Assembly (NCBI GenBank): GCA_903875605.1 | Contig: CAIQWT010000031.1 | Span: 1 to 59,119, forward strand | Direction: 5' to 3' | DNA length: 59,119 nt | Source of the DNA: an uncultured Geobacteraceae bacterium | Lineage (GTDB): Bacteria > Desulfobacterota > Desulfuromonadia > Geobacterales > Pseudopelobacteraceae | Part shown: piece by piece, positions 1 through 59,119 of the stretch | Layout: each line of letters opens with the position of its first letter | Position numbering within the stretch: position 1 is the first letter of the stretch | Notes under the pieces: model-generated | Seen by the model: only the letters and a program-made list of their open reading frames with translations | What the model was told of the DNA's origin: nothing | Database searches by the model: none | Made by a program: the position numbers and the translations under genes

Positions 1-171
1 GACAGCAAGGGTTTTGGATTTCTTGAGCAGGAAGGTGGCGAGGATGTATTTTGCCATTTCTCCGCAATCGCAGGCGAAGGTTTCAAATCCCTTGCAGAAG
101 GCGATAGAGTAACTTTTGAAGTAACAAAGGGTCCGAAAGGGCTTCAGGCCGCGAACGTAACTAGAATTTAA
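1..171 (+). CDS. Cold-shock domain protein, C-terminal part
   Basis: The window opens inside a gene: 56 codons and a TAA in frame 1. The peptide contains GFGFLEQ followed by DVFCHFSAI, which are the RNP1-like (KGFGFI) and RNP2-like (DVFVHFSAI) nucleic-acid-binding strands of a cold-shock domain. It ends in [13 protein letters not shown], the usual end of CspA-family proteins. Such proteins bind single-stranded RNA or DNA in the cytoplasm and act as RNA chaperones. Only the beginning, roughly ten residues if it is a standard 66-residue family member, is missing. A Cys replaces the usual Val in the RNP2 motif. An intrinsic terminator follows directly, so the gene is probably monocistronic or last in its unit. 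Confidence 0.9.
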
Positions 172-193
172 GGCCCGCTTCGCTTCAAAACCG

Positions 194-226
194 AAAAACC
201 CCGGATACTCTCCGGGGTTTTTTTTT
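194..226 (+). terminator. Intrinsic terminator after the cold-shock gene
   Basis: A seven-base-pair GC-rich stem (CCCCGGA at 199-205, TCCGGGG at 211-217) with a five-base loop is followed by nine T residues. A run of A before the stem means it could also stop transcripts arriving from the minus-strand yggT-like gene. Confidence 0.9.
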
Positions 227-283
227 GGATAATTTTCTAAAAGTGGTGCTACAGATAATTTGCTATACAACAAACTCAGATTC

Positions 284-610
284 TCAGCGGCCAACCTTGA
301 TTGTCATACCTGTGCTAATCAAATACTGGTAGGCGGTATCACACACCACGATCTGCAGGACATAGATAGCTGCGAAAGCTACCAGCGGTGACAGATCCAG
401 CATGCCGGTATCAGGCATGTGACGACGGATACGGCTAAGAACCGGGTCTGTGACGCGATAAATAAAATTAACAAGCGGGTTATAGGGATCAGCATTTACC
501 CACGAGACAACCACGCTGGCCAGCAGAATGTATTTGTAAAGAGTCAGAATTCCGCTGGCGAGTTCTACCAGTTTGGCAAGTGCCAGAAGAATGTTTGCAA
601 ATAAAATCAT
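284..610 (-). CDS. YggT family integral membrane protein
   Basis: This 108-residue protein has two hydrophobic stretches (about residues 10-38 and 72-98) separated by a polar segment with DPYNPLVNFIYRVTDP. That Asn-Pro ... (Y/F)R-x-T-(D/E)-P signature is diagnostic of the YggT family (YlmG in Gram-positives and plastids). The family is linked to osmotic tolerance and division or membrane organisation, but its biochemical role is not settled. Length and topology fit a complete gene. It stands alone on the minus strand between two plus-strand genes. The family call is firm; the function is not known. Confidence 0.85.
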   Translation of the reverse strand: MILFANILLALAKLVELASGILTLYKYILLASVVVSWVNADPYNPLVNFIYRVTDPVLSRIRRHMPDTGMLDLSPLVAFAAIYVLQIVVCDTAYQYLISTGMTIKVGR

Positions 611-770
611 TTATACACTCCCATACTACAGGGTAAAATTGACCTCACTATGCCTTAATGACCCGGTAAAGTCAAAAAAGAACTGGTTGGAATCAGAGCA
701 TTACCAGGATTAACGATGGTACAATCTGCAGCTGTTGCCTATGCTTAATGGGCAAGAAAGGAATTACACT

Positions 771-1088
771 ATGAACAGAAAACTGACCGCCCTGCTGCTT
801 TCTGCTTTGGTTCTGCCTGGACTTGGACAACTCTATCTCGGCCGTAAGATGATTGGTGGAATCATTATTGTGCTAGTAAATTTTGTACTGATACTGGCTT
901 TGTTTGTGCTGTTGCGAGGCCTCTCGCCGGTGATCGCGTCACAAATTGCCGGTGGGGCTATCAGCATAACACCGGCAGAGGTATTAAAGGCACTTGACGG
1001 TGCTGCCGGCTTTGGCAAAGTGGTTCTAGCTGCTTTTTTTGTCCTGTGGACATTTTCTGTTGTTGATGTCATTAGATTTAAACACTAA
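771..1088 (+). CDS. Small membrane protein with a PGLGQLYLG motif
   Basis: The preferred start is the ATG at 771, eight bases after AGAAAGGA; in-frame TTG (735) and ATG (741) codons further upstream have no ribosome binding site. The 105-residue product begins with a short basic segment and LVLPGLGQLYLGRKMIGG. The PGxGQxYxG turn is typical of TM2/DUF5683-like small membrane proteins. Two or three hydrophobic helices follow (about residues 27-50 and 82-102), ending in a short basic tail. No catalytic residues are visible. It is flanked by unrelated genes, so context gives no function. I recognise the fold type, not a role. Confidence 0.7.
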   Translation: MNRKLTALLLSALVLPGLGQLYLGRKMIGGIIIVLVNFVLILALFVLLRGLSPVIASQIAGGAISITPAEVLKALDGAAGFGKVVLAAFFVLWTFSVVDVIRFKH

Positions 1089-1225
1089 AATAGCCAGTCG
1101 GGTTGGTGGTCAGCTTCAATGCAGCGTTGGTCTATCTTGACAAACGGCGTTATTTTGTGTGATAAGTAAAAACCTTTACTCAAAATGAAATTCACCTGTC
1201 ACAGATGGGTGGAAGCGGGGAAATA

Positions 1226-2209
1226 ATGATTATTTCAAAAATCATCGGAAGCGGTTCATGTTTGCCGGATCGGGTGATACCTAACAGTCATTTCGATTAC
1301 CTAGTTGAAAATGCTGACGAATGGATCTATAGCCGTACCGGCATCCGCGAGCGCCACTTTGCCCACGCCGATCAAGCAACTTCTGATCTGGCCACTATTG
1401 CTGCCAAGAATGCTCTGGAAGCTGCCGGCCTTAATGCTTCAGATATTGATTGTATCGTCGTTGGCACCTCAACTCCAGATATGAGCCTTCCCTCAACCGC
1501 CTGTATTGTACAGGAAAATATCGGCGCCAAAAACGCTTTTGCTTTTGATATCAATGCCGTCTGCTCAAGTTTTGTCTATGCGCTGGAAATAGCCGACAAC
1601 TTCATCAAGTGTGGAAAATATAAGACCGTCATGGCTATTGGGGCAGACACCTATTCCAAGATCCTTGATTTCAACGATAAGAACAGCTGTCCGCTCTTTG
1701 GGGATGGCGCTGGTGCAGCCATTTTAAGCAGCGGTGGCGATACTACACTAGGAGTTCAACACACATATATGCGCAGTGACGGCAAGGGATGGCCGCTGAT
1801 TCAGGTGCCATCTTCCGGATCGCGTAAACCAGTTACACCAGATTCTATTGAAGCCCGGGAGATCTTTTTCCAGATGGCAGGGAAACAGGTTTATGTGTTT
1901 GCAACGGATGTAATTCCCGATATAATCAACACACTCTGTGCTAAAGCCGGCATCACACCGAGTGATCTGGATTATATAATTCCCCATCAGGCCAATGTGC
2001 GCATGATTGACTTCATCTCCAAAAAAAGCGGCTTCCCCAAGGAGCGCTTTCTGCTCAACCTTGACAGGTGCGGTAACACCTCAGCTGCCTCGGTTGCACT
2101 GGTTTTGGATGAGAATCTGCGTAACGGCACGATCAAGCCAGGGCACCTGATTCTGGCCATGGGTTTTGGAGGCGGCTTGACGTGGGGCGGCCTACTGATC
2201 AGATTTTAG
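1226..2209 (+). CDS. fabH: 3-oxoacyl-ACP synthase III (FabH type)
   Basis: The product is a beta-ketoacyl-ACP synthase III, which condenses a short acyl-CoA with malonyl-ACP to start fatty acid synthesis. The thiolase-fold triad is visible: Cys113 in INAVCSSF, a His near residue 254 in IPHQAN, and an Asn near 284 in GNTSAAS. The C-terminal GFGGGLTWG glycine loop is also present. I chose the ATG at 1226 because the product then starts MIISKIIGSGSCLP, as FabH proteins do, with a purine-rich GGAAGCGGGG upstream; the ATG at 1205 would add seven residues. The length (327 aa) is normal. No other fab genes are adjacent, so it could be a secondary FabH. Its end overlaps the convergent methyltransferase gene by 18 bases. 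Confidence 0.9.
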   Translation: MIISKIIGSGSCLPDRVIPNSHFDYLVENADEWIYSRTGIRERHFAHADQATSDLATIAAKNALEAAGLNASDIDCIVVGTSTPDMSLPSTACIVQENIGAKNAFAFDINAVCSSFVYALEIADNFIKCGKYKTVMAIGADTYSKILDFNDKNSCPLFGDGAGAAILSSGGDTTLGVQHTYMRSDGKGWPLIQVPSSGSRKPVTPDSIEAREIFFQMAGKQVYVFATDVIPDIINTLCAKAGITPSDLDYIIPHQANVRMIDFISKKSGFPKERFLLNLDRCGNTSAASVALVLDENLRNGTIKPGHLILAMGFGGGLTWGGLLIRF

Positions 2210-3250
2210 TCCGCCGATTCCTTCTCCTGCTGCAAAGGATTTTAAATAATTAGCTTCAAATGATGCCCGCAGTTCGCTCTGCGGGCATTTTTGTTTCCAT
2301 CCCCCGTGGAAATGGTCGGCAGCCAGCAACATTCCTCCCGGGTTCAGCAGTTGCGCCAAATTCCTGATCACTCGACTCAGTGATTGTCTGTCATGAATTA
2401 TAGGCCCACCTAACAACCCATTACAGAGAATCAGATCAAAGCCCAACTTTCCTGTGCCTTTATCCTGTGGGGGCAATGATAAGATATTGTGACAGTGGAA
2501 GCTGATCTTGGCACCGTATCCCTGGGTGAAGACAGGTGCTGTTATTTCTCGCAACAATTCCTCCCTACGTTGGTCGTGCGGAAAGCGGCGGTGTTCTGCA
2601 GCCCAGACCTCCAGTGGATCCAAAGTCCATCCCTCAATGTAAACACTTTCGGGAGTAAAGCCGGTTTCTGACAGCAGGAAGGCAAGATAATAAGTGTCCT
2701 CTCCTGTACCGCAAGCAGTGTCCAAACAATCAAGTTTTTTAACTTTCCTAGTCATTAACCACTTGCGAATAAAATTCTGTTGGCCGGGATAGCGACCCAG
2801 GCGTCCATAAAAGCGATTCGGCAGGAATGAAGTAAATATAAATCTAGTCAGTAATGCACTGTCAGTAAGTAGCGATTCCAGAAGTCGTGCCGGATTGGCA
2901 CTGCGCTGAAATTCAGCTGGCAGCATTGTAAACGTGTCGGCCCAGCTAAGGGAGTTGTAAAAAGGTGTACTGGAAAAAACAGGGCGATAAGACAATGCAG
3001 CGGAATAGAAGCTCTTAAACAAGGAGGAAATGCAGGAAATCGGCAGATAACGCTCGCACTGAGAACGGATCTCCGAGGTTATGATAAGTGCCGGAGCGGG
3101 GATTGGTGACGGGCATGTCCCGGCATAAACAGAGAACAGGGTGTCAAGGCGACAGACAGCACTTTGGAAAAGGGTTATATCAACCGGATTAATCAGCGTG
3201 TTCAGTGAGACGATTCCTTCTATTTGGTAAGTAGAACATTCAGAGTGCAT
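2192..3250 (-). CDS. CheR-like class I methyltransferase of unknown target
   Basis: The protein has 352 residues. Its C-terminal half has a class I SAM-binding pattern: LDCLDTACGTGEDTY (motif I, about residues 175-190), an acidic GWTLDPLEVW strand, FDLILCNGLLGG (motif IV), and NLAQLLNPGGMLLAADHF (post-motif). The spacing resembles CheR-type protein methyltransferases. The N-terminal half (about 1-165) is not one I recognise. The ATG overlaps the TGA of mqnE by one base, so it is the last gene of the cbiF-cbiG-pdxA-mqnE operon and probably translationally coupled. That position might suggest a link with menaquinone synthesis, but nothing in the sequence proves it. The substrate is unknown. Confidence 0.65.
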   Translation of the reverse strand: MHSECSTYQIEGIVSLNTLINPVDITLFQSAVCRLDTLFSVYAGTCPSPIPAPALIITSEIRSQCERYLPISCISSLFKSFYSAALSYRPVFSSTPFYNSLSWADTFTMLPAEFQRSANPARLLESLLTDSALLTRFIFTSFLPNRFYGRLGRYPGQQNFIRKWLMTRKVKKLDCLDTACGTGEDTYYLAFLLSETGFTPESVYIEGWTLDPLEVWAAEHRRFPHDQRREELLREITAPVFTQGYGAKISFHCHNILSLPPQDKGTGKLGFDLILCNGLLGGPIIHDRQSLSRVIRNLAQLLNPGGMLLAADHFHGGWKQKCPQSELRASFEANYLKSFAAGEGIGGLKSDQ

Positions 3251-4329
3251 CAGTAATTGCGGATAGGATTGTACAGAGTGTCTCGTTCAACCGGAATTTT
3301 ACCGGCTTTTCTGATGAGGCGAATTATGCCCTCTTTTGAAAGAGATTGCGGGCTTTTTGCGCCGGCATCGTGGCCTATTTTTTCTTCGATGACTGTGCCG
3401 TCCAGGTCGTTGACTCCGAATGCGAGAGAAACTTGGGCAATTTTTTCGCCAAGCATGATCCAATAGGCTTTTATATGGTCAAAATTATCGAGATATATTC
3501 TCGAAATGGCCAGTGTTTTGAGGTCGTCGAGGCCGGAGGCCCCCTTGATGTCCAGTTTTAAATCTGAATTCTCTGTCTGGAATGCTAATGGTATAAAAGC
3601 CTGGAAACCACCTGTTTCGTCCTGAAGGGAACGAAGTAATTCCATGTGTTCTACTCTGTCGGCCGCAGATTCTACGTGCCCGTAGAGCATTGTGGCGTTA
3701 GTCTTCAGGCCGACCAGGTGTGCAAGTCGAATAATTTCGAGCCAGCGCTCTCCGGATATTTTTTCGGGGCATATCTTTACGCGGACCGCTTCACCAAGTA
3801 TTTCCGCCCCTCCGCCCGGCATGGAGCCGAGCCCGGCTTTGATAAGGCGCTCAAGGACTTGTTGTATGGCCAAGCCGGTAATCCGGGAAAAATATTCAAT
3901 CTCCACGGCAGTAAAAGCCTTTATATGCAGGTTTGGAGCGGTGTTGCGGATGGCTTTCAAGGCCTCTTCGTAGAACTCAAAAGCCAGATCAGGGTGGAGC
4001 CCACCGACAATATGTACCTCAGTGGCACCATCTTCCTCAGCTTCATGGGCCCTGCGGCAAATTTCATCAAGTGCCAGGGTGTAGGCGCCATCCTCGCCGG
4101 CGGTGCGCGAAAAAGCACAAAAGGCGCAACGGTTGACACAGACGTTTGTCGGATTAATGTGACGGTTAACGTTGAAATATACGTTTTTACCGTTTTTTTT
4201 CTCATTAGCCAGAGCGGCAAGTTCGCCGATGCCCAGCAGGTCGTTGGAATTAAACAGGAAGAGCGCCTCATCAGAGGTAATGCGCTGACTGGCGTGGACT
4301 TTCTCGGATATGTTTTTAAAGGTTATCAT
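3250..4329 (-). CDS. mqnE: Aminofutalosine synthase (MqnE), radical SAM
   Basis: This is a radical SAM enzyme of the MqnE/MqnC/CofH group. The cluster ligands are CVNRCAFC (Cys64, Cys68, Cys71 from the chosen start) within NPTNVCVNRCAFCAFSR, which fits MqnE better than MqnC. MqnE joins the enolpyruvyl carbon skeleton of 3-[(1-carboxyvinyl)oxy]benzoate to SAM-derived adenosine, giving aminofutalosine in the futalosine route to menaquinone. The GG(L/H)HPDL motif and a closing DGTVIEEKIGHDAGA segment are also family features. The ATG at 4329 lies ten bases after the pdxA stop; an in-frame TTG further upstream would overlap pdxA and has no support. The length (359 aa) is normal. Other mqn genes must lie outside the window. 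Confidence 0.85.
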   Translation of the reverse strand: MITFKNISEKVHASQRITSDEALFLFNSNDLLGIGELAALANEKKNGKNVYFNVNRHINPTNVCVNRCAFCAFSRTAGEDGAYTLALDEICRRAHEAEEDGATEVHIVGGLHPDLAFEFYEEALKAIRNTAPNLHIKAFTAVEIEYFSRITGLAIQQVLERLIKAGLGSMPGGGAEILGEAVRVKICPEKISGERWLEIIRLAHLVGLKTNATMLYGHVESAADRVEHMELLRSLQDETGGFQAFIPLAFQTENSDLKLDIKGASGLDDLKTLAISRIYLDNFDHIKAYWIMLGEKIAQVSLAFGVNDLDGTVIEEKIGHDAGAKSPQSLSKEGIIRLIRKAGKIPVERDTLYNPIRNY

Positions 4330-4339
4330 AATAGCGAGT

Positions 4340-5365
4340 CTACGAAATACTGGCCGGTTGTGCAAGCGGAAAGCGGGCCATGCCGACAGCCATTCTGATC
4401 GCAGCCATCAGGCTCTTCTCAGACGCTTTTCCAGTTCCGGCCAGATTATAGGCGGTTCCGTGATCAACGGAGGTGCGGATGATCGGCAAGCCGAGAGTGA
4501 TATTCACACCATCGTCAAAGTGCATCATTTTAAGCGGGATCAAGCCCTGGTCGTGGTACATGGCGACCACACCGTCATAAGCGCCTTTGCTGGCAAAATG
4601 GAACAGGGTGTCAGCAGGCAGTGGCCCAACAGCATCAATCCCCTCCTTGAATGCAGCTTTGACCGCCGGTTCAATTATCTCGGACTCCTCGGAACCGAAC
4701 TTCCCCCCCTCGCCGCAATGAGGGTTCAGGGCCAGTACTGCCAATTTTGGCGACTTATTTCCGGTCAGGCGTGTAACCCCTTCAGCTGTGATACGAATGG
4801 TTTTTAGAACCTGCTCGTACGTTACCAGACGTGGCACCTCATGCAACGCTTCATGGATTGTGACCAGGCTGACGCGCAGGATATCTCCGGCCAGCATCAT
4901 GACGAAGTTGTCCGTACCGCACAGTTCGGCCAGCAGTTCGGTGTGTCCAGGGTAGTCGTGACCGGCGCGGTGCATGGCTTCTTTGCTTATTGGCGCGGTT
5001 GCCATGGCGGCAACCGCGCCGGTCAGGCAAAGCTGCGCTGCGTGGCAGATATAGTTGTAGGCAGCATCTCCGGCCGCAGGCGACGGAGCGCCGTAGCAGA
5101 TGTCTGCTTCAGTCAGATGAGAGAGCGCCAGTAGAGGAATGGTGCCATCCGGGGTCGAAAGAGTCTCTTCAGCGGCGGTGATTTCGCAGATATGCATAGC
5201 TGATTCGCAGGTTGCAAGCGCCCTCTTCAGAGTCAATCGATCGCCAATTACCAACGGGGCGCAGAGCCGGAGAATCTCCGGAGACTGCAGAGCTTTTATG
5301 ATGATTTCGGGGCCGATGCCACAGGGATCGCCCATTGTTATCGCGATAATAGGTCTATGTTGCAT
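4340..5365 (-). CDS. pdxA: 4-hydroxythreonine-4-phosphate dehydrogenase
   Basis: PdxA oxidises 4-phosphohydroxy-L-threonine in the DXP-dependent pathway to pyridoxal 5'-phosphate. The N-terminal ITMGDPCGIGPEI is the family signature. The metal-binding histidines are recognisable in GHTELLAELCG, NPHCGEGG and YHDQGLIPLK, and SVDHGTAYNLAG closes the active site. The length of 341 residues is slightly above typical (about 330). It sits between cbiG (4 bases upstream) and mqnE (10 bases downstream) in one operon. The combination of cobalamin, vitamin B6 and menaquinone genes in one transcript is unusual but every gene looks intact. Confidence 0.93.
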   Translation of the reverse strand: MQHRPIIAITMGDPCGIGPEIIIKALQSPEILRLCAPLVIGDRLTLKRALATCESAMHICEITAAEETLSTPDGTIPLLALSHLTEADICYGAPSPAAGDAAYNYICHAAQLCLTGAVAAMATAPISKEAMHRAGHDYPGHTELLAELCGTDNFVMMLAGDILRVSLVTIHEALHEVPRLVTYEQVLKTIRITAEGVTRLTGNKSPKLAVLALNPHCGEGGKFGSEESEIIEPAVKAAFKEGIDAVGPLPADTLFHFASKGAYDGVVAMYHDQGLIPLKMMHFDDGVNITLGLPIIRTSVDHGTAYNLAGTGKASEKSLMAAIRMAVGMARFPLAQPASIS

Positions 5366-5369
5366 ATGA

Positions 5370-6437
5370 TTACAGTTCTTCTTTCAGTTGAGCTACGGCA
5401 AGAGTGACGTTAGTGGATTTGACTTTTTTCAGCAGTAGCAGTCCTCCACCAGAGGCCAGAATTGCAGCCGGTTCAGCTACTCCGGCAACTCCTACCGCCG
5501 CCAGGGCATGCTCTGATGGTGGAGATGGAAAGGGGATCATACTCAAATCATCGCTTTCAAAGCAGCGCAGCGGGACACCGAGCCGTACTGCAAATTCCAG
5601 TAGGCCGGCTTCATCGCGCTTGGCAGCAACCGAGGCGATACAGAAGATACTTTTTTGGGAAAGGAACAATCTTTTGAGATTCAGTATAACAAATTCCTCG
5701 ATCTCATCAGCAGGCGTTCCGCGATTGCAGCCGATACCAAGCACCAGGTTACGTGGGCGTAGAATCAGCAGTCGCTCCGGGCAGTTCTGCTGCGGTATGT
5801 GACGATTGCTGACGAACAAAAAACCATGCGCTCCGCTGTTAGTAGCCTCAGTTAAGCTTTTATGGAAAGTAATTTTTCCGCGGCCATGCAGCCAGTTTCG
5901 GGTGCAGCCGCTAGGATCAAATACGGCAATTTCTTTGTTATCGAGCAGCAGTGTGTTTAGTGTCTTGACCTGGCTGATGTCGTCAATACCCCACCCCTGT
6001 TCTTTGGCCAACATGTCAAAAGAGGGGAGGTTATTAGTGTCAGTGGCCGTGGTTATAATAGGGCGGGCACCGGTAGCGAAGGCGCAGCGCTCGGCTAACT
6101 CATTGGCTCCGCCAATATGCCCGGAAATAAGCGATATAGCAAATCTGCCGGCATCATCCATTACTACCACTGCAGGGTCTGTTTCCTTTGACTCCAGAAG
6201 AGGTGCTATCATGCGTACAACAATACCGGTTGCCATGATCAGTACGAAACCATCATATTTTTTCCAGAGTGCTGCGAAAAGGGAACGTAATTCTGTTGGT
6301 TCGAATCGTTGGCAATCAGCGCCGGCCTGACCGGCGTAACGACTGGAAACATAAAAATCATGGCTAGCCAGATTTTTTATCAGTTGTTGGCCAAGTCGGG
6401 CTCCCCCACGGGTTATGGCCACAATTGCAATATTCAC
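5370..6437 (-). CDS. cbiG: Cobalt-precorrin-5A hydrolase (CbiG)
   Basis: CbiG opens the ring-A lactone of cobalt-precorrin-5A, releasing acetaldehyde, in anaerobic cobalamin synthesis. The N-terminal half has LIMATGIVVRMIAPLL and the strongly conserved SGHIGGANELA. The C-terminal half begins LVLGIGCNRGTPADEIE, the CbiG C-terminal domain, and ends in a glycine-rich ILASGGGLLLLKK. The open frame extends back to 6533, but I favour the GTG at 6437, one base after the cbiF stop, because the product then starts VNIAIVAITRGGARLG, as other CbiG proteins do. The alternative ATG at 6467 has no ribosome binding site and would overlap cbiF. The product is 355 residues. Confidence 0.87.
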   Translation of the reverse strand: MNIAIVAITRGGARLGQQLIKNLASHDFYVSSRYAGQAGADCQRFEPTELRSLFAALWKKYDGFVLIMATGIVVRMIAPLLESKETDPAVVVMDDAGRFAISLISGHIGGANELAERCAFATGARPIITTATDTNNLPSFDMLAKEQGWGIDDISQVKTLNTLLLDNKEIAVFDPSGCTRNWLHGRGKITFHKSLTEATNSGAHGFLFVSNRHIPQQNCPERLLILRPRNLVLGIGCNRGTPADEIEEFVILNLKRLFLSQKSIFCIASVAAKRDEAGLLEFAVRLGVPLRCFESDDLSMIPFPSPPSEHALAAVGVAGVAEPAAILASGGGLLLLKKVKSTNVTLAVAQLKEEL

Positions 6438-6438
6438 T

Positions 6439-7218
6439 TCAGGCAACGCGACCTTCACGGAATCCATGAGAAAAACCGCCGTCATACAACAGTGACTTGG
6501 CTTTAAGGCCCTCACTACGCGCGGCGAGAACATCGCCGACGATGATCAGCGCCTGTCGATCTATACCTGCCTGATGCACTTTTTCTGCAAGGCCGGACAA
6601 GGTACATTGAATGATGAGCTCGTCGTCCCACGAAGCCCGACAGACGACCGCCGCCGGTGTGTTATTTGTGTAGACACCTTGTAGAAGCTGATCTACGACT
6701 TTTTCGACCATACCGACGGAAAGGTATATGACCATGGTGGCGCCCAGTTGGGCAATTGCATTCAGGCGTTCACGTTCCGGCACCGGTGTGCGCCCTTCTA
6801 TACGTGTAAAGATGACAGTCTGTGAAACTTCCGGCAGAGTGAGCTCCTGCTTGAGCGCCGCAGCAGCGGCAAAGGCGCTGGTTACTCCAGGCACAACCTG
6901 ATACTCGATCTTCAGTTGGTCAAGTGCTTCCATCTGCTCCTGAATAGCTCCGTAGATACAGGGGTCTCCGGTGTGCAGACGGACGACGCTCCGTCCGGAT
7001 GCCATGGCATCCATCATTACAGCAATGACCTCAGAAAGTGTCATAGCGGCGGAATCATAGACATCGGCTCTAGTCGCATACAACTGAACCAGCTTTCGGT
7101 CCACAAGGCTTCCGGCAAAAATAACCACATCAGCATGCCGGAGGAGTCGCGCGCCACGGATAGTGATAAGGTCGGCCGCTCCCGGTCCCGCACCTACGAA
7201 CGATACTCTGGCTTTCAT
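6439..7218 (-). CDS. cbiF: Precorrin-4 / cobalt-precorrin-4 C11-methyltransferase
   Basis: This tetrapyrrole methylase transfers a methyl from SAM to C-11 of (cobalt-)precorrin-4. The N-terminal VSFVGAGPGAADLITIRG is the SAM-binding P1 loop of the family. RLHTGDPCIYGAIQEQ and VVPGVTSAFAAAAAL are CobM/CbiF-type motifs. The 259-residue length fits. It is the first gene of the minus-strand operon and abuts cbiG. No cobalamin riboswitch is seen in the 170 bases upstream, and the other cobalamin genes are not in this window. CbiF and CbiG act at consecutive steps, so their pairing makes sense. Confidence 0.92.
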   Translation of the reverse strand: MKARVSFVGAGPGAADLITIRGARLLRHADVVIFAGSLVDRKLVQLYATRADVYDSAAMTLSEVIAVMMDAMASGRSVVRLHTGDPCIYGAIQEQMEALDQLKIEYQVVPGVTSAFAAAAALKQELTLPEVSQTVIFTRIEGRTPVPERERLNAIAQLGATMVIYLSVGMVEKVVDQLLQGVYTNNTPAAVVCRASWDDELIIQCTLSGLAEKVHQAGIDRQALIIVGDVLAARSEGLKAKSLLYDGGFSHGFREGRVA

Positions 7219-7396
7219 GCGTTCTCCATTGCTTCATAGTTTCAAATAATATGCAGTTTCTTGTAACCGTAAAGCGTAGTTATGTCAAGGTAGAGGCGGT
7301 TCTACGGGATATAATTCAGAAAACCGCATATTCTGCATTACCATATTTTAGAATATATGCTATAAATCCAGAACTTATTATGCGGGAGGAAGAATT

Positions 7397-8239
7397 GTGA
7401 TCAAGCGTTTAATTGTCTATGTAGTTGGTGCCACCTTTATGCTGTCTGTCAGTGGTTGCCTGGTTGCTGAAAGTACATACTTGAAAAAGGTTGAAGAAAC
7501 AGACGGGTTATCTAAAGAGTTGTCGGAACTGCAGCAGGCGCACAAAAAACTTATTCTTGAAAATAGTGCTCTGAAGACTCGCTTTAACAGACTGACAGAG
7601 GACGCAGAGGTCCTGACAGCTGATAAAAAACAGCTGGAAGGAATTCTTAGGGCTAAATCAGACACTCTGTCTAAAAATATCAGTGAGTTGCGTCAACAAG
7701 TCGCGGAACTTAAAGTCGAAAACAGTAAGCTGAGCGAAGAAGTCTCTGAGCTCCAGAAAGCTAAAGAAGAAAAAGTTAAAGAGGTTAGTGGCACTTACGA
7801 GCAATTACTGGCTAATATGAAAAACGAAATTGCTCAGGGACAGGTTACAATCTCCGAGCTTAAGGGTAAACTGACCGTAAATATGGAAGCAGCCATTCTT
7901 TTTGATTCCGGAAAGGCGGATGTCAAGGAGGAGGGGCTGGAAATTCTGAACAAGATGGTAGAAACTCTTAAAACCGTTACTGATAAGGCCATACGTATTG
8001 AGGGCCATACGGATGTAGTTCAGATTACTGGCGGACTTTCCCGCACATTTTCCACAAACTGGGAGCTTTCAGCTGCCAGGGCCATTAATGTCACAAAATT
8101 TATGCAGCAGCAGGGAATTGATCCACATAATCTTTCGGCAGCGGCCTTTGCCGAACATAAGCCGGTTGCAGACAACGGTACTAAAGAAGGCAGGGCAAAG
8201 AATCGTCGCATAGAAATAACTTTAGTAGCGAAGGATTGA
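7397..8239 (+). CDS. OmpA-family lipoprotein with coiled coil
   Basis: The GTG start at 7397 follows GGGAGGAAG. The product (280 aa) has a signal peptide ending in the lipobox LSVSGC, with Cys21 as the probable lipidation site. A long heptad-like coiled coil (about residues 28-150, rich in Leu, Glu and Lys) comes next. A C-terminal OmpA/MotB peptidoglycan-binding domain follows, with ILFDSGKADVK, IEGHTDVV, NWELSAARAINV and NRRIEI. It is likely anchored in the outer membrane with the coiled coil spanning the periplasm and the OmpA domain gripping peptidoglycan. An A/T-rich stretch near 7350-7370 could hold the promoter. The Smr gene follows with a three-base gap, so the two are probably cotranscribed. 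Confidence 0.88.
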   Translation: MIKRLIVYVVGATFMLSVSGCLVAESTYLKKVEETDGLSKELSELQQAHKKLILENSALKTRFNRLTEDAEVLTADKKQLEGILRAKSDTLSKNISELRQQVAELKVENSKLSEEVSELQKAKEEKVKEVSGTYEQLLANMKNEIAQGQVTISELKGKLTVNMEAAILFDSGKADVKEEGLEILNKMVETLKTVTDKAIRIEGHTDVVQITGGLSRTFSTNWELSAARAINVTKFMQQQGIDPHNLSAAAFAEHKPVADNGTKEGRAKNRRIEITLVAKD

Positions 8240-8242
8240 ATT

Positions 8243-8947
8243 GTGGCAAAAAAAAAGCAACAAATTCAAAATCCACCCAAACCTAAAACATTTCATGTAT
8301 CCCCTTTTGGTGCTTTAAAGGGAGTTGCCGTTTTAGACGTGGTTGATGCGCTGCCTGTTATTACCATCGCAAAAAAAAATACAGAGGAAGAAGCTGATAG
8401 TATCGACCTGTTCCTCCAGGCCGTAGCGGATGTTCGGCCGTTTCAGGACTCCGTTAAAAAGGCGGTCTCAGTAGGCTCGCATCCACTGCAGAAATCAGCT
8501 AAAAAAGCAGGAGAAAATCTACTCGTACTGGAAGAGGGTGCTTTTCTTGCGGAAATAGGCCGGCTGAAGTTGGATACAAAATTTGCGGATGTAATCCCGG
8601 ACGAAGGTGAATTGCAGCCGCTGACCGGAAACCGGCTCCGGCAGGTGAAGCGTGGCATTGTTTCAGTCAGTCATCAGCTTGACCTACATGGTTTAACGCG
8701 TGAGGAGGCTTTGGATGCTCTCCCACGATTTTTGCTTTCCGCTCAAAAAAATGGCCAGAAAGCTGCTCTGGTGATTACCGGTAAAGGAAAACACTCTCCT
8801 GAAGAACCTGTACTTCATCAGGCTGTTGCCTCATGGTTGCGCGACACAGGAAAAACGACCGTTTTGGAATTTGCTCCGGCTCCCCGGGAAATGGGTGGGA
8901 GCGGTGCATATGTGGTCTTTTTGCGTCAGCTCTCGTCTCCTGTATAG
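8243..8947 (+). CDS. Smr/MutS2-type endonuclease-domain protein
   Basis: The GTG start at 8243 is preceded by AAGGA at 8231-8235, inside the end of the upstream gene. The 234-residue protein has a basic, low-complexity N-terminus and a C-terminal Smr domain from about residue 140. The domain shows LDLHGLTREEAL (LDxHG motif) and VITGKGKHS (TGxGxxS motif), then VLEFAPAPREMGGSGAYVVFL. Smr domains are structure- or RNA-directed nucleases; the free-standing proteins have been tied to ribosome rescue and RNA cleavage, but the substrate here is unknown. Length and motif order match proteobacterial Smr (YdaL/SmrA-like) proteins. Confidence 0.85.
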   Translation: MAKKKQQIQNPPKPKTFHVSPFGALKGVAVLDVVDALPVITIAKKNTEEEADSIDLFLQAVADVRPFQDSVKKAVSVGSHPLQKSAKKAGENLLVLEEGAFLAEIGRLKLDTKFADVIPDEGELQPLTGNRLRQVKRGIVSVSHQLDLHGLTREEALDALPRFLLSAQKNGQKAALVITGKGKHSPEEPVLHQAVASWLRDTGKTTVLEFAPAPREMGGSGAYVVFLRQLSSPV

Positions 8948-9051
8948 GCGGGTTTGCAACAATTACAATAAGGCTCATTGACAGCTACAATTTGGCGATG
9001 TATATGAGTTAAAACTTAATTCAAACCACTTGTAATGAAAGGAACAGACTC

Positions 9052-9342
9052 ATGATTACTCATATCGTTTTATTCAAACTGGCTGACCCTACCACTGAGA
9101 ATTTGACAGCTACCAGAAACAAACTGCTCAGTATGGACGGTAAAATCGACCTGCTGCGTCACCTTGAGGTCGGTATTGACGTGATCAGATCGGAGCGCTC
9201 GTATGATATCGCGCTGACGACCCGTTTTGACTCTCTCGAAGATCTGCAGGCTTATCAGATTCATCCGTACCATGCCGGAGAAGTCGTCTCGCATATGAAG
9301 TCAGTCTGCTCGTCGATAGTGGCTGTAGATTACGAAAGCTGA
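9052..9342 (+). CDS. Dabb-family (stress-response alpha/beta barrel) protein
   Basis: This 96-residue protein begins MITHIVLFKL and contains YDIALTTRFDSLEDLQAY and HPYHAGEVV, the pattern of the dimeric A/B-barrel (Dabb) family. The ATG is preceded by GAAAGGAACAG. Bacterial Dabb proteins are small cytoplasmic homodimers with a ferredoxin-like fold. Some are enzymes and many have no known activity. It is a single gene between the Smr gene and the CoA transferase. The fold call is good; no specific function can be given. Confidence 0.8.
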   Translation: MITHIVLFKLADPTTENLTATRNKLLSMDGKIDLLRHLEVGIDVIRSERSYDIALTTRFDSLEDLQAYQIHPYHAGEVVSHMKSVCSSIVAVDYES

Positions 9343-9368
9343 TATGTATTTAGTGTATACTTTTTAGC

Positions 9369-9397
9369 TTGACGAAACATGGCCGTATGCGTAAAAT
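9369..9397 (+). promoter_or_regulatory. Sigma-70-type promoter for the CoA transferase
   Basis: TTGACG at 9369-9374 and TAAAAT at 9392-9397 are separated by 17 bases and lie about 145 bases upstream of the CoA-transferase start. It is the best match in that gap. The long leader has no obvious structure that I could assign. Confidence 0.5.
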
Positions 9398-9541
9398 CCA
9401 GTTTTACTTTAACAAGCATGGAGTGTCGTGCCGGTAACATACTGGTATTTAAGCAGATGTTCCGAAGCAATACGCCCTTTTCAGAAGTTTTTCAACACAG
9501 GTTTTCAGCCTGTAAACACATAAACAAACTGGAGGTAGTAA

Positions 9542-11140
9542 ATGTCCGATTACGGTACCCTGCAAGACCGCGTAAAATGCAAGTCCCTTATGAGCAAGGT
9601 AATGACCGCCGAACAGACAATCCCGTTCTTCAAGAATGGCATGAATCTGGGCTGGTCAGGTTTCACGCCGGCTGGTTATCCCAAAGTAGTACCGATTGCT
9701 CTGGCTGAACACGTCGAGAAGAACAACCTTCAGGGCAAATTGAAATTCAACCTGTTCATTGGTGCTTCCGTAGGAGCCGAGACAGAGGACCGCTGGGCCT
9801 TAAATGACATGATCGACCGCCGCTGGCCTTACCAGACCGGTAAAAACATCGCAGCAGGCATCAATCAGGGCCGCATTCGTATGGGCGACAAGCACCTTTC
9901 CCTTTTTGCTCAGGATCTGGGCTATGGTTTCTACACCAAAGACACAGAAAGCGGTAAGCTAGACCTGGCCATTATTGAAGTATCCGCTATCAAGGAAGAC
10001 GGCAGCCTGGTACCAACATCATCCTGCGGCGTTATTCCAGAAATTCTCATGATCTGTGACAGGATTATCATCGAGGTCAACACCGGACAACCTTCTTTCG
10101 AAGGAATTCACGACCTGCTGACACCTGCACTGCCGCCAAACCGTCAGCCGTTCAATATTGTCGCTGCCAATTCCCGGATTGGTTCAACATCAATTGCTTG
10201 CGATCCAAGCAAAATAATTGCAGTTGTTGAGTCTAAGCTCCGAGATCAGGGTCGCGCTTTTGCCGAGATGGATGATACCTCCGAAGCTATCGCCGGTCAT
10301 GTAATCGAATTCTTCACTCAGGAAGTAAAAGCCGGCCGTCTGCCTAAAAACCTCCTGCCGATTCAGTCGGGTGTCGGCTCCATCGCCAATGCCGTTATTG
10401 GTGGTCTGGCTAAAGGCCCTTTCAGTAATCTGACCGTTTATACCGAAGTGCTACAGGATACCATGCTCGACTTGTTCGACTCTGGTAAGCTTGATGCTGC
10501 ATCCTCGTGCTCCTTGTCACTTTCTGCAGATCCGGGCTTCCCTAGATTCTTTGCAAACATGGATAAATATTTCGATAAAATCACACTGCGCCCACTTTCT
10601 ATCTCTAACGCACCGGAGCCGATCCGCCGTTTGGGCTGTATCGCTATGAACACTCCGGTTGAGATCGATATCTATGCGCATGCCAACTCAACTCTGGTTG
10701 GCGGTACCCGTATGATCAACGGCTTGGGCGGTTCTGGCGACTTCCTCCGCAACGGCTATCTGAAGATGATGCACACACCTTCTTCACGTCCGTCAAAAAC
10801 TGATCCGAACGGTATCTCCTGCGTTGTGCCGCATTGCTCGCACATCGACCACACTGAGCATGACCTTGACTGCGTCATCACCGAGCAGGGTCTGGCTGAC
10901 TTGCGCGGTCTCGCACCAAAGGAGCGCGCTCGTCGGATTATTGAAAAGTGCGCTCATCCGGAATACAAAGCACAGTTGACAGAGTATCTTGATATCGCAG
11001 AAGCTGACTGCCTCAGGCGTAAAGTTGGTCACGAGCCGCAGCTGTGGGATCGTGCATTCAAAATGCATCTCAACCTCGAGCGGAATGGTACGATGAAACT
11101 TAAAAACTGGGACGTTAAGGTCGATCTCTGCGAAGACTAG
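9542..11140 (+). CDS. Acetyl-CoA hydrolase/transferase (acetate CoA-transferase)
   Basis: This 532-residue enzyme is in the acetyl-CoA hydrolase/transferase family. Likely active-site features are QSGVGSIANAV (oxyanion/GxGxIA loop, near residue 279) and YTEVLQD, whose Glu (about 302) matches the glutamate that forms the acyl-CoA thioester in succinyl-CoA:acetate CoA-transferases. VGGTRMINGLGGSGDF and CVITEQGLADLRGL are further family landmarks. In Geobacter such enzymes couple acetate activation to the succinyl-CoA step of the TCA cycle, which is the probable role here; an acetyl-CoA hydrolase activity cannot be excluded. AACTGGAGG supplies the ribosome binding site. A promoter and a strong terminator frame it as a single-gene unit. 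Confidence 0.88.
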   Translation: MSDYGTLQDRVKCKSLMSKVMTAEQTIPFFKNGMNLGWSGFTPAGYPKVVPIALAEHVEKNNLQGKLKFNLFIGASVGAETEDRWALNDMIDRRWPYQTGKNIAAGINQGRIRMGDKHLSLFAQDLGYGFYTKDTESGKLDLAIIEVSAIKEDGSLVPTSSCGVIPEILMICDRIIIEVNTGQPSFEGIHDLLTPALPPNRQPFNIVAANSRIGSTSIACDPSKIIAVVESKLRDQGRAFAEMDDTSEAIAGHVIEFFTQEVKAGRLPKNLLPIQSGVGSIANAVIGGLAKGPFSNLTVYTEVLQDTMLDLFDSGKLDAASSCSLSLSADPGFPRFFANMDKYFDKITLRPLSISNAPEPIRRLGCIAMNTPVEIDIYAHANSTLVGGTRMINGLGGSGDFLRNGYLKMMHTPSSRPSKTDPNGISCVVPHCSHIDHTEHDLDCVITEQGLADLRGLAPKERARRIIEKCAHPEYKAQLTEYLDIAEADCLRRKVGHEPQLWDRAFKMHLNLERNGTMKLKNWDVKVDLCED

Positions 11141-11162
11141 AGAAATTTTCCTAACCAGGTAT

Positions 11163-11200
11163 AACAAAACCCCGTCGGGTAAAACTGACGGGGTTTTGTT
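11163..11200 (+). terminator. Intrinsic terminator after the CoA transferase
   Basis: A long perfect outer stem (AACAAAACCCCGTC at 11163-11176 pairing with GACGGGGTTTTGTT at 11187-11200) has a short loop. The T-rich distal arm serves as the U-tract on the plus strand and the A-rich arm would do so on the minus strand. Confidence 0.92.
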
Positions 11201-11307
11201 ATATAATAGTGACTTCGTGCTTGAACTTGCTACGCGGTTGTGGTTTAAGTGAAACTCACTCAATGGAGTAATCTTATATACGGAATCTCTCCGACAGGTT
11301 GGCAAAA

Positions 11308-12009
11308 ATGTCTCAAAAAGTAAGTGGTTTTAAAGGTGCGGTCGCTGGACTTTCGCTGACAGATGTTATTCAGCTAAAGGGGCATAATAAATACACCGGT
11401 GCTATTTCAGTTGAATACGGAGATAGCCAAGGAGTGATCTATTTTGTAGACGGCGAGATAATCCATGCTGAACAGGGTCTTGAATCTGGGGAACAGGCAA
11501 TTTACGAAATTATAAAATGGCCTGGCGGTACCTTTAATATCCATCCGGAGATGACTTCTAACATTTGTACCATTCACTATCGGACAGATTATCTTCTGCT
11601 TGAAGCGCTGCGCCGGCTTGACGAAGAAAATGCCGGGGCTTCCATCAATAAAGCGGCTGGACCTTCCGTCACTCCACGCAGAACAATGAGTAAAATAGCT
11701 GCCCGCCTGCAGGAAATAAATAATATCACTTATGCTGTTTTACTCGACAAGCAAGGGGCTCCAATTCAAGACACCAGTATTGAAGCAGTGGCACTGGCTG
11801 CAAAAGGTATCTTTTTAGCTAAAACCGGTAATCAGTTTGGCGACTTGATGGGATTAGGTGAAATCAAGGCAGCGGCTGTTCATACCTCAAATTATCACCT
11901 CCTTATGTACGATTCAAAACAACATTATCTAAGCATTGCAGTTAAGCCAGAGTGCAACCTGGACAGTGTTGAGGGTGAAATTAAAGCTGCTTTTGTACCG
12001 GTTAAGTAA
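11308..12009 (+). CDS. DUF4388 plus roadblock/LC7-like protein
   Basis: From the ATG at 11308 the protein has 233 residues. The N-terminal half (about 5-105) looks like a DUF4388/PATAN domain: GLSLTDVIQLKG, then a TGAISVEYG strand, GVIYFVDGEIIHAEQG, and a W-P-G-G-TF turn. The second half (about 130-230) resembles a roadblock/LC7 fold, with ITYAVLLDKQGAPIQD and a central YHLLMYDS strand. Such proteins act in the cytoplasm with small MglA-type GTPases or in two-component and motility signalling in Geobacter and Myxococcus relatives. No GTPase gene is adjacent. A TTG at 11299 is an alternative start, but ATG gives a more normal N-terminus. The next gene follows after 12 bases and carries a related fold. 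Confidence 0.7.
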   Translation: MSQKVSGFKGAVAGLSLTDVIQLKGHNKYTGAISVEYGDSQGVIYFVDGEIIHAEQGLESGEQAIYEIIKWPGGTFNIHPEMTSNICTIHYRTDYLLLEALRRLDEENAGASINKAAGPSVTPRRTMSKIAARLQEINNITYAVLLDKQGAPIQDTSIEAVALAAKGIFLAKTGNQFGDLMGLGEIKAAAVHTSNYHLLMYDSKQHYLSIAVKPECNLDSVEGEIKAAFVPVK

Positions 12010-12021
12010 GGGAGTCGTATC

Positions 12022-12708
12022 ATGAAAGATATACTGCAGCATATAAACAGCGTTGATGGTGTCATTGGCAGTGCTGTGTTCAGCCAAAATGGTCACGTGC
12101 TTGCTCACGCATTTCCAGCCCTTATTGATGCTGCTTCACTTAAGAAAGCCGCTGCCCTGACCATCGAATGTTCTCACGGGTTGCAAATATCGCAAACACT
12201 GGATCTGCTCGATCTCCGCTATCCGGAAGGCCGTATTCTTGTAAAAACATTTCCTGACGCCATTCTTTTCCTGCTGTGTGCCAACAATATTAATCTGCAG
12301 GTGCTGTCAATAACGCTTAACCTTGCTGTGAAAAAAATGGAAGTACTGCTTCCCGGTAGCTCCGTCAATGCTACACTGCCTACGGTTGCAGAAAAGACTG
12401 AGTCTGAGGATGGTCTGCTTCGGATGAGTATAAGCCATTTGGCTAATAAACAGGCGAGTGCCAGCTTTGATTCACTTGGAATGATCGCTCTAAGTCAGCC
12501 CACGTATCAATTTATATCCGATTTATTTAAGACACCATTCAAAAAACTGACTCTGACAAATGCTGCGGACGGAATAAGCGGCACTTTTCCTGTTATGGTC
12601 ATGAAAGACATGGACCTGCTGTACGACGGTACAGTTGTTGTCGGGCCTGGAATCGAAAAGAAACTCAAGGTTAATGAAGGTAATAAAGTTGAAGTTAAAA
12701 TCGGGTAG
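12022..12708 (+). CDS. Roadblock/LC7-like protein with extra C-terminal domain
   Basis: The product has 228 residues. Residues 1-110 look like a roadblock/LC7 domain: MKDILQHINSVDGVIGSAVF, then FSQNGHVLAHAFP, and RILVKTFPDAILFLLC. The C-terminal part (about 130-228) contains ALSQPTYQFISDLF and ends with a beta-rich MKDMDLLYDGTVVVGPGIEKK segment; I do not recognise it. GGGAG before the ATG is the ribosome binding site. It follows the DUF4388-roadblock gene in what must be a two-gene operon. Roadblock proteins usually work as homo- or heterodimers, so the two products may form a complex. Function unknown. Confidence 0.65.
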   Translation: MKDILQHINSVDGVIGSAVFSQNGHVLAHAFPALIDAASLKKAAALTIECSHGLQISQTLDLLDLRYPEGRILVKTFPDAILFLLCANNINLQVLSITLNLAVKKMEVLLPGSSVNATLPTVAEKTESEDGLLRMSISHLANKQASASFDSLGMIALSQPTYQFISDLFKTPFKKLTLTNAADGISGTFPVMVMKDMDLLYDGTVVVGPGIEKKLKVNEGNKVEVKIG

Positions 12709-13115
12709 TTCCGCCGCTTTTTCCTGTCGATCCGCTTTTATGGCAGGTGCGTCCCCTCAGTGTATCTCAACCCTTTTTCCCTTACGATTTTTGCGTCTGC
12801 TGCCTGGCGCTGTAAGCCGTTTTATCCGTTATATCTCCAGCTTTAGTATGCCGGTTATTCCAATAAATCCCACGTAGGCAGCTCTCTTCCAAAGTCTCTA
12901 CAGGTAAATGTTCGTAATATCGTCGCTGCCTAATGTTAAAAGAAAGGAGCACATAAGCGATACTCAGGCCCAGACAAGTAAAATAAATTCATAATTTACT
13001 GTTAACTGGATTCGACTAATGCTAAAACATTATTTGAGATGTAAATATTCTGGTAGTAATCGGAGCATGCCCCTCCGCGAGGCTTGCGGGCACAAAACAA
13101 CCTGGAGGATAACAG
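12709..13115 (+). other. Intergenic region, 407 bases, no convincing gene
   Basis: No supported coding frame was found. A short frame that starts out of phase inside the preceding gene and runs to 12877 has no ribosome binding site and low-quality composition. The last part holds a compact hairpin (TGCCC at 13068-13072 with GGGCA at 13088-13092 and an inner CCTC/GAGG pair) just ahead of the ribosome binding site of the secreted-protein gene. It could be a leader structure or a barrier to upstream transcription. Confidence 0.5.
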
Positions 13116-13838
13116 ATGTTTATTAAGTCAAGGATAATAAAAACTGCGGTAAAATTGCTGTGCCCGGCTCTCTTTGCAATATTGATGGTGGGAAGTGTCT
13201 GCTTTGCCGATGAAGATGAAGATGAAGTTTTACCTAAAAAAGCATATTCACTCGGTATGGAGCGGCCAAAGACGACACCAAAGGTGATTATTAAAGAGAA
13301 AATTGTTATCCAATGTCCTCCCGGTTCGAACTGGAATGCTGATATCAAGCGATGCCAGAACGAAGATGGTGAGGATATTGCGCAGGCACCAAAAGCAAAG
13401 AAAAAGCAACAGCCGAAGGTCGCCGAAGAAGAAGGCGAGCCGGTTCCTAAACCTCGTGCCAGTGCGACTAACATACCGGACTACAATTATATTTATCCTA
13501 GAACAAAATTACGGGTTAAAGTCGGACAGTGCATTATGACTGGTGAAGCAATGACTTGTGACATAACCTATATAAATACCGCAGCTGGTAACACAGTTGT
13601 TACTGAAGATCCAAAAACAACGTCAATAATTGATAATCTCGGTAATAAATTCCTTCAAACATCAGCCCGCTGTTCGCCAAGCTCGTATTGTAGAGTTGCG
13701 TATGGAAATGCGATAAAAATTACTTATAATTTCACATATCTTGATACTAGAGCCACATCAATAACATTTACATCAGTTACTCATGCTAATGGTGAAACTG
13801 ATCTGATCAAGCTGGAAAACTTCCCAATTACCAAATAG
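13116..13838 (+). CDS. Secreted protein of unknown function
   Basis: This 240-residue protein has a good signal peptide (basic start, hydrophobic LLCPALFAILMVGSVCFA, likely cleavage near residue 31). A very acidic patch (DEDEDE), a Lys/Pro-rich middle (about 55-115), and a beta-rich C-terminal domain (about 125-240) follow. The middle contains CPPGSNWNADIKRCQ, and the C-terminal domain has further Cys pairs (QCIMTGEAMTC and ARCSPSSYC), suggesting disulfides and a periplasmic or outer location. CTGGAGGATAACAG precedes the ATG. I do not recognise the family. It is alone between the roadblock pair and the xer gene. Confidence 0.7.
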   Translation: MFIKSRIIKTAVKLLCPALFAILMVGSVCFADEDEDEVLPKKAYSLGMERPKTTPKVIIKEKIVIQCPPGSNWNADIKRCQNEDGEDIAQAPKAKKKQQPKVAEEEGEPVPKPRASATNIPDYNYIYPRTKLRVKVGQCIMTGEAMTCDITYINTAAGNTVVTEDPKTTSIIDNLGNKFLQTSARCSPSSYCRVAYGNAIKITYNFTYLDTRATSITFTSVTHANGETDLIKLENFPITK

Positions 13839-13856
13839 CAACCAGCCTCTTCGGTG

Positions 13857-13892
13857 GGCATCGTCACCCACAGTCAACGTGGTGGCGATGCC
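13857..13892 (+). terminator. Hairpin between convergent genes
   Basis: GGCATCGTCACC at 13857-13868 pairs with GGTGGCGATGCC at 13881-13892 with a single mismatch. No T-tract follows directly, so it is a candidate for factor-independent termination only with reservations. It lies between convergent genes. Confidence 0.45.
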
Positions 13893-13962
13893 TGGAGATC
13901 TGACCTGATAGCCGATCAAAAAACCTCCTCCTCTAATCTTTGCAGGCTGTATGTCCCTTCAG

Positions 13963-14859
13963 TTATTTCGTATGAGCTTTGGGGTGAGCCTTGTCGTAAA
14001 CTTCCATCAAACGATCAATGCTGACATGAGTGTACTTCTGGGTGGTGGAGAGTGATGCATGCCCCAGCAACTCCTGTATTGCACGCAGATCAGCTCCACC
14101 TTCCAGCATATGAGTTGCGAAAGTATGTCTGAGTGTGTGTGGTGAAATCCTTTTGAAAGCGGCAATGCGCAAGACATGAGTGTCTATAATCCGTGTCACA
14201 CTGCGGCGGTTAATGCGCCCGTTGCGAGTGTTCAGAAAAAGAGCATTGTTAGCCGTAGCATCGGTGCGCTGGTCTAGATACGCCCGCAACGCTTCCAGTG
14301 CGCGACTACCTACAGGGACAATACGCTCCTTTCCTCCTTTGCCGGTTACCCTTACTGTGCCACCAGTCACATCAAGCTCACCGATATTCAGCCCTGTCAA
14401 CTCGGAAACCCGGAGGCCGCTGGAGTAAAGTAATTCAAGTATTGCCCGATCGCGCAGCGCGTTTTTCAGCTGAGAGTCCGTAGCCTCCATTAAGGCCGTA
14501 GCTTGATCGATATCAAGATGAAACGGGAGTCGCTGTTCTTTTTTTGGCGTTGCAATAAGCTCTGCGGGGTTCTTTGCAAGCATGCCGCGTCTCACGAGGA
14601 AACGGAAAAAAGAACGAAGTGCCGCCAGTTTCCGTCCAATTGAACTCTTCTTGGTGTCCTTGGAAAGGCCGGCAAGATAGCGCCTGAGAAGCAGATGATC
14701 GACCTCCTGCGCAGATGCGAACGCCCCCTTTTCGCGCAGTGCAAACGTCAACAGCTGTGATAAGTCAGAACGATAGGCAGTCAGAGTATGCGGTGAGACA
14801 TCTCGCTCAATTTGAAGGTAGGTTATGAACTGCTGTATCTGTAATACCAACGAAGACAT
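13963..14859 (-). CDS. xerC: Tyrosine recombinase, XerC/XerD type
   Basis: The protein is 298 residues, the normal length for XerC/XerD. The N-terminal core-binding domain begins with [23 protein letters not shown]. The catalytic domain shows the R-K-H-R-H-Y set: [12 protein letters not shown] (Arg, about 152), [13 protein letters not shown] (Lys), [15 protein letters not shown] (His and Arg), [13 protein letters not shown] (His and the Tyr nucleophile). Xer proteins resolve chromosome dimers at dif with FtsK. XerC and XerD are hard to tell apart from one copy; position after an unrelated lipoprotein gene favours neither. No dif-like site was noticed nearby. The start lies six bases after the upstream lipoprotein stop, so the two are cotranscribed. 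Confidence 0.85.
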
Positions 14860-14865
14860 GGGCTT

Positions 14866-15282
14866 TTACTCAAAAACCGGCAGGCCGCTCTTTACTTTCC
14901 AACTTTTCAGGCTCTCCAAATATATCCATTCCTGATGGTAACTAAGAGTTTTTACCCTGTTAGACGGGAGAATGTAATACTCGAATTCTGTGATAACATC
15001 CCCGGTTTTTGTTTCCGGAATGTATCGTATAGAATTTATGCGGAAATCAGTAAAGGAAAGCCCCCGTTTTTTGAGAGAGCTGACTTTTTTTAAATACTCG
15101 TCCTGTAATTCTGTCTCTACGTAAGTCGTCCCGGCATTTTCCAATTCATGCCAACGCAGCATTCTGTTATAGGCTTTTACGCTCCGGTCAAGCTCTTCTC
15201 TTAAGCCGGTTTGAGTTGCACAGGCGGCTAATATTAGGTACGAAAAAAGGAGAATCCATTTTAAAGGCCAATTCATCATCAT
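14866..15282 (-). CDS. Small lipoprotein of unknown function
   Basis: The 138-residue product has a signal peptide ending in the lipobox LILAAC, with the lipidated Cys near residue 21. The mature part has a helical segment (LDRSVKAYNRMLRWHELENA) followed by alternating strands, including VITEFEYYILPSNRVKTLSYHQEWIY. The pattern resembles small periplasmic lipoproteins with an NTF2-like or cystatin-like fold, but I cannot name a family. It is divergent from the dedA-type gene and directly upstream of the xer gene. Confidence 0.7.
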   Translation of the reverse strand: MMMNWPLKWILLFSYLILAACATQTGLREELDRSVKAYNRMLRWHELENAGTTYVETELQDEYLKKVSSLKKRGLSFTDFRINSIRYIPETKTGDVITEFEYYILPSNRVKTLSYHQEWIYLESLKSWKVKSGLPVFE

Positions 15283-15436
15283 TTATTCCTTTCATTCTGC
15301 TGGGTATGTTTTATCAACCGGATAAGCCGTTAGTTCTTTCGGGTGGTATATTTACCGCATTCCTATCTGCTGTTGCTCGAATGGTTCAGTTAAGGTATAA
15401 AGGGCAGTCAAATTATTTTGTAAAAGGATGTTTCGT

Positions 15437-16045
15437 ATGATGCATACCATTATTCAGTGGCTGCTGGATACCATCAATGCAATGGGGTACCCTGGGATTT
15501 TGATCCTGATGGCAATGGAAAGTTCGATTATTCCTGTCCCGAGTGAGCTGGTTATTCCGCCAGCCGGATATTTGGTACATAAAGGCGAAATGAACATGGC
15601 GGTTGTTATTCTGTGCGGTACTGCCGGCAGCCTGATTGGTGCTTATGCCAACTATTTTGTGTCTCAATACCTGGGGCGGCCGCTGATCCTTAAGTATGGC
15701 AAATACGTGCTGATTACGCCTGAAAAATTCGAACTGGTGGAACATTTCTTCTTGCAACATGGCGAGATATCAACCTTTATCGGCCGTCTTCTGCCGGTGA
15801 TCCGGCATCTAATTTCAATCCCGGCCGGAATGGCAGGAATGAATCATCTCAAGTTTTCTCTGTATACCTTGCTTGGTGCCGGCTTATGGTGCACCATTCT
15901 AACGTTGATCGGTTATGAAATCGGCGAAAATCAGCAGTTGATCATGCAGTATTCGCATAAAGCGCTGCTCTGGGTTATCCTGTTCAGTGTCGGTATAGTT
16001 GCAGTTTATATCTGGCGGCAGCGTAGCAATCATAGTAAAACTTAA
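15437..16045 (+). CDS. DedA/SNARE-associated family membrane protein
   Basis: This 202-residue DedA-family protein has several hydrophobic helices and the family landmarks ESSIIPVPSELVIPPAGYL and GRLLPVIRHLISIPAGMAGM. DedA proteins are inner-membrane proteins implicated in lipid (undecaprenyl phosphate or phospholipid) flipping and membrane homeostasis. The ATG at 15437 follows AAAAGGA with about eight bases spacing, so I prefer it over the ATG at 15428, which overlaps that site. The gene appears complete and is preceded by its own non-coding region divergent from the lipoprotein gene. Confidence 0.88.
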   Translation: MMHTIIQWLLDTINAMGYPGILILMAMESSIIPVPSELVIPPAGYLVHKGEMNMAVVILCGTAGSLIGAYANYFVSQYLGRPLILKYGKYVLITPEKFELVEHFFLQHGEISTFIGRLLPVIRHLISIPAGMAGMNHLKFSLYTLLGAGLWCTILTLIGYEIGENQQLIMQYSHKALLWVILFSVGIVAVYIWRQRSNHSKT

Positions 16046-16163
16046 CATGGAGAGAATGAATTAACGAGTAATTTTCTGCTGGAAAAGGACAGAAAACAAC
16101 TTCTAGCTTGCTACTATCGGCAAAAGGTTTTTGCAGTAGGCATATTTTTGGAGGATGTACACT

Positions 16164-16961
16164 ATGCAGATGAATCGTATCGGCCGTATCCAGTATGTGG
16201 AAGTAGATTTTCCCCGGTCATCAAGTTCAACACAAGGATTTACCACACGTCATGAAGGTGTCTCCCGCCCCCCATATAATTCTCTTAACCTGGGAATGAA
16301 CACGCAGGACCAGCAGGCAACTGTTGAGGGTAATCGCAGTCTGCTTGCCCGGGCATTTGGTGTAACCCAAGGTGCGCTCGTGACGCCCCGGCAGGTTCAT
16401 GGTTGTGATATTCTAGTGATAAACGAACCTAATGAAGATTTCAGCCATTTTCTCTCCGTTGAGGGAGATGCCGTAATAACCAATCAGCCGAACGTTATGA
16501 TCGGCGTCTGTGTTGCTGATTGTGCTCCGATACTGCTCCTGGACCCTGTAAAAAATGTTATCGCAGTAGTCCATGCGGGGTGGAAGGGTACTGCTGCCAA
16601 GCTGGTTTCTAAGACTGTAGCCGGAATGGAGTCGGAATTTGGCTCTAATCCTGCGACGCTACAGGCAGCGATCGGCCCCTGTATTCAGAAATGCTGCTAC
16701 GAAGTTGATGAACCGGTCAGGAAGGCCTTTCAACAAGGCGGCATTGCGTGGGATGCCTGTGCTGAGTCTACGAATCCTGACAAGTGGCAACTTGATCTGA
16801 GCGCCGCCAACCGTGAGCTACTGATGACAGCCGGACTTATGGCTGATGAAATTCAGCTTTCCGGTCAGTGCGTCTGCTGTCACAGCGAACAATTTTTTTC
16901 ATATCGAAGGGATAAGGAAGAGTCGGGTCGTCAAATGGGCTTTATCATGCTGAAAGGTTAA
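16164..16961 (+). CDS. pgeF: PgeF/YfiH-type (multicopper-like laccase domain) protein
   Basis: The 265-residue protein belongs to the YfiH/DUF152 family, also called purine nucleoside phosphorylase LACC1-like or peptidoglycan editing factor. The conserved metal-binding positions are visible in TPRQVHG, CVADCAPILLLD, HAGWKGT and CCYEVDE, with a final SEQFFSYRRDKEESGRQMGF. Family members act on purine nucleosides and, in E. coli, correct misincorporated Ser in peptidoglycan precursors. The ATG at 16164 is nine bases after GGAGG; the ATG at 16155 directly abuts that site and is unlikely. The comM gene follows after 66 non-coding bases. Confidence 0.87.
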   Translation: MQMNRIGRIQYVEVDFPRSSSSTQGFTTRHEGVSRPPYNSLNLGMNTQDQQATVEGNRSLLARAFGVTQGALVTPRQVHGCDILVINEPNEDFSHFLSVEGDAVITNQPNVMIGVCVADCAPILLLDPVKNVIAVVHAGWKGTAAKLVSKTVAGMESEFGSNPATLQAAIGPCIQKCCYEVDEPVRKAFQQGGIAWDACAESTNPDKWQLDLSAANRELLMTAGLMADEIQLSGQCVCCHSEQFFSYRRDKEESGRQMGFIMLKG

Positions 16962-17039
16962 AGGCGATGTTGATTCCTGGACTTTGAATTCAAAGAGCCT
17001 TAAATCCAGAATTTAAATTTAAAATCGGTGGTGGTTGCC

Positions 17040-18569
17040 ATGCTCGCAAAAGTATTCAGCAGTGCCCTGATCGGTATTGACGCCCTTCTTGTTGATGTCG
17101 AGATTGATATTGCCCCAGGTCTTCCCGCTTTTGCTACTGTCGGCTTACCGGATGGTGCTGTTAAAGAGAGCAAGGATCGAGTCAAGGCGGCGCTCAAAAA
17201 CTCCGGGTATGATTTTCCAGCGCGGCGCATCACCGCTAATTTAGCTCCTGCAGATATCAAGAAAGAGGGCACTGCCTACGATCTGCCGATCTCAATTGGC
17301 ATACTGGCAGCCACTGGGGTCATCAAGGGAACGCTCCTTCATAACTACATACTGCTGGGTGAATTATCTTTGGATGGCGGACTTAAGCCTATCAGAGGCG
17401 CTTTGTCAATGGCCGTTGCCGCCAAAAGAGCCGGTCTGACGGGACTCATTCTGCCGGCTGAGAATGCCCCTGAAGCTGCCGTAGTTACCGGCATTGACGT
17501 TATCGGCGCCACGTCTCTTTCCCAGGTTGTTGAATTCCTGAGTGGCCGAGAGGCCATCGAATCGTGCAGGGTTGATCTACAGGCGCTTTTCACCAGTGGT
17601 TGTGAATACGGAGAGGATTTCAGCGAGGTTAAAGGACAGGAACATGCCAAGCGTGCTCTGGAAATAGCAGCGAGCGGTTCTCATAATATTCTGATGATAG
17701 GCCCACCCGGATCGGGAAAGACAATGATTGCCCGGCGCATTCCAACAATTCTGCCGCGTATGTCCTTTGATGAAGCAATTGAAACCACCAAAATATTCAG
17801 TGTCAGTGGCATGTTGGAAAAGGAACGGGCTTTACTGGCTGTCAGGCCCTTTCGCTCCCCGCACCATACGATTTCAGATGTCGGCCTGATCGGAGGTGGC
17901 ACAACTCCCAAGCCGGGCGAAGTCTCGCTTGCCCACAACGGGGTCCTTTTCCTTGACGAGCTTCCGGAATTCAAAAAAAATGTTCTCGAAGTCCTGCGGC
18001 AGCCGCTGGAAGATGGCAAAGTTACCATTTCACGCTCGCTACTATCGCTAACCTACCCGGCACGGGTTATGCTGGTAGCAGCCATGAATCCCTGCCCATG
18101 CGGCTATTTATCCGATCTAACCCACCCATGCACCTGCACGCCGGTCGCTATTCACCGATACCGTTCCCGCATCTCCGGCCCGCTGCTTGACCGCATTGAT
18201 ATCCATATCGAAGTGCCAGCAGTAAAATATCGCGATCTTGCTGACCGGGGTGAAGCAGAAAGTTCAGCTGCGATTGCCAAGAGGGTTGAACTCTCACGGG
18301 AGATTCAACTCGAACGCTACAAAGGAACCAAAATCCACTGCAACGCCCAGATGACACCCCGCTTTATCAAGAAATACTGCGAATTGGATACCAGCGGCAA
18401 CCGGATGTTGGAGCTTGTCACTGACCGGCTCGGATTCTCCGCCCGCACCTACACCCGCATCCTCAAGGTAGCCCGCACCATTGCTGATCTTGACGGCAGT
18501 GCCACAATTCATGAGCAGCATATTGCCGAGGCGATTCAGTACCGGAGCCTTGATAGGAAGGCAAGTTAA
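17040..18569 (+). CDS. ComM/YifB-type AAA+ ATPase
   Basis: From the ATG at 17040 the product is 509 residues and begins MLAKVFSSALIGIDALLVDV, as ComM proteins do; the GTGs at 17028-17031 are in frame but would only add four residues. The N-terminal domain (1-170) is the Lon-protease-like fold typical of YifB. The magnesium-chelatase-like AAA+ module has Walker A GPPGSGKT (near residue 221) and Walker B VLFLDELPEF, with CPCGYLSD cysteines and a YRSRISGPLLDRIDIH arginine-finger region. ComM is a hexameric helicase that extends branch migration during natural transformation. No other competence genes are near. Confidence 0.9.
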   Translation: MLAKVFSSALIGIDALLVDVEIDIAPGLPAFATVGLPDGAVKESKDRVKAALKNSGYDFPARRITANLAPADIKKEGTAYDLPISIGILAATGVIKGTLLHNYILLGELSLDGGLKPIRGALSMAVAAKRAGLTGLILPAENAPEAAVVTGIDVIGATSLSQVVEFLSGREAIESCRVDLQALFTSGCEYGEDFSEVKGQEHAKRALEIAASGSHNILMIGPPGSGKTMIARRIPTILPRMSFDEAIETTKIFSVSGMLEKERALLAVRPFRSPHHTISDVGLIGGGTTPKPGEVSLAHNGVLFLDELPEFKKNVLEVLRQPLEDGKVTISRSLLSLTYPARVMLVAAMNPCPCGYLSDLTHPCTCTPVAIHRYRSRISGPLLDRIDIHIEVPAVKYRDLADRGEAESSAAIAKRVELSREIQLERYKGTKIHCNAQMTPRFIKKYCELDTSGNRMLELVTDRLGFSARTYTRILKVARTIADLDGSATIHEQHIAEAIQYRSLDRKAS

Positions 18570-18681
18570 GGCTGGATGCGGTAGAGCAAAGTTCTCGTCA
18601 ACCCGTATGAAGGACATCTTAAGCTACGGTAAAGAATACCAACTAAAAGCATACCATGTATAAGCGTGCAAAAGGAATAGT

Positions 18682-19152
18682 ATGGACTTAAATAGTGATC
18701 AGAAAAAACTTGTAGAGTTATTTGTGAGGCAAGAGTTTATCATTGGTAAATTATATAAGCTTTTTTCATATAGATATCCCGAGCATAAAGTTTTTTGGAC
18801 TGAAATGGCGATGGAAGAGCACCTGCATGCTTCATGGATTAAGCGGCTTACCGAACGTGATTTAGCGAATAAATTCAAATTTTCGCAAGGGGAATTAAGA
18901 TCAGACTATCTTGCTTCAAGTATAGAATCAATCGAGGGCCTTATTGATGGAGTTAAGAACAACAGAGACTTTCCCATAAGTCAAGCCGTGAGCATGGCGC
19001 TGCATCTTGAAAAAGCACTATGGGAGCAGAAAGTATTCCAATGTTTTGAGGGTGACTCTGATGAAGTCAGAAAAATTATGGATACTCTTAATTCTGAGCA
19101 AAAAGTTCATATAATTAAAATAGAAAAATTCGCTAGACAGTTTAAGAAATAA
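18682..19152 (+). CDS. Ferritin-like/rubrerythrin-like helical protein
   Basis: This 156-residue protein appears almost entirely helical. The sequence has acidic/His motifs in the spacing of a ferritin-like four-helix bundle: EMAMEEHLHASWI (about 35-50) and, in the second half, ALHLEKALWEQKVF and NSEQKVHIIKIEKFA. Not all four carboxylate ligands of a rubrerythrin di-iron site are obvious, so it may bind metal weakly or not at all. The base composition is more A/T-rich than its neighbours. AAAGGAATAGT precedes the ATG. It has no operon partner. The fold is inferred, the role unknown. Confidence 0.55.
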   Translation: MDLNSDQKKLVELFVRQEFIIGKLYKLFSYRYPEHKVFWTEMAMEEHLHASWIKRLTERDLANKFKFSQGELRSDYLASSIESIEGLIDGVKNNRDFPISQAVSMALHLEKALWEQKVFQCFEGDSDEVRKIMDTLNSEQKVHIIKIEKFARQFKK

Positions 19153-19272
19153 AATTCTCAGGGTATGCATCTTCCTGTAGACGTTCAGTTTACGAAAAAC
19201 AGTTGTTGAGGAAAGCGTTCAGACTGTTGCGTCATAGATATTCTGGTAATAGCGCAGGGAAGGGAGAAAATA

Positions 19273-20280
19273 ATGAGCAGGATACTTGTCACCGGAGCGG
19301 CCGGTTTCGTAGGTTTCCACCTGGTTCAGCGCCTGCTTGAGCGCGGTAATGAGGTGATCGGCCTGGACAACATGAATGATTATTATGACGTGCGCCTCAA
19401 AGAAGATCGCCTTCAAATACTGGAGCCCTTGCCGGGCTTTCGCTTTGTAAGGGCATCTTTGGCTGATCGGCCGTTCATGGAGTCTCTATTTGTGGAAGAG
19501 TGCTTTGATATGGTGGTTAATTTAGCCGCCCAGGCTGGTGTTCGCTACTCGTTGGAGAATCCGCATGCCTACATAGACAGCAATATTGTCGGTTTCATGA
19601 ATATTTTAGAGGGGTGTCGCCACAACAGCGTCAAACATCTGGTATACGCTTCTTCCAGTTCGGTCTACGGTGCGAATACCAGGGTGCCTTTCTCGGAACA
19701 TCATCCTGCCGCCCATCCGGTGTCTTTGTATGCTGCCACCAAAAAATCGAACGAACTCATGGCGCATACCTATGCACATCTCTATAGCCTTCCCGTCACC
19801 GGCTTGCGATTTTTCACCGTATATGGACCATGGGGACGCCCGGATATGGCATATTTCTCCTTTACCAAAGCCATTTTAGAAGGCCACCCGATAGATGTGT
19901 TTAACCATGGCCGTATGCAAAGGGACTTCACCTACATCGATGATATTATTGAAGGGGTTGTCAGGGTGCTGAGTCATATCCCGGTACCTGACCACTCATG
20001 GAACGCGGGGGTGCCGGATCCGGCAACAAGTGCCGCACCATATAGAGTATACAATATTGGTAATAACAATCCGGTTGAGCTTGGGCGCTTTATTGAAGTA
20101 TTGGAGGAGGGTCTTGGTAAAAAAGCAAAAATGAATTATCTGGATATGCAGCCGGGTGATGTAATTGCTACCAGTGCCGATGTCACCGATTTAGCAGATG
20201 CTGTTGGTTTTAGACCCGCTACAAGTATAGAAGAAGGCATTGCTCTCTTTGTTGACTGGTACCGGGAGTATTACGGATAA
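19273..20280 (+). CDS. NAD-dependent epimerase, UDP-glucuronate 4-epimerase-like
   Basis: The product is a 335-residue extended short-chain dehydrogenase. It has the N-terminal Rossmann motif [20 protein letters not shown], and catalytic Tyr/Lys in [25 protein letters not shown] and [17 protein letters not shown] are characteristic of UDP-glucuronate 4-epimerases (CapI/WcaG group), which make UDP-galacturonate for surface polysaccharides; this is the likeliest activity. GGGAAGGGAG lies upstream of the ATG. No glycosyltransferases flank it, so it is a detached sugar-nucleotide gene. Confidence 0.85.
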
Positions 20281-20324
20281 TTCGGTGTGGTGTTCAGATT
20301 AAGGCTCGGGGGTAACACGGATTG

Positions 20325-20366
20325 TATACCTCATATGGGGTGAAGTATGTTGTGTATGAGGTGATA
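20325..20366 (+). promoter_or_regulatory. Inverted repeat upstream of a sigma-54-type promoter
   Basis: TACCTCATA near 20329 and TATGAGGT near 20357 form an imperfect inverted repeat about 75-115 bases upstream of the -24 element at 20437. That is the usual distance for an enhancer-binding-protein site. The binding protein is unknown. Confidence 0.35.
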
Positions 20367-20436
20367 CTGCAGTGGCTTGTAAAAGACACATTAATACTGA
20401 GTTGTTGTATTTAAGGTAGTTACGATATTTATTTTT

Positions 20437-20454
20437 TTGGCACACGATCTGCAA
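20437..20454 (+). promoter_or_regulatory. Sigma-54-type promoter for the Ala/Lys-rich protein
   Basis: TTGGCACACGATCTGCAA has the invariant GG and GC separated by exactly ten bases (GG 20439-20440, GC 20451-20452) and matches TGGCAC-N5-TTGCW at all but one or two positions. The start point would be near 20464, about 26 bases before the ATG at 20490. Confidence 0.7.
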
Positions 20455-20489
20455 ATAAATAATCAAACAAATCTCTGGAGGTATTACAA

Positions 20490-20717
20490 ATGAAAAAAGT
20501 TCTGTCCACAATCGTAGCCGCCCTCGTTGCTCTTTCCTTCTCCGCTGTAGTTTTCGCTGCTGATGCTGCTCCTGCTGCTGCTCCTGCTGCTGCTCCTGCT
20601 GCAGAAGTAAAGAAAGATGCTAAGCCAGTTAAAAAAGCAAAGAAAGCAAAAAAAGCAGCTAAAAAAGTAGAAGAGAAAAAAGAAGCTGCACCTGCTGCTG
20701 CTCCTGCTGCAAAGTAA
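20490..20717 (+). CDS. Small secreted Ala/Lys/Pro-rich protein
   Basis: This 75-residue protein starts with a clear signal peptide (MKKVLSTIVAALVALSFSAV, cleavage probably after VFAA). The mature part is three low-complexity blocks: AAPAAAP repeats, a strongly basic stretch of KKAKKAKKAAKK type, and a second AAPAAAP block. The basic block resembles histone H1-like tails, but export argues against a DNA-binding role in the cytoplasm. The codons of the two Ala/Pro blocks are near-identical GCTCCTGCTGCT repeats. It has a sigma-54-type promoter, a CTGGAGG ribosome binding site and a strong terminator, so it is a dedicated, regulated single-gene unit. Function unknown; interaction with polyanions (LPS, extracellular DNA) is a guess. 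Confidence 0.75.
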   Translation: MKKVLSTIVAALVALSFSAVVFAADAAPAAAPAAAPAAEVKKDAKPVKKAKKAKKAAKKVEEKKEAAPAAAPAAK

Positions 20718-20743
20718 TTCGCTTTTAGCGAACTTCGGAAAAA

Positions 20744-20770
20744 GCCGCATCGAAAGATGCGGCTTTTTTT
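20744..20770 (+). terminator. Intrinsic terminator after the Ala/Lys-rich gene
   Basis: GCCGCATC (20744-20751) and GATGCGGC (20756-20763) form an eight-pair stem with a GAAA tetraloop followed by seven T residues. Confidence 0.95.
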
Positions 20771-20860
20771 GTGCCTATTGTAGTAGAGTAAATAAGATTA
20801 TGCGCTACTTTACCATTATTAAAGTCATCCCTGACAACAGGATTAGAGGTCTTAGACATT

Positions 20861-21751
20861 ATGGCAGATCAGATCGTTAGAGCATTGTGCTTATCGGGTG
20901 GAATTAGAGTACTGGTGTGCAATGCCACTCTGTTGGCGCGTGAAATATGTGAGTTGCAACAGACTTCTGCGACAGCAAGTATTGTGCTTTCGAGAGGGCT
21001 GGCAGGCGGGGCTTTAATGGGTGCCCTTCTCAAAGGCGGGCAGCGGACCGCTCTCAAGTTTGAAGGCAATGGCCCACTTCGAAAAATGATTGTCGAAGCA
21101 GACAGCGACGGAGCCGTTCGCGGATGTGTGGGAAATCCAGCAGCCGAGCTCGAAGCGATCAATGGAAAATGGAATGTAGCGGGACTGATAGGCAGGGCGG
21201 GTTTTCTGACTGTTTCCAAGGATCTTGGCGCGGGAGGGCAGCCATACCAAGGCGTGGTACAGTTGGTTAGTAGTGAAATCGGTGAAGATCTTGCCTACTA
21301 TCTTGCTGATTCTGAACAGACTCCTTCTGCTGTCGGTTTGAGTGCAGTCTTTGATGAAAATGGATTGATTACAGTCTGCGGTGGATTCCTGGTCCAGGCA
21401 TTGCCAAAGGCTGATGACGGTGAACTTGAAAAAATCATGGCGAAGATAGCGGGACTCGAGTCGCTATCCGGTTTGCTCCAGTCAGAAGGAGCTGAAGGAG
21501 TTATTAGAGAGCTGTTTGACGATATACCGTACACAATTCTTGAATCTCACGATATCTTCTTCCGTTGTGGATGCGGACTAGAGAAGGTTGAGCGGGCTCT
21601 ACTGACGTTGGGGGGCGAAGAGCTATTGGATATGCGGGATAAGGAAAACGGTGCTGAAGTGACTTGCGAGTTCTGCCGCAAATCGTATAGTCTTGGAATT
21701 GATGAACTAGACAAACTGATTCACCTGGCTTCAGGAAAGTCCGGTTGCTAA
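20861..21751 (+). CDS. hslO: Redox-regulated chaperone Hsp33
   Basis: The 296-residue protein has the N-terminal Hsp33 domain (about 1-225, with LSRGLAGGALMGALLKGGQ and LKFEGNGPLRKMIVEADSDG) and the C-terminal redox switch. The four zinc ligands are CGC (about 237-239) and CEFC (about 266-269), so the oxidative activation mechanism should be intact. It is a cytoplasmic holdase that protects proteins during oxidative stress. truA follows with a one-base gap and is probably in the same transcript. Confidence 0.93.
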   Translation: MADQIVRALCLSGGIRVLVCNATLLAREICELQQTSATASIVLSRGLAGGALMGALLKGGQRTALKFEGNGPLRKMIVEADSDGAVRGCVGNPAAELEAINGKWNVAGLIGRAGFLTVSKDLGAGGQPYQGVVQLVSSEIGEDLAYYLADSEQTPSAVGLSAVFDENGLITVCGGFLVQALPKADDGELEKIMAKIAGLESLSGLLQSEGAEGVIRELFDDIPYTILESHDIFFRCGCGLEKVERALLTLGGEELLDMRDKENGAEVTCEFCRKSYSLGIDELDKLIHLASGKSGC

Positions 21752-21752
21752 T

Positions 21753-22562
21753 ATGCCTACGGTTTTTGTAACAATCTCCTACGATGGCACGAAATATTCC
21801 GGTTGGCAGGTTCAGCCAAACGGATTAGCGGTACAGCAGGTTGTTGAAGAAGCACTCGAACAGCTGCTCAAAGAGCGTGTTCAGGTCCGTTCTTCCGGTC
21901 GGACGGATGCCGGTGTGCATGCCCGTGCGATGGCAGCAGCCTTTACTACAAGCCGGAACCTTCCTTTACGGGCTTTTGTCGAGGGAACTAATCGCTTTCT
22001 ACCTGTAGATGTTGCCATACAGGACGCTCGTGTTGTTGAGGATGGGTTCAAGCCGATTACCATGGCTTATGCTAAGCAGTATCGCTATACCATTATTAAT
22101 TCATCGGTGCGTTCGCCGCTTGATCGCCTGTACAGTTGGCAAGTGCGTGAGCCGCTTGATCTCGCTGCAATGGAGGAGGCTGCCGGTTATTTTGTTGGCA
22201 CTCACAATTTTGCCGCTTTCCGTGCCTCAAATTGTGTCGCCAAGACGACGCTAAGAAGGATAGATTCCGTTCAGCTTAAGCGCAATGGTTCCCGTCTTAC
22301 TATCGACGTAATCGGCGGTGGCTTTCTGAAAAATATGGTGCGAGTGATGGTCGGCACTCTTGTTGACATTGGAAAGGGGCGCTTTACGCCATCGGATATA
22401 AAGAAGTTCCTGCTAAGGGGGGATAGAAAAGAGTCAGGCAGTACAGCACCGGCCTGCGGATTATGTCTGATGCAGGTTATGTATCCTGAAGAATTTATTC
22501 CAGTTACAGAGCAAAGCAACCTCTTTGCCGCTTCATCTTTGACTGTTTCGCTGGATATGTAG
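21753..22562 (+). CDS. truA: tRNA pseudouridine(38-40) synthase TruA
   Basis: TruA isomerises U38-U40 in the anticodon stem-loop of tRNAs. The signature SSGRTDAGVHARAMAAAF contains the catalytic Asp (near residue 52). SYDGTKYSGWQVQP at the N-terminus and GGGFLKNMVRVMVGTLVDIG near the C-terminus are also family motifs. At 269 residues it is slightly longer than usual, with a short extra tail. It follows hslO at once; the ATG at 21753 is supported by alignment-like similarity of the N-terminus although the ribosome binding site is weak. Confidence 0.93.
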   Translation: MPTVFVTISYDGTKYSGWQVQPNGLAVQQVVEEALEQLLKERVQVRSSGRTDAGVHARAMAAAFTTSRNLPLRAFVEGTNRFLPVDVAIQDARVVEDGFKPITMAYAKQYRYTIINSSVRSPLDRLYSWQVREPLDLAAMEEAAGYFVGTHNFAAFRASNCVAKTTLRRIDSVQLKRNGSRLTIDVIGGGFLKNMVRVMVGTLVDIGKGRFTPSDIKKFLLRGDRKESGSTAPACGLCLMQVMYPEEFIPVTEQSNLFAASSLTVSLDM

Positions 22563-22621
22563 CCTTCCCTCGTTTCCTCAAGCCATCGCTTTGATAACAT
22601 TGTCTCTTGAAACCGTAATTA

Positions 22622-23137
22622 CTACTCTGCCAGTAGCCTCTTGATAGACTGTTCCAGCGAACGGGCCATTTCGCCAGAGGACCCTCGAAATACCTCCACA
22701 ATCTTACCTTTTTTATCAATTAGATACATAATCGGCACTGAACGGACACCAAAATCTGCCGTGGTCGGATCTCCTGCTAATGCCAGTGGGTAGTTGACCC
22801 TGAATTCATCGGTAAAAGCTTTTACAACCCGTTCACCATCTTCATCCACGCTGAGGCCAAGTATTTGAAGACCCTGCTTACCATATTTGCGATTCATATC
22901 TACCAAATGAGGTATGGACTGGCGGCAGGGTTGACACCAAGTGGCAAAAAAATCAAGAATAAGGACGTGGCCTCGATAATTCTCCTGAGTTATAGTCTGT
23001 CCGGTTGTGGAAATAACTTTAAAATTGGGGGTGGATTGTCCTGCACGGGGAGCCGCATCAGCCAGACCGGCTGAGGTCAGGGATGATGCGGCTATTGTGA
23101 TCAGCAGAATTCTGATGAGGCTTGAAGCGAAGATCAT
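22622..23137 (-). CDS. TlpA/ResA-type exported thioredoxin
   Basis: This 171-residue protein has an N-terminal signal or anchor segment (IRILLITIAASSLTSAGLA). A TlpA-like domain follows, with FFATWCQPCRQSIPHL (active-site CQPC, about 71-74), the central insertion LQILGLSVDEDGERVVKAF, and cis-Pro in SVPIMYLIDKKGKIV. It probably faces the periplasm and reduces disulfides; in organisms with abundant cytochrome c such proteins often keep apocytochrome haem-binding cysteines reduced, which would fit this genome. It lies directly downstream of trxA (5 bases), so both are cotranscribed. Confidence 0.88.
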   Translation of the reverse strand: MIFASSLIRILLITIAASSLTSAGLADAAPRAGQSTPNFKVISTTGQTITQENYRGHVLILDFFATWCQPCRQSIPHLVDMNRKYGKQGLQILGLSVDEDGERVVKAFTDEFRVNYPLALAGDPTTADFGVRSVPIMYLIDKKGKIVEVFRGSSGEMARSLEQSIKRLLAE

Positions 23138-23142
23138 CGCCC

Positions 23143-23472
23143 CTAGAGCGCTTTGGCGATAAGTGCGTCAAGCTGCGATTTTGGCACTGCCCCGACAACC
23201 TGCTCGAGTACCGCACCATTCTTGAACAAAATTATTGTAGGGATACCACGTACGCCGTATTTGCTCGGAGTTGCCTGGTTTTCATCGACATTAACTTTGC
23301 CGACTTTGATTTTTCCGGCATATTCGTCAGCAATTGTATCGATAAGAGGTGCAATCGCTTTACAAGGAGCACACCATGTAGCCCAAAAGTCAACCAGTAC
23401 CGGGATGCCGGACTGTAGCACCTCGCTGTCGAAATTTGCATCTGTAAATGCGATCACGTTTTCACTAGCCAT
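23143..23472 (-). CDS. trxA: Thioredoxin
   Basis: A 109-residue cytoplasmic thioredoxin with the [14 protein letters not shown] active site (CAPC, about residues 33-36; Ala replaces the Gly of the classic WCGPC), the [21 protein letters not shown] cis-Pro segment split over two strands, and a typical [14 protein letters not shown]-terminal helix. AAAGGAGAAAT precedes the ATG. It is the first gene of the trxA-tlpA pair. Confidence 0.93.
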
Positions 23473-23627
23473 CTGTATTTCTCCTTTAATGTGTATAGTT
23501 GGGTATTCGGAATGATATACCAGACGGAGAAAAAATCAAGAGCAAACTCGGCGCTCCTGATATCATCTGTACATATCGTTGAAAACTGATCTATAGCAGA
23601 GTATGATGCCAAGAATGGAGGTTGTGG

Positions 23628-24224
23628 ATGTCTACTCTTGCGATAAACATACGGATGCAGGGCAAGATGGTGCTTGTCGTCGGAGGCGGCGCGGTAGCGT
23701 TACGTAAACTCAATACTTTGCTGAGGGTTGGTGCTTCGATTAGAGTGGTCGCGATAAAGATATGTCCTGAGATATCTGCTCTGAATGTAGCCGGCGCACT
23801 TTCGGTCAGAATAGGTGATTATTCTGCGGATGACCTTGATGGTGCGTTTATGGTGATAGCGGCTACCGACAATACTTTAGCGAATGAGCAGGTCCGTTCC
23901 GATGCTGCCGGAAAAGGGATTCTGGTCGCTGTCTCTGACAATCCGGAGGCGGGCGACTGCACTTTTCCGGCAACTTTGCAGCGGGGTGATCTCGAAATAG
24001 CTGTTTCAACAGGTGGTCGTTGCCCGACGTTTGCCGTTGATGTGCGGGAATCTATTGCCGAATATGTCGGTAAGGAATACGGAGCAATCCTTGATCAGTT
24101 GGCCAGAGAACGAGAAAAGCTGTTGACGAACGGGAGTCCAAGCACTTACAATGCGCAGGTTTTACACTCGCTTGCCAGGCGTTTGCTCAATGAGTTCATT
24201 GAACGCAAGGAATTACTGCCATGA
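23628..24224 (+). CDS. Precorrin-2 dehydrogenase / sirohydrochlorin ferrochelatase
   Basis: This 198-residue protein matches the N-terminal (Met8p-like) part of CysG. LVVGGGAVALRKLNTLL is the NAD-binding loop, VIAATDNTLANEQV follows, and NPEAGDCTFPATLQRGDLEIAVST GGRCP-type residues form the tetrapyrrole site. It oxidises precorrin-2 to sirohydrochlorin and may insert iron to make sirohaem. The ATG at 23628 is six bases after GGAGG; upstream in-frame TTG is unlikely. It leads the haem operon, overlapping the next gene by four bases (ATGA). The cobA half of the fused gene at the operon's end makes its substrate. Confidence 0.88.
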   Translation: MSTLAINIRMQGKMVLVVGGGAVALRKLNTLLRVGASIRVVAIKICPEISALNVAGALSVRIGDYSADDLDGAFMVIAATDNTLANEQVRSDAAGKGILVAVSDNPEAGDCTFPATLQRGDLEIAVSTGGRCPTFAVDVRESIAEYVGKEYGAILDQLAREREKLLTNGSPSTYNAQVLHSLARRLLNEFIERKELLP

Positions 24225-25021
24225 CACACATGTTTTTCATTCTTACTGTTGCTCTATATAGCTGTGCAACCGCTGCATACCTTGCCTGCCTGCTGCGAAC
24301 GTCACCAATGTTAACTCGTTGGGCCGGTCGTGTACTGGTTACAGGTTTTACGGCACATTTCCTTTCAACTATCCATCTAGCTGTTAAAATGAAATACTTG
24401 CCGCTTACCAATATGCAGGAATCGCTGTCGTTTTTCAGCCTCGCCATTGTTGGCGGATTTATTTTTTTCGAACGCAGATATAAAGTTACGACGCTCGGTT
24501 CCTTCATTATTCCTGTTTCACTTATGATGCTGATAGCATCGAGTTCACTTCATGCAGAGGCTCGCCAGCTTCCACCGGTTTTACAGAGTAACTGGTTCTG
24601 GTTTCACGCTCTGCTGGCATTTGCCAGTTATGCCTGCTTCACCATAGCAGCCGGTGTTGCCGTAATGTATCTGATCCAGCGCTATTTCTTAAAAACCAAG
24701 CATCTCGGATCTCTCTTCCAAAAACTACCCTCACTAGACACTATGGACGAGATAAGCTATCGCTGTCTAACGGTCGGGTTTCCTCTTCTTACTGTTGCCA
24801 TCATATCCGGTTCCATCTGGTCCGAACAGGCTATGGGAAACTATTGGGTATGGGACCGAAAGCAGACATGGTCTTTGATTATCTGGTTCATCTACGCGGC
24901 ACTTCTGCATGGCCGCCTCACCATCGGCTGGCGTGGAAAGCGTGCCGCAATTCTTTCAATTGTCGGCTTTCTTGTCATACTATTTACCTTTTTGACGATG
25001 AAGCACAGCATCACCTGGTAG
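24221..25021 (+). CDS. CcsA/HemX-type cytochrome c assembly membrane protein
   Basis: The 266-residue protein has about eight hydrophobic helices. It carries the tryptophan-rich haem-handling motif of the CcmC/CcsA family (NYWVWDRKQTWSLIIWFIY, about 207-225) and conserved histidines in periplasmic or membrane positions (SNWFWFHALLAFASY and MKHSITW). Proteins of this shape next to hemA are often called HemX and are thought to affect GluTR levels, while CcsA proper joins haem to apocytochromes in system II. Its place between a sirohaem gene and hemA favours HemX-like naming, but a role in cytochrome c maturation is equally compatible. Confidence 0.82.
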   Translation: MTHMFFILTVALYSCATAAYLACLLRTSPMLTRWAGRVLVTGFTAHFLSTIHLAVKMKYLPLTNMQESLSFFSLAIVGGFIFFERRYKVTTLGSFIIPVSLMMLIASSSLHAEARQLPPVLQSNWFWFHALLAFASYACFTIAAGVAVMYLIQRYFLKTKHLGSLFQKLPSLDTMDEISYRCLTVGFPLLTVAIISGSIWSEQAMGNYWVWDRKQTWSLIIWFIYAALLHGRLTIGWRGKRAAILSIVGFLVILFTFLTMKHSITW

Positions 25022-25080
25022 AGGCGCAACACGCACTGTCTCTTTGAATATAAATATGAAACTTTGAAACGGAATCATTG

Positions 25081-26382
25081 ATGAATATCATCGTTGTCGG
25101 CCTCTCTCACAAAACTGCTACAGTTCAAATCCGTGAAAAAGTGGCTTTTTCTCCCAACCAGATTGAAAAGCCTCTGGGCGAACTGATCAAGCTGGAGGGC
25201 ATTATTGAGGGCGTCATTGTCTCTACCTGTAACCGGGTCGAAATTTATGCTACAACCCGCGATATTGCAGGAGGAATAGCCCGGATAAAACGGTTTATGG
25301 CCGAATATCACCACCTGGCATTTGAAGATATAGAATCTCATCTGTACTGTTATCATGCTGAGGCAGCCATACGCCACGTATTCCGGGTGGCTTCCAGCCT
25401 GGATTCAATGGTCGTTGGAGAACCTCAGATTCTTGGGCAGATTAAAACATCCTACGGCTATGCCGCCGAATTTAAATCTTCAGGAATTATCCTCAATAGA
25501 TTTCTTCACAAAGCGTTTTCGGTTGCAAAACGGGTTCGGACTGAAACCAAAATAGCTTCTTCAGCTGTTTCAGTTGCGTTTGCCGCTGTTGAGCTTGCAA
25601 AAAAAATTCTGGGGGATTTATCCGATAAAACGGTACTGCTGATAGGCGCCGGTGAGATGTGTGAGTTGGCCGCCAAGCACTTTCTTAATAGTGGTGCCAA
25701 GGGAGTGATGGTTACTAACCGCACTTTCGAACGAGCGGAACGACTGGCAGACGAATTCGGAGGCGAGGCTATACTTTTTGAGTCGCTTTTTGAACACCTC
25801 CATCGGGCAGATATAGTTCTTTCCTCTACAGGTGCCCCGCACTGTATTATCGGGCCCAAGGATGCAGAACAAGCCATCAAAAAACGCAGATCAAAGCCTA
25901 TTTTCTTTATTGATATTGCGGTCCCTCGAGATATAGATCCTAAGGTCGACAATGTAGAGAACGCGTATCTGTTCACTGTTGACCACCTGCAGGAGATTGT
26001 TCAGGCCAATCTTGCTCAGCGATCGCTTGAAGCTGAAAAAGCTGAGGAGATAATTGATCAGGAGATAGGGCAGTTTCATAAATGGCTTTCGACTCTTGAA
26101 GTAACCCCCACCATCGTCGCACTGCGTAATAGGTTTGATGAGATTCGTCGGGCAGAGCTTGATAAGACCATTGCCGGGTGGAAAGATTTGCCGCCTGATG
26201 CTGGAAAGCGACTCGAAGCTCTTACTGTGGCTATGATGAATAAACTGCTTCACGCCCCCACTTTTGTTCTAAAGCAAGCCGGTCAGGGGGGGCGGGTTGA
26301 CTTATATGTCGATGCACTGCGTCAGTTGTTTGAGCTTGAAGCACTTCAGAGGGACGATGAAGAGCTGGAGCTTGAAGAATAA
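25081..26382 (+). CDS. hemA: Glutamyl-tRNA reductase
   Basis: GluTR reduces Glu-tRNA(Glu) to glutamate-1-semialdehyde, the first step of the C5 pathway. The 433-residue product starts [13 protein letters not shown]. The catalytic Cys is in [12 protein letters not shown] (Cys50). The substrate-domain motif [12 protein letters not shown], the NADPH-binding [14 protein letters not shown], and the C-terminal dimerisation helix are all present. The preceding TTG at 25078 is not needed. The gene is complete, and hemC follows after a short non-coding stretch in the same direction. Confidence 0.95.
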
Positions 26383-26513
26383 AGGCTTCTTGGTTGTCAG
26401 TGATTTTTTAAGCGAGACGTAATAGTAAATCTCAATATTAGAGATAATCACACCGCTTAAGCATGTACCATGCATTTAATACTGAAGGTAAATATAAAAA
26501 AATGGAGAATAGT

Positions 26514-27452
26514 ATGCCACCAAAACTATTGAGAATCGGAACCAGGGCCAGTCAACTGGCGCTATGGCAGGCAAATTGGGTTAAGTCTGAACTTGAAAAA
26601 CGTTATCCCGATATGGAAGTTACATTGACCAAAATCAAGACTATTGGCGACAAGATACTGGATGTCCCGCTGGCACAGGTTGGTGGCAAGGGATTATTCG
26701 TCAAGGAGATCGAAGAGGCTATGTTGCGGGATGAGATCGACATTGCTGTTCACAGTATGAAAGATGTGCCGACCGAGTTTCCTGAAGGATTGGGATTGCA
26801 CTGTATTACCGAGCGTGAAGACCCGCGTGATGCAGTAATCTCTCGTAATGTAACGTTTGCCAACCTTCCGCATGGCGCACGCATCGGCACCAGTGCGCTT
26901 CGCCGCCAGGCACAACTTCTTAAAGTGCGCCCCGATCTGCAGATGGTCATAATTCGAGGTAACGTAGAAACCCGGATCAGAAAACTTACCGAAGATAACC
27001 TGGATGCTGTCATTCTGGCCGCAGCCGGGTTGAAACGTCTCGGGTTTACCGACAGTGTCGGCGAATATCTGGATGTTGACCTCTCCATACCTGCAATTGG
27101 TCAGGGAGCTTTGGGTATTGAATGCCGCCTTGCAGACCCGGTCATAACGCAGACAATCGACTTCTTTAATCATGCAGATACCAGCCATGCTGTCCGGGCG
27201 GAACGTGCCCTTCTTAAACGTTGCGAGGGCGGTTGCCAGGTGCCGATAGCTGCTCATGGTACAGTAAGCGAAGGCCAGCTACGTTTGGTCGGTTTCATCG
27301 CTGCTGTTGACGGGCAACGTTCAGTACGAGGCGAAATCAGTGGCCCGGTAGCAGAATGCGAGCAGTTGGGTATCCGTCTCGCAGACCAATTGCTGGCCGA
27401 AGGTGGTAAGGCGATACTGGAAGAAGTTTATCAGAGGTCGATTGGTGAGTAA
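26514..27452 (+). CDS. hemC: Hydroxymethylbilane synthase
   Basis: HemC polymerises four porphobilinogens into hydroxymethylbilane. The 312-residue protein has LRIGTRASQLALWQA, HSMKDVPTEFPEGL, the RIGTSALRRQAQL substrate-binding arginines, and LKRCEGGCQVPIAAHG, whose GGC cysteine (about 241) carries the dipyrromethane cofactor. I chose the ATG at 26514 because GGAGA lies seven bases upstream and the product then begins MPPKLLRIGTRAS; the frame is open back to 26463. The stop overlaps the GTG start of the cobA-hemD gene. Confidence 0.94.
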   Translation: MPPKLLRIGTRASQLALWQANWVKSELEKRYPDMEVTLTKIKTIGDKILDVPLAQVGGKGLFVKEIEEAMLRDEIDIAVHSMKDVPTEFPEGLGLHCITEREDPRDAVISRNVTFANLPHGARIGTSALRRQAQLLKVRPDLQMVIIRGNVETRIRKLTEDNLDAVILAAAGLKRLGFTDSVGEYLDVDLSIPAIGQGALGIECRLADPVITQTIDFFNHADTSHAVRAERALLKRCEGGCQVPIAAHGTVSEGQLRLVGFIAAVDGQRSVRGEISGPVAECEQLGIRLADQLLAEGGKAILEEVYQRSIGE

Positions 27453-28962
27453 GGGAATCGTTTATCTTATCGGTGCCGGTCCAGGTGACCCGTCATTGAT
27501 CACGCTGCGCGGTGTGGAATGCTTAAAAAAAGCCGACGTGGTGGTCTATGACTATCTGGCTAACGAACAGCTTCTCAGCCATGCCCCTGAGACGGCAGAA
27601 CGTATATATGCCGGTAAAATAGGTGGTCGCCACAATCAGGGACAGGATGAGATCAACAATCTACTTGTTGAAAAAGGAAGAGCAGGGAAGGTTGTAGTGC
27701 GCTTGAAGGGGGGGGATCCCTTTGTGTTTGGTCGCGGTGGAGAAGAGTGTGAGGCACTTCGGGACGCAGGTATTACCTTTGAGGTTGTTCCGGGAGTAAC
27801 CGCAGCGGTCGGAGCCTCCGCATACGCCGGCATACCGCTTACCCATCGGGACATCACCGCTTCAGTGGCATTTGTTACCGGTCAGGAAGGTAAAGATAAA
27901 AATGAATCCAACATCGACTGGGATCGACTTTCTTTAGGTGGTGGTACAGTAGTGTTTTATATGGGTGTTACCACACTGCGGCGTAATATGCTGCGCATGG
28001 TGGAGCATGGCCGGTCTCCTGCTACGCCGGTAGCCCTTGTACGCTGGGCAACGACCCCTTGTCAGCAGGTTTTGGTCGGTACATTGGCAGATATTGCGGA
28101 TCGTGCCGAAGAAAGTGGTTTCAAGCCCCCGGCGGTTACTATTGTCGGCGAAGTTGTGGCTCTGCGGGAAAAACTGCAATGGTTTGACAAGCGACCGCTG
28201 TGCGGAAAAAAGATCATTGTTACTCGTGCTACCGAACAGGCCGGGGAGTTTTCTGCTGCGTTGGCTGCACGGGGTGCGACAGTGCTGGAGTGTCCTACAA
28301 TACGACTGGTGGAACCGGAAAACTGGCAATTGCTCGATATGGCCATTCGCGATTTACCTGAATACGACTGGGTCGTGCTTACATCAGGCAATGCAGTCCG
28401 ATACTTTTTTCAGCGTTTGAATACACTTGGATTGGACGCCAGGGCCCTCGCTGGCTGCCGGATTTGTGCGGTGGGTCCCAAGACTGCTGACGAAATACTA
28501 TCATTTGGTATAAAGCCTGATCTGATCCCGTCAGATTTTAAAGCTGAAGGCGTGGTTGATGAATTTTCCCGTTTGGATATGCATAATACACGAGTGCTTT
28601 TTCCACGCGCCGACAAAGCAAGAGATCTTATTCCTAATGAACTTAAGCGATTGGGTGCGCATGTAGACAGCCCGGTTGCGTATAGAAACTTTTTACCGGA
28701 AAGGCTTCCTCCTGAAACGCTCTTTGCCTTGGAAAAACGTTCGGTTGACTGCATCACATTTACGTCATCATCAACCGTTCAAAATCTGGCTGCCATGCTG
28801 GGCGAAGAGCTTATGCTTGATATGCTGAAAGGAGTTGCTGTTGCATCGATCGGCCCGATAACTTCAAAAAGCTGCCGTGATCTGGGCCTGAAGGTTGACA
28901 TCGAACCACAGGCGTATACTCTTCAATCACTGGCAGAGTCGCTCGAAACTTATTTCGGATAG
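27445..28962 (+). CDS. cobA-hemD: Uroporphyrinogen-III C-methyltransferase / synthase fusion
   Basis: This 505-residue protein is a natural fusion. Residues about 1-240 form a SUMT (CobA): YLIGAGPGDPSLITLRG, RLKGGDPFVFGRGGEE and VVPGVTAAVGASAYAGIPL. Residues about 255-500 form a uroporphyrinogen-III synthase (HemD): IIVTRATEQAGEFSAAL, WVVLTSGNAVRYFF, and CITFTSSSTVQNLAAML. The first makes precorrin-2, the second closes the tetrapyrrole ring, so one protein provides both the branch-point substrate and its diversion to sirohaem and cobalamin. I place the start at the GTG at 27445, which overlaps the hemC stop; upstream in-frame codons fall inside hemC. Such fusions are known in Geobacter and clostridia. 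Confidence 0.92.
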   Translation: MSKGIVYLIGAGPGDPSLITLRGVECLKKADVVVYDYLANEQLLSHAPETAERIYAGKIGGRHNQGQDEINNLLVEKGRAGKVVVRLKGGDPFVFGRGGEECEALRDAGITFEVVPGVTAAVGASAYAGIPLTHRDITASVAFVTGQEGKDKNESNIDWDRLSLGGGTVVFYMGVTTLRRNMLRMVEHGRSPATPVALVRWATTPCQQVLVGTLADIADRAEESGFKPPAVTIVGEVVALREKLQWFDKRPLCGKKIIVTRATEQAGEFSAALAARGATVLECPTIRLVEPENWQLLDMAIRDLPEYDWVVLTSGNAVRYFFQRLNTLGLDARALAGCRICAVGPKTADEILSFGIKPDLIPSDFKAEGVVDEFSRLDMHNTRVLFPRADKARDLIPNELKRLGAHVDSPVAYRNFLPERLPPETLFALEKRSVDCITFTSSSTVQNLAAMLGEELMLDMLKGVAVASIGPITSKSCRDLGLKVDIEPQAYTLQSLAESLETYFG

Positions 28963-29063
28963 CGAGCGCTCTTAGAAGTAAAAACATAAGCCTGGTGTCG
29001 CTAAGCCTCTTGTCTCCATGTCTCCAGGCGATCTTTTTGATAATAGTTTGGTACCAGATACAG

Positions 29064-29094
29064 AAAAAGGCCCCGCAAGTACGGAGCCTTTTTT
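29064..29094 (+). terminator. Bidirectional terminator between cobA-hemD and ndk
   Basis: AAAAAGGCCCCG (29064-29075) and CGGAGCCTTTTTT (29082-29094) form a stem with one bulged position. The A- and T-runs on the two sides let it work for the haem operon (plus) and for ndk (minus). Confidence 0.8.
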
Positions 29095-29120
29095 ACGTAC
29101 TGCGGCAGGTTAAGTGTTAT

Positions 29121-29534
29121 CTAAACCAGTTCAAGTGCGCTGAAGAAATATGGAATTTCAAAAGCAGCCGTTTCAGGAGCGTCAGATCCGTGTGAAGAGT
29201 TTTCCTCAATATTAACGGCAAAATCCTTGCGGATCGTACCAGGCTCGGCATTAGCAGGGTTAGTAGCCCCCATCAGTGTGCGCCAGTCAGCAATAGCATT
29301 ATCTTTTTCGAGGCACAGCACGATTACCGGGCTACGGGACATAAAAGCACACAGGTCATTGAAAAAAGGACGCTCATTGTGCACATAGTAAAAACCTTCA
29401 GCCTGTTTTCTGGTGAGCTGGATCTTTTTCATTCCGGCAATAGTGAAACCTTTCTCTTCGATTCTTGCCAGAATTTTGCCGGCAAGTTTACGTTCAACTG
29501 CGTCCGGTTTGATGATTGCGAACGTACGTTCCAT
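29121..29534 (-). CDS. ndk: Nucleoside diphosphate kinase
   Basis: Ndk balances NTP pools by transferring a phosphate through an active-site His. The 137-residue protein has [13 protein letters not shown] at the N-terminus, [31 protein letters not shown], and [13 protein letters not shown], whose His is the phosphorylated residue. ATG at 29534 follows GGAGGAATCATC. It is a single gene, convergent with the haem operon. Confidence 0.95.
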
Positions 29535-29698
29535 GATGATTCCTCCGATAGATATCTAAAAATATGATCATTCCGATATCACTAAGGGCATCTTATTGTC
29601 AAGTTATTAGCGCTGTTTTCCACCCTTGTGATCTGCTGAAATGCGGATATGGTAGCTAAAAAGCTCCAATAATATAGCTGGATACGATTATTGCAGTA

Positions 29699-30457
29699 TT
29701 ATTGCTGGCCGCTTGCATGCCAGACGGGAAGAGTAACGTTAAACGATGTACCGCCGTTACTATTGTTCATCACTGCTATTTCTCCGCCCAAATTATCTAC
29801 CAGATTTTTCGTAACGAACAGTCCTAGCCCAGTGCCTTCCCCCGGTTTTTTTGTTGTAAAATAACGGTCAAAGATCCGTTCAAATGATTCGGGCGATATA
29901 CCCGGCCCGTTGTCGGATATGATAAAGCTTATGCGATCATTTCCTGCCGCCGTTGTTTTTACGAGCAGCCTGCCACCATCATTTTCCATAGCCTGTAAAG
30001 CATTCATTATAATATTAAGTAAAATCTGTTTAAGGATGTTGGCGTCCAGGTGGACTGTCGGCAGTGTGTGGTCAAGTTCCCGAAATACTGTGACTCCGCG
30101 GCGCGCAGCTTCAAAATTAAGGAAATTAAGAATAAAATCTACGGTAAGATTGAGATCTACCTTGCCGACTGTTTCATCGTGACTGCTGAAGTTCAACAGC
30201 CCCTTGGTTAAGTGAGACAGGCGCTGGGCTTCAGAGCTGATACGGGAGATCATTTCCATCACGACTTCAGGGATACCTTCTTCGCGCATGATCATCTGAG
30301 ATGCTGACACTATAACGGAAAGAGGTGCATTTAGTTCGTGGACGACGCCAGCAGAGATTTTGCCCAGTTCAGCCATCTTTTCGTTATAGGCCAACCGCCG
30401 CAGCAGATCAGGGGAGATGTCAGCATCATCACTATGCCTGGAAGCCGAATCTTTCAT
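29699..30457 (-). CDS. Soluble sensor histidine kinase near glnK-amtB
   Basis: The 252-residue protein has no membrane segment and no recognisable sensor domain. It starts with about 20 polar residues, then a HisKA domain with the phospho-acceptor His in GKISAGVVHELNAPLSVI (about residue 40), and a complete HATPase domain: N box LLNIIMNALQAM, G1 ISDNGPGIS, F/G2 RYFTTKKPGEGTGLGLFVTK. It resembles the catalytic part of NtrB-like kinases. It lies 76 bases downstream of amtB on the same strand, with a hairpin between, so it belongs to the nitrogen module. Geobacter is known to use two-component signalling in nitrogen control, and this gene is a good candidate, but its response regulator is not in the window. 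Confidence 0.82.
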   Translation of the reverse strand: MKDSASRHSDDADISPDLLRRLAYNEKMAELGKISAGVVHELNAPLSVIVSASQMIMREEGIPEVVMEMISRISSEAQRLSHLTKGLLNFSSHDETVGKVDLNLTVDFILNFLNFEAARRGVTVFRELDHTLPTVHLDANILKQILLNIIMNALQAMENDGGRLLVKTTAAGNDRISFIISDNGPGISPESFERIFDRYFTTKKPGEGTGLGLFVTKNLVDNLGGEIAVMNNSNGGTSFNVTLPVWHASGQQ

Positions 30458-30476
30458 AGATGCTCCAGAAGGGAAA

Positions 30477-30504
30477 GAAGCCGCCCACTATCCCGGACGG
30501 CTTC
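30477..30504 (-). terminator. Hairpin between amtB and the kinase gene
   Basis: GAAGCCG and CGGCTTC arms (30477-30483 and 30498-30504) form a stem; read on the minus strand it ends CGGCTTCTTTC, a weak U-tract. It may end most glnK-amtB transcripts or serve as an attenuator controlling kinase expression. Confidence 0.55.
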
Positions 30505-30533
30505 CTGTTGATAAGAGAACGCTACGGCTTAAA

Positions 30534-32015
30534 CTACATGTTGTAACCGGATTCTGAATGCTGAGTCTGATCGAGACCCATGATTTCGTCTTCTTTATCA
30601 ACACGCAGGCCGATAGTTTTTTCAAGAATGAAGGCGATGATGAAAGTAACGATAAAGGCGTAAGAACCAGCAGCAACGACAGCTATTAACTGAATCATCA
30701 GCTGTTTGAAGTTGCCGGACAATAAACCGGTGGCACCTACTGTGGCAAATACGCCGGTCATGATTGCTCCAAACGTTCCGCCAATTCCGTGTACACCGAA
30801 AGCATCCAATGAATCGTCATACTTAAATTTAGCTTTCAGGAGTATACCTCCGTAACATACGAGACCGGCCATAATGCCCATTAGCAGTGCAGCACCCGGC
30901 TGTACAAAACCGGCGGCTGGGGTAATGACGACCAGTCCGGCAACAACACCGGAACCGAAACCAAGAGCGCTCGGTTTGCCGGAGTGGATCCATTCTGCGA
31001 TCATCCAGGTAAGGCCAGCAGCTGCCGGGGCGATCGTTGTGGTAGCAAAGGCCAGACCAGCCAACCCACCGGCAGCATCAGAAGTGTTGACTCCGACTAT
31101 TGCCGAACCGGCATTGAAGCCAAACCAGCCGAACCAGAGCAGGCCAACGCCCAGCAGTGTCAGTGGCAGATTGTGTGGGGCCATACGCTCATTGGGAAAA
31201 CCATGACGCTTGCCGAGGAAAATTAGGAAGGCAAGAGCCGAAATACCTGAGGAGAGGTGAACAACGGTACCGCCGGCGAAATCAAGCGCGCCTTTTTTGA
31301 AGAGCCAGCCGTCAGTCATCCAGACCCAGTGAGCCAGTGGATCATAGACCAGTGTGGTCCAGAGGAGGACAAAAATGCAGTAGGCTGAGAATTTTACTCG
31401 TTCCGCCATGGCACCTGAAATAAGTGCTACGGTGATTATGGCGAACATTGCCTGATACATGGCGAAAACAAGCTCAGGGATAGCGCCAGGCTCTTTGGTG
31501 TAGTTCTGAAACAGTGCCCATTCAACAGTGCCGCTGGCGGCGTCTTTCATAATAATCAGGCCGTTCAGCATAACCTTGCTGAAGTCGCCTATTAAGCCCA
31601 TGTGCCCAACGTCAGGTCCAAAAGAAAGGGAGTAGCCGATGACCGCCCACTGAACACCAACGATCCCCATAGCCACAAATGAGTGCATGAATGTTGAGAG
31701 AACGTTTTTCTGACGGACCATACCGCCGTAGAACAGTGCCAGCCCCGGTATCATCAACAGCACCAGTGCAGATGACACCAACATCCATGCGGTGTCGCCG
31801 GTATTGAGCACTGGTTTGACGTCTGGTGGTGTTGCCGGAGCGGCAGCAGCAGTGTCTGCTGGTTTAGCGGCCTCTGCTACTGCAGGAGCTGTTACTGCCG
31901 GAGCAGCAGAGGCTACCGGAGCAGCGTCCTTCTTTTCTTCTGCCATGGCGGTAATCGGTATCAGTCCGGCCAGGATAACAAGCATAATTGAAGCAAGGTA
32001 AAGTTTGAATTTCAT
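30534..32015 (-). CDS. amtB: Ammonium transporter AmtB
   Basis: The 493-residue protein has a signal peptide (about 1-25), an unusual Ala/Pro/Thr-rich periplasmic leader (about 26-70), and then the eleven-helix Amt core. Core motifs include LVSSALVLLMIPGLALFYGGMVR, GDFAG-type DFAGGTVVHLSSG, and FGVHGIGGTFGAIMTG with the twin pore histidines (VHLSSG and VHGIGG). It conducts ammonia/ammonium across the inner membrane and is gated by the PII protein GlnK, whose gene lies 36 bases upstream. Order glnK-amtB is the conserved arrangement. The leader is longer than in E. coli AmtB but common in this group. Confidence 0.95.
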   Translation of the reverse strand: MKFKLYLASIMLVILAGLIPITAMAEEKKDAAPVASAAPAVTAPAVAEAAKPADTAAAAPATPPDVKPVLNTGDTAWMLVSSALVLLMIPGLALFYGGMVRQKNVLSTFMHSFVAMGIVGVQWAVIGYSLSFGPDVGHMGLIGDFSKVMLNGLIIMKDAASGTVEWALFQNYTKEPGAIPELVFAMYQAMFAIITVALISGAMAERVKFSAYCIFVLLWTTLVYDPLAHWVWMTDGWLFKKGALDFAGGTVVHLSSGISALAFLIFLGKRHGFPNERMAPHNLPLTLLGVGLLWFGWFGFNAGSAIVGVNTSDAAGGLAGLAFATTTIAPAAAGLTWMIAEWIHSGKPSALGFGSGVVAGLVVITPAAGFVQPGAALLMGIMAGLVCYGGILLKAKFKYDDSLDAFGVHGIGGTFGAIMTGVFATVGATGLLSGNFKQLMIQLIAVVAAGSYAFIVTFIIAFILEKTIGLRVDKEDEIMGLDQTQHSESGYNM

Positions 32016-32051
32016 GGTGTTCCTCCGTAGTAGGTATTTTTCAAATCACTA

Positions 32052-32426
<375 letters not shown>

Positions 32427-32428
32427 CT

Positions 32429-32465
32429 AAAAGTCGGGAGCGGGAGGCACCCCACACCGCCCCCG
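32429..32465 (-). terminator. G/C-rich hairpin before glnK
   Basis: Read on the minus strand, CGGGGGCGG pairs with CCCGCTCCCG and is followed by ACTTTT. It lies between the outer-membrane gene and glnK, so it is a partial terminator or attenuator candidate that could be overridden under nitrogen limitation. Confidence 0.5.
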
Positions 32466-32482
32466 GATAACAGGAGGAACAG

Positions 32483-33223
32483 CTATGGGAGACTAATATC
32501 AATCTGGGTGGTTAGTGTTGGTTTGCCACCGTAAAGTGTGTTTTGTAAAGGGTTAAAAAATACAGCCCCGACTATCAGAGAAATTTGTTTTGAGAATGTC
32601 CACGACCCACCAAAACTCACCTCGCCATTTGCATTCTTTCCGCTCATGTAGTCGACAGCCAGCCATAGTTTATCGGAAATTTCCGGCATGTTACGATCCA
32701 GGGAAGCGAGCAGGCCGTTATTGGTGTTTTTACCCAGTGTTTTTTCAGAGCCGTTATAACCTCCGACGGAGAGGCGGCCAACAACAGGAAGCGTTTTAGC
32801 TACAAGTGCGTAGGCGATATTTTGCTGGGTTGCGGATACAGTGCCGAGGTTGAAACCACCGACAGCGAATGCCGGCAGTTCTTTGATGCCAAAGGCACCT
32901 TCCGGGGTAGCTAATTTAGCATTAAAATAAAATGGATGGTCATCAGATGCTTTGATATCCTGTTTGAGGAAGTCGACTCCAACTTCCAGTTTCAAATTTT
33001 CAAGCGGGAGGACACCGGCACTCACACCAACATTGTACATATTTGTGCCGGCGTCAGCTTTTGAAGAAAAGCGCGCATAGTTGTCAATGTCGATATGGAC
33101 ATTTTTGAAATCTTTGGCATCTGTTGACGGAATCCATATCTGTGTTGAAGGGGTCGCCATCGCAGAACTGCTTGCCATTGCCACTACTGATGCTGCTACT
33201 GCTAACATTTTTAAACTTTTCAT
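32483..33223 (-). CDS. Outer-membrane-type protein linked to glnK-amtB
   Basis: From the ATG at 33223 (AAAAGGAG six bases before) the product has 246 residues; the frame is open further back but those codons lie upstream of any ribosome binding site. A signal peptide with the Ala-rich SVVAMASSSAMA comes first. The mature part is rich in alternating hydrophobic strands (VHIDIDNYARFSS, NLKLEVGVDFLKQ, KLWLAVDYMSG, SLIVGAVFFNPLQNT), and the whole ends in a strand (TQIDISLP), all consistent with a small beta-barrel. It is first in the nitrogen operon behind a sigma-54-type promoter, so it may be a nitrogen-limitation porin. The function is inferred from context only. Confidence 0.65.
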   Translation of the reverse strand: MKSLKMLAVAASVVAMASSSAMATPSTQIWIPSTDAKDFKNVHIDIDNYARFSSKADAGTNMYNVGVSAGVLPLENLKLEVGVDFLKQDIKASDDHPFYFNAKLATPEGAFGIKELPAFAVGGFNLGTVSATQQNIAYALVAKTLPVVGRLSVGGYNGSEKTLGKNTNNGLLASLDRNMPEISDKLWLAVDYMSGKNANGEVSFGGSWTFSKQISLIVGAVFFNPLQNTLYGGKPTLTTQIDISLP

Positions 33224-33369
33224 CATCTTCTCCTTTTCATCGTTGATTTTGAACGGTGATAAGATGAAAACTTCTTTGGTTCCATCGCTGCACGTTCTGT
33301 TGAAGTTGACTGCTGCTGGCCACAACAATTTATATTTTCGGAAGGTGTTTCTTTTGTCGATTACTATTC

Positions 33370-33386
33370 AGCAGAGAACGTGCCAA
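33370..33386 (-). promoter_or_regulatory. Sigma-54-type promoter of the nitrogen operon
   Basis: On the minus strand the sequence reads TTGGCACG-N4-CTGCT, with GG and GC ten bases apart; it differs from the TGGCACG-N4-TTGCW consensus at one position. The start point would be near 33360, about 135 bases before the first gene. It fits the nitrogen-regulated glnK-amtB genes. Confidence 0.8.
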
Positions 33387-33598
33387 TCATACTAAACCCT
33401 TATATTACATGCTGTTATCTAGTCGTGCCCAATTGTTTTATGAAAATAAAAGGTATTATTATCTCAAATATGATTATATATTAGGCACTACTGCTGTAAA
33501 AATAACTTGTCGGTTGTTCGTAGGAATATGAACAATTGACGAAGGTCGCTTTTTTCAGATAGGTTCAATTATTCGGAGTGGTCAACAGGGGAGGAAGT

Positions 33599-33913
33599 AT
33601 GGATATCGTAGCTAAAATTAGTGAAGTACCCAATTTTGGATCAAAGGTTGTGTCCGCTTTTGGCAGAGAAATCCTTCTTGTTAACGTCAAAGGTATTATT
33701 TATGCTGTTGAGAACGAGTGCCCGCATCAAGGGAGTCCAATGAACGCTGCGGTAGTCAAGGATGGTTACATCTCCTGCCCGCGCCACGGCTACCGTTTCA
33801 GTCTGATAGATGGTCGCTGCGTCGAGCATCCGGAATGTATTCTGACTACATATACAGTGCAGTTGAAAGTGGATGATATTTTGGTTGATATTGGTAAAAG
33901 ACAAAATCTGTAG
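33599..33913 (+). CDS. Rieske [2Fe-2S] ferredoxin-like protein
   Basis: The 104-residue protein has both Rieske ligand boxes: CPHQGSPM (C-x-H) and CPRHGYRFS (C-x-x-H), spaced 16 residues apart, inside a domain of the soluble type (NirD/BphF-like). There is no signal peptide or membrane segment, so it is cytoplasmic. GGGGAGGAAGT precedes the ATG at 33599. No oxygenase or reductase gene is adjacent, so its partner is unknown; electron transfer is the only role that can be stated. Confidence 0.87.
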   Translation: MDIVAKISEVPNFGSKVVSAFGREILLVNVKGIIYAVENECPHQGSPMNAAVVKDGYISCPRHGYRFSLIDGRCVEHPECILTTYTVQLKVDDILVDIGKRQNL

Positions 33914-33924
33914 GTGCTAATGGG

Positions 33925-34521
33925 CTATAGTTTTCTATACAATTGAGCATCCGGAACGACTTGTTCAAACAAATGAGATATTGTGTCCGGTATTTTCTGG
34001 GTATTTTCAAGAGCCAGAACTCCACCGGAGCTTAATGCCTTGTGATACATTTTTAGTACCTCAATTCTTTCGTGGCACTGGAAGTGCAACAATACATTTT
34101 TGCAGACAATAAGGGCGTAATCAGATCCAATCGGTCTCAGAGAGAGTAGGTCATGATACTGGAAAAAAACCCGTGAACGCACCTTGTCACAAACGCGGAA
34201 AGTGTCCTTTCCTTGTGACTCAAAATATTTCTTGAAAATATCCACCGGAATCCGTTTCAGTTCATCGTATTTATAGGTTGCTTGTTTAACTATATCTCCA
34301 AAATTATTTTCACTGTCATAATCTGTGGTGTCAATGAACAGATTGTTAAAGGTTGCCCCCAGGCACTCTGCAAAAAGTATTGCCAGTGTGTATGGTTCCT
34401 GTCCTAATGCACTGCCGGCATCCCATACTTTTATACGCATACGTCCCATAGCCAGCTTGATCGTCTCCTGCACGGCATATTCGAGCACTGGTAAATCACG
34501 GAAAAAGAAAGTAAATGCCAT
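33925..34521 (-). CDS. CheR-type methyltransferase, catalytic domain only
   Basis: This 198-residue protein matches the C-terminal SAM-binding domain of CheR: TFFFRD at the start, WDAGSALGQEPYTLAI (motif I), DYDSE, YHDLLSL, and DYALIVCKNVLLHFQ (motif IV, normally (C/F)RNVLIYF). The N-terminal helical domain that normally recognises chemoreceptors is missing, and no upstream frame carries it. CheR methylates receptor glutamates using SAM. It lies downstream of the poly-HAMP receptor on the same strand and is a plausible partner, although a long hairpin separates them. Glu-to-Gly/Ser changes relative to GCSTGEEPYS in motif I make it a divergent family member. Confidence 0.75.
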   Translation of the reverse strand: MAFTFFFRDLPVLEYAVQETIKLAMGRMRIKVWDAGSALGQEPYTLAILFAECLGATFNNLFIDTTDYDSENNFGDIVKQATYKYDELKRIPVDIFKKYFESQGKDTFRVCDKVRSRVFFQYHDLLSLRPIGSDYALIVCKNVLLHFQCHERIEVLKMYHKALSSGGVLALENTQKIPDTISHLFEQVVPDAQLYRKL

Positions 34522-34613
34522 AATAATGCTCCATAGAAAGTTGTATTAATAATAATATCCCAAGGAGAAGTGCGTTTATGTTGAGGCCATATCATCCGGC
34601 CAGAATAACTATA

Positions 34614-34663
34614 GGGTGCAGGGACAGGATTTTAAAAACTCGGCCTACCTGTGCCCCGCACCC
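34614..34663. terminator. Long inverted repeat between mcp and the CheR gene
   Basis: GGGTGCAGGGACAGG (34614-34628) is nearly complementary to CCTGTGCCCCGCACCC (34648-34663). On the plus strand CACCCTTTTATT gives a short T-run; on the minus strand the tail is weak. It could still end or process the mcp transcript. Confidence 0.5.
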
Positions 34664-34672
34664 TTTTATTCT

Positions 34673-37600
34673 CTAGTATTTTTCAAACGCCTCATCTAAT
34701 TCATCCGCTCCTGCATGTCCAAGTTCAATATTCACTCCGCCGGTTTTTTTACCAATCTTTGCTGCTTTTCCTGTTTTGTGTGGCGCCAAATGTGCGATTG
34801 CATGATTGCTGGAAGCAATTTGTCTTTGAGCGCCATGGTTTGGTGCTGGTAAAGTTCTCTGACTGCCGGAATCGAGTGTGAAGAAAGCAATTGTGGATTT
34901 CAGTTGTTCGGCCTGACCGGAAAGCTCCTCGGTGGTTGATGCCATCTCTTCCGCGGCACTGGCATTTTGTTGTATTACCTGATCAAGTTGCTGTATTGCC
35001 TTGTTGATCTGTTCGGCACCGGTATCCTGCTCTTTACTTGAAGCCGCTATTTCCTGTACGAGCTCAGCCGTTCGCTGGATATCGGGCAGCATCTTACTAA
35101 GCATTTCACCCGCCTGCTCGGCAACGGCAACACTGCTGGTGGAGAGCTTACTGATTTCGCCAGCGGCCGATTGGCTTCGCTCGGCCAGCTTTCTAACTTC
35201 GGATGCAACAACCGCAAAACCTTTACCATGTTCGCCAGCACGTGCGGCCTCAATGGCAGCATTTAGTGCCAATAGGTTGGTCTGTCTTGCGATCTCTTCG
35301 ATAATGGAGATCTTTGTTGCTATTTCTTTCATTGCTGCAACTGTTTCAATAACCGCCTTACCACCCTCTTTGGCATCGATTGCCGATTTTACAGCGATCT
35401 TCTCCGTCTGAATGGCGTTATCGGTATTTTGTCGGATACTGGAGGCCATCTGCTCCATGCTTGAGGACACTTCTTCTGCAGACGCAGCCTGCTCGGTAGC
35501 TCCCTGACTCATCTGCTGAGCGGTAGCTGACATCTCCTGACCACCTGAGGCAACGTTATCTGCAGCCGATTGTACATCCAAGACGATTTCTTTCAGCTTG
35601 GCCACCATGGCGGCCAGGGATTCCATCAGTTCATCGTTATCGCTACGTTTTTTCAATTCCACCATCAAGTTTCCCTGAGATACTTTTTTGGCGTTAGCAG
35701 TGATGCCGTTAGTGGCTTCAACAAGATTATTGAGGTTGTTCTTGATTTGGTTGTATTGGCCCTTATATACATCGGTGATTGTTGGCGGCATATCACCTTT
35801 GGATATACGATCTACATAATTTGCCGTTACCATAAGCGGGTTGACGATGTTGGTAACCGTAGCGTTAACTCCCTTAACAAGTTGATTCCAACCTCCGACA
35901 AAAAGATCAGCATTAGCCCGCTTGTCAAGTTCACCATCAGCAGCGCCAATGATTAGAATGTCGGTTTGGGCCAACAGATCATTCATCATCTTGACCATGT
36001 TATTAAGATTGCTCATGATGACGTTGTATTCACCTTTGTATTCATCGCTGATAGTCGGAGGAATTATGCCCTTTGCAACTTTATCAACATAGTCTGCGGT
36101 GACTCGTAGCGGGTTGACAATATTAACGACTGTATCGTTGACACCGCTTACCAGCTGTTTCCAACCACCTACGAAGAGGTCGGCATTGGCACGTTTGTTA
36201 AGTTCACCGTCAGCCGCGCCCCTGATGAGTATGTCTGTCTGGGCCAGCAGATCGTTCATCATTTTGACCATGTTGTTCAGATTGCCTTTGATAATGTTGT
36301 ATTCACCTTTGTATTCGTCGGTGATAGTCGGGGGAATTATACCCTTCGCAACTTTATCAACATAGTCAGCGGTAACTCGAAGCGGGTTTACGATGTTAAC
36401 GACTGTATCGTTGACGCCGCTTACCAGCTGTTTCCAGCCACCGACGAAGAGGTCTGCATTGGCACGTTTATTAAGTTCACCGTCAGCCGCGCCCCTAATG
36501 AGTATGTCTGTCTGGGCCAGCAGATCGTTCATCATTTTGACCATGTTGTTCAGATTGCCTTTGATAACGTTGTATTCACCTTTGTATTCGTCGGTGATAG
36601 TCGGGGGAATTATACCCTTTGCAACTTTATCAACATAGTCAGCAGTAACTCGAAGCGGGTTGACAATGTTAACGACTGTATTGTTAACGCCGCTTACCAG
36701 CTGTTTCCAGCCACCGACGAAGAGGTCTGCATTAGCTCGTTTGTCAAGTTCACCATCAGCTGCGCCCTTGATGAGTATGTCTGTCTGAGCCAGGAGGTCG
36801 CTCATCATTTGAACCATGTTGTTGAGGTTGTTTTTTATTTCATTAAAATCGCCGTTATAGCTGTCAGAGATGAGCGGTGGAATATCACCCTTTGAAATTC
36901 GATCAACGTATTCTGCCGCCACGTTCAGCGGGCCAATAACCGAGTCGAGACAGTCATTTACACCCTGGACGATATTTTTAAAGTCGCCTTGGTGCTTTGT
37001 TGCATCAGCTCGTGTGGCAAGTTTGCCGTCTACTGCAGCTTTTGATAGCATTTTCGCATCAAGCACAAGGGCGTTGACCGCATCAATGGCCTGGTTGAGG
37101 TTGTTCTTGATTTCGTTAAAATCGCCGTTGTAGGAATCAGAAATCCTGGGCGGGATGTCTCCTTTGCTTATGCGATCAACATATTCGGCTGCTACATTCA
37201 GCGGGCCGATAACGGAGTCAAGGCAGTTGTTTACACCCTGAACTATGTTTTTGAAATCACCTTGGTGCTTGGATGCGTCTGCACGGGTGGCAAGCTTACC
37301 TTCTACAGCTGCTACTGAAAGCATTTGGGCATCAGCAACGAGTGCAGATACTGCGTCGATGCAAACGTTCAGATTGTTTTGTATCTCATTGAAGTCGCCG
37401 TTGTAACTGTCGGTGATTTTTGGTGGAACATCGCCTTTTGATATACGGTCTACGTATTCGGCGGCCACATTAAGTGGGCCGATAACAGCATCAAGGGTGT
37501 CGTTAACACCTACAACAATCTTCTGGAAATCGCCCTGGTGTCTGGAAGCATCAGCCCGTGTAGCAAGTTTCCCGGCTATCGCAGCGTCTGAGAGCATCCC

Positions 37601-38410
37601 GGCGTCCTTGATTAACATCTGAATTGCATCGACCATCTTTTTCATAGCCATCATGACACTGTCTTCTCGAATGCCTTTTGAGTCTATTTCAACAGAACAA
37701 TTGCCTGAGCCGACTTTCACCGCAATATCGGCAACCTCTGACGGGTCGCCACCCAACTGGGCCAAGATGATTTTGGAGATGAAAAAACCGAGAAGAACCG
37801 CTAATAGAGCACCGATGATTGCGAGGATAGTCACAACTCTAGATGCAGACTTTGCCAACTCGGTATTACCGTCGGAAGTTGCCTTGGCCTGTTTCAATTT
37901 CGAATCCTCAAGCTTGTCAAGCAACTCTTGCTCGTGCAATGCAGCCTTTTTGCCTTCACCCCTGAGGATGGCCATGGCTTCAGCATCCTTGTCGGCGAAC
38001 GCAAGCGGTACGATGCGATCGATTATCTGCCCGTAGACTTCACGGCTCTTCTTGAATTCTTCAAACAGCTTACGCCCTTCATCTGTCAGGATTGTTTTTT
38101 CAAAAGCAGCCGCACGCTCGTTATTTTCAGTACGCAGTTTCTTTATGGTATCCAGAGCCGACTGTTTATCAGCAGCTATATTCGTTTCCACAAGATCACG
38201 CAGATTAATGCGTATTCGCTGAAATCCGGTGGAAACATTACCGAGGTCACCTAATGGTAAGGTAATTTTTTCATATAGCCTGGTGTCAGCATCATCGATC
38301 ATATGGATCTTTGAAACGCCAAACCATCCGATTATCCCTGCTACGATTGCGACCATAATAAAACCGGTCATGAGTTTTGCTCTCAGTTTCATGTTGTTAA
38401 GCCATTGCAT
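34673..38410 (-). CDS. Methyl-accepting chemotaxis protein with a poly-HAMP array
   Basis: The start is the ATG at 38410, with AAAGGAGAA before it; the product is 1245 residues. It has TM1 (about 14-33), a periplasmic four-helix-bundle sensor domain (about 35-190), and TM2 (about 192-214). A HAMP-like linker and then an array (about 265-905) of seven near-repeats of 91 residues follow. Three repeats are of the GKLATRAD...YVDRISKGD kind and four of the GELDKRAN...YVDKVAKG kind; each holds two HAMP-like halves. The kinase-control hairpin follows (about 930-1190), with [21 protein letters not shown] at the tip. No NWxxF methyl-enzyme tether ends the protein. cheW lies immediately upstream (its stop is 41 bases away). 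It signals through CheW to a CheA encoded elsewhere. Confidence 0.9.
35695..37618 (-). repeat. Seven tandem 273-bp repeats encoding HAMP pairs
   Basis: Recurrent segments are exactly 273 bases apart where measured (for example CAGATCGTTCATCAT at 36248 and 36521). Units in about 36030-36850 are almost identical in DNA sequence, while the three promoter-proximal units differ more. This indicates recent duplication or gene conversion in the distal units. Confidence 0.85.
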
Positions 38411-38450
38411 AATGAATTCTCCTTTAAATGAAGTCTGTAAGTTGAAATCT

Positions 38451-38924
38451 CTATTTACCCTGCACCTCAGCCAACTCCGCGCCTGAAAAAACTTTGTCAA
38501 TATCGAGGATCATGACAAAACGTTCGTTATGCTTACCCATCCCCCTCAAAAAATCAGTCTTTAGATGCGTGCCGATATGCGGTGCCGATTCGATCTGGGA
38601 TGGCTCCATCTCAATTACCTCCTGAACGCTGTCGGCTAGCGCCCCAAGGACAATGTTCTCCCCCTCCATGTCGACCTCAACCACGATGATACAGGTGTTA
38701 ACGGTTTGCTCCGTCTCCCGCATTCCGAATTTCATATGCAGATCGATAACCGGTACTACACAGCCGCGTAAGTTGATAACTCCACGCATAAAAGCAGGTA
38801 CCTGCGGCACTTTTGTTATACTTGGCATCTCCAGGATCTCTCGTACCCTGGCAACGTCCACGGCAAACACCTCCTCATTCAGCACAAAAGTCAGATACTG
38901 GGTTGCTTCCAAATCTTCAGCCAT
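38451..38924 (-). CDS. cheW: CheW chemotaxis coupling protein
   Basis: The 157-residue CheW bridges chemoreceptors and CheA. Family motifs are [42 protein letters not shown] (with the conserved NLRG), and [22 protein letters not shown] precedes the ATG. It is first in a two-gene unit with the poly-HAMP receptor. About 40 bases separate it from a predicted start point of a sigma-54-like promoter, and three phased palindromes lie upstream of that. Confidence 0.93.
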
Positions 38925-38973
38925 AGAACCTCCTCGCCTACACTTTTGTAATAAACGGATTTCCGGAATCTAT

Positions 38974-38989
38974 TACATCAAGCGTGCCA
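38974..38989 (-). promoter_or_regulatory. Sigma-54-like promoter of cheW-mcp
   Basis: On the minus strand TGGCACG-N4-ATGTA; the -24 element is perfect while the -12 element has GT in place of GC. The spacing to the cheW start is right for a short leader. The -12 mismatch lowers confidence. Confidence 0.5.
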
Positions 38990-39067
38990 CTGAGTGAAAG
39001 TGTGAGATAAAGCGTTGTTTTATAGTAGGTTGCAGCTGTATGAGTAGGGTTGTTTGAGCGGAAATGG

Positions 39068-39124
39068 TGTAAGGCATTACGACCATATATGTAATATGTT
39101 ACGGCTAACATGTAATATATTACA
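39068..39124. promoter_or_regulatory. Three phased TGTAA-N4-TTACA palindromes upstream of cheW
   Basis: TGTAAGGCATTACG (39068-39081), TGTAATATGTTACG (39090-39103) and TGTAATATATTACA (39111-39124) start 22 and 21 bases apart, two helical turns, so all three present the same DNA face. They lie about 80-135 bases upstream of the cheW -24 element, the usual position for an enhancer-binding protein. Confidence 0.75.
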
Positions 39125-39185
39125 GTTGTAATGTGGTGTATTGGGTAGTTAGGTCAGTCGGTTGGAGTTCCAGAAATCAATGTAT

Positions 39186-40685
39186 TTAATGAACTACGTT
39201 GTCATTCTCGCCGTTTTCCTTCAGGTGACGATATATTGTAGGACGACTGACTCCAAGGAGCCGGGCAGCATGAGTTATGTTGCCTTTGCTCATACGGCAA
39301 CCGCTGCAAATAACAATTGGAATGTCGGGTGATATTTCCCGCAGGAGGCGAAAAGTTTGGGCACCATCTATTTCTGGCATAATCAAATCCAACAGTATTA
39401 AATCAATTGCGCTGCTCTTTGTCCGATATATTTCGAGGCCTTCGCTGCCGTTTTCCGCTGTGATTATAGAATAGCCCATTGCTTTTAAAAGGGCGGAACC
39501 AATAATCCGCAGTCCTTCTTCATCATCAATAAGCAAAATGGTCCCGCTTGCTTTAGCAGTATGAGCCAGATCAACAACTGGAGCACATTCAACAATGTTA
39601 GCAGATGCGGGTAATGGAAAGTAAGCTTTGAACGTTGTGCCATCACCCGGACTGCTAGACAGCTGAAGTGACCCGCCATGTGCTTTAATAATGCCGAGTA
39701 CAGCTGACATACCCAGGCCCCGACCGGTCAACTTAGTGGTGTAAAAAGGTTCAAATATCCGCTGCTGTGTTTGGGCATCCATTCCACAGCCGTTGTCTGT
39801 AATAGTTAAACATGCGTAGTCACCAGCATTTATAGCCGTAACTACAGATTCTATGTCGATTTGATCAGAGGAAAACGACATCTTTTGGAGAGTGATTTTA
39901 ACGATTCCATTCGCATTGCCAATGGCCTCGGCGGCGTTGATAAGCAGATTCATAATTACTTGCTGAACTTGAGCGCTGTCCCCGATAATTTCCGGCACGT
40001 CATATTTAAGATCCCGTTCGATACTGATATTTTTCTTCATTGCTGACTGGAGCATTTTTACTGTTTCATCAACCAGCATCCACAGGTTTATTCTAGTATG
40101 AACAAAGGAGTCTCTACCCGCATAGGCCAGCATCTGTCGGCATATATCGGCTGCCCGTAATGCAGAATTTTCAATTTGTTTTATGTGTGTTTTGTTACCA
40201 TTGCCCGAGTCAATGTCATCATTGATGATGTAACAATAGCCAAGAATAATGTTCAAAATGTTATTAAAATCGTGGGCAATGCCGCCTGCCAGAACTCCGA
40301 GGCTCTCAAGTTTCTGAGTCTGCTGGAATTTAGCTTCAAGTTTTGCCTTGGCCTCCTCAACGAGCTTACGTTCAGTAATATCAAGCCAGAATCCGATCAT
40401 CTCAGAGGAATTACCAGTGACATCAAATAAAAGCTGAATTTCATCATGCATCCAGCGATATGTCCCATCTTTGTGGCGGAATCTGTACTCGTTTACATGT
40501 CGATTCAATTCAGTGACATCTGCAATATCAGCAAAGACCCTCTCCGCATCATCGGGGTGGATATTCTTTGCCCAGAAGGTGGAATCTGCAATGAATTCGA
40601 CCGGTAGATAGCCAAGCACTTGCTGCACATTTTCTGACACGAATGTTGCGCCGTAATCTCCAGAAACAGTGCATGTGTAAATCAC
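39186..40685 (-). CDS. Rearranged PAS-kinase-receiver protein with Fis-type HTH tail
   Basis: The open frame of 499 codons starts at a GTG with no ribosome binding site. It encodes a PAS domain (about 1-115; FVSENVQQVLGYLPVEF and FRHKDGTYRWMHDE), HisKA with LAGGIAHDFNNILNIILGY, HATPase (LLINAAEAIG, ITDNGCGMD, GRGLGMSAV), and a receiver domain (ILLIDDEEG, phospho-acceptor Asp in LILLDLIMPEIDG). The receiver stops after PIVICSGC and passes directly into GNITHAARLLGVSRPTIYRH, the Fis-type helix-turn-helix of NtrC-class activators. The receiver thus lacks its last strand, conserved Lys and helix, and the AAA+ domain expected before such an HTH is absent. The N-terminus also looks cut. It may be a decayed gene or a new fusion. 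Confidence 0.75.
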   Translation of the reverse strand: MIYTCTVSGDYGATFVSENVQQVLGYLPVEFIADSTFWAKNIHPDDAERVFADIADVTELNRHVNEYRFRHKDGTYRWMHDEIQLLFDVTGNSSEMIGFWLDITERKLVEEAKAKLEAKFQQTQKLESLGVLAGGIAHDFNNILNIILGYCYIINDDIDSGNGNKTHIKQIENSALRAADICRQMLAYAGRDSFVHTRINLWMLVDETVKMLQSAMKKNISIERDLKYDVPEIIGDSAQVQQVIMNLLINAAEAIGNANGIVKITLQKMSFSSDQIDIESVVTAINAGDYACLTITDNGCGMDAQTQQRIFEPFYTTKLTGRGLGMSAVLGIIKAHGGSLQLSSSPGDGTTFKAYFPLPASANIVECAPVVDLAHTAKASGTILLIDDEEGLRIIGSALLKAMGYSIITAENGSEGLEIYRTKSSAIDLILLDLIMPEIDGAQTFRLLREISPDIPIVICSGCRMSKGNITHAARLLGVSRPTIYRHLKENGENDNVVH

Positions 40686-40801
40686 CGCCGGGGTATTCCG
40701 GCTCTAACGGTTCGTTTGGCTTCCGCGTACGGAGGTTTTAGTGAGATATAGATAGTCAGTAGGAGAGTGAGCAAACAAAAAAATAGGATTTTTTTTGTCA
40801 T
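40682..40801 (-). pseudogene. N-terminal remnant of a sensor kinase gene
   Basis: From the ATG at 40801 (GGGAA six bases before) this 39-codon frame encodes a signal peptide (KKILFFCLLTLLLTIY) and then AEAKRTVRAGIP, which looks like the first strand of an SBP_bac_3-type periplasmic sensor domain. It then ends at a TGA that overlaps the GTG of the kinase frame (GTGA). The adjoining sequence, in the next frame, reads PAVIYTC, the usual entry to this kind of PAS domain. The simplest reading is a deletion of the periplasmic domain that also shifted frame. Translational coupling through the GTGA overlap is possible. Confidence 0.6.
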
Positions 40802-40874
40802 TGTAGTTCCCATGTTCATTAAAAATATGATGGGTCTGTTGACCTTGCTGAGTGGGAAAAATAGTAACTGTAAC

Positions 40875-40893
40875 ACGCAAGTTACATACCAAA
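40875..40893 (-). promoter_or_regulatory. Sigma-54-type promoter of the kinase gene
   Basis: On the minus strand TTGGTATGTAACTTGCGT has GG (40890-40889) and GC (40878-40877) separated by ten bases and a perfect TTGC. The -24 box (TGGTAT) is weaker than TGGCAC. An imperfect TGTAAC...GTTACA palindrome with a longer spacer (40869-40886) overlaps it. Confidence 0.5.
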
Positions 40894-40980
40894 GAGAACC
40901 GGATATCATGATACGATGGTAACGGGCTATATTTAGAAGGGTTTTTGGTCTTTGTTGTCAGGGAGATAAAATCGATGTGG

Positions 40981-41016
40981 TGTAACATGTTACAGTGCCA
41001 TCTGTAATATGTTACA
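40981..41016. promoter_or_regulatory. Two phased TGTAA-N4-TTACA palindromes upstream of the kinase
   Basis: TGTAACATGTTACA (40981-40994) and TGTAATATGTTACA (41003-41016), both perfect in the half-sites, start 22 bases apart. They lie about 90-125 bases upstream of the kinase -24 element, the same geometry as the cluster before cheW. Confidence 0.75.
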
Positions 41017-41051
41017 GCTTATTTGTGCCTCATGCGCTTTTCAACAACTCG

Positions 41052-41120
41052 ACCGCCTAATTTGTCAAACACAAGAGTGACAACATAAATTGGCAATAGA
41101 GTGACAACATTTATTGTCCT
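41052..41120 (-). mobile_element. Solo IS21-like terminal repeats (remnant)
   Basis: AGAGTGACAACAT occurs at 41074-41086 and 41098-41110, 24 bases apart, within A/T-rich spacers containing TTTGTCAA and TTTATTGTC. On the other strand this reads as repeated TGTTGTCACTCT followed by TTGACAAATTAGGCGG, which resembles the multiple terminal repeats at IS21-family ends as I remember them. No transposase gene or second end is in the window. Confidence 0.45.
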
Positions 41121-41172
41121 TTCACAAGCCGATTCACAGTCAAAAAAAGACTAAAGGACTATTTTTATCCTA

Positions 41173-41201
41173 TTGACAAAGAGCTGATTGGCTGATAAAA
41201 G
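41173..41201 (+). promoter_or_regulatory. Sigma-70-type promoter of the peroxiredoxin
   Basis: TTGACA (41173-41178) with ATAAAA/TAAAAG at about 41195-41201 (16-17 base spacer) lies about 40 bases ahead of the start codon. Confidence 0.5.
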
Positions 41202-41243
41202 AATAAACATAGCTTTCAATTTAATTTTAAGGAGAACCAACCC

Positions 41244-41840
41244 ATGTGTCTAACAACTCTAGTAACGCAGCCAGCCCCCGACTTTACCGCCAATGCGGTA
41301 ATGGCTGACAATAGTTTCGGTAGCATCACCCTTTCTGCTCTTAAAGGCAAATACGTTGTACTCTTTTTCTACCCACTGGACTTCACTTTTGTATGCCCAT
41401 CTGAAATTCTTGCATTCAATAAAAAAGTTGCTGAGTTCAAAGAAAAAAATTGCGAACTTATTGGCGTGTCTGTTGATTCACGCTTCTCGCACCTTGCCTG
41501 GAAAAAAACTGCCATTGAAGATGGAGGCATCGGCGCCATACAGTATCCGCTTGTTGAAGACCTAAATAAAGAAATTACAAAATCATACGGCATCCTTTTT
41601 GGCGGTTCAGTTGCGCTGCGCGGTCTTTTTCTGATCGACACTAAAGGCATCGTGCGCCATTCAGTCATCAACGACCTGCCGCTTGGTCGCAATGTTGACG
41701 AAGCTCTCCGCATGGTTGATGCACTGCAATTTGTCGAAACTCACGGAGAAGTCTGCCCAGCCAACTGGAAGCAGGGTGATGAAGCGATGAAGCCAACGGC
41801 GGAAGGTGTTGCCTCGTATCTGGCCAAACACTCAAAATAA
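41244..41840 (+). CDS. Typical 2-Cys peroxiredoxin (AhpC/TSA family)
   Basis: The 198-residue enzyme reduces hydrogen peroxide and organic peroxides. The peroxidatic Cys is in FYPLDFTFVCPSEI (about Cys50) and the resolving Cys in GEVCPANW (about 172). The GG(x)G-like GGIGAIQYPLVEDL and the YF-type C-terminal motif region (SYLAKH) follow; the classic YF is not clearly present, which suggests a robust enzyme. TTTAAGGAGAACC is the ribosome binding site. The electron donor would be thioredoxin. It lies alone between the rearranged kinase region and leuA. Confidence 0.92.
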   Translation: MCLTTLVTQPAPDFTANAVMADNSFGSITLSALKGKYVVLFFYPLDFTFVCPSEILAFNKKVAEFKEKNCELIGVSVDSRFSHLAWKKTAIEDGGIGAIQYPLVEDLNKEITKSYGILFGGSVALRGLFLIDTKGIVRHSVINDLPLGRNVDEALRMVDALQFVETHGEVCPANWKQGDEAMKPTAEGVASYLAKHSK

Positions 41841-41897
41841 AAATAAATCTGAAAACCTCTTGACTTTAAGAGGTCATATTTCTACTATGCCGCAAAT

Positions 41898-42140
41898 TGT
41901 AAAGGCAATGAAGAGGAGTAGTAGCCATTTACATGCTTTTCAGAGAGCCGGTGGTTGGTGCGAACCGGTAAGCATTGTGGTGAACTCGCCTTGGAGCCGC
42001 TCTGGTGACAGGTAGCGTTAGTCAGGGTCGTGAGCCTGCGTTAAAGGTGTATCAAAGGCCTGGTAGTACTCAGGTGAATTGGGTGGTACCGCGGAAGGTT
42101 TCAAAACCTCTGCCCCAAATTTTGGGGTAGAGGTTTTTTT
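41898..42140 (+). promoter_or_regulatory. T-box leader controlling leuA
   Basis: The leader shows a Stem I region with the AGAGAG bulge and a hairpin (CCGGTGGTTGGTGCGAACCGG, 41949-41969, split by its loop). A specifier loop follows with CTC at 41985-41987 (GTGAACTCGCC), a leucine codon. The T-box sequence lies near 42075-42093 (AATTGGGTGGTACCGCGG), whose UGGU would pair with the ACCA end of tRNA(Leu). A terminator follows (AACCTCTGCCCC with GGGGTAGAGGTT, then a T-run ending at 42140). Uncharged tRNA(Leu) should stabilise the antiterminator and turn leuA on. Confidence 0.92.
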
Positions 42141-42209
42141 ATGTTCAGTTTGTTGAAATGTATATGTTAAAAAGCAAGTAATCTCAGGATATTGAAAGGA
42201 GTGGACACA

Positions 42210-43763
42210 ATGGGAAAAGCCGCTAAAAAAGATGACAGGAAGATAATCAGAATTTTTGACACGACGCTGAGGGATGGTGAGCAGGCCCCTGGCAACAGTA
42301 TGAACATTGAGGAAAAGCTGCGCATTGCCCGGCAACTACAGAAACTCAATGTCGATGTCATCGAAGCCGGTTTTCCGATTGCATCCGAGGGTGATTTTGA
42401 GGCTGTCAAAAAAATTGCACAGACGATCAAAGGCCCTGAAATCGCCGGGTTGTGCCGTTCCAGTGAGAAAGATATCGATCGTGCCTGGGATGCTCTGAAA
42501 TACGCCGGTGAGAAAGGTCGCATTCATACATTCATCGCAACCTCTGACATCCATATGAAATACAAACTGCAGATGGAGCCGGCTAAGGTTCTTGCTTCGG
42601 CAGTTAAGGCCGTCAAGCGCGCCGCTTCATACACTGCTAATGTTGAGTTTTCCTGTGAGGATGCCGTTCGCACCCGTTTGCCATTTCTTGCTGAAGTTGT
42701 CGAGGCCGTTATTGCAGCTGGCGCAACAACTGTCAATATTCCGGATACAGTCGGCTATACAATCCCTTTTGAATATTTCAATATCATAAAATACCTCAAA
42801 GACAATGTGCCTAATATCGATAAGGCGATCATCTCTGTGCACTGTCATAACGATCTGGGGCTGTCGGTAGCGAACTCTATAGCGGCCATACAGGCCGGCG
42901 CGGGCCAGGTAGAGTGTACGATCAATGGCATTGGTGAGCGGGCGGGAAACTGTTCACTGGAAGAGTTTGTCATGATTCTAAAAACCCGTGGTGATATTCT
43001 CCCATTTGCAACCAATGTTGTAACTGAACAGCTAACACCTTCCAGTCGTTTACTGACTGCCGTTACCGGTATTGCCGTGCAGCCTAATAAATCGATCGTC
43101 GGTGCAAACGCTTTTGCACATGAAGCAGGCATCCACCAACACGGAATGCTGATGGAAAAAACCACATACGAAATAATGACTCCCGAATCAGTCGGTCTTC
43201 TGGCAAGTGCCCTGGTTCTTGGCAAACATTCCGGCCGTCATGCTTTCAAAAAGCGCCTTGAAGAGTTGGGACACGACCTTGATGATGTAAAACTCAATCG
43301 TGCCTTTGATCGCTTCAAGGATTTGGCCGATCTGAAAAAAGAGGTTTTTGATGAAGATTTGGACGCAATTGTCACTGATGAGGCCAGAGAAGAAGATCAC
43401 TACAAACTGGACCATGTTACTGTTACCTGCGGTTCTTTTGCTGTTGCAACAGCAACCGTTCAGATGGAAATAAACGGTGTTACAGTTCGAACAGCAGAGC
43501 TGGGAGACGGTCCGGTAGACTCTACGTTCAAGGCGATTAAAAAGTTGACCAAGTCAAAGTCCAAGCTGACGCAGTATAACGTCGGCTCCATTACTGGTGG
43601 TACAGACGCGCAGGGTGAAGTGACCGTGCGGGTAACCGAAGGGAGTCATAGCGTTGTTGGGAAGGGGGCCTCAACCGATATTATTGTTGCCTCGGCGAAA
43701 GCATATATCCATGCTCTCAACCGGTTGAATAATAAACAAAAACGGTTGATTGAAGCGGTATGA
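42210..43763 (+). CDS. leuA: 2-Isopropylmalate synthase
   Basis: LeuA condenses acetyl-CoA with 2-oxoisovalerate, the first committed step of leucine synthesis. FDTTLRDGEQAPG carries the catalytic Arg/Asp, SVHCHNDLGLSVAN gives the metal-binding His pair, and NGIGERAGNCSLEE follows; these fit LeuA rather than citramalate synthase. The C-terminal 120 residues form the leucine-feedback regulatory domain. The ATG at 42210 has AAAGGAG eight bases before it (517 residues); an upstream TTG at 42192 is less likely. Regulation is by the T-box just upstream. No other leu genes follow. Confidence 0.94.
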   Translation: MGKAAKKDDRKIIRIFDTTLRDGEQAPGNSMNIEEKLRIARQLQKLNVDVIEAGFPIASEGDFEAVKKIAQTIKGPEIAGLCRSSEKDIDRAWDALKYAGEKGRIHTFIATSDIHMKYKLQMEPAKVLASAVKAVKRAASYTANVEFSCEDAVRTRLPFLAEVVEAVIAAGATTVNIPDTVGYTIPFEYFNIIKYLKDNVPNIDKAIISVHCHNDLGLSVANSIAAIQAGAGQVECTINGIGERAGNCSLEEFVMILKTRGDILPFATNVVTEQLTPSSRLLTAVTGIAVQPNKSIVGANAFAHEAGIHQHGMLMEKTTYEIMTPESVGLLASALVLGKHSGRHAFKKRLEELGHDLDDVKLNRAFDRFKDLADLKKEVFDEDLDAIVTDEAREEDHYKLDHVTVTCGSFAVATATVQMEINGVTVRTAELGDGPVDSTFKAIKKLTKSKSKLTQYNVGSITGGTDAQGEVTVRVTEGSHSVVGKGASTDIIVASAKAYIHALNRLNNKQKRLIEAV

Positions 43764-43844
43764 TTACTTTGCATTAAATTCTGGATGTACCGTAATGCAC
43801 ATCAAAAACCATTTTATAAAAAATCAGGGGCTAAAAAAACAGGC

Positions 43845-43873
43845 TTGACATACTGTTATAAAAAAATATATAC
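43845..43873 (+). promoter_or_regulatory. Sigma-70-type promoter of the cytochrome locus
   Basis: TTGACA (43845-43850) and TATATA (43867-43872) with a 16-base spacer precede the riboswitch by about 30 bases. No other promoter of similar quality lies between here and the first gene. Confidence 0.65.
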
Positions 43874-43902
43874 ACGTAATATAGTACAGAAACAAACCAC
43901 AC

Positions 43903-43985
43903 ATACACGATAATACTAAACCATTCGCGAGGATGGGGCGGAAAGCCTAATGGGTCTCATTGAGACAGCCGGGTTGCCGAAATGA
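43903..43985 (+). ncRNA. GEMM-I cyclic-dinucleotide riboswitch, probably cGAMP type
   Basis: The aptamer contains the invariant blocks of GEMM-I: ACTAAACC, a P2 hairpin (CCATTCGCGAGGATGG), GGCGGAAAGCC, a P3 arm (GGGTCTC ... GAGACAGCC), and GGGTTGCC at 43971-43978. By hand alignment to the V. cholerae Vc2 aptamer, the base matching G20 (which contacts c-di-GMP) is A here, as in the GEMM-Ib class that prefers 3',3'-cGAMP and is found mainly in Geobacter. An expression platform terminator follows and shares the 3' strand of the aptamer, predicting an ON switch. Confidence 0.88.
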
Positions 43986-44011
43986 AAATTTATGGCAACC
44001 CGTTTTTTTTT
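43970..44011 (+). terminator. Riboswitch expression-platform terminator
   Basis: CGGGTTGCC (43970-43978), part of the aptamer's 3' strand, pairs with GGCAACCCG (43994-44002), followed by nine T. Ligand-stabilised aptamer would occupy the first strand and prevent termination. Confidence 0.9.
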
Positions 44012-44122
44012 GTAATGAACAGGACAAACAAGATATTTGTGGTCTTTTGTCGTGAATCGTTTTAGAATGGCCTCGCTTTAATGAGTGATATTACGGTTTT
44101 ATTTTTGTACAGGAGTCATCAC

Positions 44123-45442
44123 ATGAAGAAAACGTGTTGCACACTGCTATGCGCAGCATCAATTTTCGCGTCACCATGCGTAACTTTGGCCGCTGACGTC
44201 ACCATTGACTCCACTACTATGCTTGGCATTGCGAAGCGGGATATTTCCGGCTCATCGAAAGAAACTATTATACCAGCTACGCAGTTTCTTGGTTTGACCG
44301 CCGACAAAATGGCTGACGGTAACCTTTCGCTCCACCTGTATGGGTGGGGGCGGTCTGATCTGGCCGACAACAGCTATAACAATGATAAAAATGCAGGTAG
44401 CCTCACCTACGGCTACCTACAATATCGTTTTAACCACGCCAACGCCAACGTCCGCACTGGTCGGTTCTTTGTCCGCGAGGGTGTTGTCAACGAGCAGATT
44501 GATGGTGTCAGTGCCCGTACTGATCTACCAATGGGTTTTGGCCTGTCGGTATTTGGTGGTGCAACGGTACATACAGCTCATCTGAGTGGCGAAACCAGTG
44601 ATGGCAAAGGGGATACTCTCTATGGCGGTCGCGCCAATTTCCGCTACAATGGATTACTTGAAATTGGTCTTTCAGGGGTCTACGAAAGCGCTGCTCCGAT
44701 TCTTAAAACACTTCATGCCGCTGGAGATTACCGCCGGGTAGGAGGCGATATCTGGGTCACTCCAATAAAAACAATCGATATCGTCGGACATAGCAGTTAT
44801 AACCCGGAAACCCAGCAGTTTGCCGAACACTCATATCTGTTTAATCTCAAGGCGACTCAAAAACTTGTTTTGACAGGAGAGTTCAATCGTCACTTTGAAC
44901 AAAGTTACCTGTTCCCCAGGACCACGTTCTCAGCCACACTTCTCAACCCCAACGACAAATCAAGTTCTGCTGGGGGGAGTACCTCCTACGAAATAAGCAA
45001 AAACGTCGAAATATCCGGTGATTACAAACATTACACCCGTGAGTTTGGTTCTGCCGACCGTTTTGGCGGAGAAACACGTGTCAACTATAAAGACAATTCC
45101 GTACGCGGCGGCATTGGTTATCACTACCTTAATGCCGGACAAGGATTTGCCATCACTCCTTACACCTCAGCCTCCTACCATGAACTGCGTTGTTTTGCCA
45201 TGCATGATTCTAAAAGCTACTTTGCTGCGGTCGATCTCCTGGGCAACTTTTTTAAAGAAAAAATCTACAATCAAAGCAGCGCCTGGGAGGCTACCACAAC
45301 TATCGGCTATCACTTCACTCCCGCTCTGGCACTTTCAGGAGACCTCACTTATGGCAGAAACCCCCAATTTACCGAAGAGGCCAAAGCGCTTCTCCGCTTG
45401 ACCTACAATATGACTTACCCCGGTACCGGAGGGAAAAAATGA
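44123..45442 (+). CDS. Outer-membrane beta-barrel protein of the cytochrome cluster
   Basis: From the ATG at 44123 (CAGGAG before it) the product is 439 residues. A signal peptide (KKTCCTLLCAASIFASPCVTLAA) precedes a long run of alternating strands such as GNLSLHLYGWGRSDL, YGYLQYRFNHANANVRTGRFFV, ANFRYNGLLEIGLSGVYE and TTIGYHFTPALALSGDLTYG, typical of a 16-20-strand barrel. No haem motifs are present. Geobacter porin-cytochrome conduits consist of a barrel with periplasmic and surface cytochromes; this gene, first behind a riboswitch and overlapping a cytochrome gene, is the likely porin. It is not one of the MtrB-type sequences I could name. Confidence 0.78.
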   Translation: MKKTCCTLLCAASIFASPCVTLAADVTIDSTTMLGIAKRDISGSSKETIIPATQFLGLTADKMADGNLSLHLYGWGRSDLADNSYNNDKNAGSLTYGYLQYRFNHANANVRTGRFFVREGVVNEQIDGVSARTDLPMGFGLSVFGGATVHTAHLSGETSDGKGDTLYGGRANFRYNGLLEIGLSGVYESAAPILKTLHAAGDYRRVGGDIWVTPIKTIDIVGHSSYNPETQQFAEHSYLFNLKATQKLVLTGEFNRHFEQSYLFPRTTFSATLLNPNDKSSSAGGSTSYEISKNVEISGDYKHYTREFGSADRFGGETRVNYKDNSVRGGIGYHYLNAGQGFAITPYTSASYHELRCFAMHDSKSYFAAVDLLGNFFKEKIYNQSSAWEATTTIGYHFTPALALSGDLTYGRNPQFTEEAKALLRLTYNMTYPGTGGKK

Positions 45443-45915
45443 AAAACGAAAAAATGATGTTCCCGCTTATGGCAGTGGTCGGACTCTTTGTCATTGTCGC
45501 CTCCTGTGCCCAGATGAAAACGATTCCCGGTCTCCCCGCATCGCATCCTGAAGCGCTAGCCGTTGGTCAGCAGGTAAACTGTGCCGAATGTCATGAAGAT
45601 CAGCAAAAGGGCACCATGAAGGCGTTCAATGCCTTCAGTCACACGCGTGCTTTCGTCAAAACTCATCGCTTCTATGCCGCATCGGATGATCGTCTCTGTT
45701 CAACTTGCCATAAAAGCTCCTTCTGTAATGACTGCCACACCAATAAGACCGAAATAAAACCATCAAGTCGCTATGGCGACCGGCCTGACCGCGAATTTCA
45801 GCATCGCGGCAACTTCATGACGATGCACAAGATCGAAGGAAAACTGGATCCAGCCAGTTGCTACCGCTGCCATGGCAGAGCCAATAACGGCCGCTGCGTC
45901 GCATGCCACAGATAG
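45439..45915 (+). CDS. Pentahaem c-type cytochrome lipoprotein
   Basis: This 158-residue protein has a signal peptide with lipobox IVASC and five CXXCH motifs: CAECH, CSTCH, CNDCH, CYRCH and CVACH, with additional His residues for axial ligation. Its ATG overlaps the end of the porin gene (ATGA), so the two are translationally coupled. It is expected to sit on the outer membrane (inner or outer face) and to pass electrons to or from the barrel complex. Five haems over about 120 residues is a compact wire. Confidence 0.9.
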   Translation: MKNEKMMFPLMAVVGLFVIVASCAQMKTIPGLPASHPEALAVGQQVNCAECHEDQQKGTMKAFNAFSHTRAFVKTHRFYAASDDRLCSTCHKSSFCNDCHTNKTEIKPSSRYGDRPDREFQHRGNFMTMHKIEGKLDPASCYRCHGRANNGRCVACHR

Positions 45916-45926
45916 GAGATATGGAC

Positions 45927-47111
45927 ATGCACCTTTTTCGCTATCTGCCTCTATTAATATGTATTTCACTTGTTAGCGGGTGCGGGAAGATCAATGAAAA
46001 CGCCCCAGCTCTCGGATCCACAGCCAAGCACCCCATAGATTGGATCTCGGCTCATCGCGGTGAGTACATTAAATCTCCTGATCAGTGCCGCAGCTGTCAC
46101 GGTAATGAACTAACCGGTGGTATTACAAAAATAGACTGTTTCAATCAGGCCGGTTTAAGTCAATGTCACGCCGATGGTCATGGCCCGCGCCCGACCGGCC
46201 ATTCTCTGCCATTCAAGGATCCTGCTCTTCACGGAACCCTGGCGAAGAAGGATCTTCTTTTCTGTCAGGCGTGTCACGGTGATTCCGGTGGTGCCGGGAG
46301 TAACCCCTCCTTTAACATATCTATAGGCTCCCTGCCGACAGGGTGCGAAGCGTCCGGCTGTCATCTGGTAACCATGGCACATCCAAAACCGTGGAAAAGT
46401 CACGGAAGCTCCGGCAATTTCGTCAATGCCTGTGCACTGTGCCATGGTTCAGCGTTTGGTGGCGGGCACGGCCCTGCCTGTAGCTCATGTCACAAGCTGC
46501 TTGTGGCCGGAATCATTCCTGTTTTCGGTCAATGTGTTTCTTGCCACGGGAATCCACCTAATGGTCTAGCGGCACCGAATCGTGCCGGTTCTCATGCTGT
46601 CCATCTTGCGCTTACAGGGGTGTCAGGCAACTGTTCTGTCTGCCATAATGGTGGTGGTAGCGGCGGGGTAAACCACGGATCTGCCTTAACTACGGCCTTT
46701 GCTGCCAATATCACCACAAATTCGGGTACAGCCTCATTTAATGGGACCTCATGTGCCAATATATCCTGCCACGGTGGCCAAACAACACCGATCTGGGGCG
46801 GAAGTCTGACGGTACTCTCCAACTGTACAAAATGCCATCAGTCGGGCGCTTCAGAGTACACCGGCTATTATTCCGGGCAGCATACAAAACATCTGAACAC
46901 AGGAATCGCCTGTACAGATTGTCATGATATGTCAAATACCTCAGCTCATTTCGGCAACGTTACCACGAAGCTTTTTGAAACCCAGCCGTACTCAACATTG
47001 CGCAGTTATCTTAGTTACAACCAGTCAGCCCAGAGCTGCACTGTAAGTAATCCGCCGCCTCAGGGCGTGCAGTTCACCGGTTGCCACAGCGGGTCTAAAA
47101 ACTGGAAATAA
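45927..47111 (+). CDS. Multihaem c-type cytochrome lipoprotein
   Basis: I take the ATG at 45927 (eight bases after GGAG); two other in-frame ATGs (45903, 45921) lie inside or against the ribosome binding site. The 394-residue product has a signal peptide with lipobox LVSGC. It has eight CXXCH motifs (CRSCH, CQACH, CALCH, CSSCH, CVSCH, CSVCH, CTKCH, CTDCH) and two CX4CH (CEASGCH, CANISCH). Two further CH dipeptides have a more distant upstream Cys: CFNQAGLSQCH (CX8CH) and CTVSNPPPQGVQFTGCH (CX14CH). So 10 haems are likely and up to 12 possible. It follows the pentahaem gene and is probably the surface or periplasmic partner of the same complex. Confidence 0.88.
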   Translation: MHLFRYLPLLICISLVSGCGKINENAPALGSTAKHPIDWISAHRGEYIKSPDQCRSCHGNELTGGITKIDCFNQAGLSQCHADGHGPRPTGHSLPFKDPALHGTLAKKDLLFCQACHGDSGGAGSNPSFNISIGSLPTGCEASGCHLVTMAHPKPWKSHGSSGNFVNACALCHGSAFGGGHGPACSSCHKLLVAGIIPVFGQCVSCHGNPPNGLAAPNRAGSHAVHLALTGVSGNCSVCHNGGGSGGVNHGSALTTAFAANITTNSGTASFNGTSCANISCHGGQTTPIWGGSLTVLSNCTKCHQSGASEYTGYYSGQHTKHLNTGIACTDCHDMSNTSAHFGNVTTKLFETQPYSTLRSYLSYNQSAQSCTVSNPPPQGVQFTGCHSGSKNWK

Positions 47112-47169
47112 GTGTGGAAGTGAATAGTACATTAAGCAGACGCTGTTCCGTTCCCGGAGAGGAAATTTT

Positions 47170-49776
47170 ATGACCAATCATGTTGGACGATTTATATGTT
47201 GCTCAACGCTCTTGATTTTCAGCTTGCTACTGAATGCCGGCCCGGCGTTCCCGGCAATAGCACCGGATGTTACCTCGCTCTCGTCCATTTCGGCATCTCT
47301 CAGCACGCCGGTACGATTGGCAGCCGATATTTCAGGATCTCTGTATGTCAGCGACCCTCGAAGTAGAGGTATAGTAAAATTTGCCAGTGATGGTAGTCAT
47401 GCCGCTACGATTCCTGTCGGTACCGGTATTCTTGGTGTCGCCGTTACGGCAACTGGAGAGATACTTGTCTGTCAGGGAACTTCTGTCGCGGTTTATTCTT
47501 CAACGGGAACTAAGCTGAAAGAATTCGGTACGTTCACCAAGGCAAACGGGATATCAATAACAAAAAACGGCGTAATATTTGTTGTCGACAGCCTCAGCAA
47601 CAGCATTCAGGCATTTAATGCCTCAGATTATTCACCGCATAAAATTGGCGCCTCAAACAGCTTTGGTACTGCAGGAACCGCCTCCGGCCAGTTTAGGCAA
47701 CCGACCGGAATTGCATACGAAAAAGTCGCAGATCAGATCGCTGTAGTGGATACGCGTAACGGCAGAATCCAGTTTTTCTCGACAACAGGTGTCTATCAAA
47801 AAAGTATCGGCTCCTTTGGTGCCGGGCCGCTTAAATTTACCTCTCCACAGTCCGTTTCCTTTGAGTACAGCACCGATCAGACGGTATTGAAGAGAATCTA
47901 TGTTGTCGACTCATTCCAGAGTACAATTCAGGTAATTGATGCTGCTACCAGCGAGTTTGTTCGCTATATCGGCGGATACGGCGTTACCGACGGTAAGCTG
48001 GTGACTCCGTCGGACATCCTCTTTGATAAAAACAGTCGTCTCGTGGTGGCAAACGGTACCGGCAAGCTGTCGCTCTTTGGTGTCGCCGATCCCTCTCTTG
48101 GCCCGTTCCTGCAGATAGACACGGTGCCGCAGGCAACCAACCTGACTACGCTGACAATTACGGGAACAACTACCGGTACAGCGGTGTCAATTAATGGTGT
48201 CCCCGGCACTCTTGTCGGTACTGTCTGGAGCGGAAACGTCAGTCTTACTCCGGGTGTGAATCCGGTTACTGTTGTTGCTTCTGATGCAAAAGGCTCAACA
48301 TCCCGGATGTTAACTGTTACAGCGCTTGCGCCTGCTGTTAATCCTGTGAGTTTAACCGTAACACCTGTTGCCACGCAGACATCACAATCAGCTTTGACAC
48401 TCTCAGGAACGGTTACTGAAGGGGCCAGCGTAACTGTTAATGGTGCGGCAGCTCTTGTCACCGGCGCAGCCTGGAGCATGAAAATAAATTTGAGCACCGG
48501 CTTGAATACTCTCCGGATTATCGCCAGCAAAGCCGGGATGGGCAACAGTACTGCCGATGTGTCGGTCGTTCTCGATGCCAGCACGCCTGTTATTGCTACA
48601 CGCCTGCCATCACCAGGAAGCGTTTTCAGCACACCGCTGCAGACTCTTTCGGGTACTGTCAGCTCGTCAAATGCCACAACGATTATTGTAACCGTAAACG
48701 GAACGAGTCAAACTTCGCCTGTCAGTGACGGTATCTTTTTCGTGCCGGTTGTGCTCGCACTTGGTAACAACAATATTTCCATCGTGGGCGTAGACTCTTT
48801 TGGTGCGACTACTCAGGCTTTGGCAAGTTCTGTGTCCTATAATCCACAAACACCGAAGGTAATTATTGCTACTCCTGCTGCCGCTGTAAGCGGGACAGCG
48901 ACCTATCGCCTTGAAGGTACGGCGCCCTCTGGCAGCAGTGTGACTATAAACGGTGCTGCTGCCGTGCTCAGCGGGGTAGGTTGGAGTGCGGATGTACAGC
49001 TGTCCCCCGGCGTTAATAACTTTGAGGTCAAAGCGAGCCAGGCTTCCGGAGTATCAACCACGGCTGTCACAGCCGTGGCATATTCTCCCGGCCTGCCTTC
49101 ACTTTCTATCACCTCTCCGGCAAAGGATTCTCCTGTCGCGACTTCTTACAATAACGTGTCCGGTACAGCTTCTCCCAGTGCTATCGTAAGCGCACGGGTT
49201 AATGATGTCCCGGCATCGGTTACCACATCTGCATCAGGTTCCTTCTCAATTGCCATCCCCACGTTGACAACTCCCGGAACATATACGGTTACCGTGAGCG
49301 TCACCGATGCTACCGGTGCTACTTCAACCAGTTCAAGATCGATCCTTTATGACCCGAATTCTCCGGTGATTAACAGCGTTACGACATCTCCAATAAAGGT
49401 CACTGCTCCAGGCGGGGTGTTGGTTGCCAAAGACAAAAATGGAGCGGTAGGGGCTTCGACGGTTACGAACGGTATCGCAACACTTGACTTGACTGGAGTA
49501 AGCTACGATCCGGCGACACTTAATATTCAGGCTCTTTCTCCTGCAGGCTCGAGCAGCAGGAACGGTGATCTTAACGGAGATGGAAAGCTGGATATTGCCG
49601 ATGCGTTGCTGGCGTTGCGTGTGCTTGTTGGGCTTGAACCAGAATTATCAGCGCAGCAGTTGCTTCGTGGCGATGTTGGGCCAATTACCAATGGTGAACC
49701 CACCGTTGATGGGCAGATAAAAATGTCTGATATAGTCGTTATTATGGAAAAAATAATCGGGTTGTCGACGTGGTGA
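47170..49776 (+). CDS. Secreted NHL-repeat / Ig-like protein with C-terminal dockerin
   Basis: The 868-residue protein begins with a signal peptide (LLIFSLLLNAGPAFP). An NHL-type beta-propeller (about 45-310, units such as GQFRQPTGIAYEKV, IAVVDTRNGRIQFFS and IYVVDSFQSTIQVID) comes next. About five bacterial Ig-like repeats (about 325-780, each with a GTxxxGxxVxVNG core and LxxGxNxxxV) follow. The end (about 790-868) is a type I dockerin: NGDLNGDGKLDIADALLALRV gives one Ca-binding loop and helix, and VDGQIKMSDIVVIMEKIIG the second. It contains no haem motifs. It is likely extracellular; the dockerin could attach it to the cohesin-like lipoprotein encoded next. GAGGAAAT precedes the ATG. Confidence 0.85.
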   Translation: MTNHVGRFICCSTLLIFSLLLNAGPAFPAIAPDVTSLSSISASLSTPVRLAADISGSLYVSDPRSRGIVKFASDGSHAATIPVGTGILGVAVTATGEILVCQGTSVAVYSSTGTKLKEFGTFTKANGISITKNGVIFVVDSLSNSIQAFNASDYSPHKIGASNSFGTAGTASGQFRQPTGIAYEKVADQIAVVDTRNGRIQFFSTTGVYQKSIGSFGAGPLKFTSPQSVSFEYSTDQTVLKRIYVVDSFQSTIQVIDAATSEFVRYIGGYGVTDGKLVTPSDILFDKNSRLVVANGTGKLSLFGVADPSLGPFLQIDTVPQATNLTTLTITGTTTGTAVSINGVPGTLVGTVWSGNVSLTPGVNPVTVVASDAKGSTSRMLTVTALAPAVNPVSLTVTPVATQTSQSALTLSGTVTEGASVTVNGAAALVTGAAWSMKINLSTGLNTLRIIASKAGMGNSTADVSVVLDASTPVIATRLPSPGSVFSTPLQTLSGTVSSSNATTIIVTVNGTSQTSPVSDGIFFVPVVLALGNNNISIVGVDSFGATTQALASSVSYNPQTPKVIIATPAAAVSGTATYRLEGTAPSGSSVTINGAAAVLSGVGWSADVQLSPGVNNFEVKASQASGVSTTAVTAVAYSPGLPSLSITSPAKDSPVATSYNNVSGTASPSAIVSARVNDVPASVTTSASGSFSIAIPTLTTPGTYTVTVSVTDATGATSTSSRSILYDPNSPVINSVTTSPIKVTAPGGVLVAKDKNGAVGASTVTNGIATLDLTGVSYDPATLNIQALSPAGSSSRNGDLNGDGKLDIADALLALRVLVGLEPELSAQQLLRGDVGPITNGEPTVDGQIKMSDIVVIMEKIIGLSTW

Positions 49777-49808
49777 CAAAAGCCGTAAATGCCGGTATCG
49801 GAGTTTCT

Positions 49809-50309
49809 ATGAAAATTATATGCTTATGCATGACACTGATGGGACTGCTTGTCCTTCAGGCGTGTGGAGGTGGTGCCGTAGATGGGAGTACCGTCGCCCG
49901 CCCACAGAAAACGGCCATCGTAGAATTTGCAGTATCTGCCGCAGATGCAACATCAATAGTTAAAGGTGTCACAATGGTAGTTAGGCTGCCACCTGGAGTG
50001 ACTGTCTCCACTGAAGCGGGAAGCACTATAATAAACGCCGCAGTGTTACAAGGTGTTAACTCCTTTCAGATACTCACATCTAATTATTTGGTGGCAGATA
50101 ATGAAGTAAGAATTCCTGCAATCAATATTTCCAATACAATTGAGAATATTGTCTTTGCAAGGCTTACCTGTAATGTCGTGTCCGGGCAAACGTTGATGGA
50201 ATCCCAATTTACTTCGCTTGTGCCGGTTCTATTTGATCCTAGTGGGGCCGGTGGTCAAGATCTTAAGAACAGTGTCAACCCTAAAATTTCGGTCACTTTT
50301 GGATACTGA
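49809..50309 (+). CDS. Cohesin-like lipoprotein
   Basis: I take the ATG at 49809 (CGGAG before it) as the start, giving 166 residues; a GTG at 49770 overlapping the upstream gene's end is in frame but would precede the signal peptide by 13 residues. A signal peptide with lipobox VLQAC (Cys near 19) precedes a beta-sandwich-like region: TAIVEFAVSAAD, VKGVTMVVRLPPGVTVS, SFQILTSNYLVADNEVRIPA and IVFARLTCNVVSGQ. The strand order and the VRLPPGVTV element resemble Geobacter cohesin-like domains. The dockerin protein directly upstream supports this. I cannot exclude another Ig-type fold. Confidence 0.6.
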   Translation: MKIICLCMTLMGLLVLQACGGGAVDGSTVARPQKTAIVEFAVSAADATSIVKGVTMVVRLPPGVTVSTEAGSTIINAAVLQGVNSFQILTSNYLVADNEVRIPAINISNTIENIVFARLTCNVVSGQTLMESQFTSLVPVLFDPSGAGGQDLKNSVNPKISVTFGY

Positions 50310-50375
50310 AGTTAATGAAGTTGAGTTCTACTTAAACACGAACAAAAAGTTGTTTATGCTGTCCAGGAGTGAATT

Positions 50376-53300
50376 ATGAAGAGATCTATATTTATGGCTC
50401 TGGTTATTATGGTTCAAGCCATGCTGCTGACGGTTGGTGCGTTTGCTGCAGTAACGGTGTCTCCTCCACATTCTGACGAGACATCAGGCTTTGTATGCAC
50501 CACCTGCCATACCACTCATCTGACTCTTGGCAGCACAGGCTACAATAATGTATGCCAGAACTGCCACCGCCCCGGTGACCCTGCCGCCGGCAGTAAGCCG
50601 ATTACTTTGGCCGATGCAGCAAACCCTTTTGGCAGCCACTCAAGTACCGGGCTTTCAAGAATGTATCAGACCTCGCATCGCTGGGATGGTTCTGATACAA
50701 ATCCCGCAGCTGGCGCTCAGCGGCCACTTCAGGCCCAGATGACGACAAACAATCTTCGTGCCCGTACTGATGGCCAACTCGCCTGTGTCCGTTGTCACAA
50801 TCAGCATGACAACAGCAACGGCAGTTTCTTGCGAATGGCCAACGATCAGGACCAACTATGTATGGATTGTCACCGTACTCGTAATGTTCAAACTCACACC
50901 AGTGGAAGTCATCCTGTCGGTGTCCCTTTTAATGCCTCGAAAAACGGTTTTAAAGCTATTCCTGCCAATAGCACCAATCCCACTGCTGATCTTAATAATA
51001 ATCTTAAAAACGGTAATGTTTCCTGTTCCACCTGCCATGGTGTCCACTTCTCCGATTCCCGCAGCAGCACGGTTGACGACAGTGCACATTTTGCCAACCT
51101 CAGCAGCGGGGATGGTTTTATCTTGAGAACTGACCGGCGTGGTGTTGACCCCGGTGCCCGCAATGACAGTCCCAATATCTGTTCCTCCTGTCACGCCGGG
51201 AAAAAGAGTCATAACATGGCTGGACAGGATGTTCAGTGCGCTGATTGCCACGGTGCTCATGTCGAATATGATCCAAATGATTTGAACGGTAGCAAGGGAA
51301 CCAATATTTATCTGATTCGCCGCAATCTTGTCGCCAAAGACGGCAAACCAACTTTGAAAGGCGGTAAGTTGAATCAGGTGTTCTTCCGTTATACCGGCTC
51401 GCAGAAAGAGTATACAAATGCCCAGGGAACCGGAGTCTGTCAAGGGTGCCACGCTGTTCCGGCTCCGGACAATGTTTTCGGCTATCCACCTGAGCACGCG
51501 AGCAGTGATCCGAAAGTATGTAATACCTGCCATTTCCACAACAGCACTAATGGCTCGTTCTCCGGAGCATGCACAACCTGCCATGGCTATCCGCCTTCAA
51601 CCGCCAACGGTCTGGTAGGCTATGCCCGTCCCGAGGATGCAAAAACCGGTGCCACGCAGGACAGTCCCGGTGCCCACGTAACGCATGCAACCGGTCGCTA
51701 TATGGCTTGCAATACATGCCACACCGGTTATGCCGGAAAAACAATGCCAAGTAATACCATTGATATTGGTTTCGCGATTAACGGCAGTAACTTCAGAGGG
51801 TTCGCCGGGAATGTCGCCGGGGGGGGCTTTAATGGTACTACCCTGAACAGTGGCTACAGCTGGAGTAACGGCAGTAATACGACTCTTACGACAGGTAACA
51901 GTTCGATTACCTGCAGCAACTATTGTCATGGTTCAACACTGACTGGCGGCACCATCACGAAGCCGACCTGGACGATAAGTGATGGAAGCCAGAAAACCTG
52001 CGGAACCTGCCACGGGGTGACTCCTGCAACAGCGCCGATTGCCGGCAGCCATACGCGCCATGCTGCTGTCAGTGCCATTCCCTGCGCATCATGTCATGGC
52101 GCACGATTGAATAACGACCATGTAAATGGTTCTGTAGAGTGGGATTTAGGAACCCTGTCCGGTGGGGCAACGTATAAAGGCTCAGTAAGCGGCAGTACAG
52201 GTGCTATTGCGCCGAGCGCCAGCTACGGCAGTTGCGCCAACGTATCTTGTCACAGTTCCGGCCAGGCCGCCGACGGCACAGCTGCACCACTCACCTACGG
52301 TACTCCTGTGTGGGGTGGCGCGCTTTCCTGCGGCGACTGCCATAAGAACATGAAGACAGATGTTACCGCACCCGGCAGTCACATAAAACACGCTCAGTCT
52401 GCCGGCATTGCCTGTGCAATCTGCCATAACGGCTATACTGAAACATCAACCAGTGCGACAACACACGGTGACGGCTCCGTCAACCTTGCTTTCAGTGGAA
52501 TAGCCGCAACTACCTCATATTCTCAGGGTGCAGCCCATACGCTCGGCAACGGCTATGGCACCTGCTCTACCGCCTATTGCCACAGCGCCGGGCAAAGCTC
52601 TACCGGTGGGGCACTTACCGCCGGAGACTATGCAACACCAGGGTGGGGCGGAGCAGCACTCGGCTGCGGCAGCTGTCACAAAAATATGGACAGCGACCCT
52701 GCCGCACCCGGCAGCCACGTGAAACATGCCCAGACGGCAGCGATTGCCTGTGCCGCCTGCCATGCCGGCTACACCGAAACAACAGTTGTCTCCTCAACTC
52801 ATGCCAACAAAAATATAGACCTTAGCTTTGCAGGTACAGCAGCAGGCACCGCATACGGTAAAGGAACCGGCTATGCTGCCGGCAGCAGCGTATATGCAAC
52901 ATGTACCACCAGCTACTGCCACAGCACCGGCCAGAGCCTGACCGGCAGCGGCACAACACCAGTCTGGGGCGGAGCAGCACTCGGCTGCGGCAGCTGTCAC
53001 GTTGATATGTCATCAAGCTCATCAGCAACCGGCAGCCATATCAAACACGCCAGAACCTATGGTATTTCCTGCGACGTATGCCACGGGACAGGTTATTCCG
53101 CAACATCAGTCGTGTATCCAGGCCATGTCAATAAAACAATCAATCTTGCCTCCGGCATCGGTTACAGCAATGGCGCAAGCTTTGTGCCCGGTACTTCCTA
53201 CGGAACATGCAGCACCACCACATGCCATAGCAACGGCACAACCACCGCCTGGGGATCCGGCCCGCTTCCCGCAGACTGCTCCGGCTGCCACGGCATCAAG

Positions 53301-56078
53301 CGCACCAGTATGACCAGCACCACACTATCGGGCAAGCACGACCGCCACCTCAATTACTCCACCAACACAGCACTGGGACGTGGTAACAGCCTCAACTGCA
53401 TCGACTGCCACGCCAAAACCGTCAGCAGCAACACAACAATCAGCGATCTTACGAAACATGTTAACGGCCTGGCCGACTACTCCGGCGCCAGAGCAGGTCG
53501 CAGCTACAACACAACAAGCAAAGCCTGCAGCAATCTCTACTGCCACTCAAACGGCAATCCGAACGCCATGGTATTCGTCAACATGACCGGTAGCAAATCC
53601 TGGAGTGGCAGTGGCTCACTGGGTTGTAACGGCTGTCACGGCAGAAGTAACGCACTCGGAACCCCCGACTACGCAAACGGCGGCGCCGGCACATCTACAT
53701 CCAACAGTCACCCCAATCATGTCGTTGCAGTTGGCGTAACAGACACCACCGGCTGTACCAACTGCCACGCCAAAACAGCAGACGCAACGGTCGCCGGTAA
53801 ATTCAAAGATTACTCCGCCAGCAGCTATCATATCAACGGTAAGCGCGATGTAGCCTTTAAGGCCATTGCCGGTAAAACCGGATCCTTTAACGGCACAACC
53901 TGTTCGGCAACTTATTGCCACGGCGCGGTCCCCTCTCCATCCTGGGGCTCTCCATCGCTTACATGCAACAGTTGTCACAGCGCCAACAGCGTGCTCCCTG
54001 GCGCCCATAAAATACACGTACAGACCACTGCCATAGCGAGCAGCTATCTGAATATGTCAGGTAACGTCAGCACCGCGGGCAGTTACCGCTTCAGCTGCGC
54101 TGCCTGCCACAGCACCACCGGAGGGGCCCGTCATTCAGATGGCCCTGCCAACAGCCTTGGTGCTGCAGAAGTATTCTTCGGCTTCACTTCAGCATCCATG
54201 AAAGGCAGCTACAGCTACGGAACCGCAGGTTCACCCACCGACAACGGCTTTGTCTGGTCAGGAGGCGGTGCCGGCTGCAACACAACCTACTGTCATAGCA
54301 ACGGCAACGGAGCCAACGGTTCAACAGTCGTTTCCTGGTCTACTACGAACAGCACCGGCAACTGTACACAATGCCATGGTGATGCCGCCACGCTGACCAC
54401 CGGTGCTCATGCAAAACACATTAATATCACAACCGGCAAAGGGCTTGGCTGCGTTGAGTGCCATGCAAAAACTGTCAGCAGTAACACGGTAATCAGTGAC
54501 AAAGCCAAACATGTCAATAAAGTAAAAGATGTCGGCTTTGCCAACTCCCCGGCAGCAACGTTTGCCTCAAGCAGTTGCGCCAATCTTTACTGTCATAGCA
54601 ATGGCACCAATCTGACAGGGCCATTTACCTCTGCATCTGTTGCTTGGAGTGCTGCTCCCGGATCTCTTGGTTGCAGTGGTTGCCATGACTCACCGCCAAA
54701 ATATGCCAAAGGTTTACCCAAGGCGAACAGTCATGATATCCATGCCGCTAATGGCTATTCATGCGACCTCTGTCACAGTACTGTAGTAAACGCGACGCCG
54801 GCGATTATAAACCAGACACTTCACGTCAACGGTGTTTATAATATTACCGCTGGCGGTGCAGTAACATTCACTCTTGGAAACGTACCAACTGCAACAACTG
54901 CAGCTCGCTGTTCAAACATATCGTGCCACGGCCCATCACCCAACGCTGCTACCTGGGGAGTCTCACTTGGCTGTCAGGCTTGCCATAGCGGAGCTGTCGA
55001 TGCAGATGTGTTTGTGGCTCCATTTAGTGCAGCAAGTCAGGTTTCGATAATTAATGATGCTGATTGGTTAACCACCGGTCATGGTCGCACTTCAGGCTCT
55101 TATGCGTCAGGGAATCCTGCAGCAAATCTGTCTGGTGCAAATGCTTGTCTCTATTGCCATGACAACAGCATAGGGCATAATGCGCTATCTAATCCATTCC
55201 GACTGCGTAGTTTTAGCGATGCAAGCTGGGGTAAAAACGGTGTGTGTATGGTGTGCCATGCTGCCGGATCAACCGGGGTTGTAGTTGATGGTGTCGCACG
55301 TAACGGTTCAAAAAAAGTTGCTTCCACCCATTATGGCTACAATCATACTGCTTCCAGAGATGCTGGCCAGTTCTGCTGGGATTGCCATGATGCCCACGGC
55401 GATGCGAACATCTATATGATCCATGATAATATTTATCGCACCTCAGACGTTGCTACAGGTGTACCTGTTGGCGTGCCATCAGGTACAGCTGCTCCGGTCG
55501 TATTTACTGCAGCTACGACCGGAACCGATTATGCGAAAAGCACTGCTCCTTTCACCGGAGTATGCAATGTGTGCCATACGGTTAACCAACATTACCGATC
55601 TGACTCCGGAGATGGCCACAATCAGAATACACGTTGTACCACCTGTCACTCGCACTCCGGGTCGGACCAGACCGCAGCATTTACACCCGTCGGATTATGC
55701 GACTCCTGTCACGGTTATCCGCCTGCTTCGCCAGGTTTCAAGGGCACGCAAAATAACTGGTCAACAGCTCGGATAGAAGATTATGCTGGTGCCGGTGGTG
55801 CGCATACAATCAATAATCATGTCAGTAAGACAGCAAAACCTTCAGAACAATTTGCTAACTGCACAAACTGCCACCGGCAGTCAGACCATATAATGGCGCC
55901 TACGGTGTTCCGCCCTTCCACAAATGTGAAGATTAGCGTAAATAGTCGTAAGGCATTCGTGCCGGGAGTATTGGCACGATACACATCAAACAGGAAAGAT
56001 GGTGCTGCTCATCTGGCAGGTAACTGTTCAAATATAAGCTGTCACTTTGGTGCATCACCCAGATGGGATCAGCAGTAA
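50376..56078 (+). CDS. Giant multihaem c-type cytochrome, 48 haem motifs
   Basis: This 1900-residue secreted protein has a signal peptide (cleavage probably after FAA, about 24) and by my count 48 putative haem motifs: 37 CXXCH, one CX3CH (CSNYCH) and ten CX4CH (such as CSTAYCH, CNTTYCH, CSNISCH). The first eleven are ordinary CXXCH motifs. The middle (about 500-1500) is built of repeats of about 75-105 residues, CX4CH - W-G-G/S turn - CXXCH - GSHxKH - CXXCH, which matches the Geobacter CX4CH/CXXCH repeat family. The last third returns to CXXCH with DAHG and GYPP segments. The role is extracellular or outer-surface electron transfer. A segment of about 52200-54500 uses more C-ending codons than its flanks. 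Confidence 0.93.
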   Translation: MKRSIFMALVIMVQAMLLTVGAFAAVTVSPPHSDETSGFVCTTCHTTHLTLGSTGYNNVCQNCHRPGDPAAGSKPITLADAANPFGSHSSTGLSRMYQTSHRWDGSDTNPAAGAQRPLQAQMTTNNLRARTDGQLACVRCHNQHDNSNGSFLRMANDQDQLCMDCHRTRNVQTHTSGSHPVGVPFNASKNGFKAIPANSTNPTADLNNNLKNGNVSCSTCHGVHFSDSRSSTVDDSAHFANLSSGDGFILRTDRRGVDPGARNDSPNICSSCHAGKKSHNMAGQDVQCADCHGAHVEYDPNDLNGSKGTNIYLIRRNLVAKDGKPTLKGGKLNQVFFRYTGSQKEYTNAQGTGVCQGCHAVPAPDNVFGYPPEHASSDPKVCNTCHFHNSTNGSFSGACTTCHGYPPSTANGLVGYARPEDAKTGATQDSPGAHVTHATGRYMACNTCHTGYAGKTMPSNTIDIGFAINGSNFRGFAGNVAGGGFNGTTLNSGYSWSNGSNTTLTTGNSSITCSNYCHGSTLTGGTITKPTWTISDGSQKTCGTCHGVTPATAPIAGSHTRHAAVSAIPCASCHGARLNNDHVNGSVEWDLGTLSGGATYKGSVSGSTGAIAPSASYGSCANVSCHSSGQAADGTAAPLTYGTPVWGGALSCGDCHKNMKTDVTAPGSHIKHAQSAGIACAICHNGYTETSTSATTHGDGSVNLAFSGIAATTSYSQGAAHTLGNGYGTCSTAYCHSAGQSSTGGALTAGDYATPGWGGAALGCGSCHKNMDSDPAAPGSHVKHAQTAAIACAACHAGYTETTVVSSTHANKNIDLSFAGTAAGTAYGKGTGYAAGSSVYATCTTSYCHSTGQSLTGSGTTPVWGGAALGCGSCHVDMSSSSSATGSHIKHARTYGISCDVCHGTGYSATSVVYPGHVNKTINLASGIGYSNGASFVPGTSYGTCSTTTCHSNGTTTAWGSGPLPADCSGCHGIKRTSMTSTTLSGKHDRHLNYSTNTALGRGNSLNCIDCHAKTVSSNTTISDLTKHVNGLADYSGARAGRSYNTTSKACSNLYCHSNGNPNAMVFVNMTGSKSWSGSGSLGCNGCHGRSNALGTPDYANGGAGTSTSNSHPNHVVAVGVTDTTGCTNCHAKTADATVAGKFKDYSASSYHINGKRDVAFKAIAGKTGSFNGTTCSATYCHGAVPSPSWGSPSLTCNSCHSANSVLPGAHKIHVQTTAIASSYLNMSGNVSTAGSYRFSCAACHSTTGGARHSDGPANSLGAAEVFFGFTSASMKGSYSYGTAGSPTDNGFVWSGGGAGCNTTYCHSNGNGANGSTVVSWSTTNSTGNCTQCHGDAATLTTGAHAKHINITTGKGLGCVECHAKTVSSNTVISDKAKHVNKVKDVGFANSPAATFASSSCANLYCHSNGTNLTGPFTSASVAWSAAPGSLGCSGCHDSPPKYAKGLPKANSHDIHAANGYSCDLCHSTVVNATPAIINQTLHVNGVYNITAGGAVTFTLGNVPTATTAARCSNISCHGPSPNAATWGVSLGCQACHSGAVDADVFVAPFSAASQVSIINDADWLTTGHGRTSGSYASGNPAANLSGANACLYCHDNSIGHNALSNPFRLRSFSDASWGKNGVCMVCHAAGSTGVVVDGVARNGSKKVASTHYGYNHTASRDAGQFCWDCHDAHGDANIYMIHDNIYRTSDVATGVPVGVPSGTAAPVVFTAATTGTDYAKSTAPFTGVCNVCHTVNQHYRSDSGDGHNQNTRCTTCHSHSGSDQTAAFTPVGLCDSCHGYPPASPGFKGTQNNWSTARIEDYAGAGGAHTINNHVSKTAKPSEQFANCTNCHRQSDHIMAPTVFRPSTNVKISVNSRKAFVPGVLARYTSNRKDGAAHLAGNCSNISCHFGASPRWDQQ
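52644..53000 (+). repeat. 36-base exact repeat inside the giant cytochrome gene
   Basis: The same 36 bases, encoding a WGGAALGCGSCH segment, occur at 52644-52679 and 52965-53000, 321 bases apart. They mark the core of the duplicated three-motif module. Confidence 0.85.
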
Positions 56079-56155
56079 CGCAACAATACAGAGAAGAAAG
56101 TCACGTCCATCATGGCACGTATAACAGTAGCACTTCTATGAAGAAGGAGTAGACA

Positions 56156-59119
56156 ATGGGAATTATCAGCGCACATATGACGAGGTATTCGCTCCTGATA
56201 ACAGGATTCTTTATGCTTGCGATGCCCCTGTACAGTGCCGGTATTGCCAGCGCCGGTACAGTTATCAAACAATGTAACGACTGCCATGGTATGCCGCCGA
56301 CCGATGCTCCACGGAAAGGTAACCCCCATTTTCAATCGTATTCGAGCGCCGTTACCGGTAACCACCAGACACATCTGTCCGCAACTCCGACTGCAGGTAA
56401 CTGCTCAATCTGTCACGCGCCGATTGCTGCTAATGCCTATAATCATCAGAATGATCAAATCAATATGGCAGGTAATGGTTCTATAAAAGGCGGAACATAT
56501 ACAAAGGGGGTGTTTTTTAACCAGACATCAATACCTGTATTAACCAACGCAACCTGCTCATCAGTCAGTTGTCATTTTGAAAAAGTGACCCCGGTCTGGG
56601 GCACTAACTCCGCTGCTACAACCTGCGCTATATGTCACGATGCCTCACCGGTCACATTTGCTCATACGAAGCATCTTTCTACAAATTTAGCGACAATTAC
56701 GTGTGCGACGTGCCACTCAAATCATATAAACGAGTCAAAACCTTTTTCACATGCAACGAGTTCCGGAAGGGCAATAGGCGTGATTGTGGGAACATACGCC
56801 GGATCAAATAATCAATATATGCCAAGCCAGACAGGTCGAGTGGTAGGTAGCTGTTCGGCGACATACTGTCATAGCTATGGCAACTTTAATAACGCAGGTG
56901 CGGTTGTAGCACCGACTGTCTTTAAAACTATCGCCTGGAATGCCGCCGCTGTCAGTTGCTCTGAGTGTCATGGCGATGGTCTAGCAAACGGGAAAGCTCA
57001 TCCGGTCTATGCTAGTGGTGCTGCCGCCTCTGCCACAGCAAACAGTCACGTTAAGCACGTTGAGAGCAGTCTGCTTAGCTGTGACTACTGTCATAACACA
57101 ACTACCATCGACTCAACTATTCCGCCAACAACAGTTGTTGCCGGTGGGTTGCATCTGAACGGTGCTGATAATGTATCTTTTAAGTCAAACGGAGGTAAAA
57201 CCGGAACATATGTTGCTGCTACTAAAACATGTGCAACAACTTACTGCCACGGGACCTCTAATAGCCCCGCCTGGGGCGCTTCCAGCACTTGCGTAAGCTG
57301 TCATGATGCAACTAGTGCGCTAATGCTGCGTCACGATAAACACTACAATAGTGTTATCGTTCCGACAGTGCTTGCCGGCAGTGTCGATTCCCATACAAGC
57401 TCAGCCTATGTGTACTCTTGCCTTGCTTGTCATCCATCCAACCAACATGCAACCGGCCCTGCATCCACAGCCGTTCCGCTTCAGGATGCAGCCGTTGCCG
57501 GTACGAAGATTACCTCCTATAGCAAAGGTACCGGTATAACCACAGTTGACGCCAAAGGTTTTAACTACACAACTAACGGTACCTGTACTACTGTCTGCCA
57601 CACCCGTGACGGATTAACAGCCTCTTCCGCTGTGGTGTCACAGAACTGGGGCACCACAGCTACCGGTACGTGCGGTGTTTGTCACAGCAAGGCCGGCGAT
57701 TCGTCTCCGACATGGTCAACCCCTCACTCAAAACACATCAATTCATATTCTGCCAATACCAGTATCACCTGTGGCAGCTGCCATGTTGGTACTGCTGCTG
57801 GTAATGCAGCTTTGCAAGCGACATCTCAGGCGAGGAATCAGCACCCCAATGGTAATAAAGATCTTGCGATGGATACCTTTGCAACAGGCGGATCTGTTGT
57901 CATTAACGGTGCCCAAGGCGCTCAGACATGTGCCAATACCTACTGTCATAGTAACGGCACTATAGCCGCGGGTATACACGCTGCGCTACCTTGGTCCGGT
58001 ACTTTCTCCACTTGTGGCGAATGCCATGGCAATGCGACTTCACTTGTCACAGGAACCCATTCCAAACATCTTGCTGTTACCGGCATAACCTGCAACAGCT
58101 GTCATAACGCAACAGCTTCCAACAATACGACTATTAGTTCTGTTGCCAACCACGTAAACAAAAATATAACCATCAACTTTGCATCTGCAGCAGCGCCTGG
58201 CAGTGGAACTTATAACGGCCAGATTGCAGGTGGTTCCACGGTTTACCAGAAAGTACCCGGTACGGCTGTTGGGGGGTGTGCAATCAACACCTGCCACGGA
58301 ATCAGTGCAACGGTAACCTGGGGCGGGGCACTATGGTCCGCCACTGACCAGTGCGGTAAGTGTCACGGCAGCAACACAGCCGGTGCGATTACCCAGGCGG
58401 CTCCGTTTTACAGTACCTCCTACCCAGTAAAAGTAACTGTCAACACCGATGCCAAGGTCGGGGCGCATACGAATCATTTGACATCTGCTCATACGATTGC
58501 CAGTAACTCCGCCTGCACAGATTGTCATGCTACGGTAAATAATGTTAGCTCTACAAACCACATGAATGGCGCTACAGACTTCGCCTTCAGTACATTGGCA
58601 TCAATAGCCAGTGCCAAAGCCGGTGGTGTTGCAACATATACAGCGGCAACAGGTGTCTGTACAAATGTATATTGTCATGGTGCCGGTATGGATAGCAACG
58701 TTTCCAACAACCCCGCTACAAGGGTTGTTGCACCTGTCTGGGGAACCCCGTTTTTGGATGCAACTGCAATTACGGTCGGTAACGGTGTAAATACTCCAGG
58801 TACCGGTAACTGCTCGAAGTGTCATGGTTATCCGCCTATGACGTCAACACATGCCGGCCAGGCTGCAACCGCCTGCATAGGTTGTCATGATCATGTTAAT
58901 GCATCAGGCACCGGTTTTACCGACGTTACTAAACATATAAATGGTGTTGTTGATGCATCCGGCGGCAGCTGTCTAGGGTGCCATGCAAAGCAGCAGGGCG
59001 CTCGTATAAACGTTATGCAGCAGTTTACCAGCGCTCAAAACTCACACCACTATCAAAGCACTACCAACAAGATCAGCACGGTTACCTGCTACGCCTGTCA
59101 CTGGGAAGCGAACGCTGAC
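56156..59119 (+). CDS. Second giant multihaem cytochrome, incomplete at window end
   Basis: The frame opens at the ATG at 56156 (GAAGGAG before it) and remains open to the last base, 988 codons. A signal peptide (LLITGFFMLAMPLYSAGIASA) is followed by 25 putative haem motifs so far: 18 CXXCH, six CX4CH (CSSVSCH, CSATYCH, CATTYCH, CANTYCH, CAINTCH, CTNVYCH) and one CX3CH (CTTVCH). The alternation of CX4CH and CXXCH, with W-G turns and H-x-x-H spacers, is the same as in the preceding gene, so the two are paralogues. A 77-base gap separates them and they are probably cotranscribed. The stop codon lies beyond the window. Confidence 0.93.
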   Translation, partial: MGIISAHMTRYSLLITGFFMLAMPLYSAGIASAGTVIKQCNDCHGMPPTDAPRKGNPHFQSYSSAVTGNHQTHLSATPTAGNCSICHAPIAANAYNHQNDQINMAGNGSIKGGTYTKGVFFNQTSIPVLTNATCSSVSCHFEKVTPVWGTNSAATTCAICHDASPVTFAHTKHLSTNLATITCATCHSNHINESKPFSHATSSGRAIGVIVGTYAGSNNQYMPSQTGRVVGSCSATYCHSYGNFNNAGAVVAPTVFKTIAWNAAAVSCSECHGDGLANGKAHPVYASGAAASATANSHVKHVESSLLSCDYCHNTTTIDSTIPPTTVVAGGLHLNGADNVSFKSNGGKTGTYVAATKTCATTYCHGTSNSPAWGASSTCVSCHDATSALMLRHDKHYNSVIVPTVLAGSVDSHTSSAYVYSCLACHPSNQHATGPASTAVPLQDAAVAGTKITSYSKGTGITTVDAKGFNYTTNGTCTTVCHTRDGLTASSAVVSQNWGTTATGTCGVCHSKAGDSSPTWSTPHSKHINSYSANTSITCGSCHVGTAAGNAALQATSQARNQHPNGNKDLAMDTFATGGSVVINGAQGAQTCANTYCHSNGTIAAGIHAALPWSGTFSTCGECHGNATSLVTGTHSKHLAVTGITCNSCHNATASNNTTISSVANHVNKNITINFASAAAPGSGTYNGQIAGGSTVYQKVPGTAVGGCAINTCHGISATVTWGGALWSATDQCGKCHGSNTAGAITQAAPFYSTSYPVKVTVNTDAKVGAHTNHLTSAHTIASNSACTDCHATVNNVSSTNHMNGATDFAFSTLASIASAKAGGVATYTAATGVCTNVYCHGAGMDSNVSNNPATRVVAPVWGTPFLDATAITVGNGVNTPGTGNCSKCHGYPPMTSTHAGQAATACIGCHDHVNASGTGFTDVTKHINGVVDASGGSCLGCHAKQQGARINVMQQFTSAQNSHHYQSTTNKISTVTCYACHWEANAD

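Follow-up and report, generated by a model that had tools for sequence, protein, structure and literature searches.

A cGAMP-type riboswitch heads a predicted surface electron-transfer operon in an uncultured Geobacteraceae bacterium

The window (the whole stretch of DNA that was analysed) is one entire contig of 59,119 bases, so the last gene of the run described here is cut at position 59119. Behind a regulatory leader on its forward strand lie seven genes that overlap by at most 13 bases or are separated by at most 77, in agreement with the first-pass annotation, which had described seven same-strand genes with short gaps or overlaps. The first (BAR, 44123–45442) encodes a predicted outer-membrane β-barrel protein of 439 residues and most likely starts at the ATG at 44123, which has an AGGAG seven bases upstream, rather than at the earliest in-frame start (44081). 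Its AlphaFold2 model (mean pLDDT 82.5) contains 22 strands of at least nine residues, and the 50 Foldseek matches listed all belong to outer-membrane barrel proteins (best E 2.4e-10); at E ≤ 0.001, 91 of 117 genomes contain a BAR match, a figure that takes in distant paralogues. It is followed by a 158-residue 5-haem lipoprotein (L5H, 45439–45915; five CxxCH motifs and a lipobox-like VASC in the N-terminal region) and a multihaem lipoprotein (MHL, 45903–47111; eight CxxCH and two CxxxxCH motifs and a lipobox-like VSGC) in which Cytochrome_C7 and Cytochrom_c3_2 exceed the Pfam cut-off. With these haem motifs and lipobox-like N termini, both are candidate redox lipoproteins of the outer membrane. 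The fourth gene (DOC, 47170–49776) encodes an 868-residue protein with an NHL propeller and an Ig-like Glucodextran_B domain, each above the Pfam cut-off, and a C-terminal dockerin-like tail (from about 49537); the fifth (COH, 49770–50309, likely start ATG 49812) encodes a small lipoprotein with a predicted cohesin fold, the cohesin-fold domain spanning 49899–50306. Next come two giant multihaem cytochromes, MHC1 (50376–56078; 1,900 residues; 37 CxxCH, 1 CxxxCH and 10 CxxxxCH) and the truncated MHC2 (56156–59119; at least 25 motifs), which match the NCBIfam family GSu_C4xC__C2xCH at E 1e-81 and 5.5e-42, respectively. The earlier count of at least 88 haem motifs (5 + 10 + 48 + 25) was reproduced: 68 are CxxCH, and the 2 CxxxCH and 18 CxxxxCH are putative haem sites.

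All three elements previously claimed for the leader, a promoter, a GEMM-I aptamer and an overlapping terminator, were located on the forward strand. The sigma-70-like promoter (43845–43872) consists of a −35 TTGACA (43845–43850) and a −10 TATATA (43867–43872) with a 16-nt spacer, and its 10/12 consensus matches were equalled in 4% of cases when the 120 bases preceding the aptamer were shuffled. The aptamer (43905–43981), which has an A at specificity position 43915 (cGAMP-type, GEMM-Ib), belongs to GEMM-I by the Rfam covariance model c-di-GMP-I (RF01051), with 48.7 bits against a gathering score of 35 and an E value of 1.7e-6 when the whole window was searched against 4,227 Rfam families, and was recovered again in a genome search; the purpose-built model R1, of whose 25 training sequences the window is one, gave 71.5 bits. 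The 5′ arm of the intrinsic terminator (43970–44011) overlaps the 3′ strand of the aptamer: CGGGTTGCC (43970–43978) pairs with GGCAACCCG (43994–44002), nine T come next and ViennaRNA assigns the hairpin −19.6 kcal/mol. Blocking the 3′ terminator arm in silico brought back the aptamer-side helix. The predicted folds are mutually exclusive, strand 43970–43978 being used by both, and folding predicts a transcriptional ON switch.

We compared 35 related clusters (window included), a selection that was drawn from the better barrel and dockerin-tail matches and is not unbiased. A GEMM-I riboswitch is present in 16 of them and absent from 19. DOC followed by a multihaem cytochrome is visible in 33 of the 35, the contig ending first in L149 and L201. 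Kept outside the set were L127, L128 and L131, where the contig stops a short way upstream, L234 and L237, where no giant cytochrome of this type is visible, and L135, which has a riboswitch ahead of the barrel but lacks the dockerin-tail block; L204, a near-copy of L163, was not counted separately, and loci never mapped as clusters (L065–L094) were scanned for a riboswitch within flanks only. The riboswitch stands before the barrel in 4 of the 16 clusters, before the multihaem lipoprotein in 2 and directly before the dockerin-tail gene in 10, where it would control only DOC and the genes behind it. In Geomonas sp. Red32, two A-type switches in tandem precede the dockerin-tail gene. Among 22 related barrel loci, a riboswitch occurs in 10 of 14 with the dockerin-tail/giant-cytochrome block versus 1 of 8 with the barrel alone. 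A search of flanks of up to 1.5 kb around the 30 best barrel loci found none at 26, a paralogous operon of the same genome is without one, and the head position of the riboswitch showed no significant clustering on the barrel tree. The usual target of the switches in this cluster is probably the exterior block of DOC, COH and the giant cytochromes. The earlier proposal that one messenger commands the whole conduit is supported in part and refined by the comparison: in the window GEMM-I does head the gene run, whereas in the 10 clusters with a switch directly before DOC control would begin only there.

Even in the window, the riboswitch might do no more than add an inducible transcript, with the conduit genes expressed mainly from post-terminator or internal promoters. 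Relatives that lack a head riboswitch must have some promoter ahead of the barrel, and in 10 of 14 such loci a TTG-16/18-TA element lies 28–52 bases upstream of it, as found with a position-restricted pattern designed after looking at the alignment and the result of a broader test. L133 and L135, two of four head loci with an A-type aptamer, retain this element behind their terminator, so bypass is possible there. In addition, the operon is longer than 15 kb, and long operons often contain internal promoters. A stock scan of 43700–59119 on both strands did list promoter-like sites inside the genes, but its totals (24 promoter-like sites against 15.6 expected, 19 terminator-like against 15.6) are uninformative. 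It lists neither the leader promoter, because it requires a T as the sixth base of the −10, nor the leader terminator, because its loop limit is 8. Against bypass, the TTG-16/18-TA element is absent before the barrel in the window, where the best sigma-70-like match (8/12) is no better than shuffles (P 0.65), and the promoter ahead of the aptamer scores 10/12. The broad consensus-score test itself had no power, because loci without a head riboswitch also scored no better than shuffles. With all seven genes downstream of the switch and the pre-barrel promoter-like element missing, the evidence favours whole-operon control in the window, and we consider predominant bypass unlikely.

A further alternative is that these proteins do not form a working conduit, the barrel and lipoproteins having another surface role and the giant cytochromes storing electrons rather than moving them. 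None of the seven gene products stands out as a clearly periplasmic multihaem cytochrome (one may be encoded elsewhere), both small cytochromes have lipobox-like N termini, and neither BAR nor MHC1 has a sequence relative in the PDB at cut-offs of E 1 and 0.001. We nevertheless regard this reading as quite unlikely, given the recurrence of the barrel with a conserved 5-haem lipoprotein: of the 34 other clusters, 21 have a barrel on the same strand upstream of DOC, and L5H is present in all of these. In loci without the DOC block the third gene, a multihaem one, varies, and Otero et al. (PMC6148476) report for Geobacter conduits that the outer-surface lipoprotein is exchanged while the conduit parts beside it are conserved. 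As characterized there, the Ext conduits of Geobacter sulfurreducens (extEFG, extABCD and extHIJKL), to which we liken the operon by published description, also encode a barrel with a pentahaem lipoprotein (ExtE/ExtF), and ExtE and ExtI are predicted to have 21 strands, compared with 22 in the BAR model. Unlike in the Ext conduits, no clearly periplasmic cytochrome is apparent in the window, and giant cytochromes and a dockerin/cohesin pair follow.

Turning to the ligand, position 43915, which we take to be nucleotide 20 in the numbering of the Gmet_0970 riboswitch study, is A on alignment with G-type and A-type relatives, the sequence mark of GEMM-Ib. An A-to-G change at the specificity position reportedly converts the Gmet_0970 riboswitch from cGAMP to c-di-GMP selectivity (PMC6456294). 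The aptamer sequence thus points to the cGAMP subclass, and cGAMP sensing is predicted. Four of the five GEMM-I riboswitches in the source genome are A-type, and of its 21 GGDEF matches the recognition motif was readable in 16 (L223 and L229–L232 stayed unread), with Ser replacing Asp at the recognition position in two, L226 and L233, as in Hypr cyclases. L226 (motif GGDEY) has GmGacA (6d9m) as its best solved relative, at E 2.4e-63 versus about 1e-42 for PleD, and L233 carries GGDDF, as GSU1937 is described to do (PMC8835794). The genome therefore appears to encode a GacA-like Hypr GGDEF protein and a GGDDF cyclase, both candidates for making cGAMP.

It is very unlikely, in our judgement, that the aptamer instead senses c-di-GMP, or both dinucleotides, with the ON switch otherwise unchanged. 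The Rfam family is named c-di-GMP-I, the head aptamer of the relative L163 is G-type, and the A-for-G rule is not absolute, because the OmcST riboswitch of G. sulfurreducens reportedly answers to both dinucleotides (PMC6456294); some predicted cGAMP-activated genes are also described as upregulated in a high-c-di-GMP, lower-cGAMP Geobacter metallireducens strain (PMC12285248). Against this stand the predicted cGAMP cyclases of the source genome and the specificity position, which is A in every riboswitch-bearing cluster except L163 (15 of 16, counting the window). A chance origin of the riboswitch was rejected on its Rfam score and on the GEMM-I density of 2.95 per Mb (58 genomes), equivalent to 0.0007 expected per 500 same-strand bases, with 4 of 30 barrel loci having an upstream GEMM-I against 0.02 expected; for a phage-borne cassette, a weak test with one exact degenerate pattern gave no match in viral_contigs.

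From the sequence elements, comparative positions and predicted folds, we infer, with a probability of about 0.8, an operon for electron transfer at the cell surface, controlled by a transcriptional ON riboswitch of the cGAMP type (GEMM-Ib) whose reach includes the trans-membrane conduit, the promoter–aptamer–terminator cassette lying upstream of the barrel in this lineage. Without ligand, the nascent leader would form the terminator at 43970–44011 and transcription would stop some 110 bases short of the first gene. Once 3′,3′-cGAMP is made, presumably by the two Hypr candidates of the same genome, the GacA-like protein and the GGDDF cyclase, the aptamer would retain strand 43970–43978 and block the terminator. 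Polymerase could then read, in one transcript, the barrel, the 5-haem and multihaem lipoproteins, the dockerin-tail protein, the cohesin-fold lipoprotein and the giant cytochromes.

That cGAMP riboswitches precede extracellular cytochrome operons is already known. The OmcAHG operon of G. sulfurreducens (GSU2885–GSU2882) is described as having tandem GEMM-Ib riboswitches ahead of its outer-membrane cytochrome genes and 16-fold lower expression without gacA (PMC6456294); the window likewise has a cGAMP-type riboswitch ahead of such genes, but a single one, and its operon begins with a barrel and also holds the dockerin-tail/cohesin-fold pair. More generally, genes behind cGAMP riboswitches in G. 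sulfurreducens reportedly lose expression on deletion of gacA and gain it on deletion of esnD. Similarly, the pilM GEMM-Ib riboswitch of G. metallireducens is reported to be an ON switch with mutually exclusive aptamer and terminator folds (PMC9262584), although it serves another operon and its mechanism was measured, whereas that of the window is predicted. What is new is the anatomy: the switch would reach a conduit-type outer-membrane barrel, and relatives carry such a switch at other cluster boundaries. This offers a testable case in which the placing of a riboswitch determines what share of an electron-export chain answers to a second messenger.

The DOC–COH pair adds a second feature. 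For COH, the 'cohesin-like' label given earlier is borne out by the model, which predicts a cohesin β-sandwich; COH matched no Pfam family up to E 10 and cohesins are absent among its PDB sequence matches, so we term it cohesin-fold rather than a member of the cohesin family. The 'dockerin' label fared less well: Dockerin_1 was found on the DOC tail, but below the Pfam threshold (tail alone, E 0.0016, 19.1 bits, cut-off 22.9). The first calcium loop of the tail, DLNGDGKLDIADA, looks canonical and the second is degenerate; the tail of the close relative L128 matched no Pfam family. In gene adjacency, a COH gene follows 23 of 30 dockerin-tailed proteins and none of 10 tail-less ones (42 proteins minus the stop-interrupted L075 and L149, where the contig ends), although the tail classes of seven (L074, L083, L084, L085, L087, L090 and L203) were set by tail BLAST with the neighbour column in view, that of L125 by eye with it already in view, and the 23 COH calls come from a profile retrained three times (22 matches among candidate ORFs on the first pass). 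A more tentative reading, which we hold doubtful, is that a portable cGAMP cassette at differing boundaries sets an always-on conduit against switched exterior cytochromes and that, as a hypothesis, the lipid-anchored cohesin-fold protein locks onto the dockerin-tailed propeller, tethering the giant cytochromes to the conduit. The pair would then offer a concrete way of holding giant cytochromes that have no evident anchor at the surface and, if true, the result would be a riboswitch-controlled, cellulosome-like electron-transfer complex. The available portions of the literature on cohesins/dockerins or conduits in connection with Geobacter, Desulfuromonadales or riboswitches contained no such operon. 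Cohesin and dockerin domains are described in electron-transferring consortia of ANME archaea and sulfate-reducing partners, where they are treated as adhesins or linkers (PMC10553843, PMC9012536); unlike these, the pair in the window is encoded together with a conduit barrel and giant cytochromes in a single gene run downstream of a riboswitch.

The electron-transfer operon lies on contig C31, which the window covers completely and which is one of 109 contigs in a 3.58-Mb genome; its control region occupies positions 43845–44011 of the forward strand. A promoter (TTGACA-16-TATATA) comes first, followed by a GEMM-I aptamer at 43905–43981 (48.7 bits, E 1.7e-6) and a terminator that has the strand 43970–43978 in common with the aptamer. 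Seven same-strand genes lie downstream, encoding an outer-membrane barrel, a 5-haem lipoprotein, a multihaem lipoprotein (MHL), an NHL-propeller protein with a dockerin-like tail (DOC), a small cohesin-fold lipoprotein and two giant multihaem cytochromes, the second of which is interrupted by the contig end. This layout bears out the first-pass annotation, as does a motif count of 88 (68 CxxCH, 2 CxxxCH and 18 CxxxxCH) for its claim of at least 88 haem motifs. Fold prediction indicated that the terminator hairpin forms in the free leader (−19.6 kcal/mol for the hairpin alone), and that blocking its 3′ arm lets the aptamer-side helix on the same strand re-form (−22.0 versus −37.1 kcal/mol unconstrained; 43895–44012). 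Such a mutually exclusive aptamer/terminator arrangement is described for the pilM ON switch (PMC9262584), and the folding predicts the same arrangement here. The window riboswitch is thus a predicted ON switch, in which the presence of ligand would prevent the terminator and turn the genes on.

In alignment, the specificity region reads ACUAAACC in the window aptamer versus GGCAAACC in typical G-type relatives. The window has an A, the cGAMP-type signature (GEMM-Ib), at position 43915, which from the alignment we take to be the specificity position of Gmet_0970. In the G. metallireducens Gmet_0970 riboswitch, an A-to-G change at that position shifts selectivity from cGAMP to c-di-GMP (PMC6456294). 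The genome contains five GEMM-I riboswitches (four A-type, one G-type) and 21 GGDEF matches; among the 16 with a readable recognition motif, the recognition residue is the canonical Asp in 14 and Ser in two. The first of these, L226, carries GGDEY and among solved structures is closest to GmGacA (6d9m, E 2.4e-63; PleD, about 1e-42); the second, L233, carries GGDDF. GSU1937, a GGDDF Hypr enzyme, is active in G. sulfurreducens (PMC8835794). Given these Ser-type proteins and the A-type riboswitches, the genome encodes both predicted makers and predicted receivers of a cGAMP signal. The genome's remaining cGAMP-type riboswitches are a tandem pair preceding an RCC1-repeat protein gene on contig C26 (L146) and a single one preceding the gene for a 1365-aa Big_7/GH16 protein on C17 (L147).

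Related barrels were found at 48 loci in genome_contigs, spanning Geobacteraceae, Desulfuromonadales and Deltaproteobacteria MAGs, Oryzomonas, Pelotalea, Geomonas and Geomesophilobacter; barrel matches, distant paralogues included, occur in 91 of 117 genomes. Scanning upstream flanks of up to 1.5 kb at 30 fetched loci, one per genome, placed GEMM-I upstream of the barrel in four (window, G028, G036 and G025). We then surveyed 35 clusters, the window included, that contain DOC and extend far enough upstream, using gene maps and a model built from 25 GEMM-I sequences. A multihaem cytochrome was in view behind DOC in 33, and GEMM-I was present in 16: before the barrel in four (window, L129, L133, L163), in tandem before the MHL gene in two (L162, L243), and directly before DOC in ten (L132, L141, L149, L150, L151, L152, L153, L154, L155, L203; tandem in L154 and L203, with no MHL gene upstream in L153 and L155). 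Model scans and gene maps revealed no GEMM-I in 19 clusters, among them L125 (C32:6001–26000), a second, paralogous barrel-to-cytochrome operon of the same genome with a 67% identical barrel, where a riboswitch was looked for and none was found; roughly 3 kb upstream of it is a GGDEF gene whose motif is canonical. Fifteen of the 16 riboswitch-bearing clusters are A-type. One relative carries a G at the specificity position of its head riboswitch (L163:2434–2509 and L204:1632–1707), and its equivalent operon may therefore answer to c-di-GMP.

In a tree of 51 barrels, the A-type riboswitches at the operon head (window, L129, L133 and L135, the last without DOC and its following cohesin-fold and cytochrome genes) all fall inside one 13-row clade, which also includes one riboswitch before DOC (L149); the other colinear before-DOC riboswitches lie outside it. 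We infer that the head position is derived; it takes three changes on the tree, a clustering that is not significant (53 of 500 shuffles as low). Across the 22 enclosing rows, riboswitches go with the DOC block: 10 of the 14 loci that have the block carry one, against 1 of the 8 that lack it (P 0.024, a hand tally not corrected for kinship).

Promoters were sought in the 120 bases upstream of 16 riboswitches (those of the riboswitch-bearing clusters minus L243, plus L135). Twelve have TTGACA as half of a promoter pair with a score of 10 of 12 or better, and L129 has TTGACA at a score of 9; L153, L162 and L203 have no convincing promoter within that distance. Promoter and riboswitch thus usually go together. 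Transcription could instead bypass the switch from a promoter between terminator and barrel: a TTG-16/18-TA...T element, a pattern picked once the alignment had been viewed, stands 28–52 bases before the barrel in 10 of 14 loci without a head riboswitch (chance 2–8% each). Two of the four A-type head loci, L133 and L135, retain this element; L129 and the window lack it, and its absence makes whole-operon control by the riboswitch more likely than bypass in the window.

Deletion of gacA in G. sulfurreducens lowers OmcAHG 16-fold, PgcA 10-fold and OmcST 2–3-fold (PMC6456294). That cGAMP governs cytochrome operons is thus already established, and the window switch does not represent a new type of regulation. 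As far as searches of the open-access literature, covered in part, show, three features are new: a cGAMP-type switch before a conduit-type barrel, alternative positions for the riboswitch in a single gene cluster, and an electron-transfer gene run that includes a cohesin-fold/dockerin-tail pair. Cohesins and dockerins have also been recorded in ANME archaea and in the bacteria that partner them, where they may act as adhesins or linkers (PMC10553843, PMC9012536). The clusters L150, L151, L152, L154, L141 and L153 have neither a dockerin tail on the propeller protein nor a cohesin-fold gene. In another family of the order (L235, L238), DOC and giant cytochromes stand behind a 4-haem ORF, with no same-strand barrel, cohesin-fold gene or riboswitch. 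At 41899–43763 of the window, a LeuA-like gene preceded by a T-box leader (RF00230, 120.9 bits) is the immediate upstream neighbour of the barrel, and this LeuA–barrel neighbourhood was found again in several same-genus relatives.
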